The notes under the pieces are model-generated. The model had not been told where the DNA came from and ran no database searches. It worked only from the letters and a program-made list of their open reading frames with translations. Below, piece after piece: positions 1 through 64,000 of a DNA stretch of 64,000 bases (position 1 is the first letter of the stretch; every line of letters starts with the position of its first letter). The position numbers and the translations under genes are program-made. The DNA is from Rubrobacter tropicus (GTDB lineage: Bacteria; Actinomycetota; Rubrobacteria; Rubrobacterales; Rubrobacteraceae): positions 3,968,001-4,032,000 of the forward strand of contig NZ_CP045119.1 in assembly GCF_011492945.1 (NCBI RefSeq). The letters are read 5' to 3'.

Positions 1-342
1 GGAACAGAGCACGCGCGCCTCCTCCCCGCTCTCCTCGTCCTCGACGGTGCGGAAGATGGGCGCCAGTATCTTGAGTCCCTCCTCGCCGCGCCTCACCTGC
101 CGACCGAGTTCTTGCCACCTCCTGTACCCTGCTACCCGGGTGGCGTTCGGCCTCTGGACCAGGACCAGCAGGGAGTTGTTCGCCGAGTACCGATGGAACC
201 TCGCGGCGAAGGCGAGGTAGCGCTTGAACTCGTCCCCGTCCAGTATCCTCTCGACGCCGGCTTCGAGTAACTCCGTCGCCTCGCGCACCCTGCGGTCGCG
301 CTTCTCGCCGCGCTCCATAGCCTTCCGTTCGTCGTTCGCCAC
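1..342 (-). CDS. ArdC-like antirestriction / ssDNA-binding protein, 3' end outside the window
   Basis: Only the first 114 codons are present; the gene runs off the left edge. The translation contains NNSLLVLVQRP, a YRRWQELGRQV segment and RRGEEGLKILAP, the signature blocks of the N-terminal ArdC domain, which binds single-stranded DNA and protects incoming plasmid DNA from host restriction in the families studied. I chose the GTG start at 342 because a GAAAGGA Shine-Dalgarno lies nearby; an in-frame ATG at 318 is the alternative. It is the most downstream gene seen of the leftward cluster. Whether a C-terminal peptidase domain follows, as in many family members, cannot be seen. Confidence 0.82.
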   Translation of the reverse strand, partial: MANDERKAMERGEKRDRRVREATELLEAGVERILDGDEFKRYLAFAARFHRYSANNSLLVLVQRPNATRVAGYRRWQELGRQVRRGEEGLKILAPIFRTVEDEESGEEARVLCS

Positions 343-383
343 GATGGTCCTTTCGTCTCGGTGGTTTCGCTCGTCGTGCCGCG

Positions 384-617
384 TCACCGCGCGTCGTCGG
401 TGCGCCGCCCTTCCGCGGCGGTCTCATCCGGCGGCCACGGTCCGCGGTGGCCCTTCAGCCGCGGGTACAGGTAGGAGAGGGCCCTTCCGGTCCCCTCGCA
501 GTCGGGGCAAGGGGCGGTCCTCACCTCCGTCGGCGAACCGACGTGGACCACGCCGCCGAGGCAGCGGAGACACTCCCTCTCCACGTACTCGCGATCCGAT
601 GCTGCCTTCCTGCTCAT
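384..617 (-). CDS. small DnaJ-type zinc-ribbon protein
   Basis: 77 residues with two CxxC pairs, CLRCLGG and CPDCEGTG, the second of DnaJ zinc-finger type (CxxCxG). Such small proteins probably bind one zinc ion and act as nucleic-acid or chaperone-like accessories; no specific function is known to me. It lies between the ArdC-like gene and a 92-residue unknown, all on the minus strand. An AAGGAGGT box sits about 13 bases before the ATG, slightly far, so a shorter start cannot be excluded. A second protein of this design is at 38923-39147. Confidence 0.6.
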   Translation of the reverse strand: MSRKAASDREYVERECLRCLGGVVHVGSPTEVRTAPCPDCEGTGRALSYLYPRLKGHRGPWPPDETAAEGRRTDDAR

Positions 618-692
618 GGCCGCGCTCGGTACCTCCTTCCGAGGCTTCCCGGGGACTCTCAGCGGTAGGCGGAGTCCCCGGGAAGTCGCTCC

Positions 693-971
693 TCAGGCGA
701 TCTCGCGTTCTCCCATGCGCAGCACCAGTTGTTCGTAGGGGTTCGCGAGGGCCAACTTCTCGACCGCGACATTCCGATCAGGTGCAGCGCGCTCGCCCGA
801 AATCCGGTAGCCGCCGGGCAAGACCGTCGCGCGTTTCTCCAGGCCCGTCAGGTACCGCAACAGCAGGGCCTCGTTATCCCGCATCCTGTCCCGGATCCAA
901 CGCAGTCTCTCGCGGTGGTAGTGGAGCTGCCTTGCCGCCAGCGCCGCCTGCCTCTCCGTCGGCGGGCCCAT
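693..971 (-). CDS. conserved small helical protein of unknown function
   Basis: 92 residues from the ATG at 971. This start is preferred because it overlaps the stop of the upstream gene by one base (TGATG), a typical translational coupling. The N-terminal half is basic and helical (ERQAALAARQLHYHRERL) and could form a short coiled coil; the C-terminal half has a short beta-like segment (GGYRISGER). No family recognised. It is probably co-expressed with the 971-1372 gene. Confidence 0.6.
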   Translation of the reverse strand: MGPPTERQAALAARQLHYHRERLRWIRDRMRDNEALLLRYLTGLEKRATVLPGGYRISGERAAPDRNVAVEKLALANPYEQLVLRMGEREIA

Positions 972-1372
972 CACGCCGCGGCCTTCCGCGCCAGCCGCAG
1001 ACGCTCGCGGACGAGCGCGAGCTCTTCGGCGGAGATCCGTCCCCACCTCCGATGTGACAGAAATCGGAAGTACCGCCGGCCGTAGCGGGCGAGGGTCGTC
1101 CTACCGCCCCAGGAGCCCCACTCGCGCCAGTCGGGCGCGTGCGTCTCCCGGTGCTCTTCTCTCGGGAGTTCCACGCGGGAGGACTCGATCCCCTCGACCA
1201 ACTCCTCGCGGGTCAGGTAATCGGTGTCTTCGATGCCGTAACGCATCGCCAGCTCATCGAACTCAAGAGCCAGCCCTATGCCCTCGCCGTCGAACTCGGT
1301 GTGCGCCGCCATCCTGTCGTAGGCCCGAAGCAGGTGCTGCGGCACCCTGTGGTGAACCTCCTTCGCGTCCAA
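971..1372 (-). CDS. hypothetical protein, 133 aa
   Basis: The frame is open further upstream, but that extension runs through a leader hairpin. The TTG at 1372 has a well-placed GGAAGGAG box four bases before it and is the likelier start. The product is charged, begins LDAKEVHHRVPQ, and ends with a basic segment (LVRERLRLARKAAA). No motif recognised. It is translationally coupled to the next gene by a TGATG overlap. Confidence 0.6.
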   Translation of the reverse strand: MDAKEVHHRVPQHLLRAYDRMAAHTEFDGEGIGLALEFDELAMRYGIEDTDYLTREELVEGIESSRVELPREEHRETHAPDWREWGSWGGRTTLARYGRRYFRFLSHRRWGRISAEELALVRERLRLARKAAA

Positions 1373-1405
1373 CCGTCTCCTTCCTCCTCCGCTCGGGCCG
1401 CTCTT

Positions 1406-1432
1406 CGGCTCCTTCGCTTTTTGGAGGAGCCG
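1406..1432 (-). promoter_or_regulatory. leader hairpin upstream of the 971-1372 gene
   Basis: Perfect 8-bp stem (CGGCTCCT with AGGAGCCG) around an 11-base loop that reads CCAAAAAGCGA on the minus strand. It lies between the primase stop (1530) and the TTG start (1372). There is no U-tract after it, so it is not a standard intrinsic terminator. It resembles the hairpins at 4919, 9433 and 11252. Confidence 0.5.
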
Positions 1433-1529
1433 GAGAGTCGCGATACGGAAGGCGGGGAGGAATGGCGGGGACAAACTTCGCCGCGTCCAGGACGCGTGTG
1501 GAGCGGGGTGGGTCTGCCCCGGGGACGGC

Positions 1530-2433
1530 CTAGCCCGCGCTTCGCGCCAACGCGCGGGCCTTACCGACGGTGAGCGAGAGATACGCGTCGCCGTGGCGGC
1601 CCTTCTCCAGATACTTCTCCGAGATGCCGTGGGTAGAGTCGGTCATCACCGCCCAGACCTCCGCCTCCGTGTACCCGGCCGTGGACATGGCGAGGCACAC
1701 GGCGAAGTCGGCCTCCGAGCGGCTCGGGTAGGGTCTCCTTAAGCCGCGGTTGCCGCGTGAAACCAGATGTCGCATCCGGCCCGAGAGCCGGGAGACGTCG
1801 GGCGTCGGGTAGGGGCCGGTAGGACGACCACTCCGCGATACCGGTCGCGGCGGCTCCTCCGGCGGCAATGCCAACTCCAGCTCGCGTGGGTGGTAGCGGT
1901 CGTCGTTGAGCTCCAGCAGCCTCACGAAAGGTGCGGGTCCGTACTTGCGATTCCGGGTGCCGGGGGGCCTGAGGAGCTGCCCGAGGTCCCACCCCGACCG
2001 GTCGGCGCCGACCGCGAGGAGGAGCCTGCGGTTGAGCTCCTCGGCCCGCAGCGGTGAAACCGACCTTGTGAGGCGCCAGAAGAGGTGCGCGCGGCCCGGC
2101 GAGGACTCGACGATCGCGGTCGGTTCTGGCGCATCGAAGCCGGGAGCCACGCCGTCGGCGTCGGCCCAGAGAGCCAGGACCGGGGCGGCGTTCGCCTTTA
2201 CACGCCTTTTGGCGAGCAGGAGATGGGCGCAAAAGTAGGTCTCAAGGCCCACCTCGGAGTTGCCAAGGCACCAGTCGGCCGCCGCACAGGCCTGGTGCGG
2301 GTAGTCGAAGAAGCGGGAGCGGTGGCGGTAGAGGCGCTTGGAGCCCGGGGCTAACCGGAGGCAGAGTGGACCCCAAGCAGGCCACGCTGGGGCCGTAGAG
2401 GGCGTGCCACAGGGCGGCGACATTGGTGTTCAT
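1530..2433 (-). CDS. RepB-type plasmid primase (AEP prim-pol), probable frameshift near the N terminus
   Basis: The body shows archaeo-eukaryotic primase blocks: ALWADADG (the hhhDhD catalytic motif), SSPGRAHLFWRL (the SxH motif), and GADRSGWDLGQLLRPPGTRN, typical of RepB-like primases of plasmids and phages. The expected N terminus (MNTNVAALWHALYG) is encoded from the ATG at 2433, but in a frame one base off from the rest. The two frames meet around 2340-2390, where one extra base would restore a single reading frame. The AUG of the long frame (2423) merely overlaps that N terminus. The gene is either a recent pseudogene or carries a sequencing error. A helical C-terminal domain follows (about residues 215-290). 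Confidence 0.7.
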
Positions 2434-2523
2434 GGCGCGGGACATCTCCTATCGGGATCGTCGTCGGCTTCGGACGTCGGGAGGGGCGCAGGGAATGCCC
2501 GACCTCCGGTTGATAGGCTCCCG

Positions 2524-3384
2524 CTACGCGGCGTCGGGCCGTACGGGGGCTGCCGGCTGCGCCGCCCGGCACCTAGCTTGTGGGCGGGGGAGCCCGGAAG
2601 CGAGGTCTTCCCGCAGGGCGTCCAGGGCCGCGCGCAGGATCTGGGAGATCCTGCCCTCGGTGAGGCCGAGCTCGGCGCCGATCTCCCTTAGCTTCATCCC
2701 CCGGTAGAAGTAGGCGGTCACGACGAGGCGCGACCTCTCGTCGAGGGCGTCGAGGGCGCCGGCGACGCGCTCGCGCTCCTCCGAGCGGTCGAGGGCCTCC
2801 TGCGGGTCGTCGGTGGGATCGGCGAGGAGCGCGTGCAACCCGGCTCCGGTGGCCGTGTCGGCCGACGGGAACACGGGGGCGTCCAGCGACGCGGGGCGGA
2901 CGGACGCGAGCTCCCGGCGGGCGAGATTCCGGAGCAGGCGGGGTTGGGTGCCTAAAGCCGCGGCGACCTCTTCCTCGGTCGGCGCGCGGCCGAGGGTTTG
3001 CCGGAGACTTGCCCGGGCGGCCTCCGCGGCGCGTGCTCGGGATCGGGCCGAGCGGGGCAGGGGGTCGGCCTTCCTGACCTCGTCGAGGACGCGCCAGCGT
3101 ACCTTGTTGAACGCGTGGGTCTCGAAGCGGGCGCCCCTGTCCGGCTCGAAGGTCTCGACGGCGTCGAGCAGGCCGCCCATGCCCCAGGAGACGACATCGT
3201 CGGCGTCGAGGGGAGGGGGCGGTTTCGGCGCCGCGCGACGTGCCGCCGTGGCGGCGAGCGGGGCGTAGTGGGCGACGAGGCGATCCCGGAGAATCCGGAG
3301 GCGCCTGAGCCGGGCGTCGGTGAGACCCGCGTCGGGGTCTTCGCGGGCGGCGAGGTAGCGCGACCAGAGGTGCGTGGCGTTCAC
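2524..3384 (-). CDS. RNA polymerase sigma factor, FliA/WhiG (sigma-28) type
   Basis: 286 residues from a GTG with a GAAAGGAG box. Region 2 spans about residues 5-120 (LWSRYLAARE, DADDVVSWGMGGLLDAVETF, FETHAFNKVRWRVLDEVRK), region 3 about 130-170, and region 4 about 225-270 ending with the helix-turn-helix KLREIGAELGLTEGRISQIL. The missing region 1 and the overall length fit the FliA/WhiG/SigB group. A sigma factor on a mobile element suggests that it directs RNA polymerase to element promoters, perhaps for transfer. It stands alone between hairpin-containing spacers. Its target promoters cannot be deduced from this window. Confidence 0.9.
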   Translation of the reverse strand: MNATHLWSRYLAAREDPDAGLTDARLRRLRILRDRLVAHYAPLAATAARRAAPKPPPPLDADDVVSWGMGGLLDAVETFEPDRGARFETHAFNKVRWRVLDEVRKADPLPRSARSRARAAEAARASLRQTLGRAPTEEEVAAALGTQPRLLRNLARRELASVRPASLDAPVFPSADTATGAGLHALLADPTDDPQEALDRSEERERVAGALDALDERSRLVVTAYFYRGMKLREIGAELGLTEGRISQILRAALDALREDLASGLPRPQARCRAAQPAAPVRPDAA

Positions 3385-3495
3385 GGAGGTCTCCTTTCGA
3401 AATTGGGGGACGCTGGATCTCTAGAGAGAGGATGGGTTGCTGCGGTTGGCCTCCTTATCGCGGGGACGACCCCGCCGGGGAAATGACGGGGACGC

Positions 3496-3541
3496 GCGGG
3501 ATCCGGTCGCGCGCATCAGGCGTGGCGCGACCGGATCCCGC
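3496..3541 (-). terminator. perfect 17-bp stem hairpin between the 3556-3774 gene and the sigma factor gene
   Basis: Arms at 3496-3512 and 3525-3541 are perfectly complementary (GCGGGATCCGGTCGCGC) with a 12-base loop. It begins 15 bases after the stop of the small minus-strand gene at 3556 and about 110 bases before the sigma factor start. Position and strength suggest a terminator or processing hairpin, though no U-tract follows. Confidence 0.6.
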
Positions 3542-3555
3542 AGGGAGGAGAACCC

Positions 3556-3774
3556 TTAGGGGCGAGAACGGATAGCCGAGAGATCTTCCGCTACGGAATG
3601 GGCGTAACGGCCACGCGACCGGCCGCGGCGGTTGAAACGGGCGAGGGCGCAGACGTGGCGGAGCCGGGCGCCCTCGCTCGAGAGGGAGAAGACGTGGGGT
3701 CCCGAGAGCCAGAACTCCGTGCCGGCCCGGTCGGCGCCGAGGTGGGCCGAGCGGGCTCTCGGCGAACGCTTCAT
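3556..3774 (-). CDS. hypothetical protein, 72 aa
   Basis: The ATG at 3774 overlaps the TGA of the upstream membrane protein as ATGA, which is the main reason to accept this gene. The product is very basic and rich in Arg and Ser, without a recognised motif. No convincing separate ribosome-binding site is visible, so translation would depend on coupling to the upstream gene. Confidence 0.45.
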   Translation of the reverse strand: MKRSPRARSAHLGADRAGTEFWLSGPHVFSLSSEGARLRHVCALARFNRRGRSRGRYAHSVAEDLSAIRSRP

Positions 3775-4451
3775 GGCTCGACGCGTTCGAGGCGCGCCCC
3801 GGCCTCCGGCAAGCCGAAGCAGCCGTTCGGGCTTCCTGCTATTCCCCCTGCGTAGTGGACGTCCTCGTCTAAGAACCGTCTGCCCTTACTCAAAGGACGG
3901 AGGGGTCGGGCGTGGTAGGCAACGAGGGCCCGCTCCAGCGACGGCACCTCGCACATGGAAGAGGGCCCGCGGTACCCCGGGGACGGCCGGTTGACGACGC
4001 GCCAAGACGTCGTGCAATCCCCATCCTGCGCCACCGGATACTCCCCCCTCGGGGGATGGTGGACCACGCAGGAGATGGCGAGAGTCCTCGACGGGTTGCC
4101 CTCTTGCTCGCGCGACCCGACGGGGAGCTCGAGCGTGACCTCGTCGGCCCGCGTCGCCCCCAACCGCAGCGCCGCCGCTTCCAGGCCGAGCCGTCGGGTC
4201 CGGTGCCCGGAGAGCCTCTTCTCCAGCCGCCGGGCCTTGCGCTCTTCGTCGCAGAGCATCAGGTGATTGCCGAGGTCGAGCAGGGCCGCGGCGATCCTTA
4301 GCCTGGCCCTCTCCCGTGCCCGGCCTGAGAGCCCGGAGACCCACCCGCGGAGGTGCTTCCCGCGACGAATCACGAAGGTCGGGTACGCCAGCGCGCCGAC
4401 GATCGAGAACAGAACTGCCACCGCCAAAACGACGCCCGTGGTTCCGCCCAA
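3771..4451 (-). CDS. single-pass membrane protein of unknown function
   Basis: 226 residues from a TTG with a strong AAAGGAGG box five bases upstream. Residues about 5-27 form one transmembrane helix (GVVLAVAVLFSIVGALAYPTF), followed by a basic segment, an amphipathic helical region (RERARLRIAAALLDLGNHL) and a soluble domain with two Cys in a CVVHHPP...GDCTTSW stretch. Function unknown. It sits between ssb and the small coupled gene at 3556, and the three probably share a transcript. Confidence 0.6.
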   Translation of the reverse strand: MGGTTGVVLAVAVLFSIVGALAYPTFVIRRGKHLRGWVSGLSGRARERARLRIAAALLDLGNHLMLCDEERKARRLEKRLSGHRTRRLGLEAAALRLGATRADEVTLELPVGSREQEGNPSRTLAISCVVHHPPRGEYPVAQDGDCTTSWRVVNRPSPGYRGPSSMCEVPSLERALVAYHARPLRPLSKGRRFLDEDVHYAGGIAGSPNGCFGLPEAGARLERVEP

Positions 4452-4546
4452 AGCTTCCTCCTTTGTAATCCGATCCGTGCCGGCACCCCGCCCTCTACCC
4501 CTCACCGCAGGAGAAAGGGCGGTGTTTTGGCGCCGCCCCGAGTGGG

Positions 4547-4888
4547 TTATTCGGAGGAGCCGTTGCTGGCTCCGCCCCCGAGGAACTGGACGCTCTCGGC
4601 GACGACGTCTACCTTGCTCCTCTTGGAGCCGTCCTGGGCCTCCCAGGTGCGGTACTGGAGGCGCCCCTCGACGAGGATGGGGTCGCCCTTCTTCTTGTGG
4701 TTGGCGACGGCCTCTCCCTGCTCCCGCCAGACGCTGACGTCGAAGAAGTCGACGGCGTCCTTGTCCTTGGACCTCACGCGGTTGACCGCCAGGCCGAAGC
4801 CGCATACTGGCACCCCCTGCCCGGTGAACCGGATCTCCGGATCCCTGGTGATGTTTCCCGCCAGGATCACCCTGTTTAAGCTAGCCAT
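4547..4888 (-). CDS. ssb: single-stranded DNA-binding protein (SSB)
   Basis: 113 residues starting MASLNRVILAGNITRDPEIR, the classic SSB OB-fold N terminus, with the conserved stretch GDPILVEGRLQYRTWEAQDG. SSB coats single-stranded DNA during plasmid replication and transfer. It is shorter than chromosomal SSBs (about 160-180 aa): the acidic Gly/Pro-rich tail with the DDDIPF-type tip is missing, and the protein ends GGGASNGSSE. The frame is open upstream, but the ATG at 4888 has an AAGGGGG box and matches the family start. Confidence 0.95.
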   Translation of the reverse strand: MASLNRVILAGNITRDPEIRFTGQGVPVCGFGLAVNRVRSKDKDAVDFFDVSVWREQGEAVANHKKKGDPILVEGRLQYRTWEAQDGSKRSKVDVVAESVQFLGGGASNGSSE

Positions 4889-4918
4889 GCGGCTAACCCC
4901 CTTCTCGTCGCTGGGCCG

Positions 4919-4955
4919 CCCTTCGGCCCCTTCGTCCGCAAGAGGGGCCGAAGGG
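4919..4955 (-). promoter_or_regulatory. leader hairpin upstream of ssb
   Basis: Arms CCCTTCGGCCCC (4919-4930) and GGGGCCGAAGGG (4944-4955) form a perfect 12-bp stem with a 13-base loop, ending 31 bases upstream of the ssb start. It could terminate upstream transcription, stabilise the mRNA or bind a regulator. It is similar in design to the hairpins at 1406, 9433 and 11252. Confidence 0.5.
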
Positions 4956-4966
4956 ATGGTCTCGTT

Positions 4967-5305
4967 GTGAAAGCCATCGTTAGAGGGAACGGCCGGACGC
5001 AGGAGGCTGCCGTCCTGGCGCTGGCCGGATACCACGCCGCCCTGTGGCTGCATGCCGACAGCCTGATTCTAGAGTACGAGGGTCGGGCGCTATCCCGCTA
5101 CGACGTGGAGCGCGCGGCCGGCACCGATCGTCTGGCCTCCGTCCGCCGCCCGAGGCTCTTCCGGACACCCTACACGCTAGCCCAGGCTCTTCGGGCTCGA
5201 CGAGGCCGGCTGGCTCAAGGCGCTCAAGCTGCGCGAGTATGCGGCCCGCCGAGGCGGCCCGCGACCCTGCAGGAGGCGCTGTTTGCTTGCCTTGGCGCGC
5301 TCTAG
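4967..5305 (+). pseudogene. degenerate C-terminal fragment of a Mu/IS-type transposase
   Basis: This plus-strand frame reads ADSLILEYEGRALSRYDVE and VRRPRLFRTPYTLAQ, which match the C-terminal beta-barrel region of Mu-type/rve transposases (pattern LEYxGxPLSRYxVE ... PRLFxTxYxSPQ). The next expected block, LFGLDEAGWLKALKLREYA, lies in another frame immediately downstream, and PATLQEALFA is back in the first frame, so at least two frameshifts are present. There is no DDE catalytic core. It is an old transposase remnant on the opposite strand to its neighbours. Confidence 0.6.
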
Positions 5306-5428
5306 GGATGCCGGCCGCTACGTTGGCGACGGTCCGCCGCTCGGCGGCGGAGGGATGTCCTTGACGGAGACGACCCCGTCGGTCCCGTCGAGCCGGCCGG
5401 GTTCCAGGGCGAAGCAGCCCTGGTCGGT

Positions 5429-5995
5429 TTACGTGTCCCTGCGCGGCGTCGGTTCCGAGCCCGTGACGCGGAGGGCTCCATCCAGATCGCGAAGCAGCTT
5501 CCCGACGCGCCTTCCACCGGGCGGTGCCGCAGGATAGCGGCCGAGCACGTCAATGACGGCCGGCGTCGCGCGCCGACGGGCTCTCTCGATGCGCTTGGCG
5601 CCGACGTCCCGATCGTCGCCGGCGACGAGTTCGGCCGCCCTCGCCGCGTGAGCCGCCGCCCCCAGGATGTGCTTCACTTGGTGGGCGTCGGCCAGCGGGT
5701 GCAGGTACGCGGCGGACGCCGCGCACATCGCTGCTCGCGCCGCATCGCCCGCGGCCGCGGTATCCGCGTCTCGGGCCGCCTTGAGCGCCGCCCACGCGGT
5801 GTCGCGCAGCGCCTTCCCGCGCTTACCACCTTGAGCGAACGTCCACGCGGCGTCGATCGCGTCGCGGGGGCGGGGGTCGGCCGGGTGCGCCCTCTCGAAG
5901 ATCTCCAGCACTTCCTGCGCGCTCTCGGCGGCGTAGCCGCTGACCTCACGAAGGTCCTGCATGCTCAGAACGATCGCGCCGGTTTCGTTCGCCAC
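5429..5995 (-). CDS. Imm-5-like putative immunity protein (copy 2)
   Basis: 188 residues from a GTG with an excellent GAGGAGGT box four bases upstream. The pattern AQEVLEIFERAHPADPRPRDAI, followed by Ala-rich helices (RAAMCAASAAYLHPLADAHQ) and HILGAAAHAARA, fits the Imm-5 putative immunity family, in which such proteins are predicted to neutralise polymorphic toxins. It is a diverged homologue of the adjacent gene at 6158, separated by about 160 bases. The C-terminal 50 residues (GRYPAAPPGGRRVGKLL) are not part of the core family. No cognate toxin is recognised nearby. Confidence 0.55.
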   Translation of the reverse strand: MANETGAIVLSMQDLREVSGYAAESAQEVLEIFERAHPADPRPRDAIDAAWTFAQGGKRGKALRDTAWAALKAARDADTAAAGDAARAAMCAASAAYLHPLADAHQVKHILGAAAHAARAAELVAGDDRDVGAKRIERARRRATPAVIDVLGRYPAAPPGGRRVGKLLRDLDGALRVTGSEPTPRRDT

Positions 5996-6157
5996 GGTTA
6001 CCTCCTCGTCCACCACACCGGACACCGCCACTCGGCTACTCGATAGGGGAATCATGGGACCTCGCCGATCACGCAGACTACGGGAGGCTCGAGCTCCGCC
6101 GTTGGGTGGCTGCATGCTTACGCCTGTTGAGCGACTCCGATGTTCCGAGCGAGCCGG

Positions 6158-6667
6158 TCAGCAATCGAACACGGACCAGCACACCTCGTTGCGTAGCCTC
6201 TGGTCGTCCAGCACGAGTTCTCGGATCTCGCCGGGAAGCCGTGCCCGCTGCCACCGGCACTCCAGGCGACCGGCCCGCCCTTGCTCCCCTTCGGAGGCCG
6301 CCGCGCGCGCGGCCCTGATCGCGTAGGCCGCCGCGCCCAGTTCGTGGGCCGGCACGTGGGACACCGCCACGGCTTGACCGGCGGCGAGAGCCGCTTGCTT
6401 CGCGGCACCCGACGCCTCTCGGGCCGCCGCGTTTGCGAAGGCGGCCTTGCGGGCTTGCGTCATCGTGATCTCGCCCCGCGCCCAAGCACGCGCCAGTTCG
6501 ATCGCGTGGCGCGGCCGGTCGTCACTGGGTCGCGCGTGCTCGAAGAAGGGCAGCACGTGCTCGGCACAATCGGCCGCCCACACCGCGAGGCGGTGATGAT
6601 CGGCGTCCTGTAGGGTGCCGCCCCGACGCACGGTCACGAGCCGAGGGTCCCGCTCACCGAAAATCAT
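6158..6667 (-). CDS. Imm-5-like putative immunity protein (copy 1)
   Basis: 169 residues. CAEHVLPFFEHARPSDDRPR, AIELARAWARGEITMTQAR and the helix-rich AAALAAGQAVAVSHVPAHELGAAAYAI-like region are close to the Imm-5 consensus (W..CAE.VL..FE...P.D.RPR.AIE..R.W..GE). The domain is all-alpha, with conserved His residues that may bind metal. It lies upstream of its homologue at 5429, suggesting a tandem duplication. The MerR-type regulator at 6914 is divergent to it. Confidence 0.65.
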   Translation of the reverse strand: MIFGERDPRLVTVRRGGTLQDADHHRLAVWAADCAEHVLPFFEHARPSDDRPRHAIELARAWARGEITMTQARKAAFANAAAREASGAAKQAALAAGQAVAVSHVPAHELGAAAYAIRAARAAASEGEQGRAGRLECRWQRARLPGEIRELVLDDQRLRNEVCWSVFDC

Positions 6668-6813
6668 GGGCCTACGTCACCGTGGAAAGCGGTACCGCCG
6701 TCCCTCGCTCCGCGCGGACGTTGCATGATTTTTGGCGGGGTTTCGGGCGTGCGTTCCTCCTCCAGTCGGTCGCCGGTCGAGGGTCGAGCGGGCATGGGCG
6801 AACTTCCTTGTCC

Positions 6814-6842
6814 TTGACCACAACACTCCTTAATTGTATCTT
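6814..6842 (+). promoter_or_regulatory. candidate promoter for the MerR-type regulator
   Basis: TTGACC (6814-6819) and TATCTT (6837-6842) are separated by 17 bases in the AT-rich divergent spacer 6668-6913. This resembles a vegetative sigma-70 promoter and would give a leader of about 65 bases before the GTG at 6914. Confidence 0.5.
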
Positions 6843-6913
6843 TGAACCTTCCGTGACAACTTTGATGGGTATACTGGCCGAATACGCCAAAAAGTTTCAA
6901 AGGGGAGTATAAG

Positions 6914-7648
6914 GTGAGCAAAAGGCGGCTGCGGCCGGTGGATCTCGCCCGCGAGCACGGGCTGTCCGCGCAGGCCGTCCGGAACTACGAGGGGGAAGGC
7001 ATTCTGCCGACGGCGGGGCGCACCCGGCACGGCTACCGGGTATACACCCCGCTGCACTCTCGGGCCCTGCGCGCGTTCGTGGCGCTCGTCCCGGCGCACG
7101 GCCACCGGACCGCATCAGACGTCATGCGCGCGGTGAACGCCGGCGACGTCGACGGCGCCCTCGCCCTGCTTGACGAGAGCCACGCGCAACTCCTCCGGGA
7201 CAGGGAGACCTTAGCCGCGGTCGAGAAGGCGTTGCGGGACCTGGCGTCGTCGGAAGCCGGGAGCCCGTCGCGGCGTGGGGTCGTCTTCATCGGGCGGCTT
7301 GCCAGGGAACTGGGGGTCGGGCCGGCGACCCTGCGCAAATGGGAGAAGGCGGGCCTGATCGGGCCGCGAAGGGACCCGGAGACCGGCTACCGCGTCTACT
7401 CCCCCGCGGACGTCCGGGACGCGCGCCTGGCACACCAGCTGAGGCGCGGGGGATACCTGCTGCGCCAGATCGCACCCCTGACAGAGCAGGTGAGGCACGC
7501 CGGAGGGGTGGGGCCGCTGGAAGCGACCCTCGACGGGTGGCGTGCCAAGCTCACGACGCGCGGCCTTTCGATGCTCGCCGCCGCGGCGGAGCTCTCCGCT
7601 TACTTGGGACATCGCGGCCACCCGATGTCCACGCTCACATCACCGTAA
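6914..7648 (+). CDS. MerR-family regulator with two MerR HTH domains (TioE-like)
   Basis: 244 residues from a GTG with a GGGGAG box. It contains two MerR-type winged HTHs: residues about 5-45 (RPVDLAREHGLSAQAVRNYE ... HGYRVYT) and about 120-165 (FIGRLARELGVGPATLRKWE ... TGYRVYS), each ending in the typical GYRxY wing. Double-HTH MerR proteins of this kind occur in actinobacteria (TioE family). It is the only intact plus-strand gene in the left part and is divergent to the Imm-5-like pair, which it may regulate. No cysteine-rich metal-binding tail is seen. Confidence 0.85.
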   Translation: MSKRRLRPVDLAREHGLSAQAVRNYEGEGILPTAGRTRHGYRVYTPLHSRALRAFVALVPAHGHRTASDVMRAVNAGDVDGALALLDESHAQLLRDRETLAAVEKALRDLASSEAGSPSRRGVVFIGRLARELGVGPATLRKWEKAGLIGPRRDPETGYRVYSPADVRDARLAHQLRRGGYLLRQIAPLTEQVRHAGGVGPLEATLDGWRAKLTTRGLSMLAAAAELSAYLGHRGHPMSTLTSP

Positions 7649-7720
7649 AGTGCTGCCGGCCTACTCTTGCTTGTTAGACGACTTGTCCTGCCGCCGTGGC
7701 TCCGGCTATAAGCTGAGGAT

Positions 7721-9012
7721 TTATCGCGAGGTCTGCGGCGCGGATACCTGACCCAACTCGTAAGCGTAACCGTCGAAGCGCTGTAGCAACTCGCAACGCT
7801 TCGAGCTAACCCCCTGGACGACACGACGTCCGCCGCTCTTGAGGTCAAAGTAACCCGAGCTTCTGACCACCGCTGTGCCCTCGTGCCTGCCGCGCCTGGT
7901 CCTGGACCGCACGAGGTCCCCCGACCGGAAACCCGACACCGACTTCCTCCGCGTCCTGTAGGCCCTCGGGAAGCCGGACGCGTCCGTGTCGGTGCGACGG
8001 TACTGTCCACGACCAACCGCACGTATCACGAGGGCCGAGAATCCTCGCGCCCCGCTCAACCTCGCGGGCGTCGACGTCCCGACGCACAGGGCGTCGTTGG
8101 CGTGGCTCTTTGGCATGTGCAGGCGTGATCGATTGTACTTCGTCATCCCGCCGGTCCCCGTCTCGACGGACAAACCCGTTGCCACAAGCGTTTGTAGTAT
8201 GGCCGAGCGCGTCGCGTTCATCGCCGCGGCGTGCGGGAAGGCGCGGCCAGCGAGACGTTGGACCTCGGAGTGGCCGAACTCTTCGGCCGTACGGTTGCCC
8301 TTGGCGAGGTTGCACGGGCGGCACGAGAGCGTGAGGTTGCCCACCCGGTCGGAGCCACCGCGGGATTTGGGCACCACGTGCTCCATCTCTAGCGCCACGT
8401 CCCGTGCCCCGCAGTAGGCGCACGTGCGTCCCCACTTTTCGAGCAGGTACTCACGCACCTCGTAGCCGAACAGCTCTCCCCTCTGGTACTCCGACCGGAG
8501 ATTTCCGGGTCCCGCAACTTTCGGGCGTCGAAGCGCGCCGTTTCGACGGAGAGGTATTTCACAGGCACTAGACGGCGGTAGCGTTCGATCCAGGCCTCGA
8601 CGTTGCGCACCCTAGCCGACAGCGAAGGCGGGAGCCATCCCTCCGGGCGAGCACGATTGTCGAAGCGCGGCGGACGGTAGCGCAGGTTGGCGCAGCGCCT
8701 TCGGCGCCGGTGGTTGCGGCGCTTCAGCAACGCCTTACTTATGCCCGGCTTGTGGTGCATCTCGGCCAGGTGCAAGACGGCAGCCTCGTCGCCCTTCTCA
8801 CGTAAGATGGCGACTCCAGTGACCCTACTGCCGGGGTCAAGTTTCAGCCGCACCGGCTGCACCGTTCCGCCCCTCCGGTGTTTGAGCCGAATTGTGAAAG
8901 GCACGCGCTTGTGAACGACCGCGCGACCCTCCCGCAGCAGGCGCCGCGCCCGGGCCGGGTGAGCGGGCATCAAGGGCGCACCGCAACTGTCCAAAACGAA
9001 AACCTTGAACAT
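7721..9012 (-). pseudogene. iscB: IscB RNA-guided nuclease, interrupted by one frameshift
   Basis: The 5' part (8490-9012) encodes the PLMP domain (VLDSCGAPLMPAHPARARRL), RuvC-I (LKLDPGSRVTGVAI), the Arg-rich bridge helix (LLKRRNHRRRRRCANLRYRP) and RuvC-II (YLSVETARFD). The 3' part (7721-8490) encodes the HNH domain (CAYCG ... EHVVPKSRGGSDRVGNLTL ... CRPCN), RuvC-III (SHANDALCVG) and the C-terminal domain. The halves join in different frames: near 8491-8500 one missing base would restore ISG-SEYQRGELFGYEV. All catalytic residues seem intact, so the lesion is either recent or a sequencing error. IscB is the ancestor of Cas9, carried by IS200/IS605-type elements; no TnpA is present here. Confidence 0.85.
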
Positions 9013-9337
9013 CGTGTGGAGTTACCTCCTACTTCTCCGCTTTCGCGGGTGACGCCCCCGGTCCGGCAAACCGGAGATCTCCCCTCGGGAATGTTGGACG
9101 CCGGCGGGCACCGGGCGTCCGGCGCCTGCACACGATCCGTTTCGCGCCTGCCCCTAAGGACTGTCTGCAACCGTGCGTTCCAGAGCGGCGGGCTGAGGAA
9201 GCACCCGCAGATGGGTCTTCTGCCCCACGTCCAACGTAGCCGGGTCCAAGCTTGCCAAGCTATCCGACTTACCCTGGTCAACCGGCTCCATAGGGGAAAG
9301 CCCCCGGAGCCGCGGTTTTATCCGCGGGGCGGTTGAC
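9013..9337 (-). ncRNA. candidate IscB omega-RNA in the iscB leader
   Basis: No good coding frame exists between the iscB start and 9337. On the minus strand the 5' end folds well: an outer stem pairs GTCAACCG (9277-9284) with CGGTTGAC (9330-9337) and encloses two hairpins, one with GGCTCC/GGAGCC arms (9284-9289/9305-9310) and one with CCGCGG arms around TTTTAT (9310-9327). IscB omega-RNAs lie upstream of and co-directional with iscB, so position and structure agree. The guide would be at the 5' end, around or beyond 9337. Confidence 0.6.
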
Positions 9338-9626
9338 TGTTCATGCTCGCCATCGTCGTGGCCTCCCTTCTCCCCGCGTCCGACCGGATCGACCATCCGC
9401 CGCCGAACGCGCCGTTTGCCGCGGCCCCCTCGCGGGACCTCCTTCGCCTTCAGGAGGAGGTCCCGTGGGGCCCCGCCGATCAACCGCCCCCAGTCCCAAC
9501 CACGCGAAGCTCTTCTACATGAATACTATGTTTGCCAGTAGGCAAACAAGGGGAATGGTGTCTTTCTCTTGGTCGGTCGGAAGACGGGGGCTCGCTGGTG
9601 GTAGCGAACCCCCGTTCCTCCGACGC
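9338..9626 (-). other. spacer with leader hairpin, truncated gene start and inverted repeats
   Basis: This region has no complete gene. A hairpin with arms CGGGACCTCCT (9433-9443) and AGGAGGTCCCG (9455-9465) is followed on the minus strand by an AAGGGAGG box and an ATG at about 9349 encoding MASMN before the IscB element begins. A perfect 8-bp inverted repeat (TGTTTGCC, AGTA, GGCAAACA) lies at 9529-9548. The layout suggests that the IscB element inserted just after the start of a gene. Confidence 0.45.
9584..9615 (-). terminator. terminator-like hairpin after the 513-aa gene
   Basis: Arms 9584-9595 and 9604-9615 pair over 12 positions with one mismatch (ACGGGGG core) and an 8-base loop, 11 bases past the stop of the minus-strand gene at 9627. 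No long U-tract follows. Confidence 0.5.
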
Positions 9627-11168
9627 TCAGGCGGTGAGTGTCTCGATCTCCTCTTGGGCGCCCTCGTCGGCGACATGGTCGAGGAAGGCCTCGCGGCCGG
9701 TCTCCTCGGGGAAGACGTCCTCGTGGCCGCTCGAAAGCAGGGCCTCTTCGTCCTCCTCGCCTTCGGGCTCGACGCCGTCGGCCTCGGTCCAGGGGCTCAC
9801 GATCCCGAACCTCTCGTCGCGGATCAGGCCGTTCAGGCCACGCCGGAACCTCACCTCGTCGAGGGGCTCGGTGGCGGCGATGAAGACCTCGGCGGACTTC
9901 CGGCTCCGCAGACGCCTCATCTTCCCGGCGTCGGCCAGCTCGCGGAGAGCTGCCAGGAGGGCCGCCTCGGGTAAAGCCGCTCTTGCGCCAGCGAGCTTCG
10001 CGTGCCGGGAGACGAACTCACGCTCGCGGATCGCGCCGCCCTCGCGCCTGAGGAGGTGCAGCAGCCTGTGGGTGGGGGACGGGAGCTGCCGGAGGTAGAC
10101 GGCGCGGGCGGTGTCGTAGGCCACCCGGCCACTCTTGCGCGCCCGCTCCGTGCGGTGCTCGAGTTCCGCATCTTCCGTCCAATGAGGCTCACGCGACGCG
10201 GTCCACGAGTCGTCGATTTCGCGGGCGGGCCTCACCACAAGTTTCTCTCCGCGACGGCGGCGTGCGATGAACTCGGCGCGCAGGCGCTTGCGGTTCGCCT
10301 CGATCCTCCGGCGCTCGGCCTTCGTCTCGGCGACGGCGAGCGACCCTCCGTCGCGGGACGCGCGGAAACGTTCGGCGGCGGCTTCGAGCTCCCTCTCGGG
10401 GGAAACCTTCCCGGTCTTCACGGTCAGGCCCCAGCCCTCCTCTTCGGAGTAGTGGGAGCCGGCATCCCCGGAGTCGAGGAGGACGCCGAAGACCCGCCGG
10501 GAGGCGAGGGGACGTTCGGCGGAGCGCGGAAGCGTCTCCACCGCCCGCCTCTTGTCGCCTGCGGTGGAGCCGGCCATCGCCAGGACCACGCCGCCGGCTT
10601 CGCCCGCGAAGAGGTGGGCGATGCCCGCCTCGGAGAGCCTCGCCACCCGGGCGAGCATCTCGGGGGCGAGGTCGCTGACTCGTCGGGCGGCCGGGACCGC
10701 CCAACCCGAGGACTTGACGGCCTCGGCCAGGAAACCGTCGCGGGCGTCGTTCGAGGAGTAATCGGAGACGGGCGGATTCTCGTCTGGGCCGGCAATCGGT
10801 GTCCTGGCCCTCGCGCCGCGGAGCGCGTGCGCGGCGGCCGTCCTGGGCGAGAAGTGGGCGTCGAATGTAGCGTCGGCAGTGTTCTCGCTGCCGACCGCGA
10901 AGGAGACGAGACCTTCCCAGTCCACGGCGACGCCGGCCGAGAGCCGGCAGTTGCGGACCGCCGGGACCCACAGGGCGTCGCCCGATTCGAGAGCGACGCC
11001 CGCCAGCGCATCAAGGCGCTCGGGGACGGGCAGGCGGGTGATGAGCCCCTCCAGTTCCTCCAGGGTTTCTACGGCGTTCGCGAGGTCTTCCTCACTCGGG
11101 GCCTCGATCTTCGTCGGCTCGAGCCCCTCGATCAGGGCGCGCACCGACCTTGCGGTATACTCGGCCAT
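9627..11168 (-). CDS. large element protein of unknown function, 513 aa
   Basis: The ATG at 11168 has an AAAGGAG box; the frame is open further upstream but lacks family-like sequence. The protein begins with a helical stretch (SVRALIEGLEPTK). About residues 30-230 are mixed alpha/beta, including VAVDWEGLVSFAV and AHLFAGEAGGVVLAMAGST. About 260-350 are charged and helical (KAERRRIEANRKRLRAEFIA). The C-terminal third resembles a winged-helix-like region (LLHLLRREGGAIREREF), and the tail is very acidic. No catalytic motif is visible. It is a monocistronic unit between two hairpins. The HTH-like part and the basic helices would suit a DNA-binding plasmid protein, but this is only an inference. 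Confidence 0.7.
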   Translation of the reverse strand: MAEYTARSVRALIEGLEPTKIEAPSEEDLANAVETLEELEGLITRLPVPERLDALAGVALESGDALWVPAVRNCRLSAGVAVDWEGLVSFAVGSENTADATFDAHFSPRTAAAHALRGARARTPIAGPDENPPVSDYSSNDARDGFLAEAVKSSGWAVPAARRVSDLAPEMLARVARLSEAGIAHLFAGEAGGVVLAMAGSTAGDKRRAVETLPRSAERPLASRRVFGVLLDSGDAGSHYSEEEGWGLTVKTGKVSPERELEAAAERFRASRDGGSLAVAETKAERRRIEANRKRLRAEFIARRRRGEKLVVRPAREIDDSWTASREPHWTEDAELEHRTERARKSGRVAYDTARAVYLRQLPSPTHRLLHLLRREGGAIREREFVSRHAKLAGARAALPEAALLAALRELADAGKMRRLRSRKSAEVFIAATEPLDEVRFRRGLNGLIRDERFGIVSPWTEADGVEPEGEEDEEALLSSGHEDVFPEETGREAFLDHVADEGAQEEIETLTA

Positions 11169-11251
11169 GTTGCTCTCCTTTCTTGGGAGACGAAGGCCGG
11201 GAGGGTTCAGCTCCCGGCCTTCAGCCTTTCTTCTTGCGGAGGCCCTTTGGC

Positions 11252-11285
11252 GGGGTCCTCCTTCTCCTCGTTGGAGGAGGTCCCC
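11252..11285 (-). promoter_or_regulatory. leader hairpin upstream of the 513-aa gene
   Basis: Arms GGGGTCCTCC (11252-11261) and GGAGGTCCCC (11276-11285) pair with one central T-T mismatch; the loop has 14 bases. It is located between the stop at 11521 and the start at 11168 and resembles the hairpins at 1406, 4919 and 9433. Confidence 0.45.
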
Positions 11286-11520
11286 GGCCGCACCGGTCGG
11301 GGGTCCTCGTTCTCGAATCACCGTCTCACCGTTTCCTCCTTCCTATCTCGAACCTTCCGTATCTTTGCGGGGACCGGGTCTCCCCCAACCGAAAAGACCC
11401 GCCGCCCCTTCCGGGACGACGGGTCCGTACTCGACTCGCTCTTTCGTGATGGGCTCTAGCCGGCGTCCTCCCGCCAGGCCGGCGGGCGGGCGGTAGAGCG
11501 TTCGGTTTCTCGTCCGTGGC

Positions 11521-11904
11521 TCAGCCGGCCAGGCGCACGCCTCCGATGAGTTTGGGTGTGCTCCTGGGGTCCCGTTCCCCTTCGGGGACTTGCTCCGAAA
11601 AACTCAGGTTCGCCTCCGCGTCCTGCCCGCGGGCGAGGTGCTCCACGATGCCGACCTCGTCCTTGTAACGTGCCCGGGCGACCAGGCGGTCCACGGTGTG
11701 GCCGGTGCGGACGCTGAACGGCGTCACGGCGAGCAGCACCTCCTGGTTGTGGGGGGCTTCCGGGTTCTCGCGGAGCGCCAGGATCTCGCCCCTGAGGGCG
11801 TTCGGGCCGTCCGGGCCATCGAAATCCCAGGGCTCGCCCACGGAGATGCTCACCGACCGTCCCACGAGTAGCCTCCCCACCTCCTCCTCACTCAAGGTAA
11901 TCAA
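11521..11904 (-). CDS. hypothetical protein, 127 aa
   Basis: It starts at a TTG (11904) preceded by GGAGGTGG and overlaps the end of the upstream gene by 17 bases, so the pair is translationally coupled. The sequence is mixed, beginning ITLSEEEVGRLLVGRSVSIS, with beta-like strands (EVLLAVTPFSVRTGHTV) and no recognised family. Function unknown. Confidence 0.6.
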   Translation of the reverse strand: MITLSEEEVGRLLVGRSVSISVGEPWDFDGPDGPNALRGEILALRENPEAPHNQEVLLAVTPFSVRTGHTVDRLVARARYKDEVGIVEHLARGQDAEANLSFSEQVPEGERDPRSTPKLIGGVRLAG

Positions 11905-12232
11905 CCGAAACCACCTCCGCTTCGACGCTCTCTTCGCTCACGTACTCCGTGCCCCCGCCGGGCTCGTCCTCGTCGGGCTCGACGCGCGTGCCCGCGAGCA
12001 GCAACCCGGGCTCGCTCGTAATTCTAAACTCCAGCCTCGCCTCGGGCAGGTACTCGAGGGCGAGGCGACTCTTGGCCTCGGTCGGGCTCCCGTACAGGTC
12101 GGTGGTCCAGTACGTCCTGCCCGGCCTGCCGCCCCGCAGCTTCCCCGTCCTCACGACTGCCTCGACCTCCGCCCGGCTCATGTACCGGTAGAACACGCGG
12201 CCGGCGACCGGAGAGCTCCGCTCCTCGCTCAC
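11888..12232 (-). CDS. hypothetical protein, 114 aa, weakly ADP-ribosyltransferase-like
   Basis: The GTG at 12232 has a GGGAGGT box. The stretch FYRYMSRAEVEAVVRTGKLR, followed by TYWTTDLYGSPTEA, loosely recalls the N-terminal motif of HYD1-type ADP-ribosyltransferase folds (xYRYxS..E...I..sG.L ... ywT). The resemblance is short, and the catalytic Glu cannot be assigned. It is coupled to the 11521 gene downstream; if it is a toxin-like enzyme, that gene would be a natural partner. This is a low-certainty inference. Confidence 0.55.
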   Translation of the reverse strand: MSEERSSPVAGRVFYRYMSRAEVEAVVRTGKLRGGRPGRTYWTTDLYGSPTEAKSRLALEYLPEARLEFRITSEPGLLLAGTRVEPDEDEPGGGTEYVSEESVEAEVVSVDYLE

Positions 12233-12456
12233 GCCCTTACACCTCCCTCCCTTTTCTCCTTGTGATCTACGCACCCCAACGGCTACAACGGCGACGGACA
12301 GACTCTATGGGGAACGGCCTTTCGGAAGTACCGCACAGGACGTCCATTCTGAAGATTCCCTCTTACCGTTCAGCTTCGTGGCCTCGATGCAGCGGTACCC
12401 GAAGAGGCCCGCGTTCCGGAATCCCGTTGGGTGAGGAAGCGGATCCCTCGCTCCCC

Positions 12457-12529
12457 GAGGTTCTTTTGGCGAGAACCCCGAAAACCCGAACACCCCGGAA
12501 GTCTTTGTGGCGAAGACCCGGAAAACCAG
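12457..12529. repeat. tandem pair of similar hairpins with a shared loop
   Basis: Copy 1 has stem GGTTCT/AGAACC (12459-12464/12472-12477) with loop TTTGGCG, followed by CCCGAAAACC. Copy 2 has stem GTCTT/AAGAC (12501-12505/12513-12517) with loop TGTGGCG, followed by CCGGAAAACC. The stems differ but stay paired, while loop and flank are conserved. Confidence 0.55.
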
Positions 12530-12820
12530 CGACAAGTACGATTGCCGCGGAGCCTACACCCCTGCGGAGGACGCGTAAAGGGCAGTTCGGGAGAGCTTCG
12601 ACCGCGGCTTCAAAGGAAGGGAGGGATCCGGGTTTGTAGGGATCGGAGGATAAGTGAAAGGGAGTTTGTCGGGAGCATTGAGGGCTATTTGTCCTCGCAC
12701 CCTCCGTGAAACCTTGTAGGTCGCAGTGCCGCATATACAAAGGGATTCGGTCCCAAAACCACGCCGGACCAGAGCGTGGCAGCCGTGTGGCGGCCAGCCT
12801 TCGGAGGGGTGCGACCCGGG

Positions 12821-12870
12821 CGCAACGCGGTTGCTACGCCGTTGCAACGGCCCGAAAGTATCGCAACCGG
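12821..12870. repeat. cluster of GCAAC/GTTGC motifs
   Basis: Within 50 bases there are CGCAACGCGGTTGC (an inverted repeat), GTTGCAAC (a palindrome) and TCGCAACCGG. This may be an operator, an iteron array or a recombination site; the sequence alone does not decide. Confidence 0.35.
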
Positions 12871-12984
12871 GTGGCGGCCGGTGAAAGGTAGAGAGGCTCG
12901 AACGTGTTGCGCCCGGAGCAGATCGGGGTCGAAATTGGCCCTATTCTCTCGCGTGTTGATCCTTGCGAACGACACGCCGAGCCC

Positions 12985-13707
12985 TTAGACGAGCAGTTTG
13001 CCACCGTCGATGTGTAGCACCGTGCCGGTGACGAAGCCGTTGCCCATAAGGAACATAGCCCCATCAGCAATGTCCTCTGGCGTGCCTATCCTCCCGACCG
13101 GCAAGCGAGCGGTCAGCTCCCTCACCGCCTCATCTCGTTCATCGCCATAGTAGGCGTCCAGGAGCGGGGTGTCCACGAACCCGGCGCAGATGGTGTTCAC
13201 CCGGATCGGCGCGAGCTCCAGGGCGAGCGCGCGGGCGAATGCCTCTATCGCGCCGCCCGAAGCCGCCACCATCGCCGCACCGGGATAGGGGCGATGGGAG
13301 GACGTGCCCGACATGAACGTTATCGAGCCTCCGTGCATCGCGGGCGCGGCGTGCTTTGCCGCGAAGAACCCTCCCCACACACGGATGTCCAGCGTCGGAC
13401 GCACGTCGGTCTCTTCGGCTTCGACCACTCCTACGGCCGCCGTCTCCGCGGCGGCGACCAGCAGGTGGTCCACTCGCTCCACCCGCCCGAAGAGATCGCG
13501 CACGGAAGCTTCGTCGGTAACGTCCGCAACGAGTGTCCGAACGTCGGCACCGATCTGCGCCTTCGCGCGCCCCAGCTTCTCCGGTGAACGACCGGCGATC
13601 ACAACCGAGGCGCCGGCGTCACGCGCCGCTTCCGCGCAGGCCAGCCCGATGCCCGAGCTGCCACCGATGACCATCACCATCGACCCGTCGAGCTTGCGTT
13701 CACCCAT
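12985..13707 (-). CDS. short-chain dehydrogenase/reductase with atypical active site
   Basis: 240 residues, the usual SDR length. The Rossmann glycine motif GGSSGIG is at about residues 15-21, a DVTDEASV segment at about 62-69 fits the adenine-contacting Asp, and RVNTICAGFVDTPL follows the active-site helix, as in the family. The catalytic YxxxK seems lost: where YxASK is expected the protein has MVAASGGA. It may therefore be a non-catalytic or unusual SDR. It is not an obvious plasmid-function gene and may be metabolic cargo. About 200 bases of apparently non-coding sequence separate it from 13906. Confidence 0.85.
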   Translation of the reverse strand: MGERKLDGSMVMVIGGSSGIGLACAEAARDAGASVVIAGRSPEKLGRAKAQIGADVRTLVADVTDEASVRDLFGRVERVDHLLVAAAETAAVGVVEAEETDVRPTLDIRVWGGFFAAKHAAPAMHGGSITFMSGTSSHRPYPGAAMVAASGGAIEAFARALALELAPIRVNTICAGFVDTPLLDAYYGDERDEAVRELTARLPVGRIGTPEDIADGAMFLMGNGFVTGTVLHIDGGKLLV

Positions 13708-13905
13708 GCCGGTAGCCTACACGCATATCTTCCCGCTGTGACGGTCACCGGGACTGTAACCAGCGCCCAAAACCTGCTTCGGACTCGGCAGCAGGTTCGG
13801 GCTAGGGACCGCGTACGTGGTCGCCGCGACTCTAATCCTGCCGAACTTGTCCACTCCTCCTAGGGAGCACGGACGAAGCGAGGACACGCATTGAGCGCTG
13901 GGGCC

Positions 13906-14679
13906 TCAGGGGGAAAGGCGCAGGGCGGCGTTGTAGAGGTAGTCGGCGATGCCAGTGACGTCCCGACCGACGACCTCGATACCGTGCTGCTCTCCGGCGC
14001 GCCTGGCCGCGTCGATCATAGGCGAGTCACCATGGTCGAAGACGAAGAGGATCTCGGCCGGCTTGCGCAGGCGTAGCTCGACGAAGCGCTTGTGGTCCTC
14101 GACCTTCTCGTAGATCTTCGCCGGCCCGACCTTCGACTCGGCGGTCTGGCGTTCGATGATGAAGACTTGATCGCAGAGGAGCACGTGGGCGTCCGGCTTG
14201 TGCTGGTAGGGCACGTTCTCGTACTCGCCGGTGTAGAGCACCCGCTTCTCATGACGCCACTCCCAGGCCGGGTAGGGACCGAGCTCGTCGTCGAGGCGGT
14301 GCTTGACGGCGGCGTAGATCTCGGCGGCCCTGACGTAGTGGCGGGCCTGCCTGGGCAGGAGCGGCTTGGGCACGTAGGCCTCATCCAGCTCCAGGGTCTC
14401 CGTGACGGAGTCGAAGCCGGACTTGGTGAGGTGCCACACGCCCTGGGCGGAGACGCGCTCGTCCCAGCTCGTCGGCTCGACGACGTACATGGTCCGGTTC
14501 GTCACGTAGCCCTTCTTGAGGAGCTGCGCCAGGCGAGACCGGGCCTTGCTGGCGCTTGGGAAGAACAGGCGGGTGAGCTGCGGGGTGGACATGTAGCGGC
14601 AGAAGAAGAGCGCCAGGAATACCTCCTTGTCCCGCTCCGTGATTGTCCCCTCGCGTCCGACCTTCAGCGCCATAGACAA
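13906..14679 (-). CDS. replication-relaxation family protein
   Basis: 257 residues. The N-terminal winged helix (ITERDKEVFLALFFCRYMST, QLTRLFFPS, RSRLAQLLKKGYV) and the C-terminal domain with ELGPYPAWEWRHEKR, PDAHVLL and FIIERQTAESK match the replication-relaxation family of actinobacterial and Gram-positive mobile elements. The central domain resembles a restriction-endonuclease fold, with D and ExQ in PD-(D/E)xK-like positions (my reading). It lies at the downstream end of the transfer block, ten bases after the primase-like gene. As no standard relaxase is present, it is the best candidate for DNA processing at oriT or the origin. Confidence 0.75.
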   Translation of the reverse strand: MSMALKVGREGTITERDKEVFLALFFCRYMSTPQLTRLFFPSASKARSRLAQLLKKGYVTNRTMYVVEPTSWDERVSAQGVWHLTKSGFDSVTETLELDEAYVPKPLLPRQARHYVRAAEIYAAVKHRLDDELGPYPAWEWRHEKRVLYTGEYENVPYQHKPDAHVLLCDQVFIIERQTAESKVGPAKIYEKVEDHKRFVELRLRKPAEILFVFDHGDSPMIDAARRAGEQHGIEVVGRDVTGIADYLYNAALRLSP

Positions 14680-14689
14680 ACCGTCCCTT

Positions 14690-17600
14690 CTAGTGTCGAA
14701 TCTTGCCGGCGAGCATCCTGGCCTCCGCGGACCTCATGGACCGACGCCGCCAGAGGACGAACACAGACAGAGCCGTCGCGGCGTAAAGGGACGTCGGGCC
14801 GGGGTCCGGCACGAGCGGCCCGACCCCCGGCGTCATTCCGAGGCTCGCGGCCAGCCCGAGAATGCCCTCCAGCACCGCGAGCAGCCAGCCGGCCAACAGG
14901 TAGCCCGCCGACCACGCGAGGACGCCCCACAGCGCCTCCCCACGGGTGAAAAGGGCTGCGGAGTGCCGTGACCCCTCGGGGACCTTATGGAGCTCCCAGC
15001 GTTCTTTGAGGCGCAATCGGGAAGATCTCCAATGCACCAGGTGTCGGGCGCGAGCCTTCGCGATAAGAAGTAGCGCGAAGCCGAGGACTGCGAGGGCCAC
15101 TACGACCGGGTAAAAGTCGTAAAGGATGCGGAAGGGCGCCGCGTCGGCCAGGCGCCTGAGCGACCCCAGCGGGTCGGGGTACAGGACCGGCTCGCCGGCG
15201 GGCGTGGTCGAGACGTGCCCCGCGAAGTCGCGTAGGCGCAAAAGGATGGCCCCTAGCGCCAGCCCGAGCACCGCGGCGACGGCGACGCAGACCAAAATCG
15301 CCTTCGTCGGGAGGGGCGGCACGGGCTCGTCGGCGGGTGCCTTGGCGGCGTCCGGGACTTCGACGGAATCGGAGACGTCCGCCTCTTCCCGGGCGGAGCT
15401 CTCGGGGAAGATCTCGCGGAGCCGGTCGTGGGCTTCCTCGTCTGAGAGGGTGCCTATCCACGCTCCGAGCGAGGTCGGCCCGTCGCGGCCGTTCTCAGCG
15501 GGATCCTCCCCGCAGGCGAGCCCGACCACCGACGGGTCGCCGCCCTGGCGCTCCACCAGCCAACGCGCGGCCTCCGGCGCCTCGTGGTAGCGGGCATTCG
15601 ATTCGCCCACCGTCGAGCGCGGCACGTAGGCGAGCCGCCTGTCGGCGAGATCGACGCCTTCGAGCTCGGGCAGCACGGCTTCGGCAGCCTGACGTCCCTC
15701 CCCCGGGCCGGAGGCCGCCCTGTAGCGACGGAAGCCGCCGATGGCCCCGACCACGACGTCTTCCTGGGCGGCGAGCATCGCCCCCAGCGGGCCCTCGCAG
15801 AATCCCTCGACCTCGCCGGGCGAGTAGTGGGCGAAGACGTAGAGATGGCTGCCGGCGCCCTTCAGCGGGACGGTCTCCTCGGCGTCCAGCTCGCCACTCT
15901 TGGGGTCGAACGGCAGGCCTTCCACTCCCGCGAGGAGGCCTTCGACATCGAAGCACGGGATTAGTATGTGCTCCTCCGCACGCCCCGTCGTCGGACAGAG
16001 GCGGATGTTGTTGCCCTTGTATGCCTCGAAGCCGGGGACGGTGAGGAGCCTCTTTGCGCCGAAGCGCTCCGCGAGGTCGGAGACGGCCTTCGTGGCGGCG
16101 CCCGCGTCCAGGGAGGCGAAGCGTCCGACCTTGGCGGTCGCGCGCATCAGACCTTGTTTCTCGAGCGCCAAGAGATGCTCCTCCTTAGGCGGCAGTTTTT
16201 CGATCAGGGCCCGGTAGACCTCGTCGCGAAGCTTGCGCGCCCCGCGTGAGACTCCGCGCCCCGCGGTCTGCAGGGACTTGTCGTCCAGGTCGGGCGCGTC
16301 CCACAGGCCGGGCTGGGACCCCTCGCCGGCCGCATCCGTCGCGGCGCCTTTACGGGAGGACTTTTTGGAAGTCTTCGCCTTCGACGTCTTAGCACCGCCC
16401 TTGTCCCGGCGGACGTCCTCCTCGGTGAGCACCCGCCCGCGACCAGGGTACGATCCGTCGTCGCTTCCCACGTTTTTCTTGTGGTCGAGGGACTGTGGAG
16501 ACGGTCCGGCGGAAGACGAAGTAGAAACCTCCGCGGCGTGGGCGGACGCCAAACCACGAGTGTCCTTAGGGCCAGGCGTAGGCGCGTCGGTTTTCTTCTT
16601 GGTTTCGCCGGCGTCGGCGCGGGAGGCGGGCGGCCGAGGGAGGGATTGGTTGTCTTCGGGGGGGCTTGTGCCGGCGAGGAGTTCGGCGAAACGGTCGTCG
16701 CGCTCCTTCGGGCCGATCGAGAGCAGCCACTCGTCCAAATCCACCCCTTTCGGGAGGAGGCAGACGGCGGCTTCGGCGTTCTGCGGCTCGGCGATCCAGC
16801 GCGCCGCCTTCGGCGCGGCCCTCAGCACGTTGGGGTTCGGGGGATCGTCGGCGTCCGGGATGTAGGGCAGCGTCCGGCCGGCGAAATCCGCGCCCTTGAG
16901 CTCCAGGAGGGGTTCACCCGGTGCGCCGTCGAGCATCTCTGGAGAGAGGCTCGCGCGGAAGCGTTCGCAGCCCATGATCGCCCCGACGGTGATGCCGCAC
17001 TCGGCGGCCACGATGGCCCCCATCGCCCCCTCGCAGACGGCGACGAGGTCCTCGGGCCGATGGCCGGGAAAGAGGTAGAGGTGGTTACCGGCGCGTCTGA
17101 GGGTCACGTACTTGCGGCCGTCCGTCGGCTCGCCGACGACCCGACCTTCTATCGTTGTGACACGGCCTCGCGCGTCGTGGTACGGGATGAGAACGTAGTT
17201 GCCGGTGAGGGTCCACTTGATGAGCCCGGTCTCCTCGTCTTCGGAGAAGCCGGGCACGGACAGCAGCGCCTCGCGGCCCAGCTCGCGCTGGAGTCGCGCC
17301 TTCACCTGGCCAGCGCGCGGGGCGGTCATCGTGCCGAAGCGGCCCCGCCTGATGGTGGCACTTGAGAGCCCGCGTGTCTTCAAGTAACGGCGATCTCTCG
17401 TCTCCAGCGGGCAGATCTCGAGTATGCGCTCGTACGCCCGGGCGGCGAACTCGAGGCGTACGTCCAGGTCCTCTAGCCCGCCAGAAGGGTCGGTCGTAAT
17501 CTCCGTCCGCCGCCCGACCGGCACCGCCCGCGGACCGGCGCCAGTCTGATGGGCCCCCTTATTGGCTGGCCCGGCAATACGGTTCTCGTCGCGGGCCTCC

Positions 17601-18040
17601 GCGTTCGGCGCCGATTCTTCGTTGCCGGTTCCGTTGGCGCCGCTTCTCGCCGCGTGTTGCGAGCGTCCGCGAGGATCGGAACAGCTGTCGGCCGGCTCCA
17701 TCCCGAGGAGTTCGTAACTTCTGGTGAGGACCGCAAGGAAGTCTGCTTTATAGTCTAGGTCCTCGAGGCTGGCGAGCATGACGAAGACGTCGCCGCTCCC
17801 GGCGAGGCGGCAGTCGGCGACGAGGCAGCCTCCCTTGCCGCTGGCTTTCACCACCGAGTATTTCTCCCGCTTTCCGCAGGCCGGGCAGTCCCACACCACG
17901 CGGGCACCCTGCTCTCTTGCAGTGCCCAACCGGGCGGTAAGCAGCTCCAGCATCCGATCGCGCACCAGGTCCTTGTCGTAGCGTCTGGGACGCTGCGAGC
18001 GGGTAGAGGTGGCGCCCCGCTCACCGGCTTCGCTGCCCAC
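14690..18040 (-). CDS. membrane-anchored DnaG-like primase with duplicated Toprim module
   Basis: 1116 residues from a GTG overlapping the upstream stop (TAGTG). Residues about 48-85 form a zinc ribbon (WDCPACGKREKYSVV, CLVADC) like the DnaG N terminus. Residues about 195-440 are a Toprim-type module with VAVCEGAMGAIVAAECG and DxD in IPDADDP. After a Pro/Ser/Lys linker (about 440-590), a second module (about 600-850) repeats the layout (GFCEGPLGAMLAAQED), but the DxD is replaced by YVPRST. Three to four transmembrane helices follow (about 915-1090). The first module could be active, whereas the second looks structural. It would bring priming to the membrane, next to the transfer channel. Confidence 0.75.
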   Translation of the reverse strand: MGSEAGERGATSTRSQRPRRYDKDLVRDRMLELLTARLGTAREQGARVVWDCPACGKREKYSVVKASGKGGCLVADCRLAGSGDVFVMLASLEDLDYKADFLAVLTRSYELLGMEPADSCSDPRGRSQHAARSGANGTGNEESAPNAEARDENRIAGPANKGAHQTGAGPRAVPVGRRTEITTDPSGGLEDLDVRLEFAARAYERILEICPLETRDRRYLKTRGLSSATIRRGRFGTMTAPRAGQVKARLQRELGREALLSVPGFSEDEETGLIKWTLTGNYVLIPYHDARGRVTTIEGRVVGEPTDGRKYVTLRRAGNHLYLFPGHRPEDLVAVCEGAMGAIVAAECGITVGAIMGCERFRASLSPEMLDGAPGEPLLELKGADFAGRTLPYIPDADDPPNPNVLRAAPKAARWIAEPQNAEAAVCLLPKGVDLDEWLLSIGPKERDDRFAELLAGTSPPEDNQSLPRPPASRADAGETKKKTDAPTPGPKDTRGLASAHAAEVSTSSSAGPSPQSLDHKKNVGSDDGSYPGRGRVLTEEDVRRDKGGAKTSKAKTSKKSSRKGAATDAAGEGSQPGLWDAPDLDDKSLQTAGRGVSRGARKLRDEVYRALIEKLPPKEEHLLALEKQGLMRATAKVGRFASLDAGAATKAVSDLAERFGAKRLLTVPGFEAYKGNNIRLCPTTGRAEEHILIPCFDVEGLLAGVEGLPFDPKSGELDAEETVPLKGAGSHLYVFAHYSPGEVEGFCEGPLGAMLAAQEDVVVGAIGGFRRYRAASGPGEGRQAAEAVLPELEGVDLADRRLAYVPRSTVGESNARYHEAPEAARWLVERQGGDPSVVGLACGEDPAENGRDGPTSLGAWIGTLSDEEAHDRLREIFPESSAREEADVSDSVEVPDAAKAPADEPVPPLPTKAILVCVAVAAVLGLALGAILLRLRDFAGHVSTTPAGEPVLYPDPLGSLRRLADAAPFRILYDFYPVVVALAVLGFALLLIAKARARHLVHWRSSRLRLKERWELHKVPEGSRHSAALFTRGEALWGVLAWSAGYLLAGWLLAVLEGILGLAASLGMTPGVGPLVPDPGPTSLYAATALSVFVLWRRRSMRSAEARMLAGKIRH

Positions 18041-18651
18041 TAGCGTCCTCCTTCCTCTGGAACCCCGAACGGCGGTCGTCCGTAGACCTTTCGGACGAGG
18101 TCGGCGAGTTCCTCTACGTCCGCCGGCGTGTGCTTTTCATCGGCCTCGGCGAAAGCAAGCGGGAGGTCCCAGGTCGGGCAGATTCCCCAAAGAACGTCCT
18201 CGTCCTCGCCCAGGTACTTGAGCTCCGCACGCGTGAAGCAGACGACGTGGAAAGCTTCCGCGTCGGTCCCCTCGAACCTGGCGTTCACGTCCGCTGCCAT
18301 GTCGGCGGCCTGTCGCTTTGGATCGTCCGCGAAAGGCCGCGCGTTCAGGTACAGGGTGGCGTCGACGTCGGCAGTGACCGTGCCGGCTTCGTCTCGCACA
18401 ACAACAACGCAGGCGCCGACCGGTCCCACGGCTAGGAAATCGATCATCCCGGCCCCCTCGGTCATGAGCTCGTCGAAAACGTAGTAGCCGTGGGCCGACG
18501 CCGAGCGCAGGGCCAGTCGGACGTGCTCGCGCCGCTCCGCACGGGCGATCCTCTCTTTCCTAGCCGAGTAGCGCGGTCGCCCCCGCCCCGGTCCGGCCGG
18601 GAGCGCCAGGAGAAGCAACGACATGGCTGTATAGAGTGCGCGGATGGTCAA
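18040..18651 (-). CDS. membrane-anchored NERD-like protein
   Basis: 203 residues. An N-terminal hydrophobic helix (ALYTAMSLLLLALPAG) is followed by a basic segment. The soluble domain has YYVFDELMTEGAGMIDFLAV, GPVGACVVVVRDEAG and later FHVVCFTRAEL, resembling NERD (nuclease-related) domains, which show hDHVVVGPxGVFVIExK. Here the ExK is not evident (VVRDE), so nuclease activity is doubtful. It is coupled to the primase-like gene by a one-base overlap. Confidence 0.6.
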   Translation of the reverse strand: MTIRALYTAMSLLLLALPAGPGRGRPRYSARKERIARAERREHVRLALRSASAHGYYVFDELMTEGAGMIDFLAVGPVGACVVVVRDEAGTVTADVDATLYLNARPFADDPKRQAADMAADVNARFEGTDAEAFHVVCFTRAELKYLGEDEDVLWGICPTWDLPLAFAEADEKHTPADVEELADLVRKVYGRPPFGVPEEGGR

Positions 18652-18672
18652 TCCTCTCGCATATCGCCCACG

Positions 18673-20604
18673 CTACGCTTCGTTGTCAGACGCGGGAAAC
18701 AGCCGCCCCTGCTCAGCGGACCGACTCCCGGAACGCGCGCCCGAACGGCTACCGGCCATCCCGGGTCCCCTTGGGTTTCGGGAACGCCCTCCTCGCATGA
18801 AGCGCTCCTTGTGTTCCTCGTCGCGATCCCGCTGCCTGGCGTACTGGGAGTGCGCTTTGGAGACGTTGGCGGCCTGGCGGTCACGCTGGCCTTGCACGCG
18901 AGTCTGCTGGATCGTGCGCGCGGCGTTGCTCTTGCCTGCGCCGTCCTTGCCCGGCAACCCTTTCCGCGTCGGCTTCCCGGTGCCGGTCCCGGACCCGTCG
19001 CCCTTCGGTTTGGGCACGGACGCACCGCCGGAAGAGCGGTTCATAAGGTTCTTCGTGGCTTGGGTGATGGCGGTCTTGGCGGGGATGCCGACCGCGAGCG
19101 CGGCCCCGGTCTTCGCGAGGCTCATAAGCCCCCCGCGGCCCGGCAGTTGCACGTTGAAGGCCCACTCGACGCACTTGAAGGGCGTCTTGTACATGATCCA
19201 CATTGTAATTATGGCGCCGAGCGAGACCACCGCGTTCTCGGAGACAAACCCCAAAGAGTTCGTCATGCTCCCGAAGATGGACTCGGGCGAGGTTACCGCG
19301 AGCGAGCCGACCCCGAGCTCTATGGACCAGAGCGCTGGTATCGCCGCGCTGGCGAGGATGCCGCGGAACCAGGAGCCCGCCAGCGATTGCAGGCTGGGTA
19401 CGATCGAGGCGGTGAGAGCGAAGGCGCCGGAGACGAAGAGGACCGCGTAGAGGACCTTGTTGAGGAGGCACACGATGACGAGCAGCCCCCCGACCCAGAC
19501 CGCCCCGATCAGCAGTATCAGATTCAGGAAGTTCGTCACGGCCATGTTGCCGATCGAGGCTTTGAAGAGCTGCTGGCCGGCGGCGTCTATGTCCTGCCCG
19601 CCCGGGTAGAAGGCGTCCGTGATGCCGCCGGTTATGCGGGATAACTCGCCCATGAACTGCGGCAGGAAGGCCAGCGCCATCGCGATGCCCATGAGGCGGG
19701 GAAGCCCCTGGAAGCCGGCGTAGGCGAGGTCGTAGTTGTCCGAGCGGACCGTCATCAGGATACCCAGGACGAGGATGCCGACCAGGATCGCCGGCCGGAG
19801 CGTCTCCACCGCGCCCTTGTAGTAGCCGAGCAGGTCGCCGCGGCCCTCCAGAGTCGGCAGGGAGAGCAGGTCCGTCTCGAAGGCCTCCGACATCTCTTGC
19901 AACGCCCAGCCGAAGGTCCAGTCCCAGATGAAGCCCATGACGCCCTTGAAGCCGTCGAGGAGGAGGCCGGTGATGCCGCCCGTGTCGCTGCCGCCATCCG
20001 AGGGCGCCGCAACGGTGGGCTCGTCGTTGGCTAACTGTCCGCTGCCCGCGAGGCACCCCTCGTACTCCTGCTTCTCCGCCATCGACGCGTCGTCCGGGGG
20101 CGCCACGCACTCGGAAGAGCCGTCGTCGGGCGAGGTGGCCTCTCCACCGGCGTTCTCGTCCCCCGATCCGTCGTCTGAACCGGTACGGGCGAGGCAGTCG
20201 TCGTAGGCTTCCTGCTGCTCGACGTAGTCCGCTCCCTCGACGGCGCCATCGCCGTCGGGAGTCTCCGGCTTGACGCACTCCTCGGGCTGGGAGGCGTTCT
20301 CGTTTGCGGCTATGGGATCGAGGCCCGTGCCGCCGGAGTCCTCCCCGGAATCGCCATCGTCCCCAGAATTGCCCTCTGTCCGCTCCAGGCACTCCTCGTA
20401 GAGTTGTTTGCTCTCGTTGTACGCCATCGCCCCCTCCACGTCTAGATCACCGCCTCCGGGCATCTCCGGCCTCACGCACTCCTCGGGGCTGACGGCGTTC
20501 TTGTTGGTGTCGTCGGTCTCCTCGAGGCCCGTCTGCGCCAGAGCCGGGGCGACGGGAAGCAGGACTAGTACGACCGCGAACAGCACGAGGACGAGCGGGC
20601 GCAT
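18673..20604 (-). CDS. polytopic conjugal transfer protein (VirB6/TrbL-like) with Cys-repeat ectodomain
   Basis: 643 residues from the ATG at 20604. A signal peptide (RPLVLVLFAVVLVLLPVAPALA) precedes an acidic ectodomain with three copies of a module reading ECVxP ... Y..CL (first Cys in PEECVRPE, PEECVKPE and SSECVAPP; second in YEECLERT, YDDCLART and YEGCLAGS). From about residue 210 there are six or more membrane helices, including ILVGILVLGILMTV, LNLILLIGAVWVGGLLVIV and AVVSLGAIITMWIM, then a long basic tail (KTRKGLPGK-like, RQRDRDEEHKERFM). Topology and position suit the inner-membrane VirB6/TrbL component of a type IV secretion system. Confidence 0.7.
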   Translation of the reverse strand: MRPLVLVLFAVVLVLLPVAPALAQTGLEETDDTNKNAVSPEECVRPEMPGGGDLDVEGAMAYNESKQLYEECLERTEGNSGDDGDSGEDSGGTGLDPIAANENASQPEECVKPETPDGDGAVEGADYVEQQEAYDDCLARTGSDDGSGDENAGGEATSPDDGSSECVAPPDDASMAEKQEYEGCLAGSGQLANDEPTVAAPSDGGSDTGGITGLLLDGFKGVMGFIWDWTFGWALQEMSEAFETDLLSLPTLEGRGDLLGYYKGAVETLRPAILVGILVLGILMTVRSDNYDLAYAGFQGLPRLMGIAMALAFLPQFMGELSRITGGITDAFYPGGQDIDAAGQQLFKASIGNMAVTNFLNLILLIGAVWVGGLLVIVCLLNKVLYAVLFVSGAFALTASIVPSLQSLAGSWFRGILASAAIPALWSIELGVGSLAVTSPESIFGSMTNSLGFVSENAVVSLGAIITMWIMYKTPFKCVEWAFNVQLPGRGGLMSLAKTGAALAVGIPAKTAITQATKNLMNRSSGGASVPKPKGDGSGTGTGKPTRKGLPGKDGAGKSNAARTIQQTRVQGQRDRQAANVSKAHSQYARQRDRDEEHKERFMRGGRSRNPRGPGMAGSRSGARSGSRSAEQGRLFPASDNEA

Positions 20605-20693
20605 CCCCGAGGAGTGCCCGAAACTACGCACGGAGGTGATGGTCGGGAAGTTCGCGGCGGGCGCTCCTTCGTGCGCCGGGAGGGTCGCGCGGC

Positions 20694-20951
20694 CTAGAGG
20701 GGCGTCCACTCGACCATCCTGTCGTAGAGGAACCACCCGAGGAGGCACAAGAAGAGGCCGGCGAAGACGCCCTCGGCCACCTTGGCGGCCAGGGCGTGGC
20801 GGTCGCCGTTGGTGGCGGCGACGCCCTTTATAAGGATCGCGACCATGAGCCCGACCCCCGAGGCGGCCAGGCCCACGGCCCTGAGCGTCGAAACGATCGG
20901 CGACCAGAACCCGTAGCCGCCTTGCTGGGCGAGGAACGCCAGGGTTTGCAA
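20694..20951 (-). CDS. small two-helix membrane protein, VirB2/TrbC pilin-like
   Basis: 85 residues from a TTG at 20951. Two hydrophobic helices are visible (VGLAASGVGLMVAILIKGV and GVFAGLFLCLLGWFLY). In frame upstream lies VPTFLLAAALLEHAAP, which would make a signal peptide, but it has only non-standard starts before the stop of the previous gene. The size and two-helix layout suit VirB2/TrbC-type pilins or small channel subunits. A second such protein is at 33805. Confidence 0.6.
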   Translation of the reverse strand: MQTLAFLAQQGGYGFWSPIVSTLRAVGLAASGVGLMVAILIKGVAATNGDRHALAAKVAEGVFAGLFLCLLGWFLYDRMVEWTPL

Positions 20952-21014
20952 GGGTGCCGCGTGCTCCAGCAGGGCCGCCGCGAGCAGGAAGGTCGGGACG
21001 TGGTGGATTATGGT

Positions 21015-21845
21015 TTACGTCTCCTCTATCTCGTCGGTGTGCTTCACGACCCAGTCGCCCCCGGAGCGCACGAGGGTCATCTTCTGGCGGTAGGAGAGCT
21101 TCCGGCCGGTGAGCCCGCCGTCCGGGCCGTAGCCCTCCCCGGTCTCGAAGTGGGCGTAGCCGGAGGCCGTCGGACCGCCGCTCCTCGTAAGCTCGAAGCG
21201 GGAGAGGAGGGCCGCGCTCCTGGTACCGCTCTCCCCCACCTGGGCGGCGTAGCGCTCTATCTCCTTCGAGCCCGGGGACTCGTAGAAGACGGGCCAGGCC
21301 ACCGTGGAGCCGACGCCTTGGTTGTAGGCATCCTCGTCGTCGCCCGAGTAGCCGTAGGCGGCCGTCACGAACCTGGCCGCGGCGAAGCGCACCCTCTCCT
21401 CGTCGGTGGGGGCGAGGTCTCCTGCGGAGGCCCCGGTGCCGAGGGGGTCGGGCCGGTAGCCTTCGGGCTCGGACGACCCTTCTTCGGTGCCCGTCCGCGA
21501 TGGATCGGCCACGCCGGCGGCCGGGTCTTGTTCTGGACGCGCGCCACCCGCGACGTCGCCGTCCGGCCGCCCCCCGGCGCCGTCTTCCACGTAGGCGGTG
21601 TCGTCCGGGACCGCCTCGCGCCCGGTTTCTGGGGCGTTTCCGGTAGCCTCGCTGGCACCGTTATCTGAGGGGACGGTGCGGGCCTCCGACGGCGCGGAGC
21701 CGCCGGATTCGCCGCGCCCGCCGTATGAGAGGACCGCGTAGCTCCACGCGAGTAGGAGGAGGAAGAGGACGCCGCACGCGACGAGGATCCTGCGCCGTCC
21801 CGATTGCCCGCGCTGCCGGAAGCCTCCCTGAGGCAGACCGCTCAT
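21015..21845 (-). CDS. VirB8/TcpC-like bitopic transfer protein
   Basis: 276 residues. One transmembrane helix (ILVACGVLFLLLLAWSYAVL, about residues 20-40) follows a basic cytoplasmic N terminus. A long Gly/Pro/Asp/Glu-rich linker (about 45-150) leads to a compact C-terminal domain (FAAARFVTAAYGYSGDD ... RQKMTLVRSGGDWVVKHTD) with the look of an NTF2-like fold, as in VirB8 and TcpC. It is placed between the hydrolase and the small pilin-like gene in the transfer block. The assignment rests on topology and context. Confidence 0.6.
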   Translation of the reverse strand: MSGLPQGGFRQRGQSGRRRILVACGVLFLLLLAWSYAVLSYGGRGESGGSAPSEARTVPSDNGASEATGNAPETGREAVPDDTAYVEDGAGGRPDGDVAGGARPEQDPAAGVADPSRTGTEEGSSEPEGYRPDPLGTGASAGDLAPTDEERVRFAAARFVTAAYGYSGDDEDAYNQGVGSTVAWPVFYESPGSKEIERYAAQVGESGTRSAALLSRFELTRSGGPTASGYAHFETGEGYGPDGGLTGRKLSYRQKMTLVRSGGDWVVKHTDEIEET

Positions 21846-21888
21846 CTCGAAACCCCTTTCCTCGTAGAACGGATGCGGACGGCCTGGA

Positions 21889-24255
21889 TCAACCGACGAG
21901 CCTCCGGGCGCCCATGTACTCGGGCGAGTCCCACATGGGGGTGACGGAGGTGTCCATCGTCCCCATGTTGGCGTGGATGATCTGGCCTTCGCCCGTCGAG
22001 ATCGCGACGTGGCCGTAGGTGCCGTCTCCGGGGTCGTCCCAGACCAGCAGGTCGCCCGCCTGCGGTTCCCCCTCCACCGGGTCGCCGTAGTCCGCGTTCT
22101 CCGTGGGCATGTCGGGCAGCTGGTAGCCGAACTCGGCGAAGACGGTGGTCGTCAGGCACGTGCAGTCCATGGCCTCGCCGGGCACGCAGTCCTCGGGTGG
22201 GCCGAGCACGTAGGGCACGCCGAGGTACTTCTTCGCCTCCTCCACGACCTGCTGGCCCGTGGCGCTCCCCGACACGGCGCCTCCGGTCTGCGAGGGGGTC
22301 GCTCCGACGAACTCCGTGCCCATGGGGGAGGGACCGCCCGAGTTCTCGGCGACGGTCGGGACCAGGCCGAGGAGCTGCAGGGGGCGGCAGTGGGCCGGGA
22401 GGTCGGCCGTGGAAGGCGCGGGCGCCAGGGACCCCTCGCCGCCGGCCGCGCCGCCGTTATCGCGCAGCCACTCCAGCAGGGGGTACGGGTTCATCGCCCC
22501 CGAGCCGGCCTCGGCGCGCGAGCCGCTCCCGTCCGTGTACCAGCCGAGGTGCAGGTGCCCGCCGCGGCCGTCGGGGAGTACCGAGCCCGGCGGCCCTTCC
22601 CCCGTCGAGCCGACCTCGCCGATTTGCTGGCCCGCTTCGACGACGTCGCCGGGCTTCAGGCCCGTCGGCCCGTTCATGTGGGCGTAGAGGAGCGTGTCGC
22701 CGGCCTCGACCGGCCCGACGCCCTCGGTGGCCTCGACCATCACCGTCCAGCCGCCCAAGTCGTCCCAGCCCCGCGAGTCCGAGCCCGAGACGGGAACTAC
22801 CTTGCCGCCCGTGATCGAGTAAATCGGGGTACCGTCCGGGGCGAACACGTCCGTGCCCTCGTGGGTCCGACCGTCACTGCGGGACGCCCCCCAGGTATCC
22901 TCGTAGTCGTCCAGGTAGTCCTCGGGGAGTGGGAATACCGCCCGGGCGTCGCTCGCGGCCTTGGGGGTGCCTCCAACGGACCCATCCCCGGCCTCGGGGA
23001 CCGGCCGGGTGGTGTCGTCCTCGTCGGAGCCGAAATCCGTGACCCAGAACGAGTCGTAGGAGGCCGATCCGCCGGCGACGAGCCCGACTCCGATCGTGGT
23101 CATCTCGGGGTTGAGCATCATGTCGTTGTGCGGGGGCGAGTTGCGCCAGGCGTCGAAGACCTTCTGCCCGGTGTCCTGGCCGGCGGCGATGTTCTCGCCG
23201 TAGTGGGAGGCGTAGTAGCCTTCTCTGTTCGCGCGGTCGGTGAGCGTCGCGCCCTCGAAGTAGTAATCTGTGGGCCCGCTCACGTGCGGCTCGGGTACCT
23301 CGTAGGCGTCGTACTTCGCCATGTCGTGGGCGTAGCGGGCCGACGCCGTGGAGAGCTTGTCCGAGAGCTCTAAGGGCCGGAGGCCGTTCTCCTCTCGGTA
23401 GTCGTTGATGAGGTTGAGGGCGTCGATCTCGACGGGAGAGTAATCGGTCTCTCCGGGGCTGCCGACGGTGCCCGAGGTCTCCTCCGCGTAGGCCGGTTTC
23501 GTGGCGAGGAGTGAGAGCAGGGCGGCGAGGGGCGACCGGTTCTCGCCAGCGGGCGTCCCGCCGGAGGCCATCTCGCCGCCCTCTCCCCCACCGCCGGAGC
23601 CGCGGTACTCCTCGGCCTGGGCGACGACGTCCTGGTAGTACCATTCGGCCTGGTTGTAGGCGAGGATCGCGGAGCGGTAGTCCTGCGGCGCCCCGCTCAG
23701 CTTGAGGTAGTTGGCCGCCCCCGGGATCGCGTCCTCGGGATCGTAGCGGTCTTTTATCCCGTCGCCGTCGCCGTCCACGCCGACGTTCGCCCAGGTCGAG
23801 GCGAGGAACTGCATCGGCCCGCCCGCGCCCCACGGGTTCTCGCCGCTCGTGACACCGGGCGCGTCGAGTCGCCCGTGGTCGGTCTCGATCTTCCCTATCG
23901 CGGCGAGGATGGCCGCGTCGAGGCCGTACTCCTCCGCCACCGACTCGTAGATCCGGAGGTACTCCTCCGGGATGTCCGAAAGCGCATCCTCGCCCCACCC
24001 TTGGGAGACGTAGGAGGGGCTCGCGTAACTCGAACCCCCGCCCCCGGGCAAGGCCGTGGCGTTCTCGGCGGCCCGGGCGTCCGCCCGACACGAGGCGGTG
24101 ACGGCGTTGACCGAGCTCAAGAGCACGACGACGATCAGGCCGAGCGAGAGCACGACGCCGGCCGCGAACGCGAGCAGCATCCGCCGCCCCCGGCGACTCC
24201 GAAGGACCGCTATCGCCGCCCTGGCGGCTGCCGTGGCTGCGGCAGAGACCGGCAA
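21889..24255 (-). CDS. cell-wall hydrolase with four catalytic domains (SLT, CAP, M23, NlpC/P60)
   Basis: 788 residues. A membrane anchor (FAAGVVLSLGLIVVVLLS, about 28-50) is followed by a lytic transglycosylase domain (about 95-200; AILAAIGKIETDHG with the catalytic Glu, WGAGGPMQFLASTW), a CAP/SCP domain (about 275-400; LNLINDYREENGL, HYGENIA, SPPHNDMML), an M23/LytM peptidase (about 455-580; HEGTDVFAP and HLHLGW zinc ligands) and an NlpC/P60 domain (about 670-788; DCTCLT with the nucleophile Cys, GHVAIST). It is the VirB1-like enzyme that would open peptidoglycan for the secretion channel. The combination of four domains is very unusual. Confidence 0.88.
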   Translation of the reverse strand: MPVSAAATAAARAAIAVLRSRRGRRMLLAFAAGVVLSLGLIVVVLLSSVNAVTASCRADARAAENATALPGGGGSSYASPSYVSQGWGEDALSDIPEEYLRIYESVAEEYGLDAAILAAIGKIETDHGRLDAPGVTSGENPWGAGGPMQFLASTWANVGVDGDGDGIKDRYDPEDAIPGAANYLKLSGAPQDYRSAILAYNQAEWYYQDVVAQAEEYRGSGGGGEGGEMASGGTPAGENRSPLAALLSLLATKPAYAEETSGTVGSPGETDYSPVEIDALNLINDYREENGLRPLELSDKLSTASARYAHDMAKYDAYEVPEPHVSGPTDYYFEGATLTDRANREGYYASHYGENIAAGQDTGQKVFDAWRNSPPHNDMMLNPEMTTIGVGLVAGGSASYDSFWVTDFGSDEDDTTRPVPEAGDGSVGGTPKAASDARAVFPLPEDYLDDYEDTWGASRSDGRTHEGTDVFAPDGTPIYSITGGKVVPVSGSDSRGWDDLGGWTVMVEATEGVGPVEAGDTLLYAHMNGPTGLKPGDVVEAGQQIGEVGSTGEGPPGSVLPDGRGGHLHLGWYTDGSGSRAEAGSGAMNPYPLLEWLRDNGGAAGGEGSLAPAPSTADLPAHCRPLQLLGLVPTVAENSGGPSPMGTEFVGATPSQTGGAVSGSATGQQVVEEAKKYLGVPYVLGPPEDCVPGEAMDCTCLTTTVFAEFGYQLPDMPTENADYGDPVEGEPQAGDLLVWDDPGDGTYGHVAISTGEGQIIHANMGTMDTSVTPMWDSPEYMGARRLVG

Positions 24256-24308
24256 GGAGGCTAGCCCCCGTCCGCTTCGTTTGGCTCGAGCGCGCTCCGC
24301 ACCTCCGC

Positions 24309-25850
24309 CTACCGCCTGTCGGGGTGCGTGGGCCCGAGGAACGCGCGTACGGCCAGAGAACCCATCGCAATTCCGCCCAGCAGGGCGACACCAAGGCCGA
24401 GGCCCAGGGTGGACAGGGACGGGCCGCCGGTCTCGGGCAGCACGGTTATGGGTGCCGTGGACGCGGTCTCTGCCGGCAGGACGCTGGTCGGCTCGGATGA
24501 GGCACTCGCCACCGGGTAAGCGCTGATCCCGGGACTAGACGGGGTCTCCAGGACGGCGGCCTCGTCACCGCCGGAAGGCGCAATGGATTCCTGAACTTTA
24601 GGTTCCTGGATCTCCGGCTTCTGAACCTCCGGCCCAGGAGAGCTAGCCTCGGATGGCGTAGACTGCTCGTACTGAGCTTCGGTCGGCGATGGTCGGCGCT
24701 CGGACCCCTCGCGGGCGAGGCCCTCCGGCGTCGGAGTCTCCTCCGGCGTGTTCTCGGCAGAGTTATTCTCAACCGGGGCGGTGTCTGAGGAAGGGGGATT
24801 CTCCGTGGTCGTCTCTTGGGTGGTTTCCTCGTCGTACTGCGTCTGGGAGGGCCCAGCGGAGGACTCGTCGTCGGCCCAAATACCAACGCCTGCTGCGCGG
24901 GCGTCCCGCTCGGCGTCCTCGAAACACTCGGCATAGAGGTCGTTGGGCTCTATCGTCAGGACCTCGGCGTAGCCTTTCTCCAACAGCTTATGGTTGAAGA
25001 GCTCGGCTTCGCCCATGCCGACCATGCGCTTGAGGCCGCCCACGAAGCCGTCATCCGGTGCGGTCCAGACGTATGCGATCAGGCGCCCGTACTCGTCGGT
25101 CTCATCCGCGCCAACCTGGAGCAGGACCTCCATCCCCTCCAGCTCCTCCGCCGTGAAGTCGGAGGCCTCCTCGGCGAGCGGCTCGGGCCTGCCGTCCTCG
25201 CCGTTTAGCTCCGGGGTGTCCACGCCGATCAGGCGGACCGTGCCGTGCCCGTCCACCTCCTCGGCCAGCTCTACGGTGTCCCCGTCCGTTGCATCCTCGA
25301 TCGTCGCCTCGACGGCGTCTTCGGGCGGACCGATGGGACAAAGATCCGTCCTGGCCGGGTCAGGGCTTGCCGTACTCGTGGCCTCGCCCTCGGCGGTGCC
25401 TTCGAGTAGCGTTGTCTCTTCCTGGGTGACCTCGGCGGCCGTGGTCTCCGGTACGATGGTTTCCTCATCGTCCTTCGGTCGCCCGGGGTTGTTGGAGGGG
25501 CTGTCGCTGGAGCCACCGTTGCTAGAGCCGCCTCTGGAGGCCTCCTCTTCGCAGTCGCCGGCGGTTACGTCGCCGGCCCTGGCACAGCCGTTGCCCGCGT
25601 ATGCGTCCCCCGCGGTGGCCTCGCCCGCGCCGACCTCGACGTTGCCAGGCGCGCCGGATTTACCGGAGGAGCCGCCCGCGGATGTACGGTCCCGGACAAC
25701 GGTCTCTAAAGAGTTCTCCAACCCGGACGCGTCCTCCTGGGCCGAGGCGATCCCGGTCGCGGGGCCGAGCACGAAGAGGACGGCGAGCGCTAGCAGGAGC
25801 GCGCCCGTAGGCCGGCGGGACCGGACCGTGCGATAGAGAGAAGTAGGCAT
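24309..25850 (-). CDS. LPETG-anchored surface thermonuclease (SNase family)
   Basis: 513 residues; the ATG at 25850 has a GAGGAG box four bases upstream. A signal peptide (GALLLALAVLFVLGPATGIASA) is followed by a low-complexity linker. The staphylococcal-nuclease domain spans about residues 180-310: DATDGDTVEL, VRLIGVDTPELNG with catalytic Arg and acidic residues, DEYGRLIAYVW with the second Arg, and GYAEVLTIEPN. A Glu/Pro/Thr-rich stalk (VQKPEIQEPKVQES) leads to the sortase signal LPETGG, a hydrophobic helix and a basic tail. A cell-wall-displayed nuclease inside a transfer operon might degrade foreign DNA at the surface or act in biofilm; this is an inference. Confidence 0.85.
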   Translation of the reverse strand: MPTSLYRTVRSRRPTGALLLALAVLFVLGPATGIASAQEDASGLENSLETVVRDRTSAGGSSGKSGAPGNVEVGAGEATAGDAYAGNGCARAGDVTAGDCEEEASRGGSSNGGSSDSPSNNPGRPKDDEETIVPETTAAEVTQEETTLLEGTAEGEATSTASPDPARTDLCPIGPPEDAVEATIEDATDGDTVELAEEVDGHGTVRLIGVDTPELNGEDGRPEPLAEEASDFTAEELEGMEVLLQVGADETDEYGRLIAYVWTAPDDGFVGGLKRMVGMGEAELFNHKLLEKGYAEVLTIEPNDLYAECFEDAERDARAAGVGIWADDESSAGPSQTQYDEETTQETTTENPPSSDTAPVENNSAENTPEETPTPEGLAREGSERRPSPTEAQYEQSTPSEASSPGPEVQKPEIQEPKVQESIAPSGGDEAAVLETPSSPGISAYPVASASSEPTSVLPAETASTAPITVLPETGGPSLSTLGLGLGVALLGGIAMGSLAVRAFLGPTHPDRR

Positions 25851-25990
25851 GGAGCTCCTCGGGGTCGTCGTGGTTTGCCGGTTTGCTCTGCGGGGTGTCC
25901 GGAGGGACGTGATTGGCGAGTGGTCCTGGCGTGAGGATAGGTCGGACACCGGCGTTCGCGCCATCTTGCGAGTCTTCGTCACGATCACCC

Positions 25991-28666
25991 CTATCTGCCG
26001 ACGGACCGGTTGGCGGACTTGCTCACTCGCGCGACGCCGCTAGCCTGGCCGGCGGCACCTCCCGACCCGAACGGCCGTCGGATCCGGGACTCGGCCCGGA
26101 CCTGCGCGACCGGTTCTTGCCGTGCCGGTGGAAGATCCGCCGCGGCGGGCTGCTCGACCGGGACGAAACGCCTTGCCGACACCTGCCGGACCGGGTCCGA
26201 CCCCACCGCCGCGGACTGCGGGACGGGGTCCTGGTGGGCGGGCGCGTTCCGGCGGCCCGCAGGGGGCGCGGCCTCCCGGACATCGAACGCTCCCCCGGCC
26301 GCCGGGCGGTTCTGGCGCCGCTGCTCGCGCACCGCCGCCCGCTCGAGGGCGGCTTGCTCTACCGCCGCTTGCTCCTTGGCCGCTCGCCTGGTGGCGATGC
26401 GGACCGCCTTGCGTTCGGCTTTCCTCTCGGCCACACGCGCGGCGAAGCGTTCGGCCCGACGGGCCTCCCGACGCTCTTCGGCGCGCTCTGCCGCGGCCCG
26501 GCGATCGGTAGCGAGTGCCTCGCTGCTCCGCGGGCGGCTGGGCGGCACGTCCTGGCGGTCCCACATTGGCGGGGTACGCTGGGCGCGAACCTTCCCGTCC
26601 GCCGGCCGGGTCTCCGGAGTCGCGGTGACTTCATCGACGGCTGACTGCGAGGCCACGGGCCCCGTGTCGGACCGCGGCCGAGCAGGTTCACCGGCCGTTC
26701 GTTCCTCAGGGTGCGGTTCGGCGGACCTGTTGGTGGGTGCCGGCTCCTCCGCGCCTCCGCCGACCCCGGAGGCCGCGCCCCTGTCGCGCTGCTCGCCGCT
26801 GAACCACCCCGTGTTCTCGTGCACCTTCTCCTGGACGGCCTCCCCGCCCCCGTCGTTCTCAATGCGGCGCGACCGCTCTTCGGGACTCCCCGCGCCGGAA
26901 TGGCCGCGGTCGCCGCCGTCATCTCTGTGGTCCTCGCGCGGACGTTTCGATCTCCGATCTGCGCCGCCCAGGGGAGCGTCGTCTTTCGGACGCGGATCGG
27001 CGGTGCCCTCAACGACCCGGCCGTCGCCGTGCGGGGTGTCCGCAGCGGGCCCCTGCGTGTCCGCTTTTGGAGAGGACGAGGCGGTTTCCCCGCAACCGGT
27101 GTCGGTCTGATCGCTGGGTTGTTCGTCCGGGAACTCCGGTGTAGGCACAGCCTCCTCGTCAGCACCGTCGTCCGTCGACTCCCCCGCCGGCAACTCCTCT
27201 GCGGGCGGCCCGGGCTCAGTTTCCGTTTCGTCCGACGACGGCGCTCCGATAGCCGTTGTGGGGTCGTCCTCAATATCGTCTCCCGGAAGCGCAAAGTTCG
27301 GGGGCTGTGTGATCGTCGAGTCCGCTCCCTCCGCCCCCTCCCCTGTGTCGGACTCCTGCACGACCACGACCTCGGAGATTTGCTCTTCGGAGACCTCCGC
27401 CTCGGAACCGTCTTCCGGCACGGTCACCTCCGGCGCGGACTCCTCCGGCGCGGACTCCTCCGGCGCGGACTCCTCCGACGCGGGGCTGGCGGAAGCGAGG
27501 TCGTCCGGGCCGTCGTCCTTGGGCGGAGGCGAAGACGTTGGCGCGAGGGCGACGTCGCCGCTCTCGCCGCTCGTCGGGCCGGTATCGGGCGTCGTGGCCG
27601 GATCGTCGTAGGCTGGCTCCTCCGCCGGCTCTGGATTCGAAGCCGGGTCTTCGTATGCTGTTTCGTCCGCGGGCCCGGGGCTCGCGACCGGCACCGCGTC
27701 CGTCCCGGCGAGCTCCCCGCCGTCGTCCTCGGGTTCCTGGATTTCTTCGTCCTGGGTTTCCGGTTCCTGCAGCTTGGGTTCCTGGATCTCCTCTTCCTGC
27801 GTTTCGGGCTCGGCAGAAGGCTCCGGGGTTGGCACGGGCCCGGAGATCGGTCCCATGGCGCCGTAGTCCGGCTCGGTGTCGAGGGAGATCTCCGGAGCCG
27901 GAGAAGCGTCCTCGCTCGGCGCGGCGGCAAGCTCCGTCTGAGCCGGCGCCGTCTGCGTCGGGACCTCGAGCGCAAGGCCCTTGTCGCCGCTCGGCTCCGC
28001 GACCGGCACGACGGGTTCTGGCGAAGAGGCGGGATCCGAGGTAGTTGGCTGCTCGGCAGGCGGCGCCTCGTAGTCCGCGGAAGGCTGTCCCTCCGAGGCC
28101 CGCGTGCCGTCGCCGAGCTCTGGGCGGACGGCGCCGGCCGCGGCCAGCGCGTCCTCGTCCGGTCCCCCGTCTTCAGCGGGCGCTCCGTCCTCGACCTGGG
28201 CGAGCATGGTCTCTCCGGCGGCGTAGGCCGCCTCCGCGGTGATGCCGGGTGTGTCTTCGGTGTCCGGGGCGGTCACGGAGGCGAAGGCGCCCGCCGCGTC
28301 TTGCGGGGGCGCTTCTGTGTCGTCTCCTCGCGGTCCCCGGACCCCGAGCCAGGCCAGGGCGTCCGGGGACACCGACGAGCGGGGATCGGAGTGGTGGGCC
28401 TGTGCGGTCTCCCCCGCCCGCGTGGCGCGGTCCGTAGAGACGGCCGGGGCGTCCAGGTACAGGACGGTCCCCTCCGCCCGGGCGAAGGCCTGGTTGGCGG
28501 TATGGCCCGCCAGTCCGACCATCACGACCACCAAGGCCGCCGCGAGCCGGCACCTGCGGGTGCCGATCCCGAACAGGGTAGCTACCGTCTGGGCAGCGCC
28601 GGGCTTGCGCGACGATGGCCGAACGGCTCCTTCGTGGCCTGGTTTGCTTGCACCGTGAGGTTTCAA
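25991..28666 (-). CDS. very large acidic-to-basic low-complexity surface protein
   Basis: 891 residues. An N-terminal helix (LAAALVVVMVGLAGHTANQAF) looks like a signal peptide or anchor. Residues about 90-530 are extremely rich in Glu, Asp, Pro and Ser, with imperfect repeats such as IQEPKLQEPETQDEEIQEP and EESAPEESAPEESAPE. The remainder becomes basic, with an Arg/Ala coiled-coil-like stretch (ERAEERREARRAERFAARVA). No catalytic domain was recognised. It shares the xQEP repeat style with the neighbouring nuclease, so both may be surface-exposed spacer proteins or adhesins of the transfer apparatus. Confidence 0.65.
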   Translation of the reverse strand: MKPHGASKPGHEGAVRPSSRKPGAAQTVATLFGIGTRRCRLAAALVVVMVGLAGHTANQAFARAEGTVLYLDAPAVSTDRATRAGETAQAHHSDPRSSVSPDALAWLGVRGPRGDDTEAPPQDAAGAFASVTAPDTEDTPGITAEAAYAAGETMLAQVEDGAPAEDGGPDEDALAAAGAVRPELGDGTRASEGQPSADYEAPPAEQPTTSDPASSPEPVVPVAEPSGDKGLALEVPTQTAPAQTELAAAPSEDASPAPEISLDTEPDYGAMGPISGPVPTPEPSAEPETQEEEIQEPKLQEPETQDEEIQEPEDDGGELAGTDAVPVASPGPADETAYEDPASNPEPAEEPAYDDPATTPDTGPTSGESGDVALAPTSSPPPKDDGPDDLASASPASEESAPEESAPEESAPEVTVPEDGSEAEVSEEQISEVVVVQESDTGEGAEGADSTITQPPNFALPGDDIEDDPTTAIGAPSSDETETEPGPPAEELPAGESTDDGADEEAVPTPEFPDEQPSDQTDTGCGETASSSPKADTQGPAADTPHGDGRVVEGTADPRPKDDAPLGGADRRSKRPREDHRDDGGDRGHSGAGSPEERSRRIENDGGGEAVQEKVHENTGWFSGEQRDRGAASGVGGGAEEPAPTNRSAEPHPEERTAGEPARPRSDTGPVASQSAVDEVTATPETRPADGKVRAQRTPPMWDRQDVPPSRPRSSEALATDRRAAAERAEERREARRAERFAARVAERKAERKAVRIATRRAAKEQAAVEQAALERAAVREQRRQNRPAAGGAFDVREAAPPAGRRNAPAHQDPVPQSAAVGSDPVRQVSARRFVPVEQPAAADLPPARQEPVAQVRAESRIRRPFGSGGAAGQASGVARVSKSANRSVGR

Positions 28667-28679
28667 GGGCCGTTTCCTC

Positions 28680-28964
28680 CTAGAAGAAAGAGTTGTTGCC
28701 GGGCTTCTTGTTCGGAGAGCGCCGGGTGAACGGGTCGCCGTCTTTCTCGATCGATGGGGTGCGGCCGAAGACGCCGTGGCCTTTGGGCATCATCGAGGGA
28801 TCCTTGCCGAGGCCTTTGCCCCGCTCCATGCTCGGCCCTTTGCCGCTCGGGCCGCCGAGCTTGCGCTTCATCCGGTCGGGACCCATGCTGCTGGCCCCAC
28901 CCGTCCGTCCCGGCCCCATGCCCCTGCCGGGACCCACACTCGACGGTGGTACGTGGTCGCCCAC
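28680..28964 (-). CDS. small basic Gly/Pro/Lys-rich protein
   Basis: 94 residues from a GTG at 28964 with a GGGAGGG box; the start lies two bases after the stop of the upstream membrane protein. The composition is repetitive (GKGPSMERGKGLGKDPSMM) and probably unstructured, with no recognised domain. It lies directly upstream of the 891-residue protein. Confidence 0.5.
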   Translation of the reverse strand: MGDHVPPSSVGPGRGMGPGRTGGASSMGPDRMKRKLGGPSGKGPSMERGKGLGKDPSMMPKGHGVFGRTPSIEKDGDPFTRRSPNKKPGNNSFF

Positions 28965-28966
28965 GG

Positions 28967-29962
28967 CTACCCTCCCTGTCTCGTGGTCCGGGTATCCTCG
29001 AAGCCGCGCCATCCGACGAGCAAGGGCACGAAGGCGCCGTTGCGGTCTCCCTCCCCGGTGGCCTGCGTCACCGGGGCGTCGTAGGAGACGCGGTAGCTGC
29101 TCTGGCCGGGGCGGACGTAGGTGCGGACGACCCTGTCGGAGCCAGCCTCGCGCCGGTCCAGGTAGAAGGCGTAGCCCGAGGGCTTCCCGTTGGCGAAGGC
29201 GTGGACGGTGCCGAGCGTCAGCTCGTCTGCCGCGGCCTCTTGCTCTTGGGGGACGAGGGTCTGGGTGGTGACGTGCAGGACCTCGCCCGTGTCCTCCTGG
29301 GCGACGGCGTAGACGCCGGTCTCGACGTCGGAGGAGCCGAGGTCGAAGCCACGCTCCAGCTGCGCGGCGGTCGGCCCGTCGAGCGTAACGGTCTGTCCCC
29401 GGCCGTCCTCCTTCTCGGAGACGGAGCCGGCCCACTCCAGGCCCGCGCCCGTGAGCGCGGCCTCCCGCCCAGACTCCCGCATGGGCTCGAACGCGACGCC
29501 CGAGTCGGTCACCGGGCCGCCGACGAAGGCGTCGGCCGGTAGTCCCTGCGCGCCGTTCGCTCCCTCAGACAGGCCGCTATCTGCCGACGATGAGTCTTCA
29601 CCGCCGCCGAAGACGATCCAGAGAAAGCCGACGGCGACGAATAGCGCGACCGCCGCGATGACCAGCGGCATGGGGTTCGCGCGCAGGCGCCCGACGAGTT
29701 CCCCGAGAGGGTTGCTGCCGGGCGCGGCGGCGTCCCGTCCGGGGCAGTTGGCGCCGGGCTCGGGCATGGGGATGCGGGGCACGGTCCGGGTCTGTTCGTC
29801 GTCCGCAACGGCTTCGTGCACGCGGTCGGCGGTTAGGATCTGGCCGGTATCGTCCTCCGCGAGCGGTCCCTTGCGGGAACCCGCTCGGGGAGTCTGCTGC
29901 TGGACGGCGGTATCGTCCGAAGGCTCGCCGGTCAGCCAGGCCGGTTTCTTCTTCTCAGCCAT
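28967..29962 (-). CDS. bitopic transfer-region membrane protein
   Basis: 331 residues. The acidic N-terminal cytoplasmic part (about 1-95) is followed by one transmembrane helix (PLVIAAVALFVAVGFLWIVFG). The extracellular domain (about 120-320) has GVAFEPMRESGREAALTGAG, VETGVYAVAQEDTGEVLHVT and SSYRVSYDAPVTQ. Its start overlaps the VirB4 gene end by 8 bases, so the two are coupled. Position and topology suggest a bridging subunit of the secretion channel; no family is assigned. Confidence 0.6.
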   Translation of the reverse strand: MAEKKKPAWLTGEPSDDTAVQQQTPRAGSRKGPLAEDDTGQILTADRVHEAVADDEQTRTVPRIPMPEPGANCPGRDAAAPGSNPLGELVGRLRANPMPLVIAAVALFVAVGFLWIVFGGGEDSSSADSGLSEGANGAQGLPADAFVGGPVTDSGVAFEPMRESGREAALTGAGLEWAGSVSEKEDGRGQTVTLDGPTAAQLERGFDLGSSDVETGVYAVAQEDTGEVLHVTTQTLVPQEQEAAADELTLGTVHAFANGKPSGYAFYLDRREAGSDRVVRTYVRPGQSSYRVSYDAPVTQATGEGDRNGAFVPLLVGWRGFEDTRTTRQGG

Positions 29963-32900
29963 TCGCCTCCTCCTCGGCGTCCATCTCTCGTGTGGCGGTG
30001 CCGTTCGCGGACCCGTTCGCCTTCGGGCCAGCGTCGGGCGCGGTGGGGTCGTCTTTCGGGGCGACGAGGGCGCGGGCGAGCGTTCTCAGGCCCTTGTCGG
30101 CCTGGGTGCCGCTGCTGGCCCCGGGGCCGAGGGAGTAGAGCGGCCTGAGCGGTTCGCCGTCGCCTTTGGGGAAGGTCGCGACGGGCGGCCCACTCGCGCC
30201 GGTGACGGCGAGGATGGTGCCGTTGGAGGCAAGAGTCTCCTCTGCAGCGAGCGCCGCCTCCAGGGCCTCTTCCGCGCCCTCCGTCGAGCAGGCGACCACC
30301 TCGTCGGCGGCCTGAAGCCAGTCCTCGGCGTAGGCGCTCTCCGTGCCGCCGCAGGCGACGACGCAGAGGTCGAAGATCTCGCCCGCGGCCTCGTGCAGCG
30401 AGGAGGCCGGCAAAGACCCGTTCTCCGGGGGGTGGACGACGCGCAGGGCGGAGAGGGAGGTGAGCGAGGCGTGCTCGCCCAGCCCTTCTGGGTCCGGGGA
30501 GCCGCGTCTGAGGAAGGGGTCGGGCGGGTTCGGGACGGACGCGGAGGAAAGCTTGTCAGAGAGCGCCCCGCCGCAGGCGTCGACGGCCAGGACGTGGAGG
30601 CGCTCCTTACGGGCGGCCCGTCCGTAGAGCTTCGCCACGGCCGCCGCGGCGTCTGCCGCGCCGTCTCCGGTGAAGGCGTGGACGCGCATCGGCTCCCCGC
30701 CGCGCGGCATGCCAGGCATAGCGGACTTTTCCCTGCGGCTCGCCTCGGCCGCTCCGTCCCGCTCGGCGTCCTCGACCCGCCTCTGGGTCTCGGCGCGGTT
30801 GCGGCGCTTCTCCTTGTAGGCGGCCTCCAGGCGCGGGGAGGTGTTGTAGAGCTCCTTCTCCTTCTCGGAGGCGAGCACCTCCATCGGGACGCGGGCTTGG
30901 TCCACGATCAGGTAGCCCTCCCCGGGCTGGAAGTTCAGCAGCTCGTCGATCTCCTCGTCGGAGAGGTCGTGTATGGACGCGGTCGCCCTCGCGCTCTTCT
31001 GGTGCTCGTGGCGGAAGATCATGTGCGTCGCCGCGAGGTCCAGGATCACGTTCCCCTGGCGGCTCTCGACGAACTCGTTGACCGCCTGGCTCGCAAGCCA
31101 CATGCCGTTGTCGCGGGCGCGTCCGGAGCGGTACATCGTCTCGGTGAACTCCGCGCTCATCGGGAAGGCCAGGAGAGCCCACCCCTCGTCTATCCAGCAA
31201 TCCGAGGGCTCGTTGCGGTTGGAGAGGACGCCGTTCAGGAACTCGAGGATGGCGTGCATGACCGGGGCCTTCTGGCGGTCCTTGACCTTCGAGATCTGGA
31301 AGACGAGGTACTTGTTCGAGAGGTCGACGTTGGTGGGGGCGTCGAAGATCTTCGAGAGGGACCCCGAGTGCCAGCTCCAGAGCTTCTCCAAGAGGTCGGA
31401 GACGATGGTGTTGGCCTCGGCGTAGCCGCGCATGATCTCCCAGAACTCTGGGAAGGTGGGCGCGGGCAGCTCGTGGGTGGCCGGGTCGTCGGACCTGATC
31501 CCCGCGTCCTCGTAGGCCTGGTAGACGGCCCGCTCGACGAAGCTGGCCTCCGCCCCCGAGAGGCCGCCGACGGCGCCGGTGTTGGTCTCGTCGGTGACGG
31601 CCATGAGGGAGACCATGCGCGTGATCTCCTGGGCCTTGCCGTCGAGCGCCGCCGCCTTCGCGGCCTCGACGGCCTCCTCGACGTCCTGCTCCTCGCCGTC
31701 CTCTTCGTCCTCGTCGCCGAAGATGTCCTCCAGCAGGTCGAGGTTCATGTAGTCCTCGTGCAGGTCGAACGGGTTGATCTTGTGCTTGGAGCCCGGCGCT
31801 ATGACCGCGTAGGCGCCGCCGACGGCCTTCGCCACGCGCACGTAGCGGCTGTTGCCCTCCGGGTCGATGATCACCTGGCGGTTGCCGAACATGAGCTGTC
31901 GGGTCGAGACGCTCTTTATGACGAAGCTCTTGCCCCCGCCCGTCTGCCCGAGTATCACGCCGTGGGGGTTGACGAGCCGGCGGGTGTCGAGCGTCATGAC
32001 GGAGTTGGAGCGTGTGTCCACCCCGACGAAGACGCCGTCCTCGTGGTCTATCTGCTGGGAGCCGTACGAGAAGAGGCACGCGGCAGGACGGCTGAGCATC
32101 CCGAACTCGCAGTAGCGGTCCGAGAGGTAGTTCCTGCCGAAGGGGCCGGACGAGAGGAGCCCCTCCCACGCCTGCTCGCGAGCGAGTTGGCTTGAGACGT
32201 TCCAGCCGGCCAGGGTGTCCTGGACCTCCTGGGCCATCCCGTAGAGCCGCTCCTCGGAGTCGGCCTCGACGTGGATCAGGACGGAGAGGGCGAGGTAGCG
32301 TTGCCTGCCCGAGTTGATCTCGTAGAGCGCCTGCTCGTTAGTGTACTCGGCGATCTCGCGCTGCTGCTCGGCGTTGACGTTCCCGTCGTCGGCGGTGCTC
32401 TTCGATGCCCGGAGCGCCGCGACCCTGCCGCCGAGGATCTGCTGCGCCTCCTTCTTCGGACGGGGGTCTATGAACTTCACGACCTTGACGCGGCCCTCTA
32501 TGGCGTTCAGGTCGGCGAGCATCCCGAAGAAGACCTCGTCGGGCCAGCCGGAGGCGAAGAGGGTCGTGTGGTAGCGGCCCTCGACCTTGAGGAACTCGGG
32601 GAAAATCTTGGCCGTGTCGGGGGCGATCTTGTCCGCCACGAGGTCGCCGATGCCGAGCGCCGGCGGAGCCTCCTCGCGCCAGGCCTCGGCCTCCCGGATC
32701 ATCTGCTCGCGCTTCTCCTCCGGGATGGCGTCGTAGCCGCCCGGGTCGAGGGAGACGTGCTCGTAGAGGGTCGGGGGCTCCTCGGAGTCCTCGTCCCAGT
32801 CGGTGGTCTGCCCGAGCACGAACGCGAGGAACTCCATGTCGGTCAGCGCGCTGATGCGGCACCCCAGCCGGACGAAGCCGTTGTAGAAGGAGTTTGCCCT

Positions 32901-33797
32901 GGTCGAGAGCACCCGGTAGGCGGCCTCCGCCTCCTGCTGGCGCCTCCGGGCGTCCTTCCTGGAGGCGCGTCCTCCGGGGGTCTTGCCGCCCTTGCCGAAG
33001 CCGACAAGCTTCGCGACGGCGTCGAGCGGACCGAAGCCGGAGGCACCGCCGGCGGCCCTAGCCTTCTCGGCGGCGGGGTTGTAGTGGAGGACGGCGTAGC
33101 CCTTGCGCTCGAAGATGGAGAGCCCGGGCAGCTCCTCCTCGAGGTAGGCGGCGTGCTCGGAGGCGAACCTCTTGAGCTTGCGCTCCTCCGGCGGGATCGC
33201 GGAGGCGACGTTGTTCTTGAAGCGTCGGGTGTAGCGCCCCGTCGAGCCCTCCTTGCTCCTGGTGATCTCCATCCACGGAAAGTCCAGGGAGTTGTAGAGC
33301 TCGGTGGCGCTGCGGAAGACCCGCATACGCTCGGTGTCGCCGATCAGGGAGAGGTTCTTCGGAACCACGCGGAACGCGACGACGTAGGTACCGTCGTCGC
33401 AGCGGAGCATCTCCCAGTGGAACTCCTCGGCCGGGATGAACCGCTGGACGACGTCGCGCATCGAGCGCCACCCGCCCTTCGCGTTGTCCCTGGGCCGCTT
33501 GAAGAACACGTCCGGTCGCGTGAAGGAGACGATCTTCCTCCAGATCACGAAGTCCAGGTGGTAGCCGTCTCGCGAGCGGTAGAACGCGAAGAGGAGCGCC
33601 ACGGGGACGATCGGCGAGAGCCAGACGGCCGCCCGGGTGGTGGAGAGGCCGAAGAACCCCGCGAGGTAGTAGCAGAACGTGGCGAAGAAGACGAGCGTGC
33701 CGGCCAGGATTGCGGCCTGGTGGGTCTCGACGGCCACGCCCATGATCTTCGTGGTCTTGCGGGCGCCTGCCAGGTCCTTCACTACCGGCTCGCGCAT
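29955..33797 (-). CDS. VirB4-like T4SS ATPase with PrgI-like N terminus and ParA/MinD-like C terminus
   Basis: 1280 residues. Two N-terminal membrane helices (ILAGTLVFFATFCYYLAGFF and AAVWLSPIVPVALLFAFY, about 28-85) resemble a fused PrgI/VirB3-type subunit. The VirB4 core has Walker A GQTGGGKS at about residue 615 and Walker B CWIDEGWAL at about 865, plus HMIFRHEHQKSARA. From about residue 1035 a further alpha/beta domain begins VHAFTGDGAADAAAAVAKLY and HVLAVDACGGALSDKL, the layout of ParA/MinD ATPases, but without the P-loop lysine motif. It powers substrate transfer and pilus assembly. It is longer than ordinary VirB4 (about 800-900 aa). Confidence 0.9.
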   Translation of the reverse strand: MREPVVKDLAGARKTTKIMGVAVETHQAAILAGTLVFFATFCYYLAGFFGLSTTRAAVWLSPIVPVALLFAFYRSRDGYHLDFVIWRKIVSFTRPDVFFKRPRDNAKGGWRSMRDVVQRFIPAEEFHWEMLRCDDGTYVVAFRVVPKNLSLIGDTERMRVFRSATELYNSLDFPWMEITRSKEGSTGRYTRRFKNNVASAIPPEERKLKRFASEHAAYLEEELPGLSIFERKGYAVLHYNPAAEKARAAGGASGFGPLDAVAKLVGFGKGGKTPGGRASRKDARRRQQEAEAAYRVLSTRANSFYNGFVRLGCRISALTDMEFLAFVLGQTTDWDEDSEEPPTLYEHVSLDPGGYDAIPEEKREQMIREAEAWREEAPPALGIGDLVADKIAPDTAKIFPEFLKVEGRYHTTLFASGWPDEVFFGMLADLNAIEGRVKVVKFIDPRPKKEAQQILGGRVAALRASKSTADDGNVNAEQQREIAEYTNEQALYEINSGRQRYLALSVLIHVEADSEERLYGMAQEVQDTLAGWNVSSQLAREQAWEGLLSSGPFGRNYLSDRYCEFGMLSRPAACLFSYGSQQIDHEDGVFVGVDTRSNSVMTLDTRRLVNPHGVILGQTGGGKSFVIKSVSTRQLMFGNRQVIIDPEGNSRYVRVAKAVGGAYAVIAPGSKHKINPFDLHEDYMNLDLLEDIFGDEDEEDGEEQDVEEAVEAAKAAALDGKAQEITRMVSLMAVTDETNTGAVGGLSGAEASFVERAVYQAYEDAGIRSDDPATHELPAPTFPEFWEIMRGYAEANTIVSDLLEKLWSWHSGSLSKIFDAPTNVDLSNKYLVFQISKVKDRQKAPVMHAILEFLNGVLSNRNEPSDCWIDEGWALLAFPMSAEFTETMYRSGRARDNGMWLASQAVNEFVESRQGNVILDLAATHMIFRHEHQKSARATASIHDLSDEEIDELLNFQPGEGYLIVDQARVPMEVLASEKEKELYNTSPRLEAAYKEKRRNRAETQRRVEDAERDGAAEASRREKSAMPGMPRGGEPMRVHAFTGDGAADAAAAVAKLYGRAARKERLHVLAVDACGGALSDKLSSASVPNPPDPFLRRGSPDPEGLGEHASLTSLSALRVVHPPENGSLPASSLHEAAGEIFDLCVVACGGTESAYAEDWLQAADEVVACSTEGAEEALEAALAAEETLASNGTILAVTGASGPPVATFPKGDGEPLRPLYSLGPGASSGTQADKGLRTLARALVAPKDDPTAPDAGPKANGSANGTATREMDAEEEANG

Positions 33798-33804
33798 ACG
33801 GGGC

Positions 33805-34290
33805 TCAGCCGCCCCCGCCGCCGGCCGCGAGGCCCGAGGCTATGGTGAGGATCGGGGTGACGATCACGCCGGCGACGATGCACCACAGCGAGCCCTTCAT
33901 CCCCATCGCGGCGTAAGCGTGGGCGTTCTCGTTGATCGAGGCGTAGCCTTTGACGAGCAGGGAGGCGACGAAGCCTATCCCCCCCACCCCGAAGGCGAGC
34001 CCCGCCAGGTAGTTGCGGACGTTGTCGAGTGTCTGGCTTATGGCGTCGCCTCCACCCTGGCCACCCTGCTGCTGGGCGAGCGCCTCCCCGGCGCCGACGC
34101 CGAGGACGACGCTTGCGACGAGGGACGCTACGAGCGCCCAGAACAGGTAGCGGGGCAGCTCCCTGTTGACGGCCGCGGCCGGCCCTCCACAGGCCGAGAG
34201 GACCTTTCGGCCGACCGATCGCCAGAACGGCCCGCGCAAGGTGTCTCCCCGGCGCCCGACCTCCGGCGTCTGCGTGTGGCGTGCTTGCAT
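33805..34290 (-). CDS. pilin-like membrane protein (VirB2/TrbC type)
   Basis: 161 residues; the ATG at 34290 follows an AGGAGGAGG box. A basic N terminus precedes a signal-like helix ending ALAQQQ (LFWALVASLVASVVLGVG), then two more helices: LAGLAFGVGGIGFVASLLVKGY and SLWCIVAGVIVTPILTIASG. The signal plus two-helix arrangement matches VirB2/TrbC pilins. It lies between the coupling protein and VirB4, seven bases before the VirB4 start. A short Gly-rich tail ends the protein. Confidence 0.7.
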   Translation of the reverse strand: MQARHTQTPEVGRRGDTLRGPFWRSVGRKVLSACGGPAAAVNRELPRYLFWALVASLVASVVLGVGAGEALAQQQGGQGGGDAISQTLDNVRNYLAGLAFGVGGIGFVASLLVKGYASINENAHAYAAMGMKGSLWCIVAGVIVTPILTIASGLAAGGGGG

Positions 34291-34424
34291 GGCGTCTTTG
34301 CCTCCTCCTGTCGTCGTGTCTGCGGTTCGATCGTTTGCCGCGGTCGTGCTCGCGAAGCCGTCCCGGTTGGGCGTCCTCGCGCGGTCGCCTCGTGCCGGCC
34401 CGCGGCGCGTAATGGGACCCGCGC

Positions 34425-36035
34425 TCAGCAAGGTGCGAAGGCGTCGCGGTGGGCGGCCGGGGGCGCGGGGGCCCTGCCGGCCTTCACCGGCACGGGGCGC
34501 TGCTGCCTACCGCGCCTCACGCGCGAGAGGTGCCACCAGCCGCGCGGAAGGTAGACGAGCTCCTCCTCGCTGACGCGCGGGACGGTCTGCCTCCTGCGGC
34601 CCACCGAGAACGTGCCAGGGCCGCCGAGCAGGCCCTTGCGGGTCGTGCGGTAGTCGCGGACCTCCTCCTCGGTCTGGCCGAGCATCCGCACCGCCTCCAC
34701 CGCGTCCTCGCCCTGCAACCCGCCGGAGATCAGCTTGTTGCGGGCGTTGGTGGCGAGCGACTCCCTGAGAGGAGAAGGCAGCAGCGAGAACGACTGGTAG
34801 GCGAAGTTGAAGGCCACGTGACGCCTCCTGGATTGGGTAACCAGCGAGGAGAACGCGAGAGCGGCCTCGGAGTTGGCGTGCCCCAGCATTGAGTGGACCT
34901 CGTCGAGGTACGCGGAGACGGGATACCCGCCTTCCCCGCGGGCGAGGACCGCCTGGCGGAAGTACTCCATCACCCAGGTCGAAAGCATCCGGCTCGTCGC
35001 CGGCGCCGCCCCCTGCGGGACGCTCACGAGGGTGAGTCCCGGGGAGTCCAGCGCCCCCGGCAGGTCCAGCACCGGGTCTTCGGGCCCCGGCGAGAGCGCG
35101 ACCTCGACGACCTCCTGGGCGAGGAGAGCGTCCATAACGGCGTGCAGGCCCGCGACAAACTGGGTGCGCTCCCTCTGGCCGTACTGGCCGTAGTAGAGGT
35201 CCTGCCAGTAACCGAGGGTTCTCCTCGGCAGGCCCTTCGCGTTCACGGTGAAGCGCTTGCCCTGGGCGTCGCGTTCGACGCCCAGGACCTTCCTGCGGAA
35301 GCGCTCGTTCTGGACGAAGCGGTCGAGGTCGGCCATAGTCGCGGCACGCCCCTCCCGCTCCGCGAAGGTGCACACGGCCAGGACCGCGTGCCTGAGGAAC
35401 ATGGAGTTGAAGTTCTCGAAGAACTTCTCGTCGCCGCTCGCCGCCGCCGACTGGAAGGCGACGACCGCCCTCTCGGCGGCCTCGACCTTGTCGCCGGCCA
35501 GCGGGTTCCACCTCATGGCGGGCCCGGAGCCGGCGTAAGTGAAGTAGCGGATCGGGACGCCGAGCCCGTAGGCGAGCGGTAGGAGCTTCCTGCCGAGGTC
35601 CCCCTCGGTCTCCACGACGAAGACCGAGAGCCCGTTCCTCAGGTCCTGGTAGGCGAGCCACTCCATCGTCGAGGTCTTGGCCTGGCCCATCGGCGCCACC
35701 ATCTGCAGCCCCGTGAAGCGGTCGGGGAGCGGGAGGTAGAGCGGCGCCGAGCCGAACGACCCCAGGGAGCGGTGGCCGACCAGGACCTCGCCCGGGCGCC
35801 GGAACAGGGCGCGGTGGCCGAGGTCGAGGAGCGGCCCCGAGCCCTTGTGGGCGCCGGCCAGGCAGGCGCCGGCGAGCGCCAGGCCCACGGTCACGAGCGC
35901 CCAATTGGCGGGGTCCTGCGTGGCGGCCAGCATCTCCGGGCCGTGCTCGCGCAGCCTCACACCCAGCTCGTAGAAGCGGTCGCCTTGTGCGTCCTCGAGG
36001 TATTGGCTCGAGAGGCTCAGGATAGGCCTCCGCAC
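34425..36035 (-). CDS. VirD4/TraG-type coupling protein (T4CP)
   Basis: 536 residues from a GTG at 36035; a CTG at 36020 that overlaps the stop of the short leader ORF (CTGA) is an alternative start. A membrane segment (WALVTVGLALAGACLAGA) is followed by the ATPase domain: the Walker A-like PMGQAKTS is degenerate, having Ala before Lys, and Walker B is SAYLDEVHSML. LVTQSRRRHVAFNFAYQS and NARNKLISGG are typical of TraG/TraM-recognition proteins. It delivers the DNA-protein substrate to the channel. It is the first large gene of the T4SS block. Confidence 0.85.
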   Translation of the reverse strand: MRRPILSLSSQYLEDAQGDRFYELGVRLREHGPEMLAATQDPANWALVTVGLALAGACLAGAHKGSGPLLDLGHRALFRRPGEVLVGHRSLGSFGSAPLYLPLPDRFTGLQMVAPMGQAKTSTMEWLAYQDLRNGLSVFVVETEGDLGRKLLPLAYGLGVPIRYFTYAGSGPAMRWNPLAGDKVEAAERAVVAFQSAAASGDEKFFENFNSMFLRHAVLAVCTFAEREGRAATMADLDRFVQNERFRRKVLGVERDAQGKRFTVNAKGLPRRTLGYWQDLYYGQYGQRERTQFVAGLHAVMDALLAQEVVEVALSPGPEDPVLDLPGALDSPGLTLVSVPQGAAPATSRMLSTWVMEYFRQAVLARGEGGYPVSAYLDEVHSMLGHANSEAALAFSSLVTQSRRRHVAFNFAYQSFSLLPSPLRESLATNARNKLISGGLQGEDAVEAVRMLGQTEEEVRDYRTTRKGLLGGPGTFSVGRRRQTVPRVSEEELVYLPRGWWHLSRVRRGRQQRPVPVKAGRAPAPPAAHRDAFAPC

Positions 36036-36124
36036 CCGCCAAGTACTTGGGCGCCGGGCGGGCTCCCGACGTGGAGGGGGGTGGGAGCCCGCCCGGCGAT
36101 CTCGTTGTTTGTCTCCGTCTGCAT
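36017..36124 (-). CDS. short leader ORF (35 aa) before the coupling protein
   Basis: An ATG at 36124 with a strong AAAGGAG box opens a 35-codon frame (MQTETNNEIAGRAP...) whose stop lies inside the coupling-protein start region. The ORF runs through the large hairpin at 36053-36097 and the palindrome CCAAGTACTTGG (36039-36050). It could be a leader peptide controlling access to the coupling-protein start. The function is inferred only from layout. Confidence 0.4.
   Translation of the reverse strand: MQTETNNEIAGRAPTPLHVGSPPGAQVLGGCGGLS
36053..36097 (-). promoter_or_regulatory. 15-bp perfect hairpin in the coupling-protein leader
   Basis: Arms 36053-36067 (GCCGGGCGGGCTCCC) and 36083-36097 are perfectly complementary, with a 15-base loop. 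The palindrome CCAAGTACTTGG lies next to it at 36039-36050. Together they precede the T4CP start and may act as attenuator, terminator or translation switch. Confidence 0.5.
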
Positions 36125-36387
36125 CGGTTCGCTCCTTTCGGGGTTGGGGCCGGGCGGCCCGTTGGGGTCTGGCGATCTGGCGTTCCGCCCGGCCAGTTGT
36201 CGGCAACCGCGTCGTTCGATGCTCCGTGGTCTGCTGCCTGGTCGGCCTCCTTTCGCCTCAAGTTGCGCTTGGGAGTCTGCGGGCAACGGGGGGAAGCCCA
36301 CATCACAAGAAATGGTGGGTTCCGACTACGAGAAGTGGTTGGGTCGGCAAGATGGGGTGCGGCCCCTGGAGGCCGCGTCGCAGCGGG
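36125..36387. other. spacer without a recognised gene
   Basis: Between the leader ORF and the GAF-LuxR stop no convincing coding frame is seen. AT-richer patches near 36300-36345 (GGTGGGTTCCGACTACGAGA) may hold a promoter for the transfer operon; no clear -10/-35 pair was found. Confidence 0.3.
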
Positions 36388-37245
36388 CTAGCGGTCCGAG
36401 GGGCCCGCGTTCGGCGGGCGCAGCAATCCCATCTCGGCGGCCCGCTTGAGGGCCGCGGTCGACGAGCCGACGCCCAGGGCACGGTAGAGGTTGCGCTGGT
36501 GGAAGTGGACGGTGTGGATGGAGAGTCTGAGTTCCGAGGCGATGCGCTTGGCCGATCGACCGTCGGCCATGAGCGTCAGCACGTCCGACTGGCGGGCGGT
36601 TAGCGTGGGGACCTCGTCCCCGAGTGCGTCCACGCGGAGGCTGTCAGGCGGCGCGCCGAGGCGACGCTCGGCCTCCTCCGCCCTGCGGCGTAGCTCCTCA
36701 CGCTCCTCCAGACGCCGCAGGGCACCGCCGAGGAGGTAGGAGATCCGGCCCAGGGTGAGGGCGTGTCCGGCGTCGAACGCGCCGGCCCGCGCGGCGTAGG
36801 CGACCAGCACGCCGGCGTCGCCGCCAGACGAGAAGGGCGCCGCGACCGCGGAGACGGGGCCTTCCCGTCGCGGCGCCCCCACGGCGCCGAACCGCCTCTC
36901 CCGCTCCAGGTCTTCGGAGACGACCGGCGCGCCGTTCAGCAGCGCGTAGCCGGCCGCCGAGGAGACGCCGGAGGGAACAGCATCGCGACCGCCCCGCCCG
37001 GGGTCCTCGCCGCAGGAGGCGATCCTGAGCAGGCGCTTTCCGCCCGGCGCCGGACGCAGGACCTCGCAGCGGTCGGCGTCGAGGGCCTTCGCGACGGCCA
37101 GCACCGCCTCGCGGGCCAGCCTGCCGGCGTCGTCCCCCGCGAGCACGAGCCGGGCCAGCGTCACGAGCACCTCCGACAGGCGGCGGTCGGAGGGCCGGTC
37201 GGCGGACCGGTCCGGCGGCGTCCCGGCTGCGGACCTGCCTACCAT
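36388..37245 (-). CDS. GAF-LuxR type transcriptional regulator
   Basis: 285 residues from the ATG at 37245, overlapping the DnaC-like stop by 7 bases. The N-terminal half is a GAF-like sensor (VLVTLARLVLAGDDAGRLAREA, GYALLNGAPVVSEDL, VSAVAAPFSSGG). A short coiled coil (REELRRRAEEAERRLG) leads to a LuxR/NarL-type HTH (LTARQSDVLTLMADGRSAKR ... LSIHTVHFHQRNLYRALGV). A longer open frame extends upstream but is only the shadow of the DnaC gene. It probably controls the transfer genes downstream in response to an unknown ligand. Confidence 0.85.
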   Translation of the reverse strand: MVGRSAAGTPPDRSADRPSDRRLSEVLVTLARLVLAGDDAGRLAREAVLAVAKALDADRCEVLRPAPGGKRLLRIASCGEDPGRGGRDAVPSGVSSAAGYALLNGAPVVSEDLERERRFGAVGAPRREGPVSAVAAPFSSGGDAGVLVAYAARAGAFDAGHALTLGRISYLLGGALRRLEEREELRRRAEEAERRLGAPPDSLRVDALGDEVPTLTARQSDVLTLMADGRSAKRIASELRLSIHTVHFHQRNLYRALGVGSSTAALKRAAEMGLLRPPNAGPSDR

Positions 37246-38066
37246 TCCCACGCCTCCCGCCTGCGGTCCTCGCCCTTGACGACGAACCGCTCGCACATCG
37301 CCCGGAGCCTGGAGCGCACCGCCTCGTCGTAGCGGTCGGAGAGCGTCGGGCCCCGGTAGCCACCCTCGCCCGTCGCCGGGACGTTGGTCGCGGCCACGAG
37401 GGTGACCCGGGCCAGGAAGAGGGCGTCGAAGAGCTCGTAGACGATCGACTCCACGTTCGCGGAGGCGTGCTCCTTGCCGAGGTCGTCGAGCAGCACCACC
37501 TCGTGGGAGGCCACCGACTCCACGACCGCGCGTCTGGTCTCGCCGCCGTTCTCCCCGTAGGTGTCCTGGACGCGGGAGACGAGCCGGGCGGCGTTGTAGT
37601 AGCCGGCGTCCCGCCCACGCCCGAGGAGGGCCCTGCCCAGCCCTACCATGAGGAACGTCTTGCCGCGCCCCGGCGGCCCCATGAGCAGCATTCCGCGCCT
37701 CCTCTCGCAGGCGACGATCCCGCGCGCTGCCCCGAGGGCGGCGGAGACGGTCGGCTCGGAGGCGTCGAGCGCGCCGAAGGTCATCCGACGCTCGGGGTCC
37801 GCCGCGTCCAGGTAGGAGAGCAGGCGCCCCTCCCTCCCGCCGCACCGGCACACCCGGTCCGCGTGGCTCTCGTGGTCGCGCCCGTCCCTCAGCCCGCCGC
37901 ACCTCCCGCAGCGTTCCGGCTCCCGCCCGGCCCCGCCAGCGGAGTCCGCGCCCAGGCGTTGGGCCGCCAGCTCGCGCCCTATCCGGCCTGCGAGGTCGCC
38001 CGTCGCGGGCTTGGCGAGTACGTTGTTGAGGACGTCGGCTATCCCCGTCGGGTCCCCCGAACCCAC
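37239..38066 (-). CDS. DnaC/IstB-like helicase loader ATPase
   Basis: 275 residues from a GTG one base after the stop of the initiator gene, with a GGGGGAG box. A Cys-rich segment (ERCGRCGGLRDGRDHESHAD, VCRCGG) near residue 65 may bind zinc. The AAA+ core has Walker A LLMGPPGRGKTFL, Walker B VVLLDDLGKEH and sensor-1 TLVAATNVP. It should load the replicative helicase at the plasmid origin together with the upstream HTH initiator. This pairing (HTH initiator plus DnaC-like) is common in phages and plasmids. Confidence 0.9.
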   Translation of the reverse strand: MGSGDPTGIADVLNNVLAKPATGDLAGRIGRELAAQRLGADSAGGAGREPERCGRCGGLRDGRDHESHADRVCRCGGREGRLLSYLDAADPERRMTFGALDASEPTVSAALGAARGIVACERRRGMLLMGPPGRGKTFLMVGLGRALLGRGRDAGYYNAARLVSRVQDTYGENGGETRRAVVESVASHEVVLLDDLGKEHASANVESIVYELFDALFLARVTLVAATNVPATGEGGYRGPTLSDRYDEAVRSRLRAMCERFVVKGEDRRREAWEW

Positions 38067-38067
38067 C

Positions 38068-38877
38068 TCAGAACTCCCCCTCGTAGGCGTCCTCCGAAGC
38101 CCCCGTGACGGCGATGGACCGTCGGCCACGCCCGTTCTCCCGTCCGTCCGCAACCACGTCGGCCCAGGCCTGGGACGGCCCGATCTTCGGGTTCTCGGCG
38201 CGCCGGGTAGCGTAGCGCGCGGCCCACCGCAGCATGAGGAGCGGTCCGGCGCCCTGCTCTTCGATCAGGCGCCCGGTGTAGGCGAGGAGGTTTCGCAGCT
38301 CATCCGCGTCCAGCGGGACCCCCAGCAAGCGCGATTGCTCCCCGACCATCCCGGCGTAGGTCTCCGGGCGGTGCGGCAGCACCCCTGGCGGTTCTCCTAA
38401 CGGTTCAGTCCCCTGACGGTTCCCCGGAAAACCCTTCCGCCGGCCCGGCGGCAAACTCTTCCGCCCGTGCGCGCGTTTCTCTCCGGCGGAAAACTCTTCC
38501 GCCGGTTCGGCCTCGGCGGCCTCTCCCCTCTTCGGTGGCCTCAGGCGGTGCGCCGGGGCTAGCAGCCAGATGCCGTCGCTGGTGAACTCGCCCCTGCCCC
38601 TCCCGGAGCCCTTCCGGCGGTGCTCGCGTCGGATCTTGCCGTAGGCGTGCTCCAGGTTGTGCAAGTGCTCCCTAACCGAGCGCTCGGTCATGTCCGTCAT
38701 CTCCGCGAGGGTGTCCTGGCCGCAGTAGGCGTAGCCGTTCTCGTCGGCGAAGGTGGCGACCGCGGCGAGCACGCTCTTGGCCCCAGGGTCCCCCTTCCAC
38801 GACCTCCTCCCCCTCTTGGTTTCGCGCCACCTGCCGAGTCGCTGCTCGTAGGCCCAACTCTGCGCCCAAACGCTCAC
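38068..38877 (-). CDS. HTH replication initiator with internal iterons
   Basis: 269 residues. A winged HTH occupies about residues 30-95 (KSVLAAVATFADENGYAYCG, DMTERSVREHLHNLEH), typical of helix-turn-helix replication or primosome proteins. The middle (about 105-165) is low-complexity and coincides with three DNA repeats at 38424-38505. The C-terminal domain (about 180-250; LRNLLAYTGRLIEEQGAGPLL, ATRRAENPKIGPSQAW) may contact the DnaC-like loader encoded next. Origin repeats inside the initiator gene are known from lambdoid phages and some plasmids. Confidence 0.75.
   Translation of the reverse strand: MSVWAQSWAYEQRLGRWRETKRGRRSWKGDPGAKSVLAAVATFADENGYAYCGQDTLAEMTDMTERSVREHLHNLEHAYGKIRREHRRKGSGRGRGEFTSDGIWLLAPAHRLRPPKRGEAAEAEPAEEFSAGEKRAHGRKSLPPGRRKGFPGNRQGTEPLGEPPGVLPHRPETYAGMVGEQSRLLGVPLDADELRNLLAYTGRLIEEQGAGPLLMLRWAARYATRRAENPKIGPSQAWADVVADGRENGRGRRSIAVTGASEDAYEGEF
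38424..38505. repeat. three iteron-like repeats, candidate replication origin
   Basis: Copies lie at 38424-38443, 38447-38466 and 38483-38505. The shared core is GGCGGAAAACTCTTCCGCC with small changes; each copy is an inverted repeat (GGCGGAA/TTCCGCC). Spacing between copies is 3 and 16 bases. Their position inside the initiator gene suggests initiator binding sites. Confidence 0.6.
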
Positions 38878-38922
38878 GGCCCGCGCCCCCCCTCCAAGCT
38901 TCCTGCTCCGGCAAACGCAACG

Positions 38923-39147
38923 TCACGACGGTCCCCCGGCCAAGCCGGTACGCCCGTCGCCGGAGTCCACGACCATCGCCCTGCCCCGGCCCCCGCACAC
39001 GGGACAGTTCAGTCCGGCCACGGGTCTCCCGTCCTGTCCCCGCGGCCCCTGCACCGTTTCCTTCCGGCCCCCGCACGCGAAGCATCTCCCGCCCCGCCCG
39101 ACGACGCACAACCTCCTCTTCCCACCGGAGACGACGCGTCCACTCAT
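38923..39147 (-). CDS. small double zinc-knuckle protein
   Basis: 74 residues with CFACGGRKE and CPVCGGRGRA, two DnaJ-like CxxCGG knuckles separated by about 25 residues, which would form one zinc site. It is similar in design to the 384-617 protein. It is the first gene of the leftward replication operon, 45 bases before the initiator. It may assist DNA binding or protein folding; the role is unknown. Confidence 0.6.
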   Translation of the reverse strand: MSGRVVSGGKRRLCVVGRGGRCFACGGRKETVQGPRGQDGRPVAGLNCPVCGGRGRAMVVDSGDGRTGLAGGPS

Positions 39148-39261
39148 GGCCGCCCCCCGTCATCCTTCCTACCGCACCGGCGTCGCGCTGCTCCCCCCGC
39201 AGACCCAACCCCCATGCTCGAAACCTCCTTAACAACGTACTCGGTACCCCGTCGCCGTGCA

Positions 39262-39292
39262 TATTACCGACAATATCGGTACAATACCACCA
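39262..39292 (+). promoter_or_regulatory. operator-promoter of the HTH regulator, leaderless
   Basis: ACCGA-CAATA-TCGGT lies directly upstream of the -10 TACAAT (39280-39285), and the ATG at 39292 is where transcription would begin. The operator matches the one at 40340-40356 in sequence and in its position relative to the -10. The -35 region (GTGCAT) is poor. Confidence 0.65.
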
Positions 39293-39780
39293 TGACGCTG
39301 TCGGGCAGCACGGAGGGTCTGCTAGAGACCTTGAGCCGCTACCGCCGGGCGGGTATGCTCGTGTCGGGTCAACCTAAAGGTCTGGAGCCGGGTCTGGCGG
39401 ACGGCAAATACATGTACTTCGGCCACGTCTTCGACCGGCTGCTGGAGTCGAGGGGGCTCAACCAGAGCACCTTCGCGGCGGAGTGCCGGAGGCGCGGCTT
39501 CAAGATCAGGGCCATGTCCGGCAGGCTGAGGGACGTGAACCAGAGGAGCGTCTCGGACTGGATGCGCGGCGTCACGGCGTGCCCGCGCGAGATCCCCGTC
39601 TACGCCGACGCCATCATGGCCTTCAGCGACGAGGAGTGGGAGTTGTTCGGGGCCGCCTACGCCTACGGGCAGACGGTGCCGAAGGAGGACTTCGAGGACC
39701 TCATGGAGTTCAGGAAGTTCTACCGTGCGAGCCTGCCGGAGAGCGGGCCAGACGGAGCCGAGAAGACGAAGAAAGGCTAA
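39292..39780 (+). CDS. HTH (Cro/CI-like) regulator of the control region
   Basis: 162 residues. FDRLLESRGLNQSTFAAECR and VNQRSVSDWMRGVTACPREI form a Cro/CI-type helix-turn-helix (about residues 45-105), followed by a helical segment (YADAIMAFSDEEWELFGAAY). It is transcribed from the operator promoter at 39262 and converges on the excisionase-like gene, whose promoter carries the same operator. It is likely an autoregulated repressor controlling excision or transfer. The ATG coincides with the predicted transcription start. Confidence 0.8.
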   Translation: MTLSGSTEGLLETLSRYRRAGMLVSGQPKGLEPGLADGKYMYFGHVFDRLLESRGLNQSTFAAECRRRGFKIRAMSGRLRDVNQRSVSDWMRGVTACPREIPVYADAIMAFSDEEWELFGAAYAYGQTVPKEDFEDLMEFRKFYRASLPESGPDGAEKTKKG

Positions 39781-39794
39781 GCCCGCGGCGTGGG

Positions 39795-39986
39795 CTACAC
39801 CACCTGTCCCAGCAGCCGCCCCGCCGTCCCGCGGTCCAGGCCCTCCCACACCGCGGGATTCTCTATCTCCGGGCGAACCTTCTCGCCCTCGCCGCGGACT
39901 ACCGTCTTGACCTGGTGATGCGCGAAGACGTCACTTGCTTGCTCCCATGCTGAACCGCGTCCCGGACCTAGCGGTTCATTAGCCAC
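39795..39986 (-). CDS. hypothetical protein, 63 aa, coupled to the excisionase-like gene
   Basis: It begins MANEPLGPGRG, overlapping the 3' end of the excisionase-like gene by 19 bases, and ends GLDRGTAGRLLGQVV. The third-codon GC pattern looks coding. No motif was recognised, and no good ribosome-binding site is visible, so coupling is assumed. Confidence 0.45.
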   Translation of the reverse strand: MANEPLGPGRGSAWEQASDVFAHHQVKTVVRGEGEKVRPEIENPAVWEGLDRGTAGRLLGQVV

Positions 39987-40327
39987 TCGTCTAGCTCCCT
40001 TGCGTTGTAGAGGATGCCACGCTCGCTGACGTAATGCCTCGGGAGGTGCGGCGCGATCCTCTCGAACTGCTTCCTAGTCCTCTTGAGATGACGCCGGGCC
40101 CCCTCCGCATCCAACCACTCCTCCCGGCTCACAACGGCAAGATCTCGGGTGGTGTGCGCCAGGCTCTCCGCGACACCCGAGAGGATATGCGCAACGTCGG
40201 CCAAGGCCGAGGTTTCGTACTGGCGTAGAGCTTCCCTGGTCTCCGAAAGCGTCTTTGCCACCTCCGTGGAAGAGAAAGCACGACTCGCCTCTACGAATCC
40301 TTCGTTCCTCCCCTCTCCATCTCGCAT
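39968..40327 (-). CDS. excisionase-like winged-helix protein
   Basis: 119 residues. The C-terminal part (EEWLDAEGARRHLKRTRKQF ... PRHYVSERGILYNARELDEW) fits the MerR-like HTH of excisionases and small DNA-binding regulators, here with a helical N-terminal extension (KTLSETREALRQYETSALAD). Its promoter carries the operator of the facing HTH regulator in its spacer, and the ATG is exactly the predicted transcription start, implying a leaderless mRNA. It may be the directionality factor for one of the tyrosine recombinases. Confidence 0.65.
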   Translation of the reverse strand: MRDGEGRNEGFVEASRAFSSTEVAKTLSETREALRQYETSALADVAHILSGVAESLAHTTRDLAVVSREEWLDAEGARRHLKRTRKQFERIAPHLPRHYVSERGILYNARELDEWLMNR

Positions 40328-40362
40328 GCGGACATATTACCGACATTATCGGTAATTGTCTA
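40327..40362 (-). promoter_or_regulatory. operator-promoter of the excisionase-like gene, leaderless
   Basis: On the minus strand, TAGACA (40357-40362), a 17-base spacer and TAATAT (40334-40339) form a strong promoter. Its spacer is ATTACCGATAATGTCGG, carrying the palindrome ACCGA-N5-TCGGT. The predicted start base is the A of the ATG at 40327. Confidence 0.75.
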
Positions 40363-40672
40363 CGTGGGCGGCACCGACGCGAGGCCCAAGCCCGAAACCG
40401 GGCGCCCAATCACCTCGGCGGCTTGCGCAGAGGCCCTTAGAGGCGAAGTCAAGCGTTAGCAAAATGGCATACGATGCCAAAGTCGTGCTACCTTACCCGA
40501 GGCCGCCCCCAAGAGCGCCGACGAAGGGTACTAGTAGCAAACGGGTAATGGACAACGACCTTCAGAATTCTTGACCAAGAGCGGTCGACGACCACGAGAG
40601 TTCGGCGCGGCCACCCGCCTCCGCCCGCAGCAACGCCGCCGTGCCCCCTCAACCGCGCCGGAGCTCCCGCGC
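40363..40672. other. intergenic region with an inverted repeat
   Basis: No gene is supported here. A perfect inverted repeat TGGCAT-ACG-ATGCCA lies at 40465-40479 in an AT-richer patch (GTTAGCAAAA before it), possibly another operator. The rest is GC-rich and lies beyond the 3' end of the minus-strand membrane protein at 40673. Confidence 0.35.
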
Positions 40673-41215
40673 TCACCCGGCACCCCTCGACTTGCGGGGC
40701 AAATCCAGGATCCACGGAACAAGACGCGTCCTGGCCCACCGCGCGGGGAGCCACTGCAGATGCCAGCGGACCACCTCGATGTACTCTTCTCGCCGTCGCT
40801 CCATCTCGGGGAACGTCAGGCCGACGCCGAGGGGCATGCCTTCGTCCGAGGCGATGGGGTCCGTCCTCCACGCCTGCGTCATGGCCTGGCCGGCCTCCCT
40901 TCTCGCGGCGCCGACCAGCGCGTCGTAGGCGTCGGCGACGCGGGCGTCCTGGACCCGCACCCAGCTGCGGTGGAAGAGCAGGTCTTGCTGAACCTCGTGG
41001 ATCGCCTCGGAGAGTCGCCCCCGCGTTTCGGCGTCGGATGCCTGTCTGCGAAGGATCCGGTAGGGCAGCTCGGCGTACCGCTCCACGGCCGCGAGGGCCT
41101 CGGCGAAGTCTTTGCGGAGCCGGTCCTGTCGCGCCAGGAACTGGTTGGCCGCCACGGTGGCGAGCACGCCGGCGAGCGCGAGCACCGACGCGACCACGGC
41201 GGCGCTCACGGGCAC
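40673..41215 (-). CDS. single-pass membrane protein, candidate CBASS effector
   Basis: 180 residues. An N-terminal transmembrane helix (AAVVASVLALAGVLATVAAN) is followed by a cytoplasmic all-helical domain (RQDRLRKDFAEALAAVERYA, LSEAIHEVQQDLLFHRSW, VADAYDALVGAARREAG). It is the third gene after the CD-NTase and E2-like genes on the same strand, separated by 28 bases. In CBASS, membrane effectors are activated by cyclic nucleotides; this role is inferred from position only. The family was not recognised. Confidence 0.6.
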   Translation of the reverse strand: MPVSAAVVASVLALAGVLATVAANQFLARQDRLRKDFAEALAAVERYAELPYRILRRQASDAETRGRLSEAIHEVQQDLLFHRSWVRVQDARVADAYDALVGAARREAGQAMTQAWRTDPIASDEGMPLGVGLTFPEMERRREEYIEVVRWHLQWLPARWARTRLVPWILDLPRKSRGAG

Positions 41216-41243
41216 CCCGCTTCAGATTGTCCGGCCCACCGTT

Positions 41244-41669
41244 TCATCCGTTCGCGCCCTTTCCTTCCCCGTCGAGATGGACCTCGGGACCCAACCATAC
41301 TCCCGTTTCCCGCCAGTAAGCCTCCCTGAAGAGGTGGCGGCGGGCCATCTCTATCAGGTCCGCCAGCCCGCGATCCGGCACCCACCTGAGCTCGGGCGGG
41401 TCGTCCGGGTGCCACATGCACAGGCTGCCGTCCTCGTAGCGGTGGCGGGAGCACGCCGGGCCGTCGGCGAAGACCCGGGCGCCGGCGGCCGTGTGGCGGG
41501 TGCCGAAGACGATGGTAACGCGCCGCGTCTCGTAGCACGGGACCTCCAGGTCCAACACGTAGGTCAGGCTCCTTCGTGACCTCCGTTTCTCGATCCCGGG
41601 GTGGCGCGCCTTGAGGCTCGCCTGCATGCGCAAGACGGCGCCCACGTCCTCGCGCCACCACGGTAGCAC
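41244..41669 (-). CDS. E2-like (UBC-fold) protein, short type II CBASS Cap2-like
   Basis: 141 residues. The pattern YVLDLEVPCYE ... CSRHRYEDGSLCMWHPDDPP ... RHLFREAYWRETGVWLGPEV matches stand-alone E2-like proteins found beside CD-NTases (HxYxxGxLCLxxP ... W....tGxWxGxE). The Cys of SLCMWHP is the probable catalytic residue. There is no E1 or JAB domain in this locus. Such E2-only Cap2 proteins are thought to conjugate or prime the CD-NTase. It begins 10 bases after the CD-NTase stop. Confidence 0.75.
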   Translation of the reverse strand: MLPWWREDVGAVLRMQASLKARHPGIEKRRSRRSLTYVLDLEVPCYETRRVTIVFGTRHTAAGARVFADGPACSRHRYEDGSLCMWHPDDPPELRWVPDRGLADLIEMARRHLFREAYWRETGVWLGPEVHLDGEGKGANG

Positions 41670-41678
41670 CAGGCCAGC

Positions 41679-42722
41679 CTAGCGGTCCGCGGGCCTCTCG
41701 CCCCCGTAGGACCTGCCCGACGACACCGCGCTGCCCAGGCGGTCCGAGACCACCATGCCGCTCACGCCCTGGCGCACGCGCCCGTTGCTCTTGCCCAGCC
41801 CCTTCGCGTACTCCGCCTTGAGGTCCTCGTCGTCGGGGCGATCGACGGCGTCGGGCAGCAGCTGCGACCACGCCTTCTGCGCCTGAGCGTCCTGACCGTC
41901 GGCCTCCAGCTGCACGGCCTCCTCGGCGAGCCCGGCCAGCTTCTCGAGCCTGGCTGCCGCGTCCTTGCGCCGCGAGGTGTTCACGCCTATCGCGCCGGAG
42001 ACGCCGGCCGGGTCTTCGGTCAGGCCGTCCTTGAGGCTGTCAGCCCCGTGCCGGAACAGAACGGCGAGCCCATCCTGCATCGAGGCCTTCTCCTTGAGGC
42101 ACTCGAGCCCCAGCGCGGTGAGGTTGAACGAGCAGACCGTCTTCCCGTGCCTCTTGTTCGCGTGCTTGGCCAGCCGGATGACGCGCGCGAAAGTGGACTT
42201 GGTTGCCTTGTTGCGGCCCCGGACGAGCCGCGTGTGCTCTTCGGGATGGGATGCCTCCCAGGTGTTCTTCTTGAGGTCCGGGATCCACAGCCCGCCGTCC
42301 TCCCTCGTCAGGGCCACGATCACGTCGGCGGTGAAGTCGTCCGCGTCGGGCCCGACGGGGTCGTTGAACGTAACCTTTATGGCCCTGCGCCCGCCGACGT
42401 AGAAGCGCGCCTCCGGGTAGTCCTCCTTGAGGCGCTCCCTGAGGCGCTTTCGCACCTCCTCCACGATCCCCTCGGGGCCATCACCATCGGGGCCCAGTTC
42501 CGGGTAAGCCCTCCTGTCCAGGACGACGCCGAGATCCGCGTCTGCCAGCGGGCTGTTCTGGGTGCCGTGGGCCAGCGAGCCCGAACCGAACGTGCGCAGG
42601 GTGCGGAACTCCTCCTCGACGATCCTCCTTATGAGGTCGCGGCGGTCCCGCGCCGCCGCGAGCACCTCGTCGTCGACCGCTATGCGCGCCCTGGCTTCCT
42701 CGAGTATCCCGGTCATGCCCAT
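41679..42722 (-). CDS. CD-NTase (SMODS nucleotidyltransferase), CBASS cyclase
   Basis: 347 residues with an AAGGAGG box before the ATG at 42722. FGSGSLAHGTQNSPLADADL carries the GS motif and the DxD (DAD) of polymerase-beta-like nucleotidyltransferases; a third acidic residue is likely in DDFTADVIVA. The helical C-terminal half (KSTFARVIRLAKHANKRHGK, FNLTALGLECLKEK) fits the OAS/SMODS fold. It should make a cyclic di- or trinucleotide upon phage infection. The C terminus ends GGERPADR, and whether it is an E2 target is unknown. Confidence 0.88.
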   Translation of the reverse strand: MGMTGILEEARARIAVDDEVLAAARDRRDLIRRIVEEEFRTLRTFGSGSLAHGTQNSPLADADLGVVLDRRAYPELGPDGDGPEGIVEEVRKRLRERLKEDYPEARFYVGGRRAIKVTFNDPVGPDADDFTADVIVALTREDGGLWIPDLKKNTWEASHPEEHTRLVRGRNKATKSTFARVIRLAKHANKRHGKTVCSFNLTALGLECLKEKASMQDGLAVLFRHGADSLKDGLTEDPAGVSGAIGVNTSRRKDAAARLEKLAGLAEEAVQLEADGQDAQAQKAWSQLLPDAVDRPDDEDLKAEYAKGLGKSNGRVRQGVSGMVVSDRLGSAVSSGRSYGGERPADR

Positions 42723-42923
42723 CCCATCCTCCTTACGTTCTCTAACCGTTCACCAATCGTACTGAGAACTGATTTTAGCAGACGCGGAGGGCGGCGTCCG
42801 GTCGCGACCACAGCGATGGGGGTGAGCGCAGTTTGTGGGCGGGGTCTGCCTGATTTCGGCTAACATCCCGGGCATGGGCGAGCGGCCGACTTGCGGTGCA
42901 GAAGCTTGAGTTGGGAACTCACG

Positions 42924-43733
42924 ATGGATGGGGTGCGCGCCAGGCTTTCTTCGGGCGCGATGTTCTCTTCCGGCGGGGTCGACCTTTCGGGCGTGCGCTT
43001 CGTGAGGCCGGGCGGGCTGGTCGCGCTGTCTAGTTTGATCGAGGCCTGGACCGCGGAAGATCGGCCGCTGGTCGTAAGGCTGCCGCCGGACGGCGTCGCC
43101 GGATACATGCATCGCATGGACTTCTTCGCGCGTTTCGGCGACAGGCTGCTCTACGACAAGGACGTGACCCGCTTAGAGACGGGCGCCCGTCACGCCGGCG
43201 CGTCGCTCTCCGAACTGCGCACCGTGCGCACGGAAGACGAGGCCGCGCTCGTGACGCGGGACTTTCACCGGCTCCTCTCAGAAGGCAACCTGGCGAGGGC
43301 CGAGGTCAACCGCTGCTGCACGGTGCTTTCCGAGTTCTTGGAGAATGCGGTCGTCCACGCCGAGTCGCGCTGCGGCGCCTACACCGCCATCCAGACCTAC
43401 CGGATGGGGGGCGAGAGGGTCTGCGTCGCCGTCGCCGACGCCGGCATCGGGATACCCGCCACGCTGCGGGATCATCCCCAGGCCGCCATGCGCGGCATTT
43501 CGACGGACGGCGGACTCATCGAGCTGGCCGCGGTCGACGGGGTGTCGAGGCTGGGAGACGCCCGCGGCGGTGGCTTCGGCAGCGCGCTCAGGTCGGTCGG
43601 GCGCGGGAACGGGGCGATGACCGCCTGGTCCCACGGGGGGTGGGTGAGGTTCTCGGGGACGTCCGGCCCGCGGACCGAGACGGCCCATCCCCTCCGCGGC
43701 ACCTGCGTGGAGGCCGAGTTCCCGCTCGGGTGA
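42924..43733 (+). CDS. GHKL (histidine kinase-like) ATPase with STAS-like N terminus
   Basis: 269 residues. The N-terminal part (VDLSGVRFVRPGGLVALSSL) resembles a STAS-like strand-helix unit. The ATPase domain has the N-box LSEFLENAVVHAES, the G1 box VAVADAGIGIP and a G2-like GGGFGSAL. There is no phospho-acceptor His box, so it is an ATPase of the MutL/Spo0J-kinase type rather than a full kinase. It is paired with the STAS-like/HTH gene 70 bases downstream. Such pairs recur in defence-rich regions, but the function is not known to me. The start is uncertain; a TTG at 42891 is possible. Confidence 0.75.
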   Translation: MDGVRARLSSGAMFSSGGVDLSGVRFVRPGGLVALSSLIEAWTAEDRPLVVRLPPDGVAGYMHRMDFFARFGDRLLYDKDVTRLETGARHAGASLSELRTVRTEDEAALVTRDFHRLLSEGNLARAEVNRCCTVLSEFLENAVVHAESRCGAYTAIQTYRMGGERVCVAVADAGIGIPATLRDHPQAAMRGISTDGGLIELAAVDGVSRLGDARGGGFGSALRSVGRGNGAMTAWSHGGWVRFSGTSGPRTETAHPLRGTCVEAEFPLG

Positions 43734-43803
43734 TATTTGACACTGGGCCGAACCGATGCCTAAAGTAAACTGAGCGTTCAATGATTGCGATGAAAGGAGC
43801 GCC

Positions 43804-44442
43804 ATGACCGCCTTGAGCACGCCCGCCGTGGACCTGGGGTTGCTGGACGACGTCCTGCCGTTGACCGGAGCGGACGCGTCGGGCGGCGTCTTGGCGGGGC
43901 GCAAGAGCGGCGGGGCGGAGCGGGAGCTCTTGCGTAAGAGACTCGAATCGTACCCGCCGGGGTCCGCGCTTGGCGTGGACTTCCGCTCTCTGGACTTCAT
44001 GAATTTCTCCTATGCCGACGAGTGCTTCGGCGCGCTGGCCCAAGAGATGTACGCGGGCGGGATCAAGGACCGCTACGTGGTGCTGATCGTCTCGCCCGGC
44101 GATCAGGAAGACATCCTCGAGGAGATCCAGGTGTCCCTCGAACGGAGGAAGCTGGCGATGTTCTGCGCCGGGAAGGCGGAAGGCGTGGCCGACCTGCGCG
44201 TCGTCGGCGAGCTGCCGGACTACCTCGCGCACACCCTCGAGTCCGTCCGGCCCGGGGACACCAACGAAGCCCTGGCCGAGAGGCTCGACATCAAACTCAC
44301 CACCTGCAGCAACCGCACCGACCGCCTCGCCAGGCTGCGGCTGCTGCGCAAGCAGCGCCGCCAGGGGGCGCTCGGCTACAAGCAGTTCGAGTTCTTCCCG
44401 GTGTTGCCCGCCGTGGGCTTCGAGAGCCCGCAACCGGAATAA
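43804..44442 (+). CDS. STAS-like (DUF4325-type) protein with C-terminal HTH
   Basis: 212 residues with an AAAGGAG box four bases before the ATG. LGVDFRSLDFMNFSYADECF followed by GIKDRYVVLIVSP is a STAS-like domain of DUF4325 type. The C-terminal part (TNEALAERLDIKLTTCSNRT, DRLARLRLLRKQRR) is a winged HTH. Together with the upstream GHKL ATPase it suggests a small phosphorelay- or anti-sigma-like switch (SpoIIAA/SpoIIAB style), which is an inference. Confidence 0.7.
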   Translation: MTALSTPAVDLGLLDDVLPLTGADASGGVLAGRKSGGAERELLRKRLESYPPGSALGVDFRSLDFMNFSYADECFGALAQEMYAGGIKDRYVVLIVSPGDQEDILEEIQVSLERRKLAMFCAGKAEGVADLRVVGELPDYLAHTLESVRPGDTNEALAERLDIKLTTCSNRTDRLARLRLLRKQRRQGALGYKQFEFFPVLPAVGFESPQPE

Positions 44443-44576
44443 TCTGTCACACGAAAAGTAACTCTGGGACACCGTTTCCGACGAAACCCTTTAGGAATCG
44501 GCCAAAACTCCTCTTCGTCGTGTAAGATTATGGGTGTAATCTGCTTTTTGGTGTTCGATACGCGGGAGGCCCGCTT

Positions 44577-45572
44577 TTGACCCATTACGCGCACGCCCGG
44601 GACATAGACCCCGGTGACGCCATCGACGCCGAGGAGGTGGACGATCTCGTTGCCCGGGTGGTGAACCCCCTGGCGCTTTCGTTCGAGCATTCGGCGGATC
44701 TGGGGGCGACGTTCGGGGCGCTGATGGCGGACATGCTCAGGCAGTTTCTGGGCACGCACCAGAGCATAAGGATGCTCATGAGGAGCCGCGGGGAGAACCC
44801 GCCGGCGATGGCGGACGCGATGTCGCTCGCCCGGGAGCAGATCGAGAAGGTCTACGTGGTGGCGTTGCTACTGGAGGACCCGGAGCATTGGACCGAGCGC
44901 TATCTCAAAGACGAATGGCGCAAGGCCTACGAGCGCCACCTGCTGGAGGCCGACGAGCGTTCCGGTTTGGCGAGGTACGACGACTTCCTGAAAGAGCAGG
45001 CGTCCGGCTTGGAGAACGAGCGCAAGGGGCTAGGAATCTCCGACGAGGAGAAGGAGTTCGTGGAGTGGCGCTACCGCAACCCGCCGGGGACGACCACGCC
45101 GCCGCACTTGAAGGCCGCCTCCAAAACCATGGCCAACTTCCCGATGCCCGCTGAGGTGATACGCGAGGTATCCGACCCACAGCTCAAAGACGCTCTGCGG
45201 CGCTGGCAAAGGGAGTACGGTTATTTCTCTGGATACAGCCACTCGGGGTTCCGCAAGCTGATGCCCGGCTTCATCGAGGGCAACATGAAACTCACCACCG
45301 CCGAGAAGGAGAAGGTCGTCGAGACCGAGTACGCGCAGAGCATCATGATCAGCTACCTGGCCGCGGGTCTCGCCTGCGCCGAGGCGGCGTCGAGGGCGTT
45401 GCCGCGGCGGGGCCCGACGGGTCCTTTGACCGCCCGGGCGGTCGGCGACGCCGACCTCTTGGTCAGGTTGTCGGATCTATGGGACCTGCTCGATCGGTCC
45501 TCCCTCGTCGGGAGGGCCCTCTACGAGATGCGCGCCCGCAGCATTCTGCCGCCGAAGATCGGGGCGCCCTAG
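44577..45572 (+). CDS. helical protein of unknown function, possibly defence-related
   Basis: 331 residues from a TTG with a GGAGG box. It is almost entirely alpha-helical. Noted features are MADMLRQFLGTHQSIRMLMR, ALLLEDPEHWTERYLKDEW, and a conserved-looking YFSGYSHSGFRKLMPGF with a His that could be catalytic or structural, as in DUF5677-like families. I cannot assign a family firmly. It lies between the GHKL/STAS pair and the tyrosine recombinase, whose ATG follows its stop without a gap. Confidence 0.65.
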   Translation: MTHYAHARDIDPGDAIDAEEVDDLVARVVNPLALSFEHSADLGATFGALMADMLRQFLGTHQSIRMLMRSRGENPPAMADAMSLAREQIEKVYVVALLLEDPEHWTERYLKDEWRKAYERHLLEADERSGLARYDDFLKEQASGLENERKGLGISDEEKEFVEWRYRNPPGTTTPPHLKAASKTMANFPMPAEVIREVSDPQLKDALRRWQREYGYFSGYSHSGFRKLMPGFIEGNMKLTTAEKEKVVETEYAQSIMISYLAAGLACAEAASRALPRRGPTGPLTARAVGDADLLVRLSDLWDLLDRSSLVGRALYEMRARSILPPKIGAP

Positions 45573-46637
45573 ATGTCGGCGCCCGAGACGACGAAGGGTT
45601 CCGGTTCCGCGGCCCAGACCGCGGCCGACCCGGCCCCGCTCTTCCTCGGCGACGCGATCGCCTTCTTTCTCGACGCCAAACGCGCCGGCGGCCGCGGCGA
45701 GAAGACCATAGACGACTACCGCAAGAAGCTCGACCTCTTCCAGCGCTGGCTCGCCTCGCGATCCGGGCTCGGGGAGGTAGACGTCCCATATGCCTCGGCC
45801 GACGCCGACGCCGTGGAGGCCTACGCCGTCTACCTCAAGAACGAGCGCACCCTCAAGGACGGCAAGCCCCTCCAGGACTCCACCGCGAAGAGCCATCTGG
45901 CCGTGCTAAAGAGCTTCTTCGAGACGGCCTCGAGGAGGCTCAAGCTAGAAAACCCCATGGACGACCTCGACGAGGTCCGCTTCCGCCAGGCGACCCCGAA
46001 GAGGCTCTACCTCACCAAGGAGGAGGCCGGCAGGCTCTTCGCCCCCATCGATCGGGCCGCGAGATCCGCGCCCGGGGAGGGGCCCGACGGGGCGCCCCCC
46101 TCCCGCCGCGCGCTTTTGGCCCCCGTGCTCGCCGCGCGCGACCACGCCGCCTTCAGCGCCATGGTCTACGCCGGCCTCAGGATAGAGGAAGCGGCCGGCC
46201 TCGCCGTCTGGGACCTCGACCTCTCTCGCGGCGCCGAAGAGGTCCGGGTGGCCAAGGGCAAGGGCAACAAGGAGCGGGCGGTCCCGATGGCCCCGAAGCT
46301 CAAGCGCTCGCTCTCGCGCTACCTCTCGGTCAGGGGAGATCTCGTGCCCGCCGGGGAGGATCCGTCCCACCTCTTCCTCAACGAGCGGGGGAGGCGAGTC
46401 TCGGAGAACACCCTGAGGCGGCGGCTCTACGGGTGGGTGCGCGAGGCGCGCCTCGCGAAGAAGGCCGCCCTCAAGCCCCACGACCTCAGGCGCACCTTCG
46501 GGACCTGGTACCTGCAGGACAACCCGGGGCAGCTGAGGGAGCTCGCCGAGCTCATGGGCCACTCCGACCTCTCCCAGGTGATGAAGTACGCCCTCTCGGA
46601 CGCTGAGCGGGCCCGGGCCGGGGTCGGCAGGCTGTGA
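45573..46637 (+). CDS. tyrosine recombinase (integrase/Xer type)
   Basis: 354 residues. The SAM-like core-binding domain is at about residues 30-125 (KTIDDYRKKLDLFQRWLASR). In the catalytic domain are YAGLRIEEAAGL (Arg I), VAKGKGNKERAVPM (Lys), PHDLRRTFGTWYL (HxxR), LMGHSDLSQVMKYALSD (His/Trp position and nucleophile Tyr). It has all expected residues and normal length. It could integrate the element or resolve dimers. No att core was identified nearby. Confidence 0.92.
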   Translation: MSAPETTKGSGSAAQTAADPAPLFLGDAIAFFLDAKRAGGRGEKTIDDYRKKLDLFQRWLASRSGLGEVDVPYASADADAVEAYAVYLKNERTLKDGKPLQDSTAKSHLAVLKSFFETASRRLKLENPMDDLDEVRFRQATPKRLYLTKEEAGRLFAPIDRAARSAPGEGPDGAPPSRRALLAPVLAARDHAAFSAMVYAGLRIEEAAGLAVWDLDLSRGAEEVRVAKGKGNKERAVPMAPKLKRSLSRYLSVRGDLVPAGEDPSHLFLNERGRRVSENTLRRRLYGWVREARLAKKAALKPHDLRRTFGTWYLQDNPGQLRELAELMGHSDLSQVMKYALSDAERARAGVGRL

Positions 46638-47037
46638 GCGGACTCCACGCCGGATCGGCCGCCCTCTCGGACCACGCCAAGCTCCTCAGGCCGAGGAGTG
46701 GCCGGCGCTCGCCACGCTCGTCCAGCGTGCGGGCGAGCCGGAGGCCCTCGGGGCCCTGGCCTCCGCCGCCGACGACTGGAAGGCGTTCGCCTGGATGTGG
46801 TCGGTCTTCAACGAGGCGGACGCCCGCTACCTGCAGCAGCTCTCGGAGGGGCTGGCCGAGGGCGCCGCGGTGCCGGAGAACCTCTGGGACGCCGTGGCGA
46901 CCTTCGTGCTCTCCCGGGTCCCGGCCCCCCCCCACGGCCATGCCCTCGGCCACAGGCAGCACTCGGCGGAGCAGCTCGCCCGCAGGGAGGCCCAGGAGAA
47001 GGTCCTCCGTAGCCTGGCCCCCCGGACGGGACGATAG
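46634..47037 (+). pseudogene. frameshifted gene of unknown function
   Basis: From a GTG at 46634 the frame reads ALSDHAKLLRP, and then the coding-like sequence continues in another frame as EEWPALATLVQRAGEPEALG through DDWKAFAWMWSVFNEADAR to LRSLAPRTGR (stop 47035-47037). A single missing base near 46692 would restore one frame of about 134 codons. An ATG at 46795 could still start an 80-residue product. No family was recognised. Confidence 0.5.
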
Positions 47038-47210
47038 TGGCGGCGCTCATCGGCGGGGAGCGGGTTACGGTCAAGAGGCTCTTCCGGGAAAGCGAGAACG
47101 TAAGGCTGCGGGAGGAGAACGGCGAGCACAAAGACGTAGTAGCGCCGGCTGCAGACGTGGAGGTGCAGGGCCGGGTGGAGCTGATACTCCGGCGGCCGTG
47201 GAGGCGGTGA
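47037..47210 (+). pseudogene. LexA/S24 peptidase C-terminal remnant
   Basis: 57 codons from a GTG overlapping the preceding stop. The sequence GGERVTVKRLFRESENVRLR, then EENGEHKDVV and VEVQGRVELILR, aligns with the C-terminal end of LexA (E. coli: TVKRLKKQGNKVELLPEN ... GLAVGVIR). The catalytic Lys (VKRL) is present, but the DNA-binding domain, the cleavage site and the catalytic Ser are absent. It is probably a remnant of a former SOS-type repressor gene. Confidence 0.65.
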
Positions 47211-47273
47211 TGCTCAGGTGCCCGGATAAGGTTTGGTGCGGCGGTAGGCTGGCGGTGCTAAGGGGAGGCGGTC

Positions 47274-47606
47274 GTGACGAGACGGCGGAAGACGAGAACG
47301 CGGCAAGAGTGGGAGGAGGCGGACCTTCGCGCCTGGGACGAGTTCAGCCGTAGGCTGGAGGCCGCCGAGTCGATGGGCGACGCGCTAGCGCTTTACGCGA
47401 GCACCCCACCGCCCGACTCGCCCGGCCGCCGCTACTACTCGAATCTCGGCTTCTTCCTCCAAAGCTTCGATGTGCCAGGAGGATCAGATTACGATGAGAG
47501 AGCGATGTACCTCCGGTTCGTAAAAAAACTGGACGATTCGGGCGCGCTGAAACCGGGGGCCGGTCGGAAGGTTCGGGACAAGCTGCGGCGCTCGATGGAG
47601 GCGTGA
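47274..47606 (+). CDS. hypothetical protein, 110 aa
   Basis: It starts at a GTG after GGGAGGCGGTC and is a charged, helical protein (EWEEADLRAWDEFSRRLEAA) with a basic C terminus (GRKVRDKLRRSMEA). No family was recognised. About 210 bases of non-coding, AT-richer DNA follow (47607-47816), between this gene and the convergent PIN gene; nothing else was found in that spacer. Confidence 0.6.
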   Translation: MTRRRKTRTRQEWEEADLRAWDEFSRRLEAAESMGDALALYASTPPPDSPGRRYYSNLGFFLQSFDVPGGSDYDERAMYLRFVKKLDDSGALKPGAGRKVRDKLRRSMEA

Positions 47607-47816
47607 GGCGGCACCCGTGTCCTACTGTTCTCGCGAGCCCTCAGGCCCAACGAACGCCTCGTCGAGGCGGGGCTTGCCCAGGTTCTAGCGGCGACTAACT
47701 ATTTCATGTGTTGCACTGTAGTAAGAGGATGCGGAATGAGTCTGGTTTGCTCTCCTGGAATCTTCCTTAACCTTACTTCGACTCTGCATATCAGCGTACT
47801 ATGTGCATCACCTTCC

Positions 47817-48359
47817 TTAGCCAGGACGCGTCCCGGTTTCCAGGTAGCGCTCTAACTGCGCTCGGATTAGTCGTGGTGGCCGCCTTTCTTGGTCTTGCAG
47901 GCTACGGTACTGCATCCATGCCTCCTCCGAAGAGAGTAGCCCTATGCTGAACGCTCGGTGCAGGACGTAGAGCGTGCCTCTGACGGAGACGTTGTGTCTC
48001 CTTCCGAGGCGGACAGCGTGAGGGTCATTGCTGAGTACGATGGATCCGGGCCTGGAGTGGCGCGCCACATGCACCAGGCTCGCCTCCCCGGCGGCGTCAC
48101 CCGCCGCCGCCCTTCGACGGCCCATGATGGCGATTTGGTCGCGCTCTATCTGGGGCAACAGACGCGCGTCCACGGGATCGACCTCGAGGAACGGGAACAG
48201 GCTCGCCGCGCCGCCCCCCGCTTGTTCCAGCGGGTCGCCGAACTCCGCGTCGACGAAGGTCGTGGTCCAGCCCTCGCCGTCGAGGACGCGCGCCAGCAAA
48301 GGCTCTAAGCCAAGTAGGCGGATGTCTATCAGCACGTTAGTATCGAGACCGGAGAGCAC
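47817..48359 (-). CDS. PIN-domain protein (putative RNase toxin)
   Basis: 180 residues. It begins MLSGLDTNVLIDI with the first PIN aspartate; GEASLVHVA and LSNDPHAVRLG provide the further acidic residues, and RRHNVSVRGTLYVLHRA is the typical C-terminal helix region. PIN domains are metal-dependent RNases, often toxins. It is the second gene of an operon whose first gene is an XRE-ImmA/IrrE protein, 15 bases upstream. The pairing resembles toxin-antitoxin modules with metallopeptidase antitoxins. Confidence 0.8.
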   Translation of the reverse strand: MLSGLDTNVLIDIRLLGLEPLLARVLDGEGWTTTFVDAEFGDPLEQAGGGAASLFPFLEVDPVDARLLPQIERDQIAIMGRRRAAAGDAAGEASLVHVARHSRPGSIVLSNDPHAVRLGRRHNVSVRGTLYVLHRAFSIGLLSSEEAWMQYRSLQDQERRPPRLIRAQLERYLETGTRPG

Positions 48360-48374
48360 CCCTGCGGCTGCCCG

Positions 48375-49571
48375 CTACAGCGGCGCTTCCGCCGCGTCCA
48401 GGCGGATACCGATCTGCGCCACCCAGCGGTAGATGTCCTCGGGTGGTTGATGCAGCATCTCCGCCGCGCCGTCCACGGTGATCGCGCCCTCTTCGAGCGC
48501 CCGCGCAACCCGCGCCCTCATGGCCGGCCCGACCTCGGAGGCTCCGCGCTCCGCGTCCGCGGTCACGGGCGAGAGCCCCAGACGCCTCTTGGCCTCCCTG
48601 AGCATCTCCGGATTCTCCGACATCTCCTTTATGGAGTCGGCGGTGGTTCCGCCAACAGCGTGGATGCGTCCGAGGTTCACCAGTCTGTAGGCCGCCGCTT
48701 GGTCGCTTACCCCGAACGAGGCGGCGAGCCAGACGATCCAATCTATAGGACTGGGACGTTGGCCCAGCCGACGCTCCAGGCGTTGCCAACCGTCCGCGAC
48801 GCCGGCTTCGGGCATCAGCAGCCCCGCGGCGAAGGCGTTGGCCTCGCGTTCCCGAGGCGACCTGCCCCTCACGGTTTCGTCGACGACCATCTCGCCGCCG
48901 TGGAGGTGACCTAAGGCGAGATGCCCCAGCTCGTGGGCAATGGTGAACCGCCTTCGGACGCGCGGCTTGTCGCTGTTGATAAGAACGTAGGCTACCCCCG
49001 TCTGCGGGTCCAACGCGGAGCACCCTTCCGGGGATCGCTCGTCGCCGCCCAACGGCATGCGGGCGACGATCACGCCCAACTCGTCGGCCAAGACGGCGAC
49101 GTCCGCTATGGGCGAATGCCCTAGCCCGTGGCGCTCCCGGAAAAGATCCGCGCCCTGGTAGCCCCTCTCCAAATCCTCCAAATCTTTGGGCAAGTCGAGC
49201 GCAGGAAAGTCCTGCGCGTCGTACGCATCGTCTTCGTCCTCGCGCAGCCAACGATCGTCAGCGACCAAGCGCTGTAATCGCCGTTTCATGGCTCCAGCCT
49301 TCGGTCCCAGGGCTCCCGCCGTGGCCCTCATGGCGACGGTAAGGGGAACCTCGCCCTCCGCTGTGGGATCTTCCAGCAAGTCCTCGGTCGAGGTGCCATA
49401 AAACGAGGCGAGCCGCTTAACCTCAAGCGCCCCCACCCCCCGCTTGCCGCGTTCCATCTTCGCCACGGCCGTGTCGTCCAGCCCGATGGCGCGTCCCGCC
49501 TCCTCTTGCGTGTATCCCGCCCTCTCCCGAGCCCTACGTAGCCGTCCGCCCAGTTCCTCCTGCGTAATCAT
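48375..49571 (-). CDS. XRE HTH plus ImmA/IrrE metallopeptidase
   Basis: 398 residues; the ATG at 49571 lies six bases after GGAAGG. The XRE helix-turn-helix is at about residues 3-55 (LRRARERAGYTQEEAGRAIG). The ImmA/IrrE domain (about 140-300) has the zinc site AHELGHLALGH. The C-terminal domain (about 300-398) is helical. In related systems such proteins repress and are cleaved or inactivated upon stress. It is divergent from the ubiquitin-like operon, with an operator-like palindrome between, so it may regulate that operon as well as the PIN gene. Confidence 0.88.
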   Translation of the reverse strand: MITQEELGGRLRRARERAGYTQEEAGRAIGLDDTAVAKMERGKRGVGALEVKRLASFYGTSTEDLLEDPTAEGEVPLTVAMRATAGALGPKAGAMKRRLQRLVADDRWLREDEDDAYDAQDFPALDLPKDLEDLERGYQGADLFRERHGLGHSPIADVAVLADELGVIVARMPLGGDERSPEGCSALDPQTGVAYVLINSDKPRVRRRFTIAHELGHLALGHLHGGEMVVDETVRGRSPREREANAFAAGLLMPEAGVADGWQRLERRLGQRPSPIDWIVWLAASFGVSDQAAAYRLVNLGRIHAVGGTTADSIKEMSENPEMLREAKRRLGLSPVTADAERGASEVGPAMRARVARALEEGAITVDGAAEMLHQPPEDIYRWVAQIGIRLDAAEAPL

Positions 49572-49595
49572 CGGCACCCTTCCTTTCCTGTCTGC

Positions 49596-49615
49596 TATAA
49601 TAGCAAGTAGTTGCT
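49596..49615 (+). promoter_or_regulatory. divergent promoter with palindromic operator
   Basis: TATAAT (49596-49601) is followed at once by AGCAA-GTAG-TTGCT (49602-49615), a perfect inverted repeat. The region lies between the XRE-ImmA gene and the Ubl gene, so the XRE protein is the natural candidate to bind it. Confidence 0.6.
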
Positions 49616-49666
49616 GATATGTACGTGACCCGTGTCACAATGCGGTCACCCGCCACAGGAGGTTAT

Positions 49667-49924
49667 ATGCCCAAGAACAAAGAAAAGCTGACCATCGTCG
49701 TCAACGGCCACCCGACCGAGGTCGAGGCCAACGAGAACGCGCCGATCCGCACCGTGATCCCTAAGGCCCTCGCGGAAAGCGGAAATACCGGCCGGCCCCC
49801 CGAGGATTGGAAGCTGACGGACGAGGACGGGAACCCTCTCGATCTTGGTCGCAAGATCGAGGACTTCGGGTTCGCCCCGGGCGTGACGCTCGTCTTGAGC
49901 CTCAGGGCCGGCGCGGGTGGCTGA
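49667..49924 (+). CDS. ubiquitin-like modifier (single beta-grasp, C-terminal GG)
   Basis: 85 residues from the ATG at 49667 with an AGGAGGT box. The fold pattern is beta-grasp: KLTIVVNGHPTEVEANENAP, then the helix TVIPKALAESGN, WKLTDEDGNPLDLGRKIEDF and VTLVLSLRAGAGG. The protein ends exactly in Gly-Gly, as needed for E1 activation without processing. It is the first gene of a four-gene operon with E2, JAB and E1 genes, as in Bil/Bub antiphage systems. Confidence 0.85.
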   Translation: MPKNKEKLTIVVNGHPTEVEANENAPIRTVIPKALAESGNTGRPPEDWKLTDEDGNPLDLGRKIEDFGFAPGVTLVLSLRAGAGG

Positions 49925-50513
49925 GGAGGTCTTGGTCGACCCCGCGGTATCGCGGGCAAAGTTCGACAGAGAGGTGGCCCAATACCGGGAACGCGAGGAC
50001 GAGTACGTCCGCCGCGGCTGGTTTCTCGTAAAGGCGGAGTACCCAGAGGTGTTCGTCGTCTTCGGGGCGCCTCAGCTTAGCCCGCCCGCGCTCGTCTTTG
50101 GGGCGCTTCTCGACTTCACGGACTACGACCTGTGGCCGCCCTCCGTGAAACTGGTCAACCCCTTCACCAAAGAACCCTACAAGAACAAGGATCTGCCGCG
50201 TCGTCTTCCTCGCCAGCCCACCGTACCCGCCGATCAAGCGCTAGCAGGGCAGGTGCAATTCATACAACCTCAAGACTTGATGGTAGCCCACGACCCTGAA
50301 GACGTTCCGTTTCTGTGTATCCCGGGCGTACGCGAGTACCACGAGCATCCGGCGCACTCCGGCGACTCTTGGCTGCTCCACAAAGACAGCGGCGAAGGCA
50401 CGCTCTACTTTCTGTTGGATCAGATCCATAGGTACGGTGTCCAGCCCATCGCGGCTTACAACGTGGTCATGCAGCCGATCATTCAGTACGCGCAGAACGA
50501 ATTGCCGGAATGA
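49917..50513 (+). CDS. E2-like ubiquitin-conjugating protein
   Basis: 198 residues from a GTG overlapping the Ubl gene by 8 bases. An N-terminal helix (SRAKFDREVAQYREREDEYV) precedes UBC-like strands (FLVKAEYPEVFVVFGAPQLS). The motif VPFLCIPGVREYHEHP holds the probable catalytic Cys, followed by SWLLHKDSGEGTLYFLLDQI. It matches prokaryotic E2-like proteins linked with Ubl and JAB genes. It would transfer the modifier from E1 to targets. Confidence 0.78.
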   Translation: MAEEVLVDPAVSRAKFDREVAQYREREDEYVRRGWFLVKAEYPEVFVVFGAPQLSPPALVFGALLDFTDYDLWPPSVKLVNPFTKEPYKNKDLPRRLPRQPTVPADQALAGQVQFIQPQDLMVAHDPEDVPFLCIPGVREYHEHPAHSGDSWLLHKDSGEGTLYFLLDQIHRYGVQPIAAYNVVMQPIIQYAQNELPE

Positions 50514-50998
50514 CGGGTCTCACGTCGGTGGCGTCGGTCAGGGTTCCGCGGGAACTGGCGTTGGAGGCCCACGACTACTTGCGGCGCGTCGGTCAGCACG
50601 GGGCGGAGGGTTTCGCGCTTTGGGCAGGGGAGCTCCGAAACGGCGTGTTTCTCGTCACGCGCACCCGCATCCCCGAGCAACGCCACCTTCGTACGGAGTC
50701 CGGCGTCCTCGTGCTGGTCGAGGCGGAGGAGCTGTTCAGGACTAACATGTGGCTCTACAGGGAGGGCTTGACGCTCATCGCGCAGCTGCACAGTCACCCG
50801 ACCGACGCGTACCATTCCGAGACCGACGACGCGATGCCGATCGTGGCCGCGGTCGGCGGGCTCTCCCTGGTTGTGCCGTACTTCGCGCGCCATCCTTTCT
50901 CGCTCGCGGACTACGCGGTCTACCGCCTGACACCCGGGGAAGGCTGGGTCGAGTTGGCGGACGAAGAGGTAGCTGCCCTGATCGTGATCGAGGACTAG
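50510..50998 (+). CDS. JAB/MPN+ metallopeptidase (deubiquitinase-like)
   Basis: 162 residues. EGFALWAGE supplies the upstream Glu, and LHSHPTDAYHSETDD gives the zinc-binding HxHP ... SxxD motif of JAMM proteases, with six rather than seven residues between the second His and the Ser. It overlaps the E2 gene by four bases (ATGA). In Bil systems the JAB protein removes or processes the modifier. Confidence 0.88.
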   Translation: MTGLTSVASVRVPRELALEAHDYLRRVGQHGAEGFALWAGELRNGVFLVTRTRIPEQRHLRTESGVLVLVEAEELFRTNMWLYREGLTLIAQLHSHPTDAYHSETDDAMPIVAAVGGLSLVVPYFARHPFSLADYAVYRLTPGEGWVELADEEVAALIVIED

Positions 50999-51002
50999 GC
51001 GC

Positions 51003-52529
51003 GTGGCGCTGGCGGACTTCTTCGACAAGACGGCGCGGGCGGCGTCGCAGGTCTTGTCGGGGTACGATCGGGGGGCCTTCGAAGACGTGCTGAACTCTTC
51101 CGTCGTTGCCGTGACCTTCGACGACGCGGCCACGGGGTCGCCAGAGGGCAGGATCACGCTGGAACTCGCTGTCAACCTCCTCTCGCGGCTCTACCCCCGG
51201 CTGGCCGTGGTGCCCTCAGGAGGGGAAACAGAAGGGCTCGCCGAAGATTTGGTGTCCTTGGCACGATCCATCAACCCGAAGATCGACATCGAATCGGGCC
51301 TCGAAGGGGCCGATATCTGTCTGTCGGTGGGCAGCACCCCAGCCACCGGAACGACGCCGGTCGTCTATCTCGGCTCCGACGGGTGGGTGGCGCAGATCTC
51401 CACCAAAGACCCGCAGGGATCAGGCCCTACGGAGAACCCGTTCGGCGCCGCGGCGGCCGCCTGTCTCGGCGCCGCGAACGCCTTCCGCGCCGTCTTCTCC
51501 TCGCAGCTACCCAAGGGTAACCTCGACGACGACCTATCCCTCTCTTTGCTTGACTACAAACCCTTCGCGGCAAAGCCTATCAACACCGAACTGGCGTCCG
51601 TCGACTTGAGCGAGAGTCACCTGATCGGCCTCGGGGCCATCGGCAACGGGGCCGTGTGGACGCTCTCGAAGGTGAAGGGAGTCAGCGGCACGTTACACCT
51701 CGTAGACCACGAAGAGGTGGACCTATCCAACTTGCAGCGCTACGTTCTGACCACCGCGGCGGACGTGGGCGCCTCGAAGGTTGCCTTGGCAGCGGACATG
51801 CTGCAGGACACCGGGTTTGCTGTACGCACGCACCCCGAGCGCTGGGGCGTCCACTTGGCGGCTCGAGGCGACTGGGACCTCCAAAGGGTAGCCGTGGCCG
51901 TGGATTCGGTTGAAGACCGAATCGCAGTGCAGGCCGCGCTGCCCCGCTGGATCGTTAACGCCTGGACGCAGCCAGACGACCTCGGCATCTCCAGGCACGC
52001 TTTTCTGGGCGATCAGGCCTGCCTAGCGTGCCTATACCTGCCCGAAGAGAAGCGCAAGAGCGAAGCCGAGATCATGGCAGAGGTCTTCGGTTTCTCAGAG
52101 GAATGGCGGGTGGTCGGAGAGCGTCTTTACAAGGGCACACCGACGGACAGAGCGTTTCTGGAGAGCATTGCCGCGGCTCAGGGCATCGCAATAGAGCAAT
52201 TGCTGCCCTTTGAGGGCAAGCACCTGCGAACCTTGTACCAAGAGGGCGTGTGCGGGGGCGCGGTTATCGGTTTTGGCGACAGAGCCGACGACGAGCAGGC
52301 GGAGGTGCCCTTGGCGTTTCAATCCGCCCTCGCGGGGGTGATGCTCGCCGCCGATCTGGTCACCAACGCTGGCGGACTAAATACCCTCCCACCCCCCGTC
52401 ACAACGAGGATGGACCTGCTGAGGCCTCTGGGTACGGTGTTGTCGTCTTCGCGTCCAAAGCACCCGTCAGGAAGGTGCATTTGTCAAGATGATGACTACG
52501 TGAGGGCATACCAACTTAAGTATGTGTAG
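51003..52529 (+). CDS. E1-like activating enzyme (ThiF/HesA fold)
   Basis: 508 residues from a GTG four bases after the JAB stop. The N-terminal half (about 1-205) is an inactive-like or accessory domain. The ThiF core (about 205-400) has LIGLGAIGNGAVWTLSKV (ATP-binding glycines), LVDHEEVDLSNLQRYV and a later CLACLYLP. The C terminus has GRCICQDDDYVRAYQLKYV. It should adenylate the Ubl C terminus and pass it on as a thioester. With the three preceding genes it completes a ubiquitin-type cascade. Confidence 0.88.
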   Translation: MALADFFDKTARAASQVLSGYDRGAFEDVLNSSVVAVTFDDAATGSPEGRITLELAVNLLSRLYPRLAVVPSGGETEGLAEDLVSLARSINPKIDIESGLEGADICLSVGSTPATGTTPVVYLGSDGWVAQISTKDPQGSGPTENPFGAAAAACLGAANAFRAVFSSQLPKGNLDDDLSLSLLDYKPFAAKPINTELASVDLSESHLIGLGAIGNGAVWTLSKVKGVSGTLHLVDHEEVDLSNLQRYVLTTAADVGASKVALAADMLQDTGFAVRTHPERWGVHLAARGDWDLQRVAVAVDSVEDRIAVQAALPRWIVNAWTQPDDLGISRHAFLGDQACLACLYLPEEKRKSEAEIMAEVFGFSEEWRVVGERLYKGTPTDRAFLESIAAAQGIAIEQLLPFEGKHLRTLYQEGVCGGAVIGFGDRADDEQAEVPLAFQSALAGVMLAADLVTNAGGLNTLPPPVTTRMDLLRPLGTVLSSSRPKHPSGRCICQDDDYVRAYQLKYV

Positions 52530-52836
52530 ATTGCCGCAACCAGCCGCTATTGACCAAAGAACAAGCTCGGAGCTTATGTTTGCTTTCACCTGCAGCAATT
52601 CGTCAGCATATCTGGCTGCTCCCCCAACTACGGTGAATAGGATCGCCGCTTTCCTAATACGGCCCTGCAAGCCCCTTCGCGGCCCGCAAAATCCACCCAT
52701 GTAGGATAGGGGTTCAGCCGGGATACGTGTGAATTTGCGCCATTTTGTATGTCACACCTTGCTACAAATGCAGTATCGCAAAATACACATGTAGCAAGTC
52801 AATTTTTCCGCGGCCTAGCCAGTCCTGCGTCCCATT
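52530..52836 (+). other. AT-richer spacer with a terminator after the conjugation operon
   Basis: No gene is supported. CTTGCTACA (52758-52766) and TGTAGCAAG (52790-52798) form a 9-bp stem with a 23-base loop, followed by TCAATTTTT, an intrinsic-type terminator for the Ubl-E2-JAB-E1 operon. The lower GC content suggests a junction between acquired modules. Confidence 0.55.
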
Positions 52837-55443
52837 TCAGCCCGAAAGGGGAAGCGTACGCAAGGGCGTACGCATGAGAAAGCCAAGCAACGGGGTGGGA
52901 AGCAGGGCGGCTCGGTCCAACTCCTCGCGGATTACCTCGACGGCCGCCTCCCGTTCGGCATCGCTTGTCAGAGAGCGGATTCGCCGCAGCGTCGCCTCCA
53001 ACCTCTCGGCTAAATCCCGTAGCTCATCGATGCGCACGTAGTAGAGGTCGCCGGCGTTTTGAGCGGCGTTCTCCTTGATGGTGGTGCGGGGTGAGGCGAG
53101 CACGGTGATTACCTCGGCGTCCGTGGCGACGTGGCAGTTGTTGCCTACCCAGTTGGAGTGGGTACCGGCTTGGCGCACTGTGTTGATCGAGATAGCGTTT
53201 TCGGGGGTTTCGTCGCTCTTCGCCTCGAGCGCAACCGCGAGCCCATCGCCGAGGAGCCACACGCCGTCGGGCGCGCCGTCTTCGTCGCTGCGCCTAGAAG
53301 ACTCGAACCCGAGCAAACTGCCCAGCATCTCCAGCCCGCGCTCGAAAGAAGAGCTGTCGTCCTTTCCGATGAGATCGTTGAGCTCCGCCACCTTCCTATC
53401 GAACCGTCTGCCATGGAAGCCGAGCCCGGACAGCGTCTGGAAGACGGACTCGCAAGCGCGAGCCGTGCGGACGTCCGACGAGGAGGGCCGCGCGCCAGGG
53501 TCTACTTCGCGGGACAGCTCCGCGAACCAGCTGACGGACCTGGAAGCGCGAGCCGCCCGTCCGAAGAGATCCCTGGCTTTGGCGAGCAGGTCCTGGTCTT
53601 CCTGCTCCTGGCCCGCCATCCAGGCCGCGCTCCCGGCGAGGTAGTGCCACCAAGCCCGATACGCGGCGGTCTCTCGACCGCCCGACAGGGAGTCGGAGAC
53701 ACCCCTCGCCTTTTCTAGCGCCTCCGCGTAATCCTTCCTCCAGAGGTCGTACGCGAAAGAAACCTCCTTGGGCGCGGCCTCCATGAGGACCCCGGCCACG
53801 GGATCAGGAATCTTCTGCGCTTTCTCCCGAAGGTCACGGATGTTTTGGTCGACCGTGTCCGCTTCTTCGCCTTGTTCGCGGAAGAGTCGGACCAACTCCA
53901 GCAGGCCTTCGGGATCGAGGTCGTAGCTGTTCTCGATCCCGTACTCGAGCTCGGCCTGCAACTCGGGGTGCATCCCCGAGCGGTTCTCCCGCTTCGCGCA
54001 GAAATCGAACAGCCGTTGGCCGACGGCCAGCACGACCGCGAAGTCAGAATCGTTGCGGCTGCAACGGCCGGCGCCTTGGGTGAAGCGGGTGCGCAGGCGA
54101 TCCCTCAACAGAGAGTCTGCCCCCAGCCTCGTCAGAAGGAAACGCTCCTGGAGGTTGGTGGCGGCCGGGAGGCCGTCCATGACAAGCAACCGGCACGCCT
54201 CGTCGGGCAGGTCTATGCCGTCGTAGCGGTTCGCCAGGACGAGAGCGACGTTCGTCCGAGAGGTGAAGGGCTCGAGCGATTCTCCCACGTCCCCGGACGA
54301 CAGGACGGTGATGCCCCGAGAAGAGAACCGCTCTTTGGCGACCGACGCGGCAGACGCGGTCGGGGTCAAAGCGAGCGTCCTGCCGCTCTCCGTCGCCGCG
54401 AGCGCGGTCGCCTCCTCGACGTCTTCCCCGCCCATTGACAGGTTCGGGAACAGGAAAAGCCGTCTTCCCGAGCCCTGCTTCTCCCAACCCTTCGGAGCCG
54501 GTATGCGCTCTATGCGCGGCACGCCGATGATGCGCTCCAACTCTCCGCCCTCGCCCAATGTCGCCGACATGTAGACCCGTTGGTTCGCCGACTCGAAAGG
54601 GGGATGGGTCAAGGTCGGGGGGACGAGGGGCCGCAGGAGAAGCCCTTGCCAGGATACGAACAGGCAGCAGGCGTGGAGGTGCCCGCGGATCATGGACCAG
54701 GGGTATCGTTCGGCGGTCCGCTCATCGAGGCCCTCATCGAGCAGCCCGCGGATCTCTGCGGCGCGCTCCGAGAACCTGGGATGCGGCAGCATGTCTACCC
54801 TCGCGCGCACAGCCGGGGAAGCGTCGTCGTCGAGCATGCCCTCAACAAAAGCCTCTTCCATCTCCGGCTCGAGCAGCCGGAGACAGCGACGGTACAGGGG
54901 CCCCATCTCGTTGCGCGAGATGCTCACCGACCAAAGGCTCGCGACGTAGTCCTCCGCGGCGTGCGCGTCGTCGAGGACTACGGTCTTCGGTTCCTCGATG
55001 CGGGGGTTGGTGTTGAAGATCGCGCTGTAGGTGGACACGCCGACGGCGTTGCCGAGGTGGAAGTCGTTGAGGCCTTCGTACTCGCGAGGGAGAAGGACGC
55101 GGGCCTCTATGCCGTAAGTCCTGGCATGCTCGCCCACCTGCCAAGCGAGCTGGCGCGTCGGGCACAGGTAAAGCGCGCGCTCGTCGAACTTACGGCGCCG
55201 GTACTCGGCTATGAGCAACCCGATCAAAGTCTTTCCCGTCCCGGTGGGAAGTTCCAGGGCGACGTCGCGTTTGTTCGGGTAGCGTTCGTCGTACTCACGC
55301 AAGATGTCGGCCTGATGCGACCAGAGGTACTGGATCCCGGGAGCCTTTCTCAAGTCCTTGAAAAGCGTCTCCGGGTCCGGGGGCCTCGTGGTCGAGGCGC
55401 CTACCCTTCGGAAGCCGGATCTCCTCGGCCGCTGTTCCGTCAT
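52837..55443 (-). CDS. SF2 helicase fused to a PD-(D/E)xK nuclease
   Basis: 868 residues. The helicase domain has LELPTGTGKTLIG (motif I), YLCPTRQLAWQV (Ia), VVLDDAHAAEDY (DDAH, motif II) and GAGRCSRNDSDFA (motif VI). The C-terminal domain (about 690-800) has GLEMLGSLLGFES, PDGVWLLGDGLAVALEAKSD and VRQAGTHSNWVG, a restriction-type nuclease with D and ExK. It stands alone, convergent to the conjugation operon. It is likely a single-gene defence enzyme or a partner of that system. Confidence 0.85.
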   Translation of the reverse strand: MTEQRPRRSGFRRVGASTTRPPDPETLFKDLRKAPGIQYLWSHQADILREYDERYPNKRDVALELPTGTGKTLIGLLIAEYRRRKFDERALYLCPTRQLAWQVGEHARTYGIEARVLLPREYEGLNDFHLGNAVGVSTYSAIFNTNPRIEEPKTVVLDDAHAAEDYVASLWSVSISRNEMGPLYRRCLRLLEPEMEEAFVEGMLDDDASPAVRARVDMLPHPRFSERAAEIRGLLDEGLDERTAERYPWSMIRGHLHACCLFVSWQGLLLRPLVPPTLTHPPFESANQRVYMSATLGEGGELERIIGVPRIERIPAPKGWEKQGSGRRLFLFPNLSMGGEDVEEATALAATESGRTLALTPTASAASVAKERFSSRGITVLSSGDVGESLEPFTSRTNVALVLANRYDGIDLPDEACRLLVMDGLPAATNLQERFLLTRLGADSLLRDRLRTRFTQGAGRCSRNDSDFAVVLAVGQRLFDFCAKRENRSGMHPELQAELEYGIENSYDLDPEGLLELVRLFREQGEEADTVDQNIRDLREKAQKIPDPVAGVLMEAAPKEVSFAYDLWRKDYAEALEKARGVSDSLSGGRETAAYRAWWHYLAGSAAWMAGQEQEDQDLLAKARDLFGRAARASRSVSWFAELSREVDPGARPSSSDVRTARACESVFQTLSGLGFHGRRFDRKVAELNDLIGKDDSSSFERGLEMLGSLLGFESSRRSDEDGAPDGVWLLGDGLAVALEAKSDETPENAISINTVRQAGTHSNWVGNNCHVATDAEVITVLASPRTTIKENAAQNAGDLYYVRIDELRDLAERLEATLRRIRSLTSDAEREAAVEVIREELDRAALLPTPLLGFLMRTPLRTLPLSG

Positions 55444-55494
55444 TTCCTCACACTCCCGTCACGCGCCCACCGGTCGTGGGACCGACTAGTTTGG

Positions 55495-55735
55495 CTAGGA
55501 CCACGCTATCTCCTCGACCGCCCTTTGCAGGTCGCCTTGTGTGCCCCGCACGTAGACCTCGCCGTGTCGAGAGAATCGTGGCCCATGATCTGCGCCAAAT
55601 CTGTGCAATGGTACCTTCTCGGCCATAACGTACCCGAAGCGGTGCCTGAGGTCTTGCGGGCTGACGTCCTCCACATAGGCTAGACCCGCGTACTTGGCGA
55701 CTACGTACCCGAGCGCATCGCCTTGTATGCGACAT
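55495..55735 (-). pseudogene. decayed tyrosine recombinase, C-terminal fragment
   Basis: Read on the minus strand, ALGYVVAKYAGLAYVEDVSP, QDLRHRFGYVMAEKVPL and VRGTQGDLQRAVEEIAWS match the C terminus of Xer/phage integrases. The intervening block DLAQIMGHDSLDTAR, with the conserved GH, is in a different frame, so two compensating frameshifts are present. The catalytic Tyr region is close to VYVRG. It marks an old integration event. Confidence 0.65.
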
Positions 55736-55799
55736 TGCTACCGATTGACTTTCCCTCTGCCGGCCTCCGACAGGCGTCCGAACGCTGCGCGTCATGCGA

Positions 55800-58700
55800 T
55801 CACGGGCCCGTTCCGATCGACGGTAGGGCGACGACGGAGCCCGCCGCCCTTCGGTAGTTCTCGTCCAGCGCCGGGCCTAGGAGGAGTAGCGCCGAGATCC
55901 TCCCGACCGTGGCCGCGAACTCGCGTGCTTCGTCCGGCCGCAGGTCGCGGCCCAGGAGCCTCTTCTCCCTGTACGACAGCCACTTCTTCAGGACTTGGTA
56001 GCCGCCGACCGTATAGGCCCACGCTCGCTCGGGCACCCCCGACCACGCCGCGACGTCGTTCAAGTGTATCTCGAGCACCTGCTCTCCCAGAAGCTCCAGC
56101 GCCGCGCCCGGCTCCAGGCCGAACGCCTCCGCGGTTCTACCCAGCGCCTCGAGCTCCTCCGGGGTCCGGTCCCGCTCGGAGAGGGTGCCCCCGCCGGGCA
56201 TCGCGATGCCGCCGGTCCCCGGGTAGCCCCAGCCGGCCGTCACGGCCAGGTCGCCGCGGGCGGGGTCGAGCATCGCGCCGTCGCGCCGGCGGACGGACCC
56301 GAGGCCGCGGACCCCGCGAGATCCCTCCAGGTCCGCGTAATCTCCCGCCCCCAGGAGCCCGGCCACCCGCATCCCGAGCGCCGCGGAAGCCAGCAGCGCC
56401 TCTCGGCCGTCGGGGAGCGGGACGCGCGGCCAGCCTATCCACAGTCCGCCCGAGTTCTCCGAGAGGTAGGCCGGAGAGTGGCCGACGGCGAGCGCGTGCA
56501 TCCAGAGCGCCCCGGCCTCCTCCGGGCTCGCATGCCCGCCTTCTATGCCGAGGCTGCCGAGGTAGTCGCACGCCGCCGGCGAGATGTTGGCCGCGCCGGC
56601 GGCCGGGGCCTCGTGGTCGGAGAACAGGTCCTCCGCCGCGAGCTCCGGGGACTTCAGCGGGAAGCAGGCGCTACCCGGACGCGTCAGGTGCCAGTCGGGT
56701 AGATCGGCGGTCGCGTAGAACGGCGTGCCCTCGCGCGAGCGCTCGGCCTTGCGGCGGCTCGTCATGAACAGGTTGTCGGCCCCGAAGGCCCGGAATAGAG
56801 GCTCCCTCTTCTCGTCCAGGAGTTTGGTCTCCGGGTGCCAGTAGGCCCACCGCGCGTCGAAGGGTCTGTAGGCGTACCGGACAACTTCGCCGCTCTCGAC
56901 GCCGCGCCCGAGCAAGCGCCGGCGCGTCTCGGCCGGGTCGAAGCGCGCGGACCGCTTCATGAGCGAGGGAACGATCCTGCGAACCTCCGCGTCGCTCATC
57001 TCGCCGTCGAAGTAGGCTTCCAGCCGCTCCTCGAGCCTGTCCCGGTCTATCGCCACCAGGTCGAGGTCCCGGCTGGTTTTCACGCCCGGGTATATCAGCG
57101 GGAAGAGGGCCGGCAGCGGAGCCCACGCCGCGTAATCCTCGTTCATCTCCAGCGCCGCGAACGGGAGTCCCAGCGCGAGCTCCGGCTCGACCTCCTCGTA
57201 GTGGTCCCCGTCCGTCGCTTGCCGGGCCGGCGCGAGGAGCTGCTCGCGCTTGTGCCGGCCCCAGAGGTCCCGGTAGCAGACCGTCTGTACCCCCTCGTGC
57301 TCCGCCTGCGGCCTGCGCGCGAGCGTCGCGATGGCGGTGCCGATCCCGATGCCGGCGGGGTTGGACGCCGTGGAGAAGACGCTCGGGTCCGGATCACCGT
57401 CGGGCGTGCGCTTGCCGGTCTTGTAAGCGTCTCCGTTCAGGGAATCGATCCAGATCTCGTCGAACGCCTCCAGGTACCGCTCGCGCATACCCGGGTGTGA
57501 GAGCCCGTCGAGCCAGGAGTAGTTGGAGATGAAGGAGACCACCCCCCGCCCCGTCCCCTCCACGATCTGGCGCTCGGCCATCCTGAAGAACCTAACGTAG
57601 AGGTCGTTGAGGCCGTGCCCCTCGGGAGCGGGCGCCCGCTTTGTGGTCCTGTAGGCGTCCGAGAGCGTCCGCTCTTCGTCCATCCCGAGGCCGGCGAAGG
57701 CGTTGTAGGGCGGGTTGCCCAGGACCACCAGGATCGGCCTCCCGCGCTTGACCTCCTCCGCGGCGTCGCGCTCCTCCTCGAACTCCGGCAAAGGCAGGCG
57801 CCGCTTGGCCCCTTCGCGCGGGTCCCAGCCGGTGAGGGCGTTCGTGAGGTAGACGCCGGCGCGCTCGCCCCGGCGTTCCCCGTCCGTGCCGGGGGTATCG
57901 CCCGGGGCGTCGCCGGCGAGCGGGGCTCCCATGTTCTGCAGCAGGAGCCCCAGCTGGAGGTGGGCGACCACGAACGGCGCCGGCAGGAGTTCGAAGCCGA
58001 AGACCCTCTCGGTGGCCGCCCTCTTGAGGTCTTGAGCGATCAGGCCGTCGTCCTCCCCTTCGGCGAGCGTCTCCCGGATCTTCTTGAGGACCTCAACCAG
58101 GTAGGAGCCCGTCCCGGTGCAGGGGTCGAGCACGTAGACGTCCTCGTCGGCGAGGCCGTCGTCTATGCCGAGCACGTCGCGCAGCACCCTGTCCGTCCTC
58201 TCGACCTGGTACCGGACGACCTCCCGCGGCGTGTACCAGACGCCGAACTGCTTCCTGAGGTCCGGGTCGTAGGCTTCCAGGAACGGCTCGTAGAAGTATT
58301 GGACCGCCCCCTCCTCGTCGAAGTTGGCGAAGAAGGCGGCCCGGTCCACCCGGTTGAGCACCCCGGAGGTGCGCGTGAGCATGCCGTCGAGTCCCAATGC
58401 CCCCACCCTGGAGGGCATGACGAGCTGCTCGAAGAGCGCTCGAATCATCGGCACGTTCAGGATGTACGCCGCCACCCTCCAGTCGAAGGCCTCTTCGGAG
58501 TCGTGGGGCCGCTGCTTGCTCCACAGCACCCAGGCGCTGAAGACCCCGTAGAAGAGCGTCTGCACCAGCGTCGATCTGAAGAAGTGCTCGCCCCTGCCCC
58601 CCTCGAAAGCGACGCCCAGTGCCTCCTCGAGCGCCTCGCGCACCTGGGAGAGCGCCCGCAGCTCCCCCGCCCCCTCCACGAGCGCCAGCGCCTCCCTGGC

Positions 58701-59312
58701 GTGGGACGCCAGGAACCACGCGAGGTCGCGCGGCTGGGAGAGCGGCGCGCCGTGGAGCATCGCCCTCTTCAGGAACTCCCACAGCGCGGGCCCGTTCTCG
58801 TCGGCCGTCCGGCGGTGCGACTCCGCCGCCCGCCAGAAGCCGGCGGCGTCCCCGGCCAGGCGGAAAGACTCTATCTCGACCGGGTCGCCCGAGCGGTCGC
58901 GGCCCACGAGGACGAACTCCCTGTAGTTCGTGACCAGCACCTGGCCGTACCGGTCCAGGTACCTGCCGACCTGCTCGCCGCGGGAGACCTCCCCCGCGTC
59001 CTCGCGCACGCCCTTCACCTCGATCGCGCCGCGGGCGGGCAGCTGGGCCGGGAAGCCGGTCGGGCCGTCCGTGGTCGGGTCAGCGCTTCCCCGGCGCCGG
59101 CGCAGCTGGTCGGCCGTGAAGAGGCCGCCGTCGGGGATTCCGGCGCCGCGGTTCCTTATGTTCACGATCGCCCTCACGGACGGGTCGAGCTCGCGGCCCG
59201 CGTCGTTCAGGAGGCCCTGCAGCGCACCGTAGCCGGAAGTCTCAGCCACCGCCTCGCCCGAGGCGTGGTCCTCCCACAGGCTCCTCAGATACCTCCCGAC
59301 GCTCTCGCGCAC
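55800..59312 (-). CDS. type IIG-like restriction-modification enzyme (N6-adenine)
   Basis: 1170 residues. The N-terminal nuclease region (about 40-110) has IPDGGLFTADQ and GAIEVKG, a PD...ExK pattern. A helical connector follows. The N6-adenine methyltransferase domain has YVLDPCTGTGSYLVEVL (motif I, about residue 400), VFGFELLPAPFVVAHLQL, and LVVLGNPPYNAFAG (NPPY, about 530). The C-terminal third (about 700-1170) would contain target recognition. Nuclease and methyltransferase in one chain fit type IIG. No separate specificity subunit or BREX/DISARM partners are nearby. It has a GTG or ATG start at 59312. Confidence 0.82.
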   Translation of the reverse strand: MRESVGRYLRSLWEDHASGEAVAETSGYGALQGLLNDAGRELDPSVRAIVNIRNRGAGIPDGGLFTADQLRRRRGSADPTTDGPTGFPAQLPARGAIEVKGVREDAGEVSRGEQVGRYLDRYGQVLVTNYREFVLVGRDRSGDPVEIESFRLAGDAAGFWRAAESHRRTADENGPALWEFLKRAMLHGAPLSQPRDLAWFLASHAREALALVEGAGELRALSQVREALEEALGVAFEGGRGEHFFRSTLVQTLFYGVFSAWVLWSKQRPHDSEEAFDWRVAAYILNVPMIRALFEQLVMPSRVGALGLDGMLTRTSGVLNRVDRAAFFANFDEEGAVQYFYEPFLEAYDPDLRKQFGVWYTPREVVRYQVERTDRVLRDVLGIDDGLADEDVYVLDPCTGTGSYLVEVLKKIRETLAEGEDDGLIAQDLKRAATERVFGFELLPAPFVVAHLQLGLLLQNMGAPLAGDAPGDTPGTDGERRGERAGVYLTNALTGWDPREGAKRRLPLPEFEEERDAAEEVKRGRPILVVLGNPPYNAFAGLGMDEERTLSDAYRTTKRAPAPEGHGLNDLYVRFFRMAERQIVEGTGRGVVSFISNYSWLDGLSHPGMRERYLEAFDEIWIDSLNGDAYKTGKRTPDGDPDPSVFSTASNPAGIGIGTAIATLARRPQAEHEGVQTVCYRDLWGRHKREQLLAPARQATDGDHYEEVEPELALGLPFAALEMNEDYAAWAPLPALFPLIYPGVKTSRDLDLVAIDRDRLEERLEAYFDGEMSDAEVRRIVPSLMKRSARFDPAETRRRLLGRGVESGEVVRYAYRPFDARWAYWHPETKLLDEKREPLFRAFGADNLFMTSRRKAERSREGTPFYATADLPDWHLTRPGSACFPLKSPELAAEDLFSDHEAPAAGAANISPAACDYLGSLGIEGGHASPEEAGALWMHALAVGHSPAYLSENSGGLWIGWPRVPLPDGREALLASAALGMRVAGLLGAGDYADLEGSRGVRGLGSVRRRDGAMLDPARGDLAVTAGWGYPGTGGIAMPGGGTLSERDRTPEELEALGRTAEAFGLEPGAALELLGEQVLEIHLNDVAAWSGVPERAWAYTVGGYQVLKKWLSYREKRLLGRDLRPDEAREFAATVGRISALLLLGPALDENYRRAAGSVVALPSIGTGP

Positions 59313-59484
59313 GCGCCCTCCCCGCCTTCCGACCGGCCCTGACTGGGCACATCATAGTGCCCTGCCGCGCCCGGCGCCCGGTTTCGCGCCCCCGTGCCGC
59401 GAGGGGTGGCCCTATCCGGGGCACCGATAGTAAACGGACCATAAACAGCGATCTTCACAAACCTTAACGGCGGGCGCACGAACC

Positions 59485-60141
59485 CTAGAGCAGCCGGACA
59501 TGCATTATCCGTTCGTAGCGAAATTCGTACGTCTCGCGGTCTACTCCTATGGTTTGGGGCGTCTCGACCTCCAGGGCGATCCCGCGGTCGGTGGCCTCCA
59601 CGACCCGTCCGACGTAATCGGAGTGGTACGCGGTACCGCCTCCTCGGGGTACCTCGCTGAGCCGGTATTCGATTCCGAGCGTCTTGCCCTGCCAATATTG
59701 GGGGACTAGTCGCGGTGGGTTGGCATCGTCCAGGTTCGCGGGCTCCAGCAAGACCTCGACGGTGCCCCCCGGGTCGGGGATACCATCTGCAAAATGGCTG
59801 CGTACGATGTGGGAGTTCCAATACAGCGTTTCTCCCTCCCGGACGCGCAGGCGGTTGGTCCAGACTAGTTCGGCGTTCTGCGGGACGTTCGCCGGGAGGT
59901 AGAAGGCGCTGGTCTGGGCGGACGTATCGGCGAGGTACCGACCCCCGGGTTCGTCGAACCTTCCGACGCGCAGCTGCATGTAGCGCGGGCGGTCCCAGTC
60001 CCCGCGTATGTCGCCGGCCGGGGTGTAGACGACGTTGGCGATCAGCATGTCGCCTGGGGCCGTGTAGACCTCGGTCTCCCTCTCCTCCGTGGGCTCCGAC
60101 GCAGGGATCTGCGCCCGGACGATCTCTTGGACCTCGCTCAC
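59485..60141 (-). CDS. hypothetical protein, 218 aa
   Basis: The sequence is mostly beta-strand-like, with MLIANVVYTPAGDIRGDWDR, RVREGETLYWNSHIVRSHFA and a C-terminal YEFRYERIMHVRLL. No family was recognised. It is preceded by about 145 bases of spacer and followed by 170 bases before the restriction-modification gene. All are on the minus strand, so it could be accessory to either the NACHT or the restriction gene. Confidence 0.6.
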   Translation of the reverse strand: MSEVQEIVRAQIPASEPTEERETEVYTAPGDMLIANVVYTPAGDIRGDWDRPRYMQLRVGRFDEPGGRYLADTSAQTSAFYLPANVPQNAELVWTNRLRVREGETLYWNSHIVRSHFADGIPDPGGTVEVLLEPANLDDANPPRLVPQYWQGKTLGIEYRLSEVPRGGGTAYHSDYVGRVVEATDRGIALEVETPQTIGVDRETYEFRYERIMHVRLL

Positions 60142-60286
60142 GCCGACCTCCTCGGTATCCGCCCTGCCCCTAAGCGTACTGCCGCCCTGACGGAATCCAA
60201 ACCCCCTTGACGCACCCGACCGGATCTACTCCGTCCCGTGCGCCCGCGGTTTCCGCGCGTCGGTCGCGACGCGTTGGGGACCGCGG

Positions 60287-63154
60287 CTAAATCGTCCAAG
60301 GGTTCATCGACGTCACCCACTTCGCGTACCTGAGGTCGTCCCAGAGGAGGTGGCGGCACGTCTTCGTGACGGGCGTCGAGTCGAACAGCTGGCCGGAGTG
60401 CAGCTGCTCCGTTACGGGGGCGAGCCAGCCCGCCGCTTGGGGCCGCAAAGCGGCGATCTTGGGACGCAGGTACGAGGCGCGTGCATCGTACTCCTCCCAT
60501 AGCCCCGGCCTAGCTGCCTCGGGTCTGGTTTCTAGCGAGATCTCGGAGGTGTTCCGGTACCCTGGGGGTAGCGGCTCCACGTACCAGCTCACCAAAGGCT
60601 CGCGGCGCTCGGTGTCCGAGCGAACGTCCAGGTACCCCACGATCCTGCCGGGGAGCGTCGCGGCCATCGGCATGTGGGGCCGCAGCGCGGGAACGAGCGT
60701 CTCCGCGACCTTGGCGTAGGCGTGCAAAGTCTCCTGGACCAGTATCCGCGCCCGCTCGAGAAGGCGGCCTTCCGAATACCAGTCCCACGTGTACATCGTG
60801 TCGTCGTTCCCCATGGCCCGCCTTGCTTCGTCCAAGGTCCGGTCTTCGATGGGCGCGGGAGAGGCCATCTCGCTCTCTCCAGAGTCCCTGAGCCGGCGCA
60901 CCTCCTCGACCAGGTGGCTAGCACCGTAGATCACGGGCCGCAGACTGGTGCGGGGCGGCGGTCTCCAGATCCACCCTCCGTCCCAGACACCGCACTCGTC
61001 GAACAACGTCTCGATCTCCTCGAGGGCAATAGGTTCATCGCTGTAGCGCGACCTCCTCTTCTCCTTGTGCAGGAGATCCTTCGCCGTGCGCCAGGCGGCT
61101 TCCCGGGCCAGCATCGGCGTTACGGCCGGCAGCGTGCGCTTCTTGAGGGCTTTCTCCAGGTCGCCGCGGAGATCCTTGAAGGTCCTTCCCCACGGCCAAG
61201 AGGCCTGCCGCCCGACAACGTAGGTGCGCTGCGGGATCCCGTACTTGAGTTCGGAGTCGACCACGCGCGAGTACGGGACGACGTCCGGTAGGTCCACCTC
61301 GCCAGCGTACCAGGCGTACTTGCCCATACCCGGCTCCCAAATAGAGCCGGTAATCGCGAGTGTCCCCAGGGAGCCGTCTTCCCTGATGGGTGCGAAGAGC
61401 GGGGCCAACGGGCCGAGGCCCTCTACCCAGGCGCCCATGGCCTCCCTTAATCTCGCCGTTACCACCGCCGCGTCGTCGGCCGGACCACCCTCCGCGCTTC
61501 CGTAACGGTCGAACGCCGCGTCTGCGACCTGGGAGGCGAAGGCCGGCGCGGCCCTCACGAGGGGCCCGAATATCCTCGACACACGCTCGTATCCGAAGTT
61601 GGAGACCGCCATGACGAGGGGGTAGCGCCAGCGCTCCAAGCGCCCGAAATCCGAGGCGAGTTCCTCCGCGTCCACCTCTCCCAGTTCCAGCGCCTGGGCG
61701 GCGAACCACTCCGAGAGGATCTGCAGGGAGAAGCGCAGCGTGCCGTCCACCTCATGCACCAGCCCGGTGGCCCGCATACGCCCGACCTGCGTCCAGGTGC
61801 CTACGTCCCCGGCCCTCACGCGTCCGGACGCCGAGTCGGTGACGGCCACGGCGAGGTCGCGAAGCTCCTTGAGTTCGACGGCCTCCCCCGATTTCTTCAA
61901 AGCCCGCTCGACTAGGTGGGAGAGAAGTTCGCCCACGGACCGGGCATCGCGGCCGTAGTTGTTCCTCATGTTGAGGCCGACGAGGGTCGCGAACAATGGC
62001 CTCCTTACGGCCTTGCGCACCGACTCCGGCAGCCCGTGGAGAAGCGCGTCCAGCACGCGGTCGTCCCCCGAGAACCTGCGGATCAGGGACGCCGTCTCCG
62101 CGGCGGTGAGTTCCGGCAATTCGATCGGGTCCCCGTGCTCCTTCTCCTCCTCGAGCTCTTGCAGCGGGCGGCCCGCGACCACGACCGTGGTGCTGGGCCA
62201 GACGTCCGGAAGGTAGTGGGCCTCCTCGAGCAGTCGACCGGCCTCCGAACGGCCCGCCTCTTCGAGGCCGTCCAGGAAGACCGCGGCGCCGACTTCCTCC
62301 GGCCTGCCGAGCGACCGCGTCCCGTGCACCACCGCCTCACGCAGCTCGCCCCGCACCCTGGCCACGTCGATAAAGACCGGCAGAGGCGCGTACTCCTCAT
62401 CCCGGTAGCGAACTATGGCCCGCTGCATCAGCCTGTCCAGGAGCAAAGATTTTCCTGACCCCGCTTCGGCGGCGATCACGTTCACGGGGCGGCCGAGCTG
62501 CTCCCGCACGTCGGGCCCGGGCGCGCCCACCGCCGGGTTCCTCGCGAGGATTTCGGCCTCGTCGGGCGCCACCCCCAGGGTGGTCCAACGCCGTCTGCAC
62601 CTGGTCCACGACGCGCGCTCCAGCTCGTCGGCCTTCGGCCCCGAAGGCTCGGTCCTCCGAAGCGTCTCCGAAACCATTCCTTCGAGCCCGTAGAGCTTGG
62701 AGATCTCGACGAAGTTGTGCAGCGGGTGTTCGGGGGCCGAAGCCTCCTCCCTGATCCGTCGGGCCAGGTGCAGCGCGCACGTCTCCATGGCCCGCTCGAA
62801 GGTCACGGGGAAAGCCCCTGGGTCGTAACCACGCCCCTCGTAGATCTCGCGGAGCCTCCCTACCGGGAGCGGCTCGGAATCCACGGCCACCGAGACGAGC
62901 GCGTACGCCACTTCCTCCGAAGAGAAAAAGTTGGACAGCTTGGTGCGCAGGCCCGACACGTAGTCGGGATCTTCGGCGAGCTCCCCCGACCTCGTCAATC
63001 CGTCCAGCAGCGCCCGGATGGATTCTCCGAGTAGGGCCTTCAGCTCGCGCTCCTGGGCGGGACCGAAGGCGGCCTCAGCGAGGCGACCGGCGGCCTTCGA
63101 GGCCGCCACGTTAGCGAGGTCGGTCGCCAGAGCGCCGAGCGTGACGCTAGCCAT
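60287..63154 (-). CDS. NACHT-type STAND NTPase (putative defence sensor)
   Basis: 955 residues. An N-terminal helical region (about 1-200) precedes the NTPase: NVIAAEAGSGKSLLLDRLM (Walker A, about residue 232) and GAAVFLDGLEEA (Walker B), PLPVFIDVA upstream, and VVVAGRPLQE (sensor) downstream, as in NACHT ATPases. The long helical C-terminal half (about 480-955) could sense phage components. Bacterial NACHT proteins are known antiphage factors. The start overlaps the serine recombinase stop by 8 bases, an odd link between defence and mobility. Confidence 0.8.
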   Translation of the reverse strand: MASVTLGALATDLANVAASKAAGRLAEAAFGPAQERELKALLGESIRALLDGLTRSGELAEDPDYVSGLRTKLSNFFSSEEVAYALVSVAVDSEPLPVGRLREIYEGRGYDPGAFPVTFERAMETCALHLARRIREEASAPEHPLHNFVEISKLYGLEGMVSETLRRTEPSGPKADELERASWTRCRRRWTTLGVAPDEAEILARNPAVGAPGPDVREQLGRPVNVIAAEAGSGKSLLLDRLMQRAIVRYRDEEYAPLPVFIDVARVRGELREAVVHGTRSLGRPEEVGAAVFLDGLEEAGRSEAGRLLEEAHYLPDVWPSTTVVVAGRPLQELEEEKEHGDPIELPELTAAETASLIRRFSGDDRVLDALLHGLPESVRKAVRRPLFATLVGLNMRNNYGRDARSVGELLSHLVERALKKSGEAVELKELRDLAVAVTDSASGRVRAGDVGTWTQVGRMRATGLVHEVDGTLRFSLQILSEWFAAQALELGEVDAEELASDFGRLERWRYPLVMAVSNFGYERVSRIFGPLVRAAPAFASQVADAAFDRYGSAEGGPADDAAVVTARLREAMGAWVEGLGPLAPLFAPIREDGSLGTLAITGSIWEPGMGKYAWYAGEVDLPDVVPYSRVVDSELKYGIPQRTYVVGRQASWPWGRTFKDLRGDLEKALKKRTLPAVTPMLAREAAWRTAKDLLHKEKRRSRYSDEPIALEEIETLFDECGVWDGGWIWRPPPRTSLRPVIYGASHLVEEVRRLRDSGESEMASPAPIEDRTLDEARRAMGNDDTMYTWDWYSEGRLLERARILVQETLHAYAKVAETLVPALRPHMPMAATLPGRIVGYLDVRSDTERREPLVSWYVEPLPPGYRNTSEISLETRPEAARPGLWEEYDARASYLRPKIAALRPQAAGWLAPVTEQLHSGQLFDSTPVTKTCRHLLWDDLRYAKWVTSMNPWTI

Positions 63155-63767
63155 CGTTGAGCCTCTTCAGGTACTTCTTGACCGTGTTGTAGGAGAGCCC
63201 GGTCTCCCGGCTCATCCTCCCCTGCGAGAACTCCCGCTCCCTCATCCCCGCCAGCACCGGCGCCCACCTCTCGAACCCGTCCGGCCTCCCCAAGACCTTC
63301 CCGCTCCTCCTGGCCCGCTCCAGCCCCGCCTTGGTCCTGTCGGAGATCCTCAGGGCCTCCTGCTGGGCGTAGTAGCTGGTGACCCCCAGCACGATGTGCG
63401 CGATCAGCTCGTTGTCGGTGTCCAGGAACGGCTCCGTGTAGGACTTGAAGGCCACCCCGCACGCGTCGAGGCGCTCCAGGTAGGCGATGGTCTTCCTTAT
63501 CCCCTCCCTGCTGAATCTATCGAGCGCCCAGAACAAGAGCACGTCGAACCGGCGGCGGACGGCGTCGGCAAACATCCGGTCGAAGTCCTTGCGCTCGCGG
63601 CGGCCCCTGGTGCCCGACTCCCTGTCCACGTACTCGGCGACGAGCCCGTGGCCCTCCCAGCCCTCGCAGAACTCCCTGAGCTGCAGGAGCTGGTTGTCGG
63701 TCTCCTGGGAGCCGTCGTCCTTGGAGACCCTCAGGTAGATCGCGACCCTGGTAGGCTTCGTCGGCAT
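63147..63767 (-). CDS. serine recombinase (resolvase/invertase family)
   Basis: 206 residues. AIYLRVSKDDGSQETDNQLL contains the catalytic Ser; YVDRESGTRGRRERKDFDRM, VLLFWALDRFSREG and the long E helix (TSYYAQQEALRISDRTKAGL) are typical. A short C-terminal HTH (SQGRMSRETGLSYNTVKKYL) completes the small-resolvase layout. It may resolve, invert or transpose the defence segment. Two repeats at 63807-63894 upstream of its start could be its sites. Confidence 0.9.
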   Translation of the reverse strand: MPTKPTRVAIYLRVSKDDGSQETDNQLLQLREFCEGWEGHGLVAEYVDRESGTRGRRERKDFDRMFADAVRRRFDVLLFWALDRFSREGIRKTIAYLERLDACGVAFKSYTEPFLDTDNELIAHIVLGVTSYYAQQEALRISDRTKAGLERARRSGKVLGRPDGFERWAPVLAGMREREFSQGRMSRETGLSYNTVKKYLKRLNDG

Positions 63768-63806
63768 CCCGGGATTCTACCGGAGCCTCTGGCAAAAAAA
63801 CGCCCG

Positions 63807-63894
63807 TTTCCTGACACCCCTTATCGGTGGAAGCGAAGGTCGCTCGCAAAGCGGATTTCGGGCCGCCGAGGACGTGCCCCTTTTCTGACACCCC
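63807..63894. repeat. two direct repeats upstream of the serine recombinase
   Basis: TTTCCTGACACCCC (63807-63820) and TTTTCTGACACCCC (63881-63894) recur about 74 bases apart. They may be recombinase sites or ends of an insertion sequence whose gene ends at 63907. Confidence 0.45.
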
Positions 63895-63906
63895 CTCCGC
63901 ACACGA

Positions 63907-64000
63907 TTACGTGGCCGGCAAGTGGGGGGTGCCCGGGTCGACGGTGAGGCGGTGGTCGGCGGCGCGGCGGAAGAACTCTGCCGGGTTGAAGAGCTGCTCG
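63907..64000 (-). CDS. C-terminal fragment of a gene running off the right edge
   Basis: The last 30 codons of a minus-strand gene are visible: EQLFNPAEFFRRAADHRLTV, then DPGTPHLPAT and a stop at 63907-63909. The sequence has good coding character but no recognised family. It ends 12 bases before the repeat at 63894, so it may be the transposase of an insertion sequence ending there. Confidence 0.5.
   Translation of the reverse strand, partial: EQLFNPAEFFRRAADHRLTVDPGTPHLPAT

Follow-up and report, generated by a model that had tools for sequence, protein, structure and literature searches.

A BilABCD ubiquitin-like conjugation operon in Rubrobacter tropicus and its divergent HTH–ImmA/IrrE neighbour

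Introduction

Four closely packed genes in the genome of the actinobacterium Rubrobacter tropicus raise the question of whether they encode an entire ubiquitin-like conjugation pathway, to which of the known bacterial classes such a pathway would belong, and whether the regulator-like gene beside them has anything to do with it. They lie in a stretch of 64,000 nucleotides (contig NZ_CP045119.1, 4.4 Mb long, positions 3,968,001 to 4,032,000), referred to here as the window. A preliminary description, made from the sequence, had read them as a complete Ubl–E2–JAB–E1 operon related to the Bil and Bub antiphage operons, and had named as distinctive the single beta-grasp modifier, its already exposed GG terminus, a spacing variant of the JAMM motif, and the location on a conjugative element next to an XRE–ImmA/IrrE regulator.

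Operons of this type were described by Iyer, Burroughs and Aravind (2006; PMC1779556) as type 6c (row 6c) from rhizobia, with pNGR234a as the prototype; the “predicted metal binding protein” of that operon is now the E2 BilB, and the E2 fold was then assigned to the N-terminal part of the E1. The Rubrobacter operon is the same operon, with a JAB, the metal binding protein and an E1 that has an extra N-terminal domain, but the 2006 listing was confined to alpha-proteobacteria; the NGR234 locus was recovered among the relatives collected here (L027).

A complete operon of the Bil kind

The operon occupies positions 49667–52529 of the window on the plus strand and consists of four intact open frames in the order Ubl–E2–JAB–E1, an order identical in the other Bil loci; bilA and bilB overlap by 8 bases, bilB and bilC by 4 bases, and 4 bases separate bilC from bilD, as in translationally coupled genes. 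The best match of each protein among all solved-structure sequences was the corresponding Bil chain, with 84 bits for BilA (8TYX_A/8TYZ_B), 181 for BilB (8TYZ_C), 160 for BilC (8TYX_B) and 508 for BilD (8TYZ_A, aligned over residues 1–507), in every case over the whole or nearly the whole length, and the runner-up structures were far weaker, other BilA entries excepted. Conservation of single residues was followed in bilA, bilB and bilC from 25 further loci plus the window (26 sequences) and in bilD from 24 plus the window (25 sequences), the loci coming from Bradyrhizobium, Methylobacterium, Sinorhizobium, Mesorhizobium, Rhizobium, a Ramlibacter MAG and a genome of the same phylum (bilA–C only). 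Chance open frames were ruled out by homology, the Pfam and PADLOC matches, the invariant catalytic residues and the kept gene order.

The first gene, bilA (49667–49924, plus strand), is preceded by AGGAGGT a few bases 5′ of its start; an in-frame ATG at 49619 would extend the protein, and no evident ribosome-binding site lies close to it. BilA is a single beta-grasp ubiquitin-like modifier of 85 residues that ends in ...RAGAGG, with G85 as the reactive glycine and no tail behind it, and it matches PF10790 (DUF2604) with 99 bits. The beta-grasp fold, on which the preliminary description had made its reading depend, is present in the AlphaFold2 model (pLDDT 86), whose top Foldseek matches were 8tyz_B and 8tyx_A, followed by ubiquitin and ISG15. 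The C-terminal glycine is invariant in 26/26 sequences. Neither of the two features of BilA presumed to be distinctive proved to be so. The single beta-grasp domain is the common form, as in 8TYX/8TYZ, the rhizobial plasmids (where the annotated lengths are near 98–101 residues) and Bradyrhizobium, and a long BilA is clearly encoded only in two Methylobacterium loci (L005 and L007; 251–252 residues); the Methylobacterium protein (8U38, 9D5B) shares the C-terminal Ubl domain but carries further N-terminal sequence, to a total of about 250 residues. A tail-less C-terminal glycine occurs likewise in four relatives (L015, L017, L023 and L030), with one extra residue past the reactive glycine in the remaining 21, and the solved BilA chain is also one residue longer. 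Since the penultimate residue is alanine in most relatives and valine in one, GG is not a family rule and the last glycine alone is invariant. Mapped on the BilD tree, the tail-less form requires three changes, a count of origins made unsure by the long branches, and a single origin may be compatible with it.

BilB (49917–50513, plus strand; 198 residues) is an E2-like conjugating enzyme with the CEHH site C134-x5-E140-x-H142-x4-H147, that is, a catalytic cysteine followed by Glu at +6, His at +8 and His at +13. The spacing is identical to that of the CEHH motif reported for BilB, C138/E144/H146/H151 (PMC11354881). The match to PF14455 (Metal_CEHH) reached 211 bits; the PADLOC BilB profile matched weakly (E = 0.009), presumably a reflection of the more remote members used to build that profile. 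All four residues of the site are invariant in 26/26 sequences, so the conservation of the E2 cysteine, the other point on which the first reading had been made to hang, holds. The AlphaFold model of BilB is moderately confident (pLDDT 71, falling below 50 at residues 142–146, beside the active site); its best match was 8tz0_C (E = 2e-12), the only others below E 0.001 were 8tz0_D and 8tyz_C, and eukaryotic E2s were among the next, weak matches.

The third protein, BilC (50510–50998, plus strand; 162 residues), is a JAMM/MPN metalloprotease, i.e., a deconjugase or processing enzyme, which carries E33 and the motif HSHPTDAYHSETDD and matches PF14464 (Prok-JAB) with 29 bits and the PADLOC BilC model with 55 bits. 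Its E33 corresponds to the position mutated (E33A) in the deposited 8TYX BilC, and E33, H94, H96, S103, D106 and D107, the residues of the HxH...SxxD(D) signature, are invariant in 26/26 sequences. The supposed spacing variant of the JAMM motif is in fact the rule: each of the 25 relatives has HxH-x6-SxxDD, and so has the solved BilC.

BilD (51003–52529, plus strand; 508 residues) is an E1 with an N-terminal adenylation-like domain, an active ThiF adenylation domain and a Cys domain. It matches PF14459 (Prok-E2_C) with 115 bits and PF00899 (ThiF) with 49 bits; the N-terminal domain that Pfam names Prok-E2_C is an inactive adenylation domain in the solved BilD. Invariant in the 25 sequences are G209/G211/G214, D235, N243, R246, K259, D301 and C417, and so are the cysteine motifs C340-x2-C343 and C492-x-C494. 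C417 is the putative thioester cysteine, being invariant and suitably positioned.

Membership in another ubiquitin-like class, either Bub or type II CBASS with its Cap2 E1–E2 fusion, is very improbable for this operon. The chemistry of E1, E2 and JAB is common to Bil, Bub and CBASS (Cap2/Cap3), and there is a CBASS-type cyclase at a distance of about 7 kb, but the cyclase is outside the operon with at least six genes between, and the E2 is not fused to the N-terminus of the E1: it has a gene of its own and carries the CEHH motif of BilB, and it is accompanied by a beta-grasp modifier instead of cyclase conjugation. The PADLOC BilD model scored 87 bits against at most 26 bits for the E1–E2 (Cap2-type) models. 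As regards Bub, the best matches of all four proteins are Bil proteins, in a comparison set that included neither a Bub model nor a Bub sequence.

Homology, gene order, the folds of BilA and BilB and the conserved catalytic residues thus place the four genes with the Bil system, and the profile and structure-model comparison with Bil, part of the check that had been proposed, agreed with the description of a complete operon of this kind. The likeness to BilABCD, the bacterial ISG15-like system (8TYX, 8TYY, 8TYZ, 8TZ0), extends to all four proteins, the CEHH E2, the single beta-grasp BilA, E33 and the JAMM spacing of BilC and the full-length match of the E1, and the gene order is that of the rhizobial relatives; the differences are an identity of about 40–53% and a host in the Rubrobacteraceae rather than the Pseudomonadota. 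The operon is ordinary in kind, its presumed distinctive features occurring in known relatives.

Proposed mechanism

With high confidence, the operon is regarded as a complete and apparently functional BilABCD system that would conjugate BilA to, and deconjugate it from, most likely a phage structural protein; the conjugation, the phage target and the antiphage effect are proposed by analogy with the studied Bil systems. BilD would adenylate the C-terminal glycine of BilA and then take it over as a thioester at C417, from where BilA would be handed to C134 of BilB, with a histidine of the CEHH site aiding catalysis, and finally be conjugated to lysines of the target protein. The most likely target would be one of the structural proteins of the infecting phage, for instance its central tail fibre, and the progeny would be left defective. 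This follows a published summary, according to which the central tail fibre of the phage receives the Bil modifier and infectivity drops (PMC12948488), although the phage target in the host of this operon may be a different one. Because BilA already ends at its reactive glycine, BilC would be dispensable for maturation and would act mainly to strip BilA off conjugates.

An alternative is that the conjugation machinery is real but directed at cellular proteins in a stress response, as suggested for Bub, whose operons have not been demonstrated to protect against phage and may have a role in a global stress response (PMC13373217). Such a role would suit the many close relatives that are carried by rhizobial symbiosis plasmids, in one case near nif genes. 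The nearest relatives are, against this, Bil operons with reported antiphage activity, and further defence genes surround the window operon, which is carried by what is probably a mobile element; a cellular target is therefore considered unlikely, and action on a phage protein is preferred.

Distribution and genomic surroundings

The BilB domain was found in 1/40 genomes of the class, namely that of the window (the class as sampled being one family), and in 2/297 genomes of a sample of the phylum. As the sole copy among the 40 class genomes, the operon was probably acquired horizontally, and its nearest relatives, which are alpha- and beta-proteobacterial, are consistent with this. WhiB, looked for as a marker of the Actinomycetota, gave a negative result, which is not decisive. 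Neither a tblastn search with BilD in the phage record collection nor a scan of the proteins of viral contigs turned up a relative.

The location on a conjugative element could be upheld in part. A VirB4-like ATPase (29955–33797) scored 204 bits against the NCBIfam conjugation ATPase, below the cut-off, and its plasmid match in Rubrobacter marinus (39% over 80%) was much better than any other. Together with weak matches to TrbL/VirB6 and to the TraG C-terminus, a tyrosine integrase and a resolvase in the region, it supports a probable integrated conjugative-type element with an end near 64 kb, at the start of genes for amino-acid biosynthesis; no relaxase was found.

The surroundings resemble a defence island. 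The SMODS/CBASS-type oligonucleotide cyclase (41679–42722, minus strand) matched NCBIfam CBASS_cyclase_b with 117 bits at a cut-off of 200. Downstream of bilD follow a DEAD/DinG-like helicase (52837–55443, minus strand) of the PADLOC candidate defence family PDC-S28 (400 bits), a type ISP/type IIG restriction-modification enzyme of 1170 residues (55800–59312, minus strand), and a protein of 955 residues (60287–63154, minus strand) that had no Pfam or NCBIfam match and, with a GSGKS-like P-loop seen by eye, may be a NACHT-type NTPase. The cyclase, the PDC-S28 helicase and the type IIG enzyme favour the antiphage reading of Bil.

Divergent to the cyclase, a CapK-like GHKL-kinase/STAS protein (42891–43733, plus strand) and a protein with STAS and winged-helix domains (43804–44442, plus strand; CapS-like by eye) resemble the CapK+CapS pair of PMC13373217, and they stand upstream of a weak DUF5677 match (44577–45572).

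Other Bil loci

A second, diverged Bil operon is present in a genome of the same phylum (G044; L056:7693-10640), with a BilA that keeps one residue after the GG. The possibility that this operon lacks an E1 was rejected, tblastn having placed bilD at L056:9081-10640; behind it lie PIN-like, HTH-M78, tyrosine integrase and TIR-domain-like genes (L056:10829-15011). In Rhizobium etli p42a, TIR-domain and caspase-family genes are found directly downstream of Bil (L030:8265-9623), and caspase domains occur in other Bil neighbourhoods too (3/54 neighbours scanned). In Bradyrhizobium algeriense, one bilD is broken into several frames with no bilA–C detected near it (L021), and an intact operon lies elsewhere in the genome (L014).

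The M78 proteins upstream of Bil in four relatives (L005:1427-6078, L007:2719-6081, L015:4520-6298 and L017:4505-6289) come in various contexts. That of L005, from Methylobacterium, is fused to a UvrD helicase and a PD-(D/E)XK domain, and those of Bradyrhizobium (L015, L017) are part of a three-gene set with a protein that is sigma-factor-like by eye.

The HTH-M78/PIN neighbour and the possible control of bil

Divergent from bilA, and 89 bp away from it, lies the gene of an XRE-type HTH–ImmA/IrrE (M78) protein with an HELGH motif (48375–49577, minus strand), matching PF06114 with 64 bits, HTH_31 with 51 bits, and the PADLOC models capP and capH with 78 and 33.5 bits, respectively. It is followed on the same strand by a gene recognised by eye as a PIN-like putative nuclease or toxin (47817–48359, minus strand); the window copy had no Pfam match and the G044 copy a weak one to DUF3368. 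With an HTH repressor domain and an M78 protease domain with HExxH beside an immune operon, the protein resembles a fused CapH–CapP and is possibly a regulator. The likeness to CapH+CapP and CapK+CapS (PMC13373217) lies in the combination of an HTH repressor with an M78 protease beside an immune operon of the ubiquitin-like kind, but in the window the two are joined in one chain, have a PIN-like partner and occur elsewhere without Bil.

The XRE–ImmA/IrrE neighbour is real, but the pair it forms with the PIN-like gene is not confined to Bil loci. The same pair is found in a genome without Bil (G077), with 64% identity for the HTH-M78 protein and 60% for the PIN-like protein, and is therefore an independent module. 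In G044 a diverged pair is convergent to Bil, downstream of bilD, so that no promoter is shared. The pair in the window and that in G077 have in common a conserved 23-bp palindromic site, which in the window is AGCAACTACTTGCTATTATAGCA (49593–49615, minus strand), between the HTH-M78 gene and bilA. The pattern AGCAACTAYTTGCTATWATMGCA, derived from these two site sequences themselves, has a single occurrence in the window genome and a single one in G077, both immediately ahead of the HTH-M78 gene, and is absent from the other 39 relatives searched; none is expected from shuffles of the window for AGCAACTACTTGCTATTATAGCA. The spacer also contains three perfect palindromes of 13–14 bases with spacers of 3–4 bases (0.13 expected; 0/2000 shuffles reached three), a spacer range that was picked after looking, the excess over spacers of 0–8 having p = 0.0125. 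Scanning the region for sigma-70 promoters gave no site. The conserved site is taken to be part of the HTH-M78/PIN module, which suggests that the module is portable and perhaps stress-controlled.

These observations are in keeping with a toxin–antitoxin-like HTH-M78/PIN module that is unrelated to bil and became its neighbour by chance, an explanation that competes with regulation and not with the identity of the Bil operon, and that is held to be rather probable. Several points speak on the other side. In the window the site is situated between the two genes, in the 89-bp spacer, where it covers a TATAAT oriented towards bilA. M78 proteins stand near Bil not only in G044 but within about 4 kb of bilA in L005, L007, L015 and L017, a raw occurrence without a base rate for defence islands. 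Finally, CapH+CapP, CapW and CapK+CapS control related immune operons; CapW or CapH+CapP adjoins 219/544 Bub operons and CapK+CapS precedes five Bil operons, which provides a precedent for such coupling (PMC13373217).

Repression of bil by the HTH-M78 protein is accordingly possible. The further proposal, that a portable stress-sensing HTH–ImmA/IrrE and PIN module landed 89 bp upstream of bilA with its operator over the promoter and brought bil under DNA-damage control, is tentative and stands on the doubtful side.

Implications

The window adds to the known examples a Bil operon that is well anchored, sits on a probable conjugative element and is far removed from the rhizobia, the usual hosts of the type. 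With a modifier that would need no processing, the deconjugase role of BilC could be separated from the confounding maturation step. If the proposed coupling were true, ubiquitin-like conjugation in an actinobacterium would have been placed under DNA-damage control by a portable module, and the conserved site in the shared spacer makes a possible stress control of Bil directly testable.
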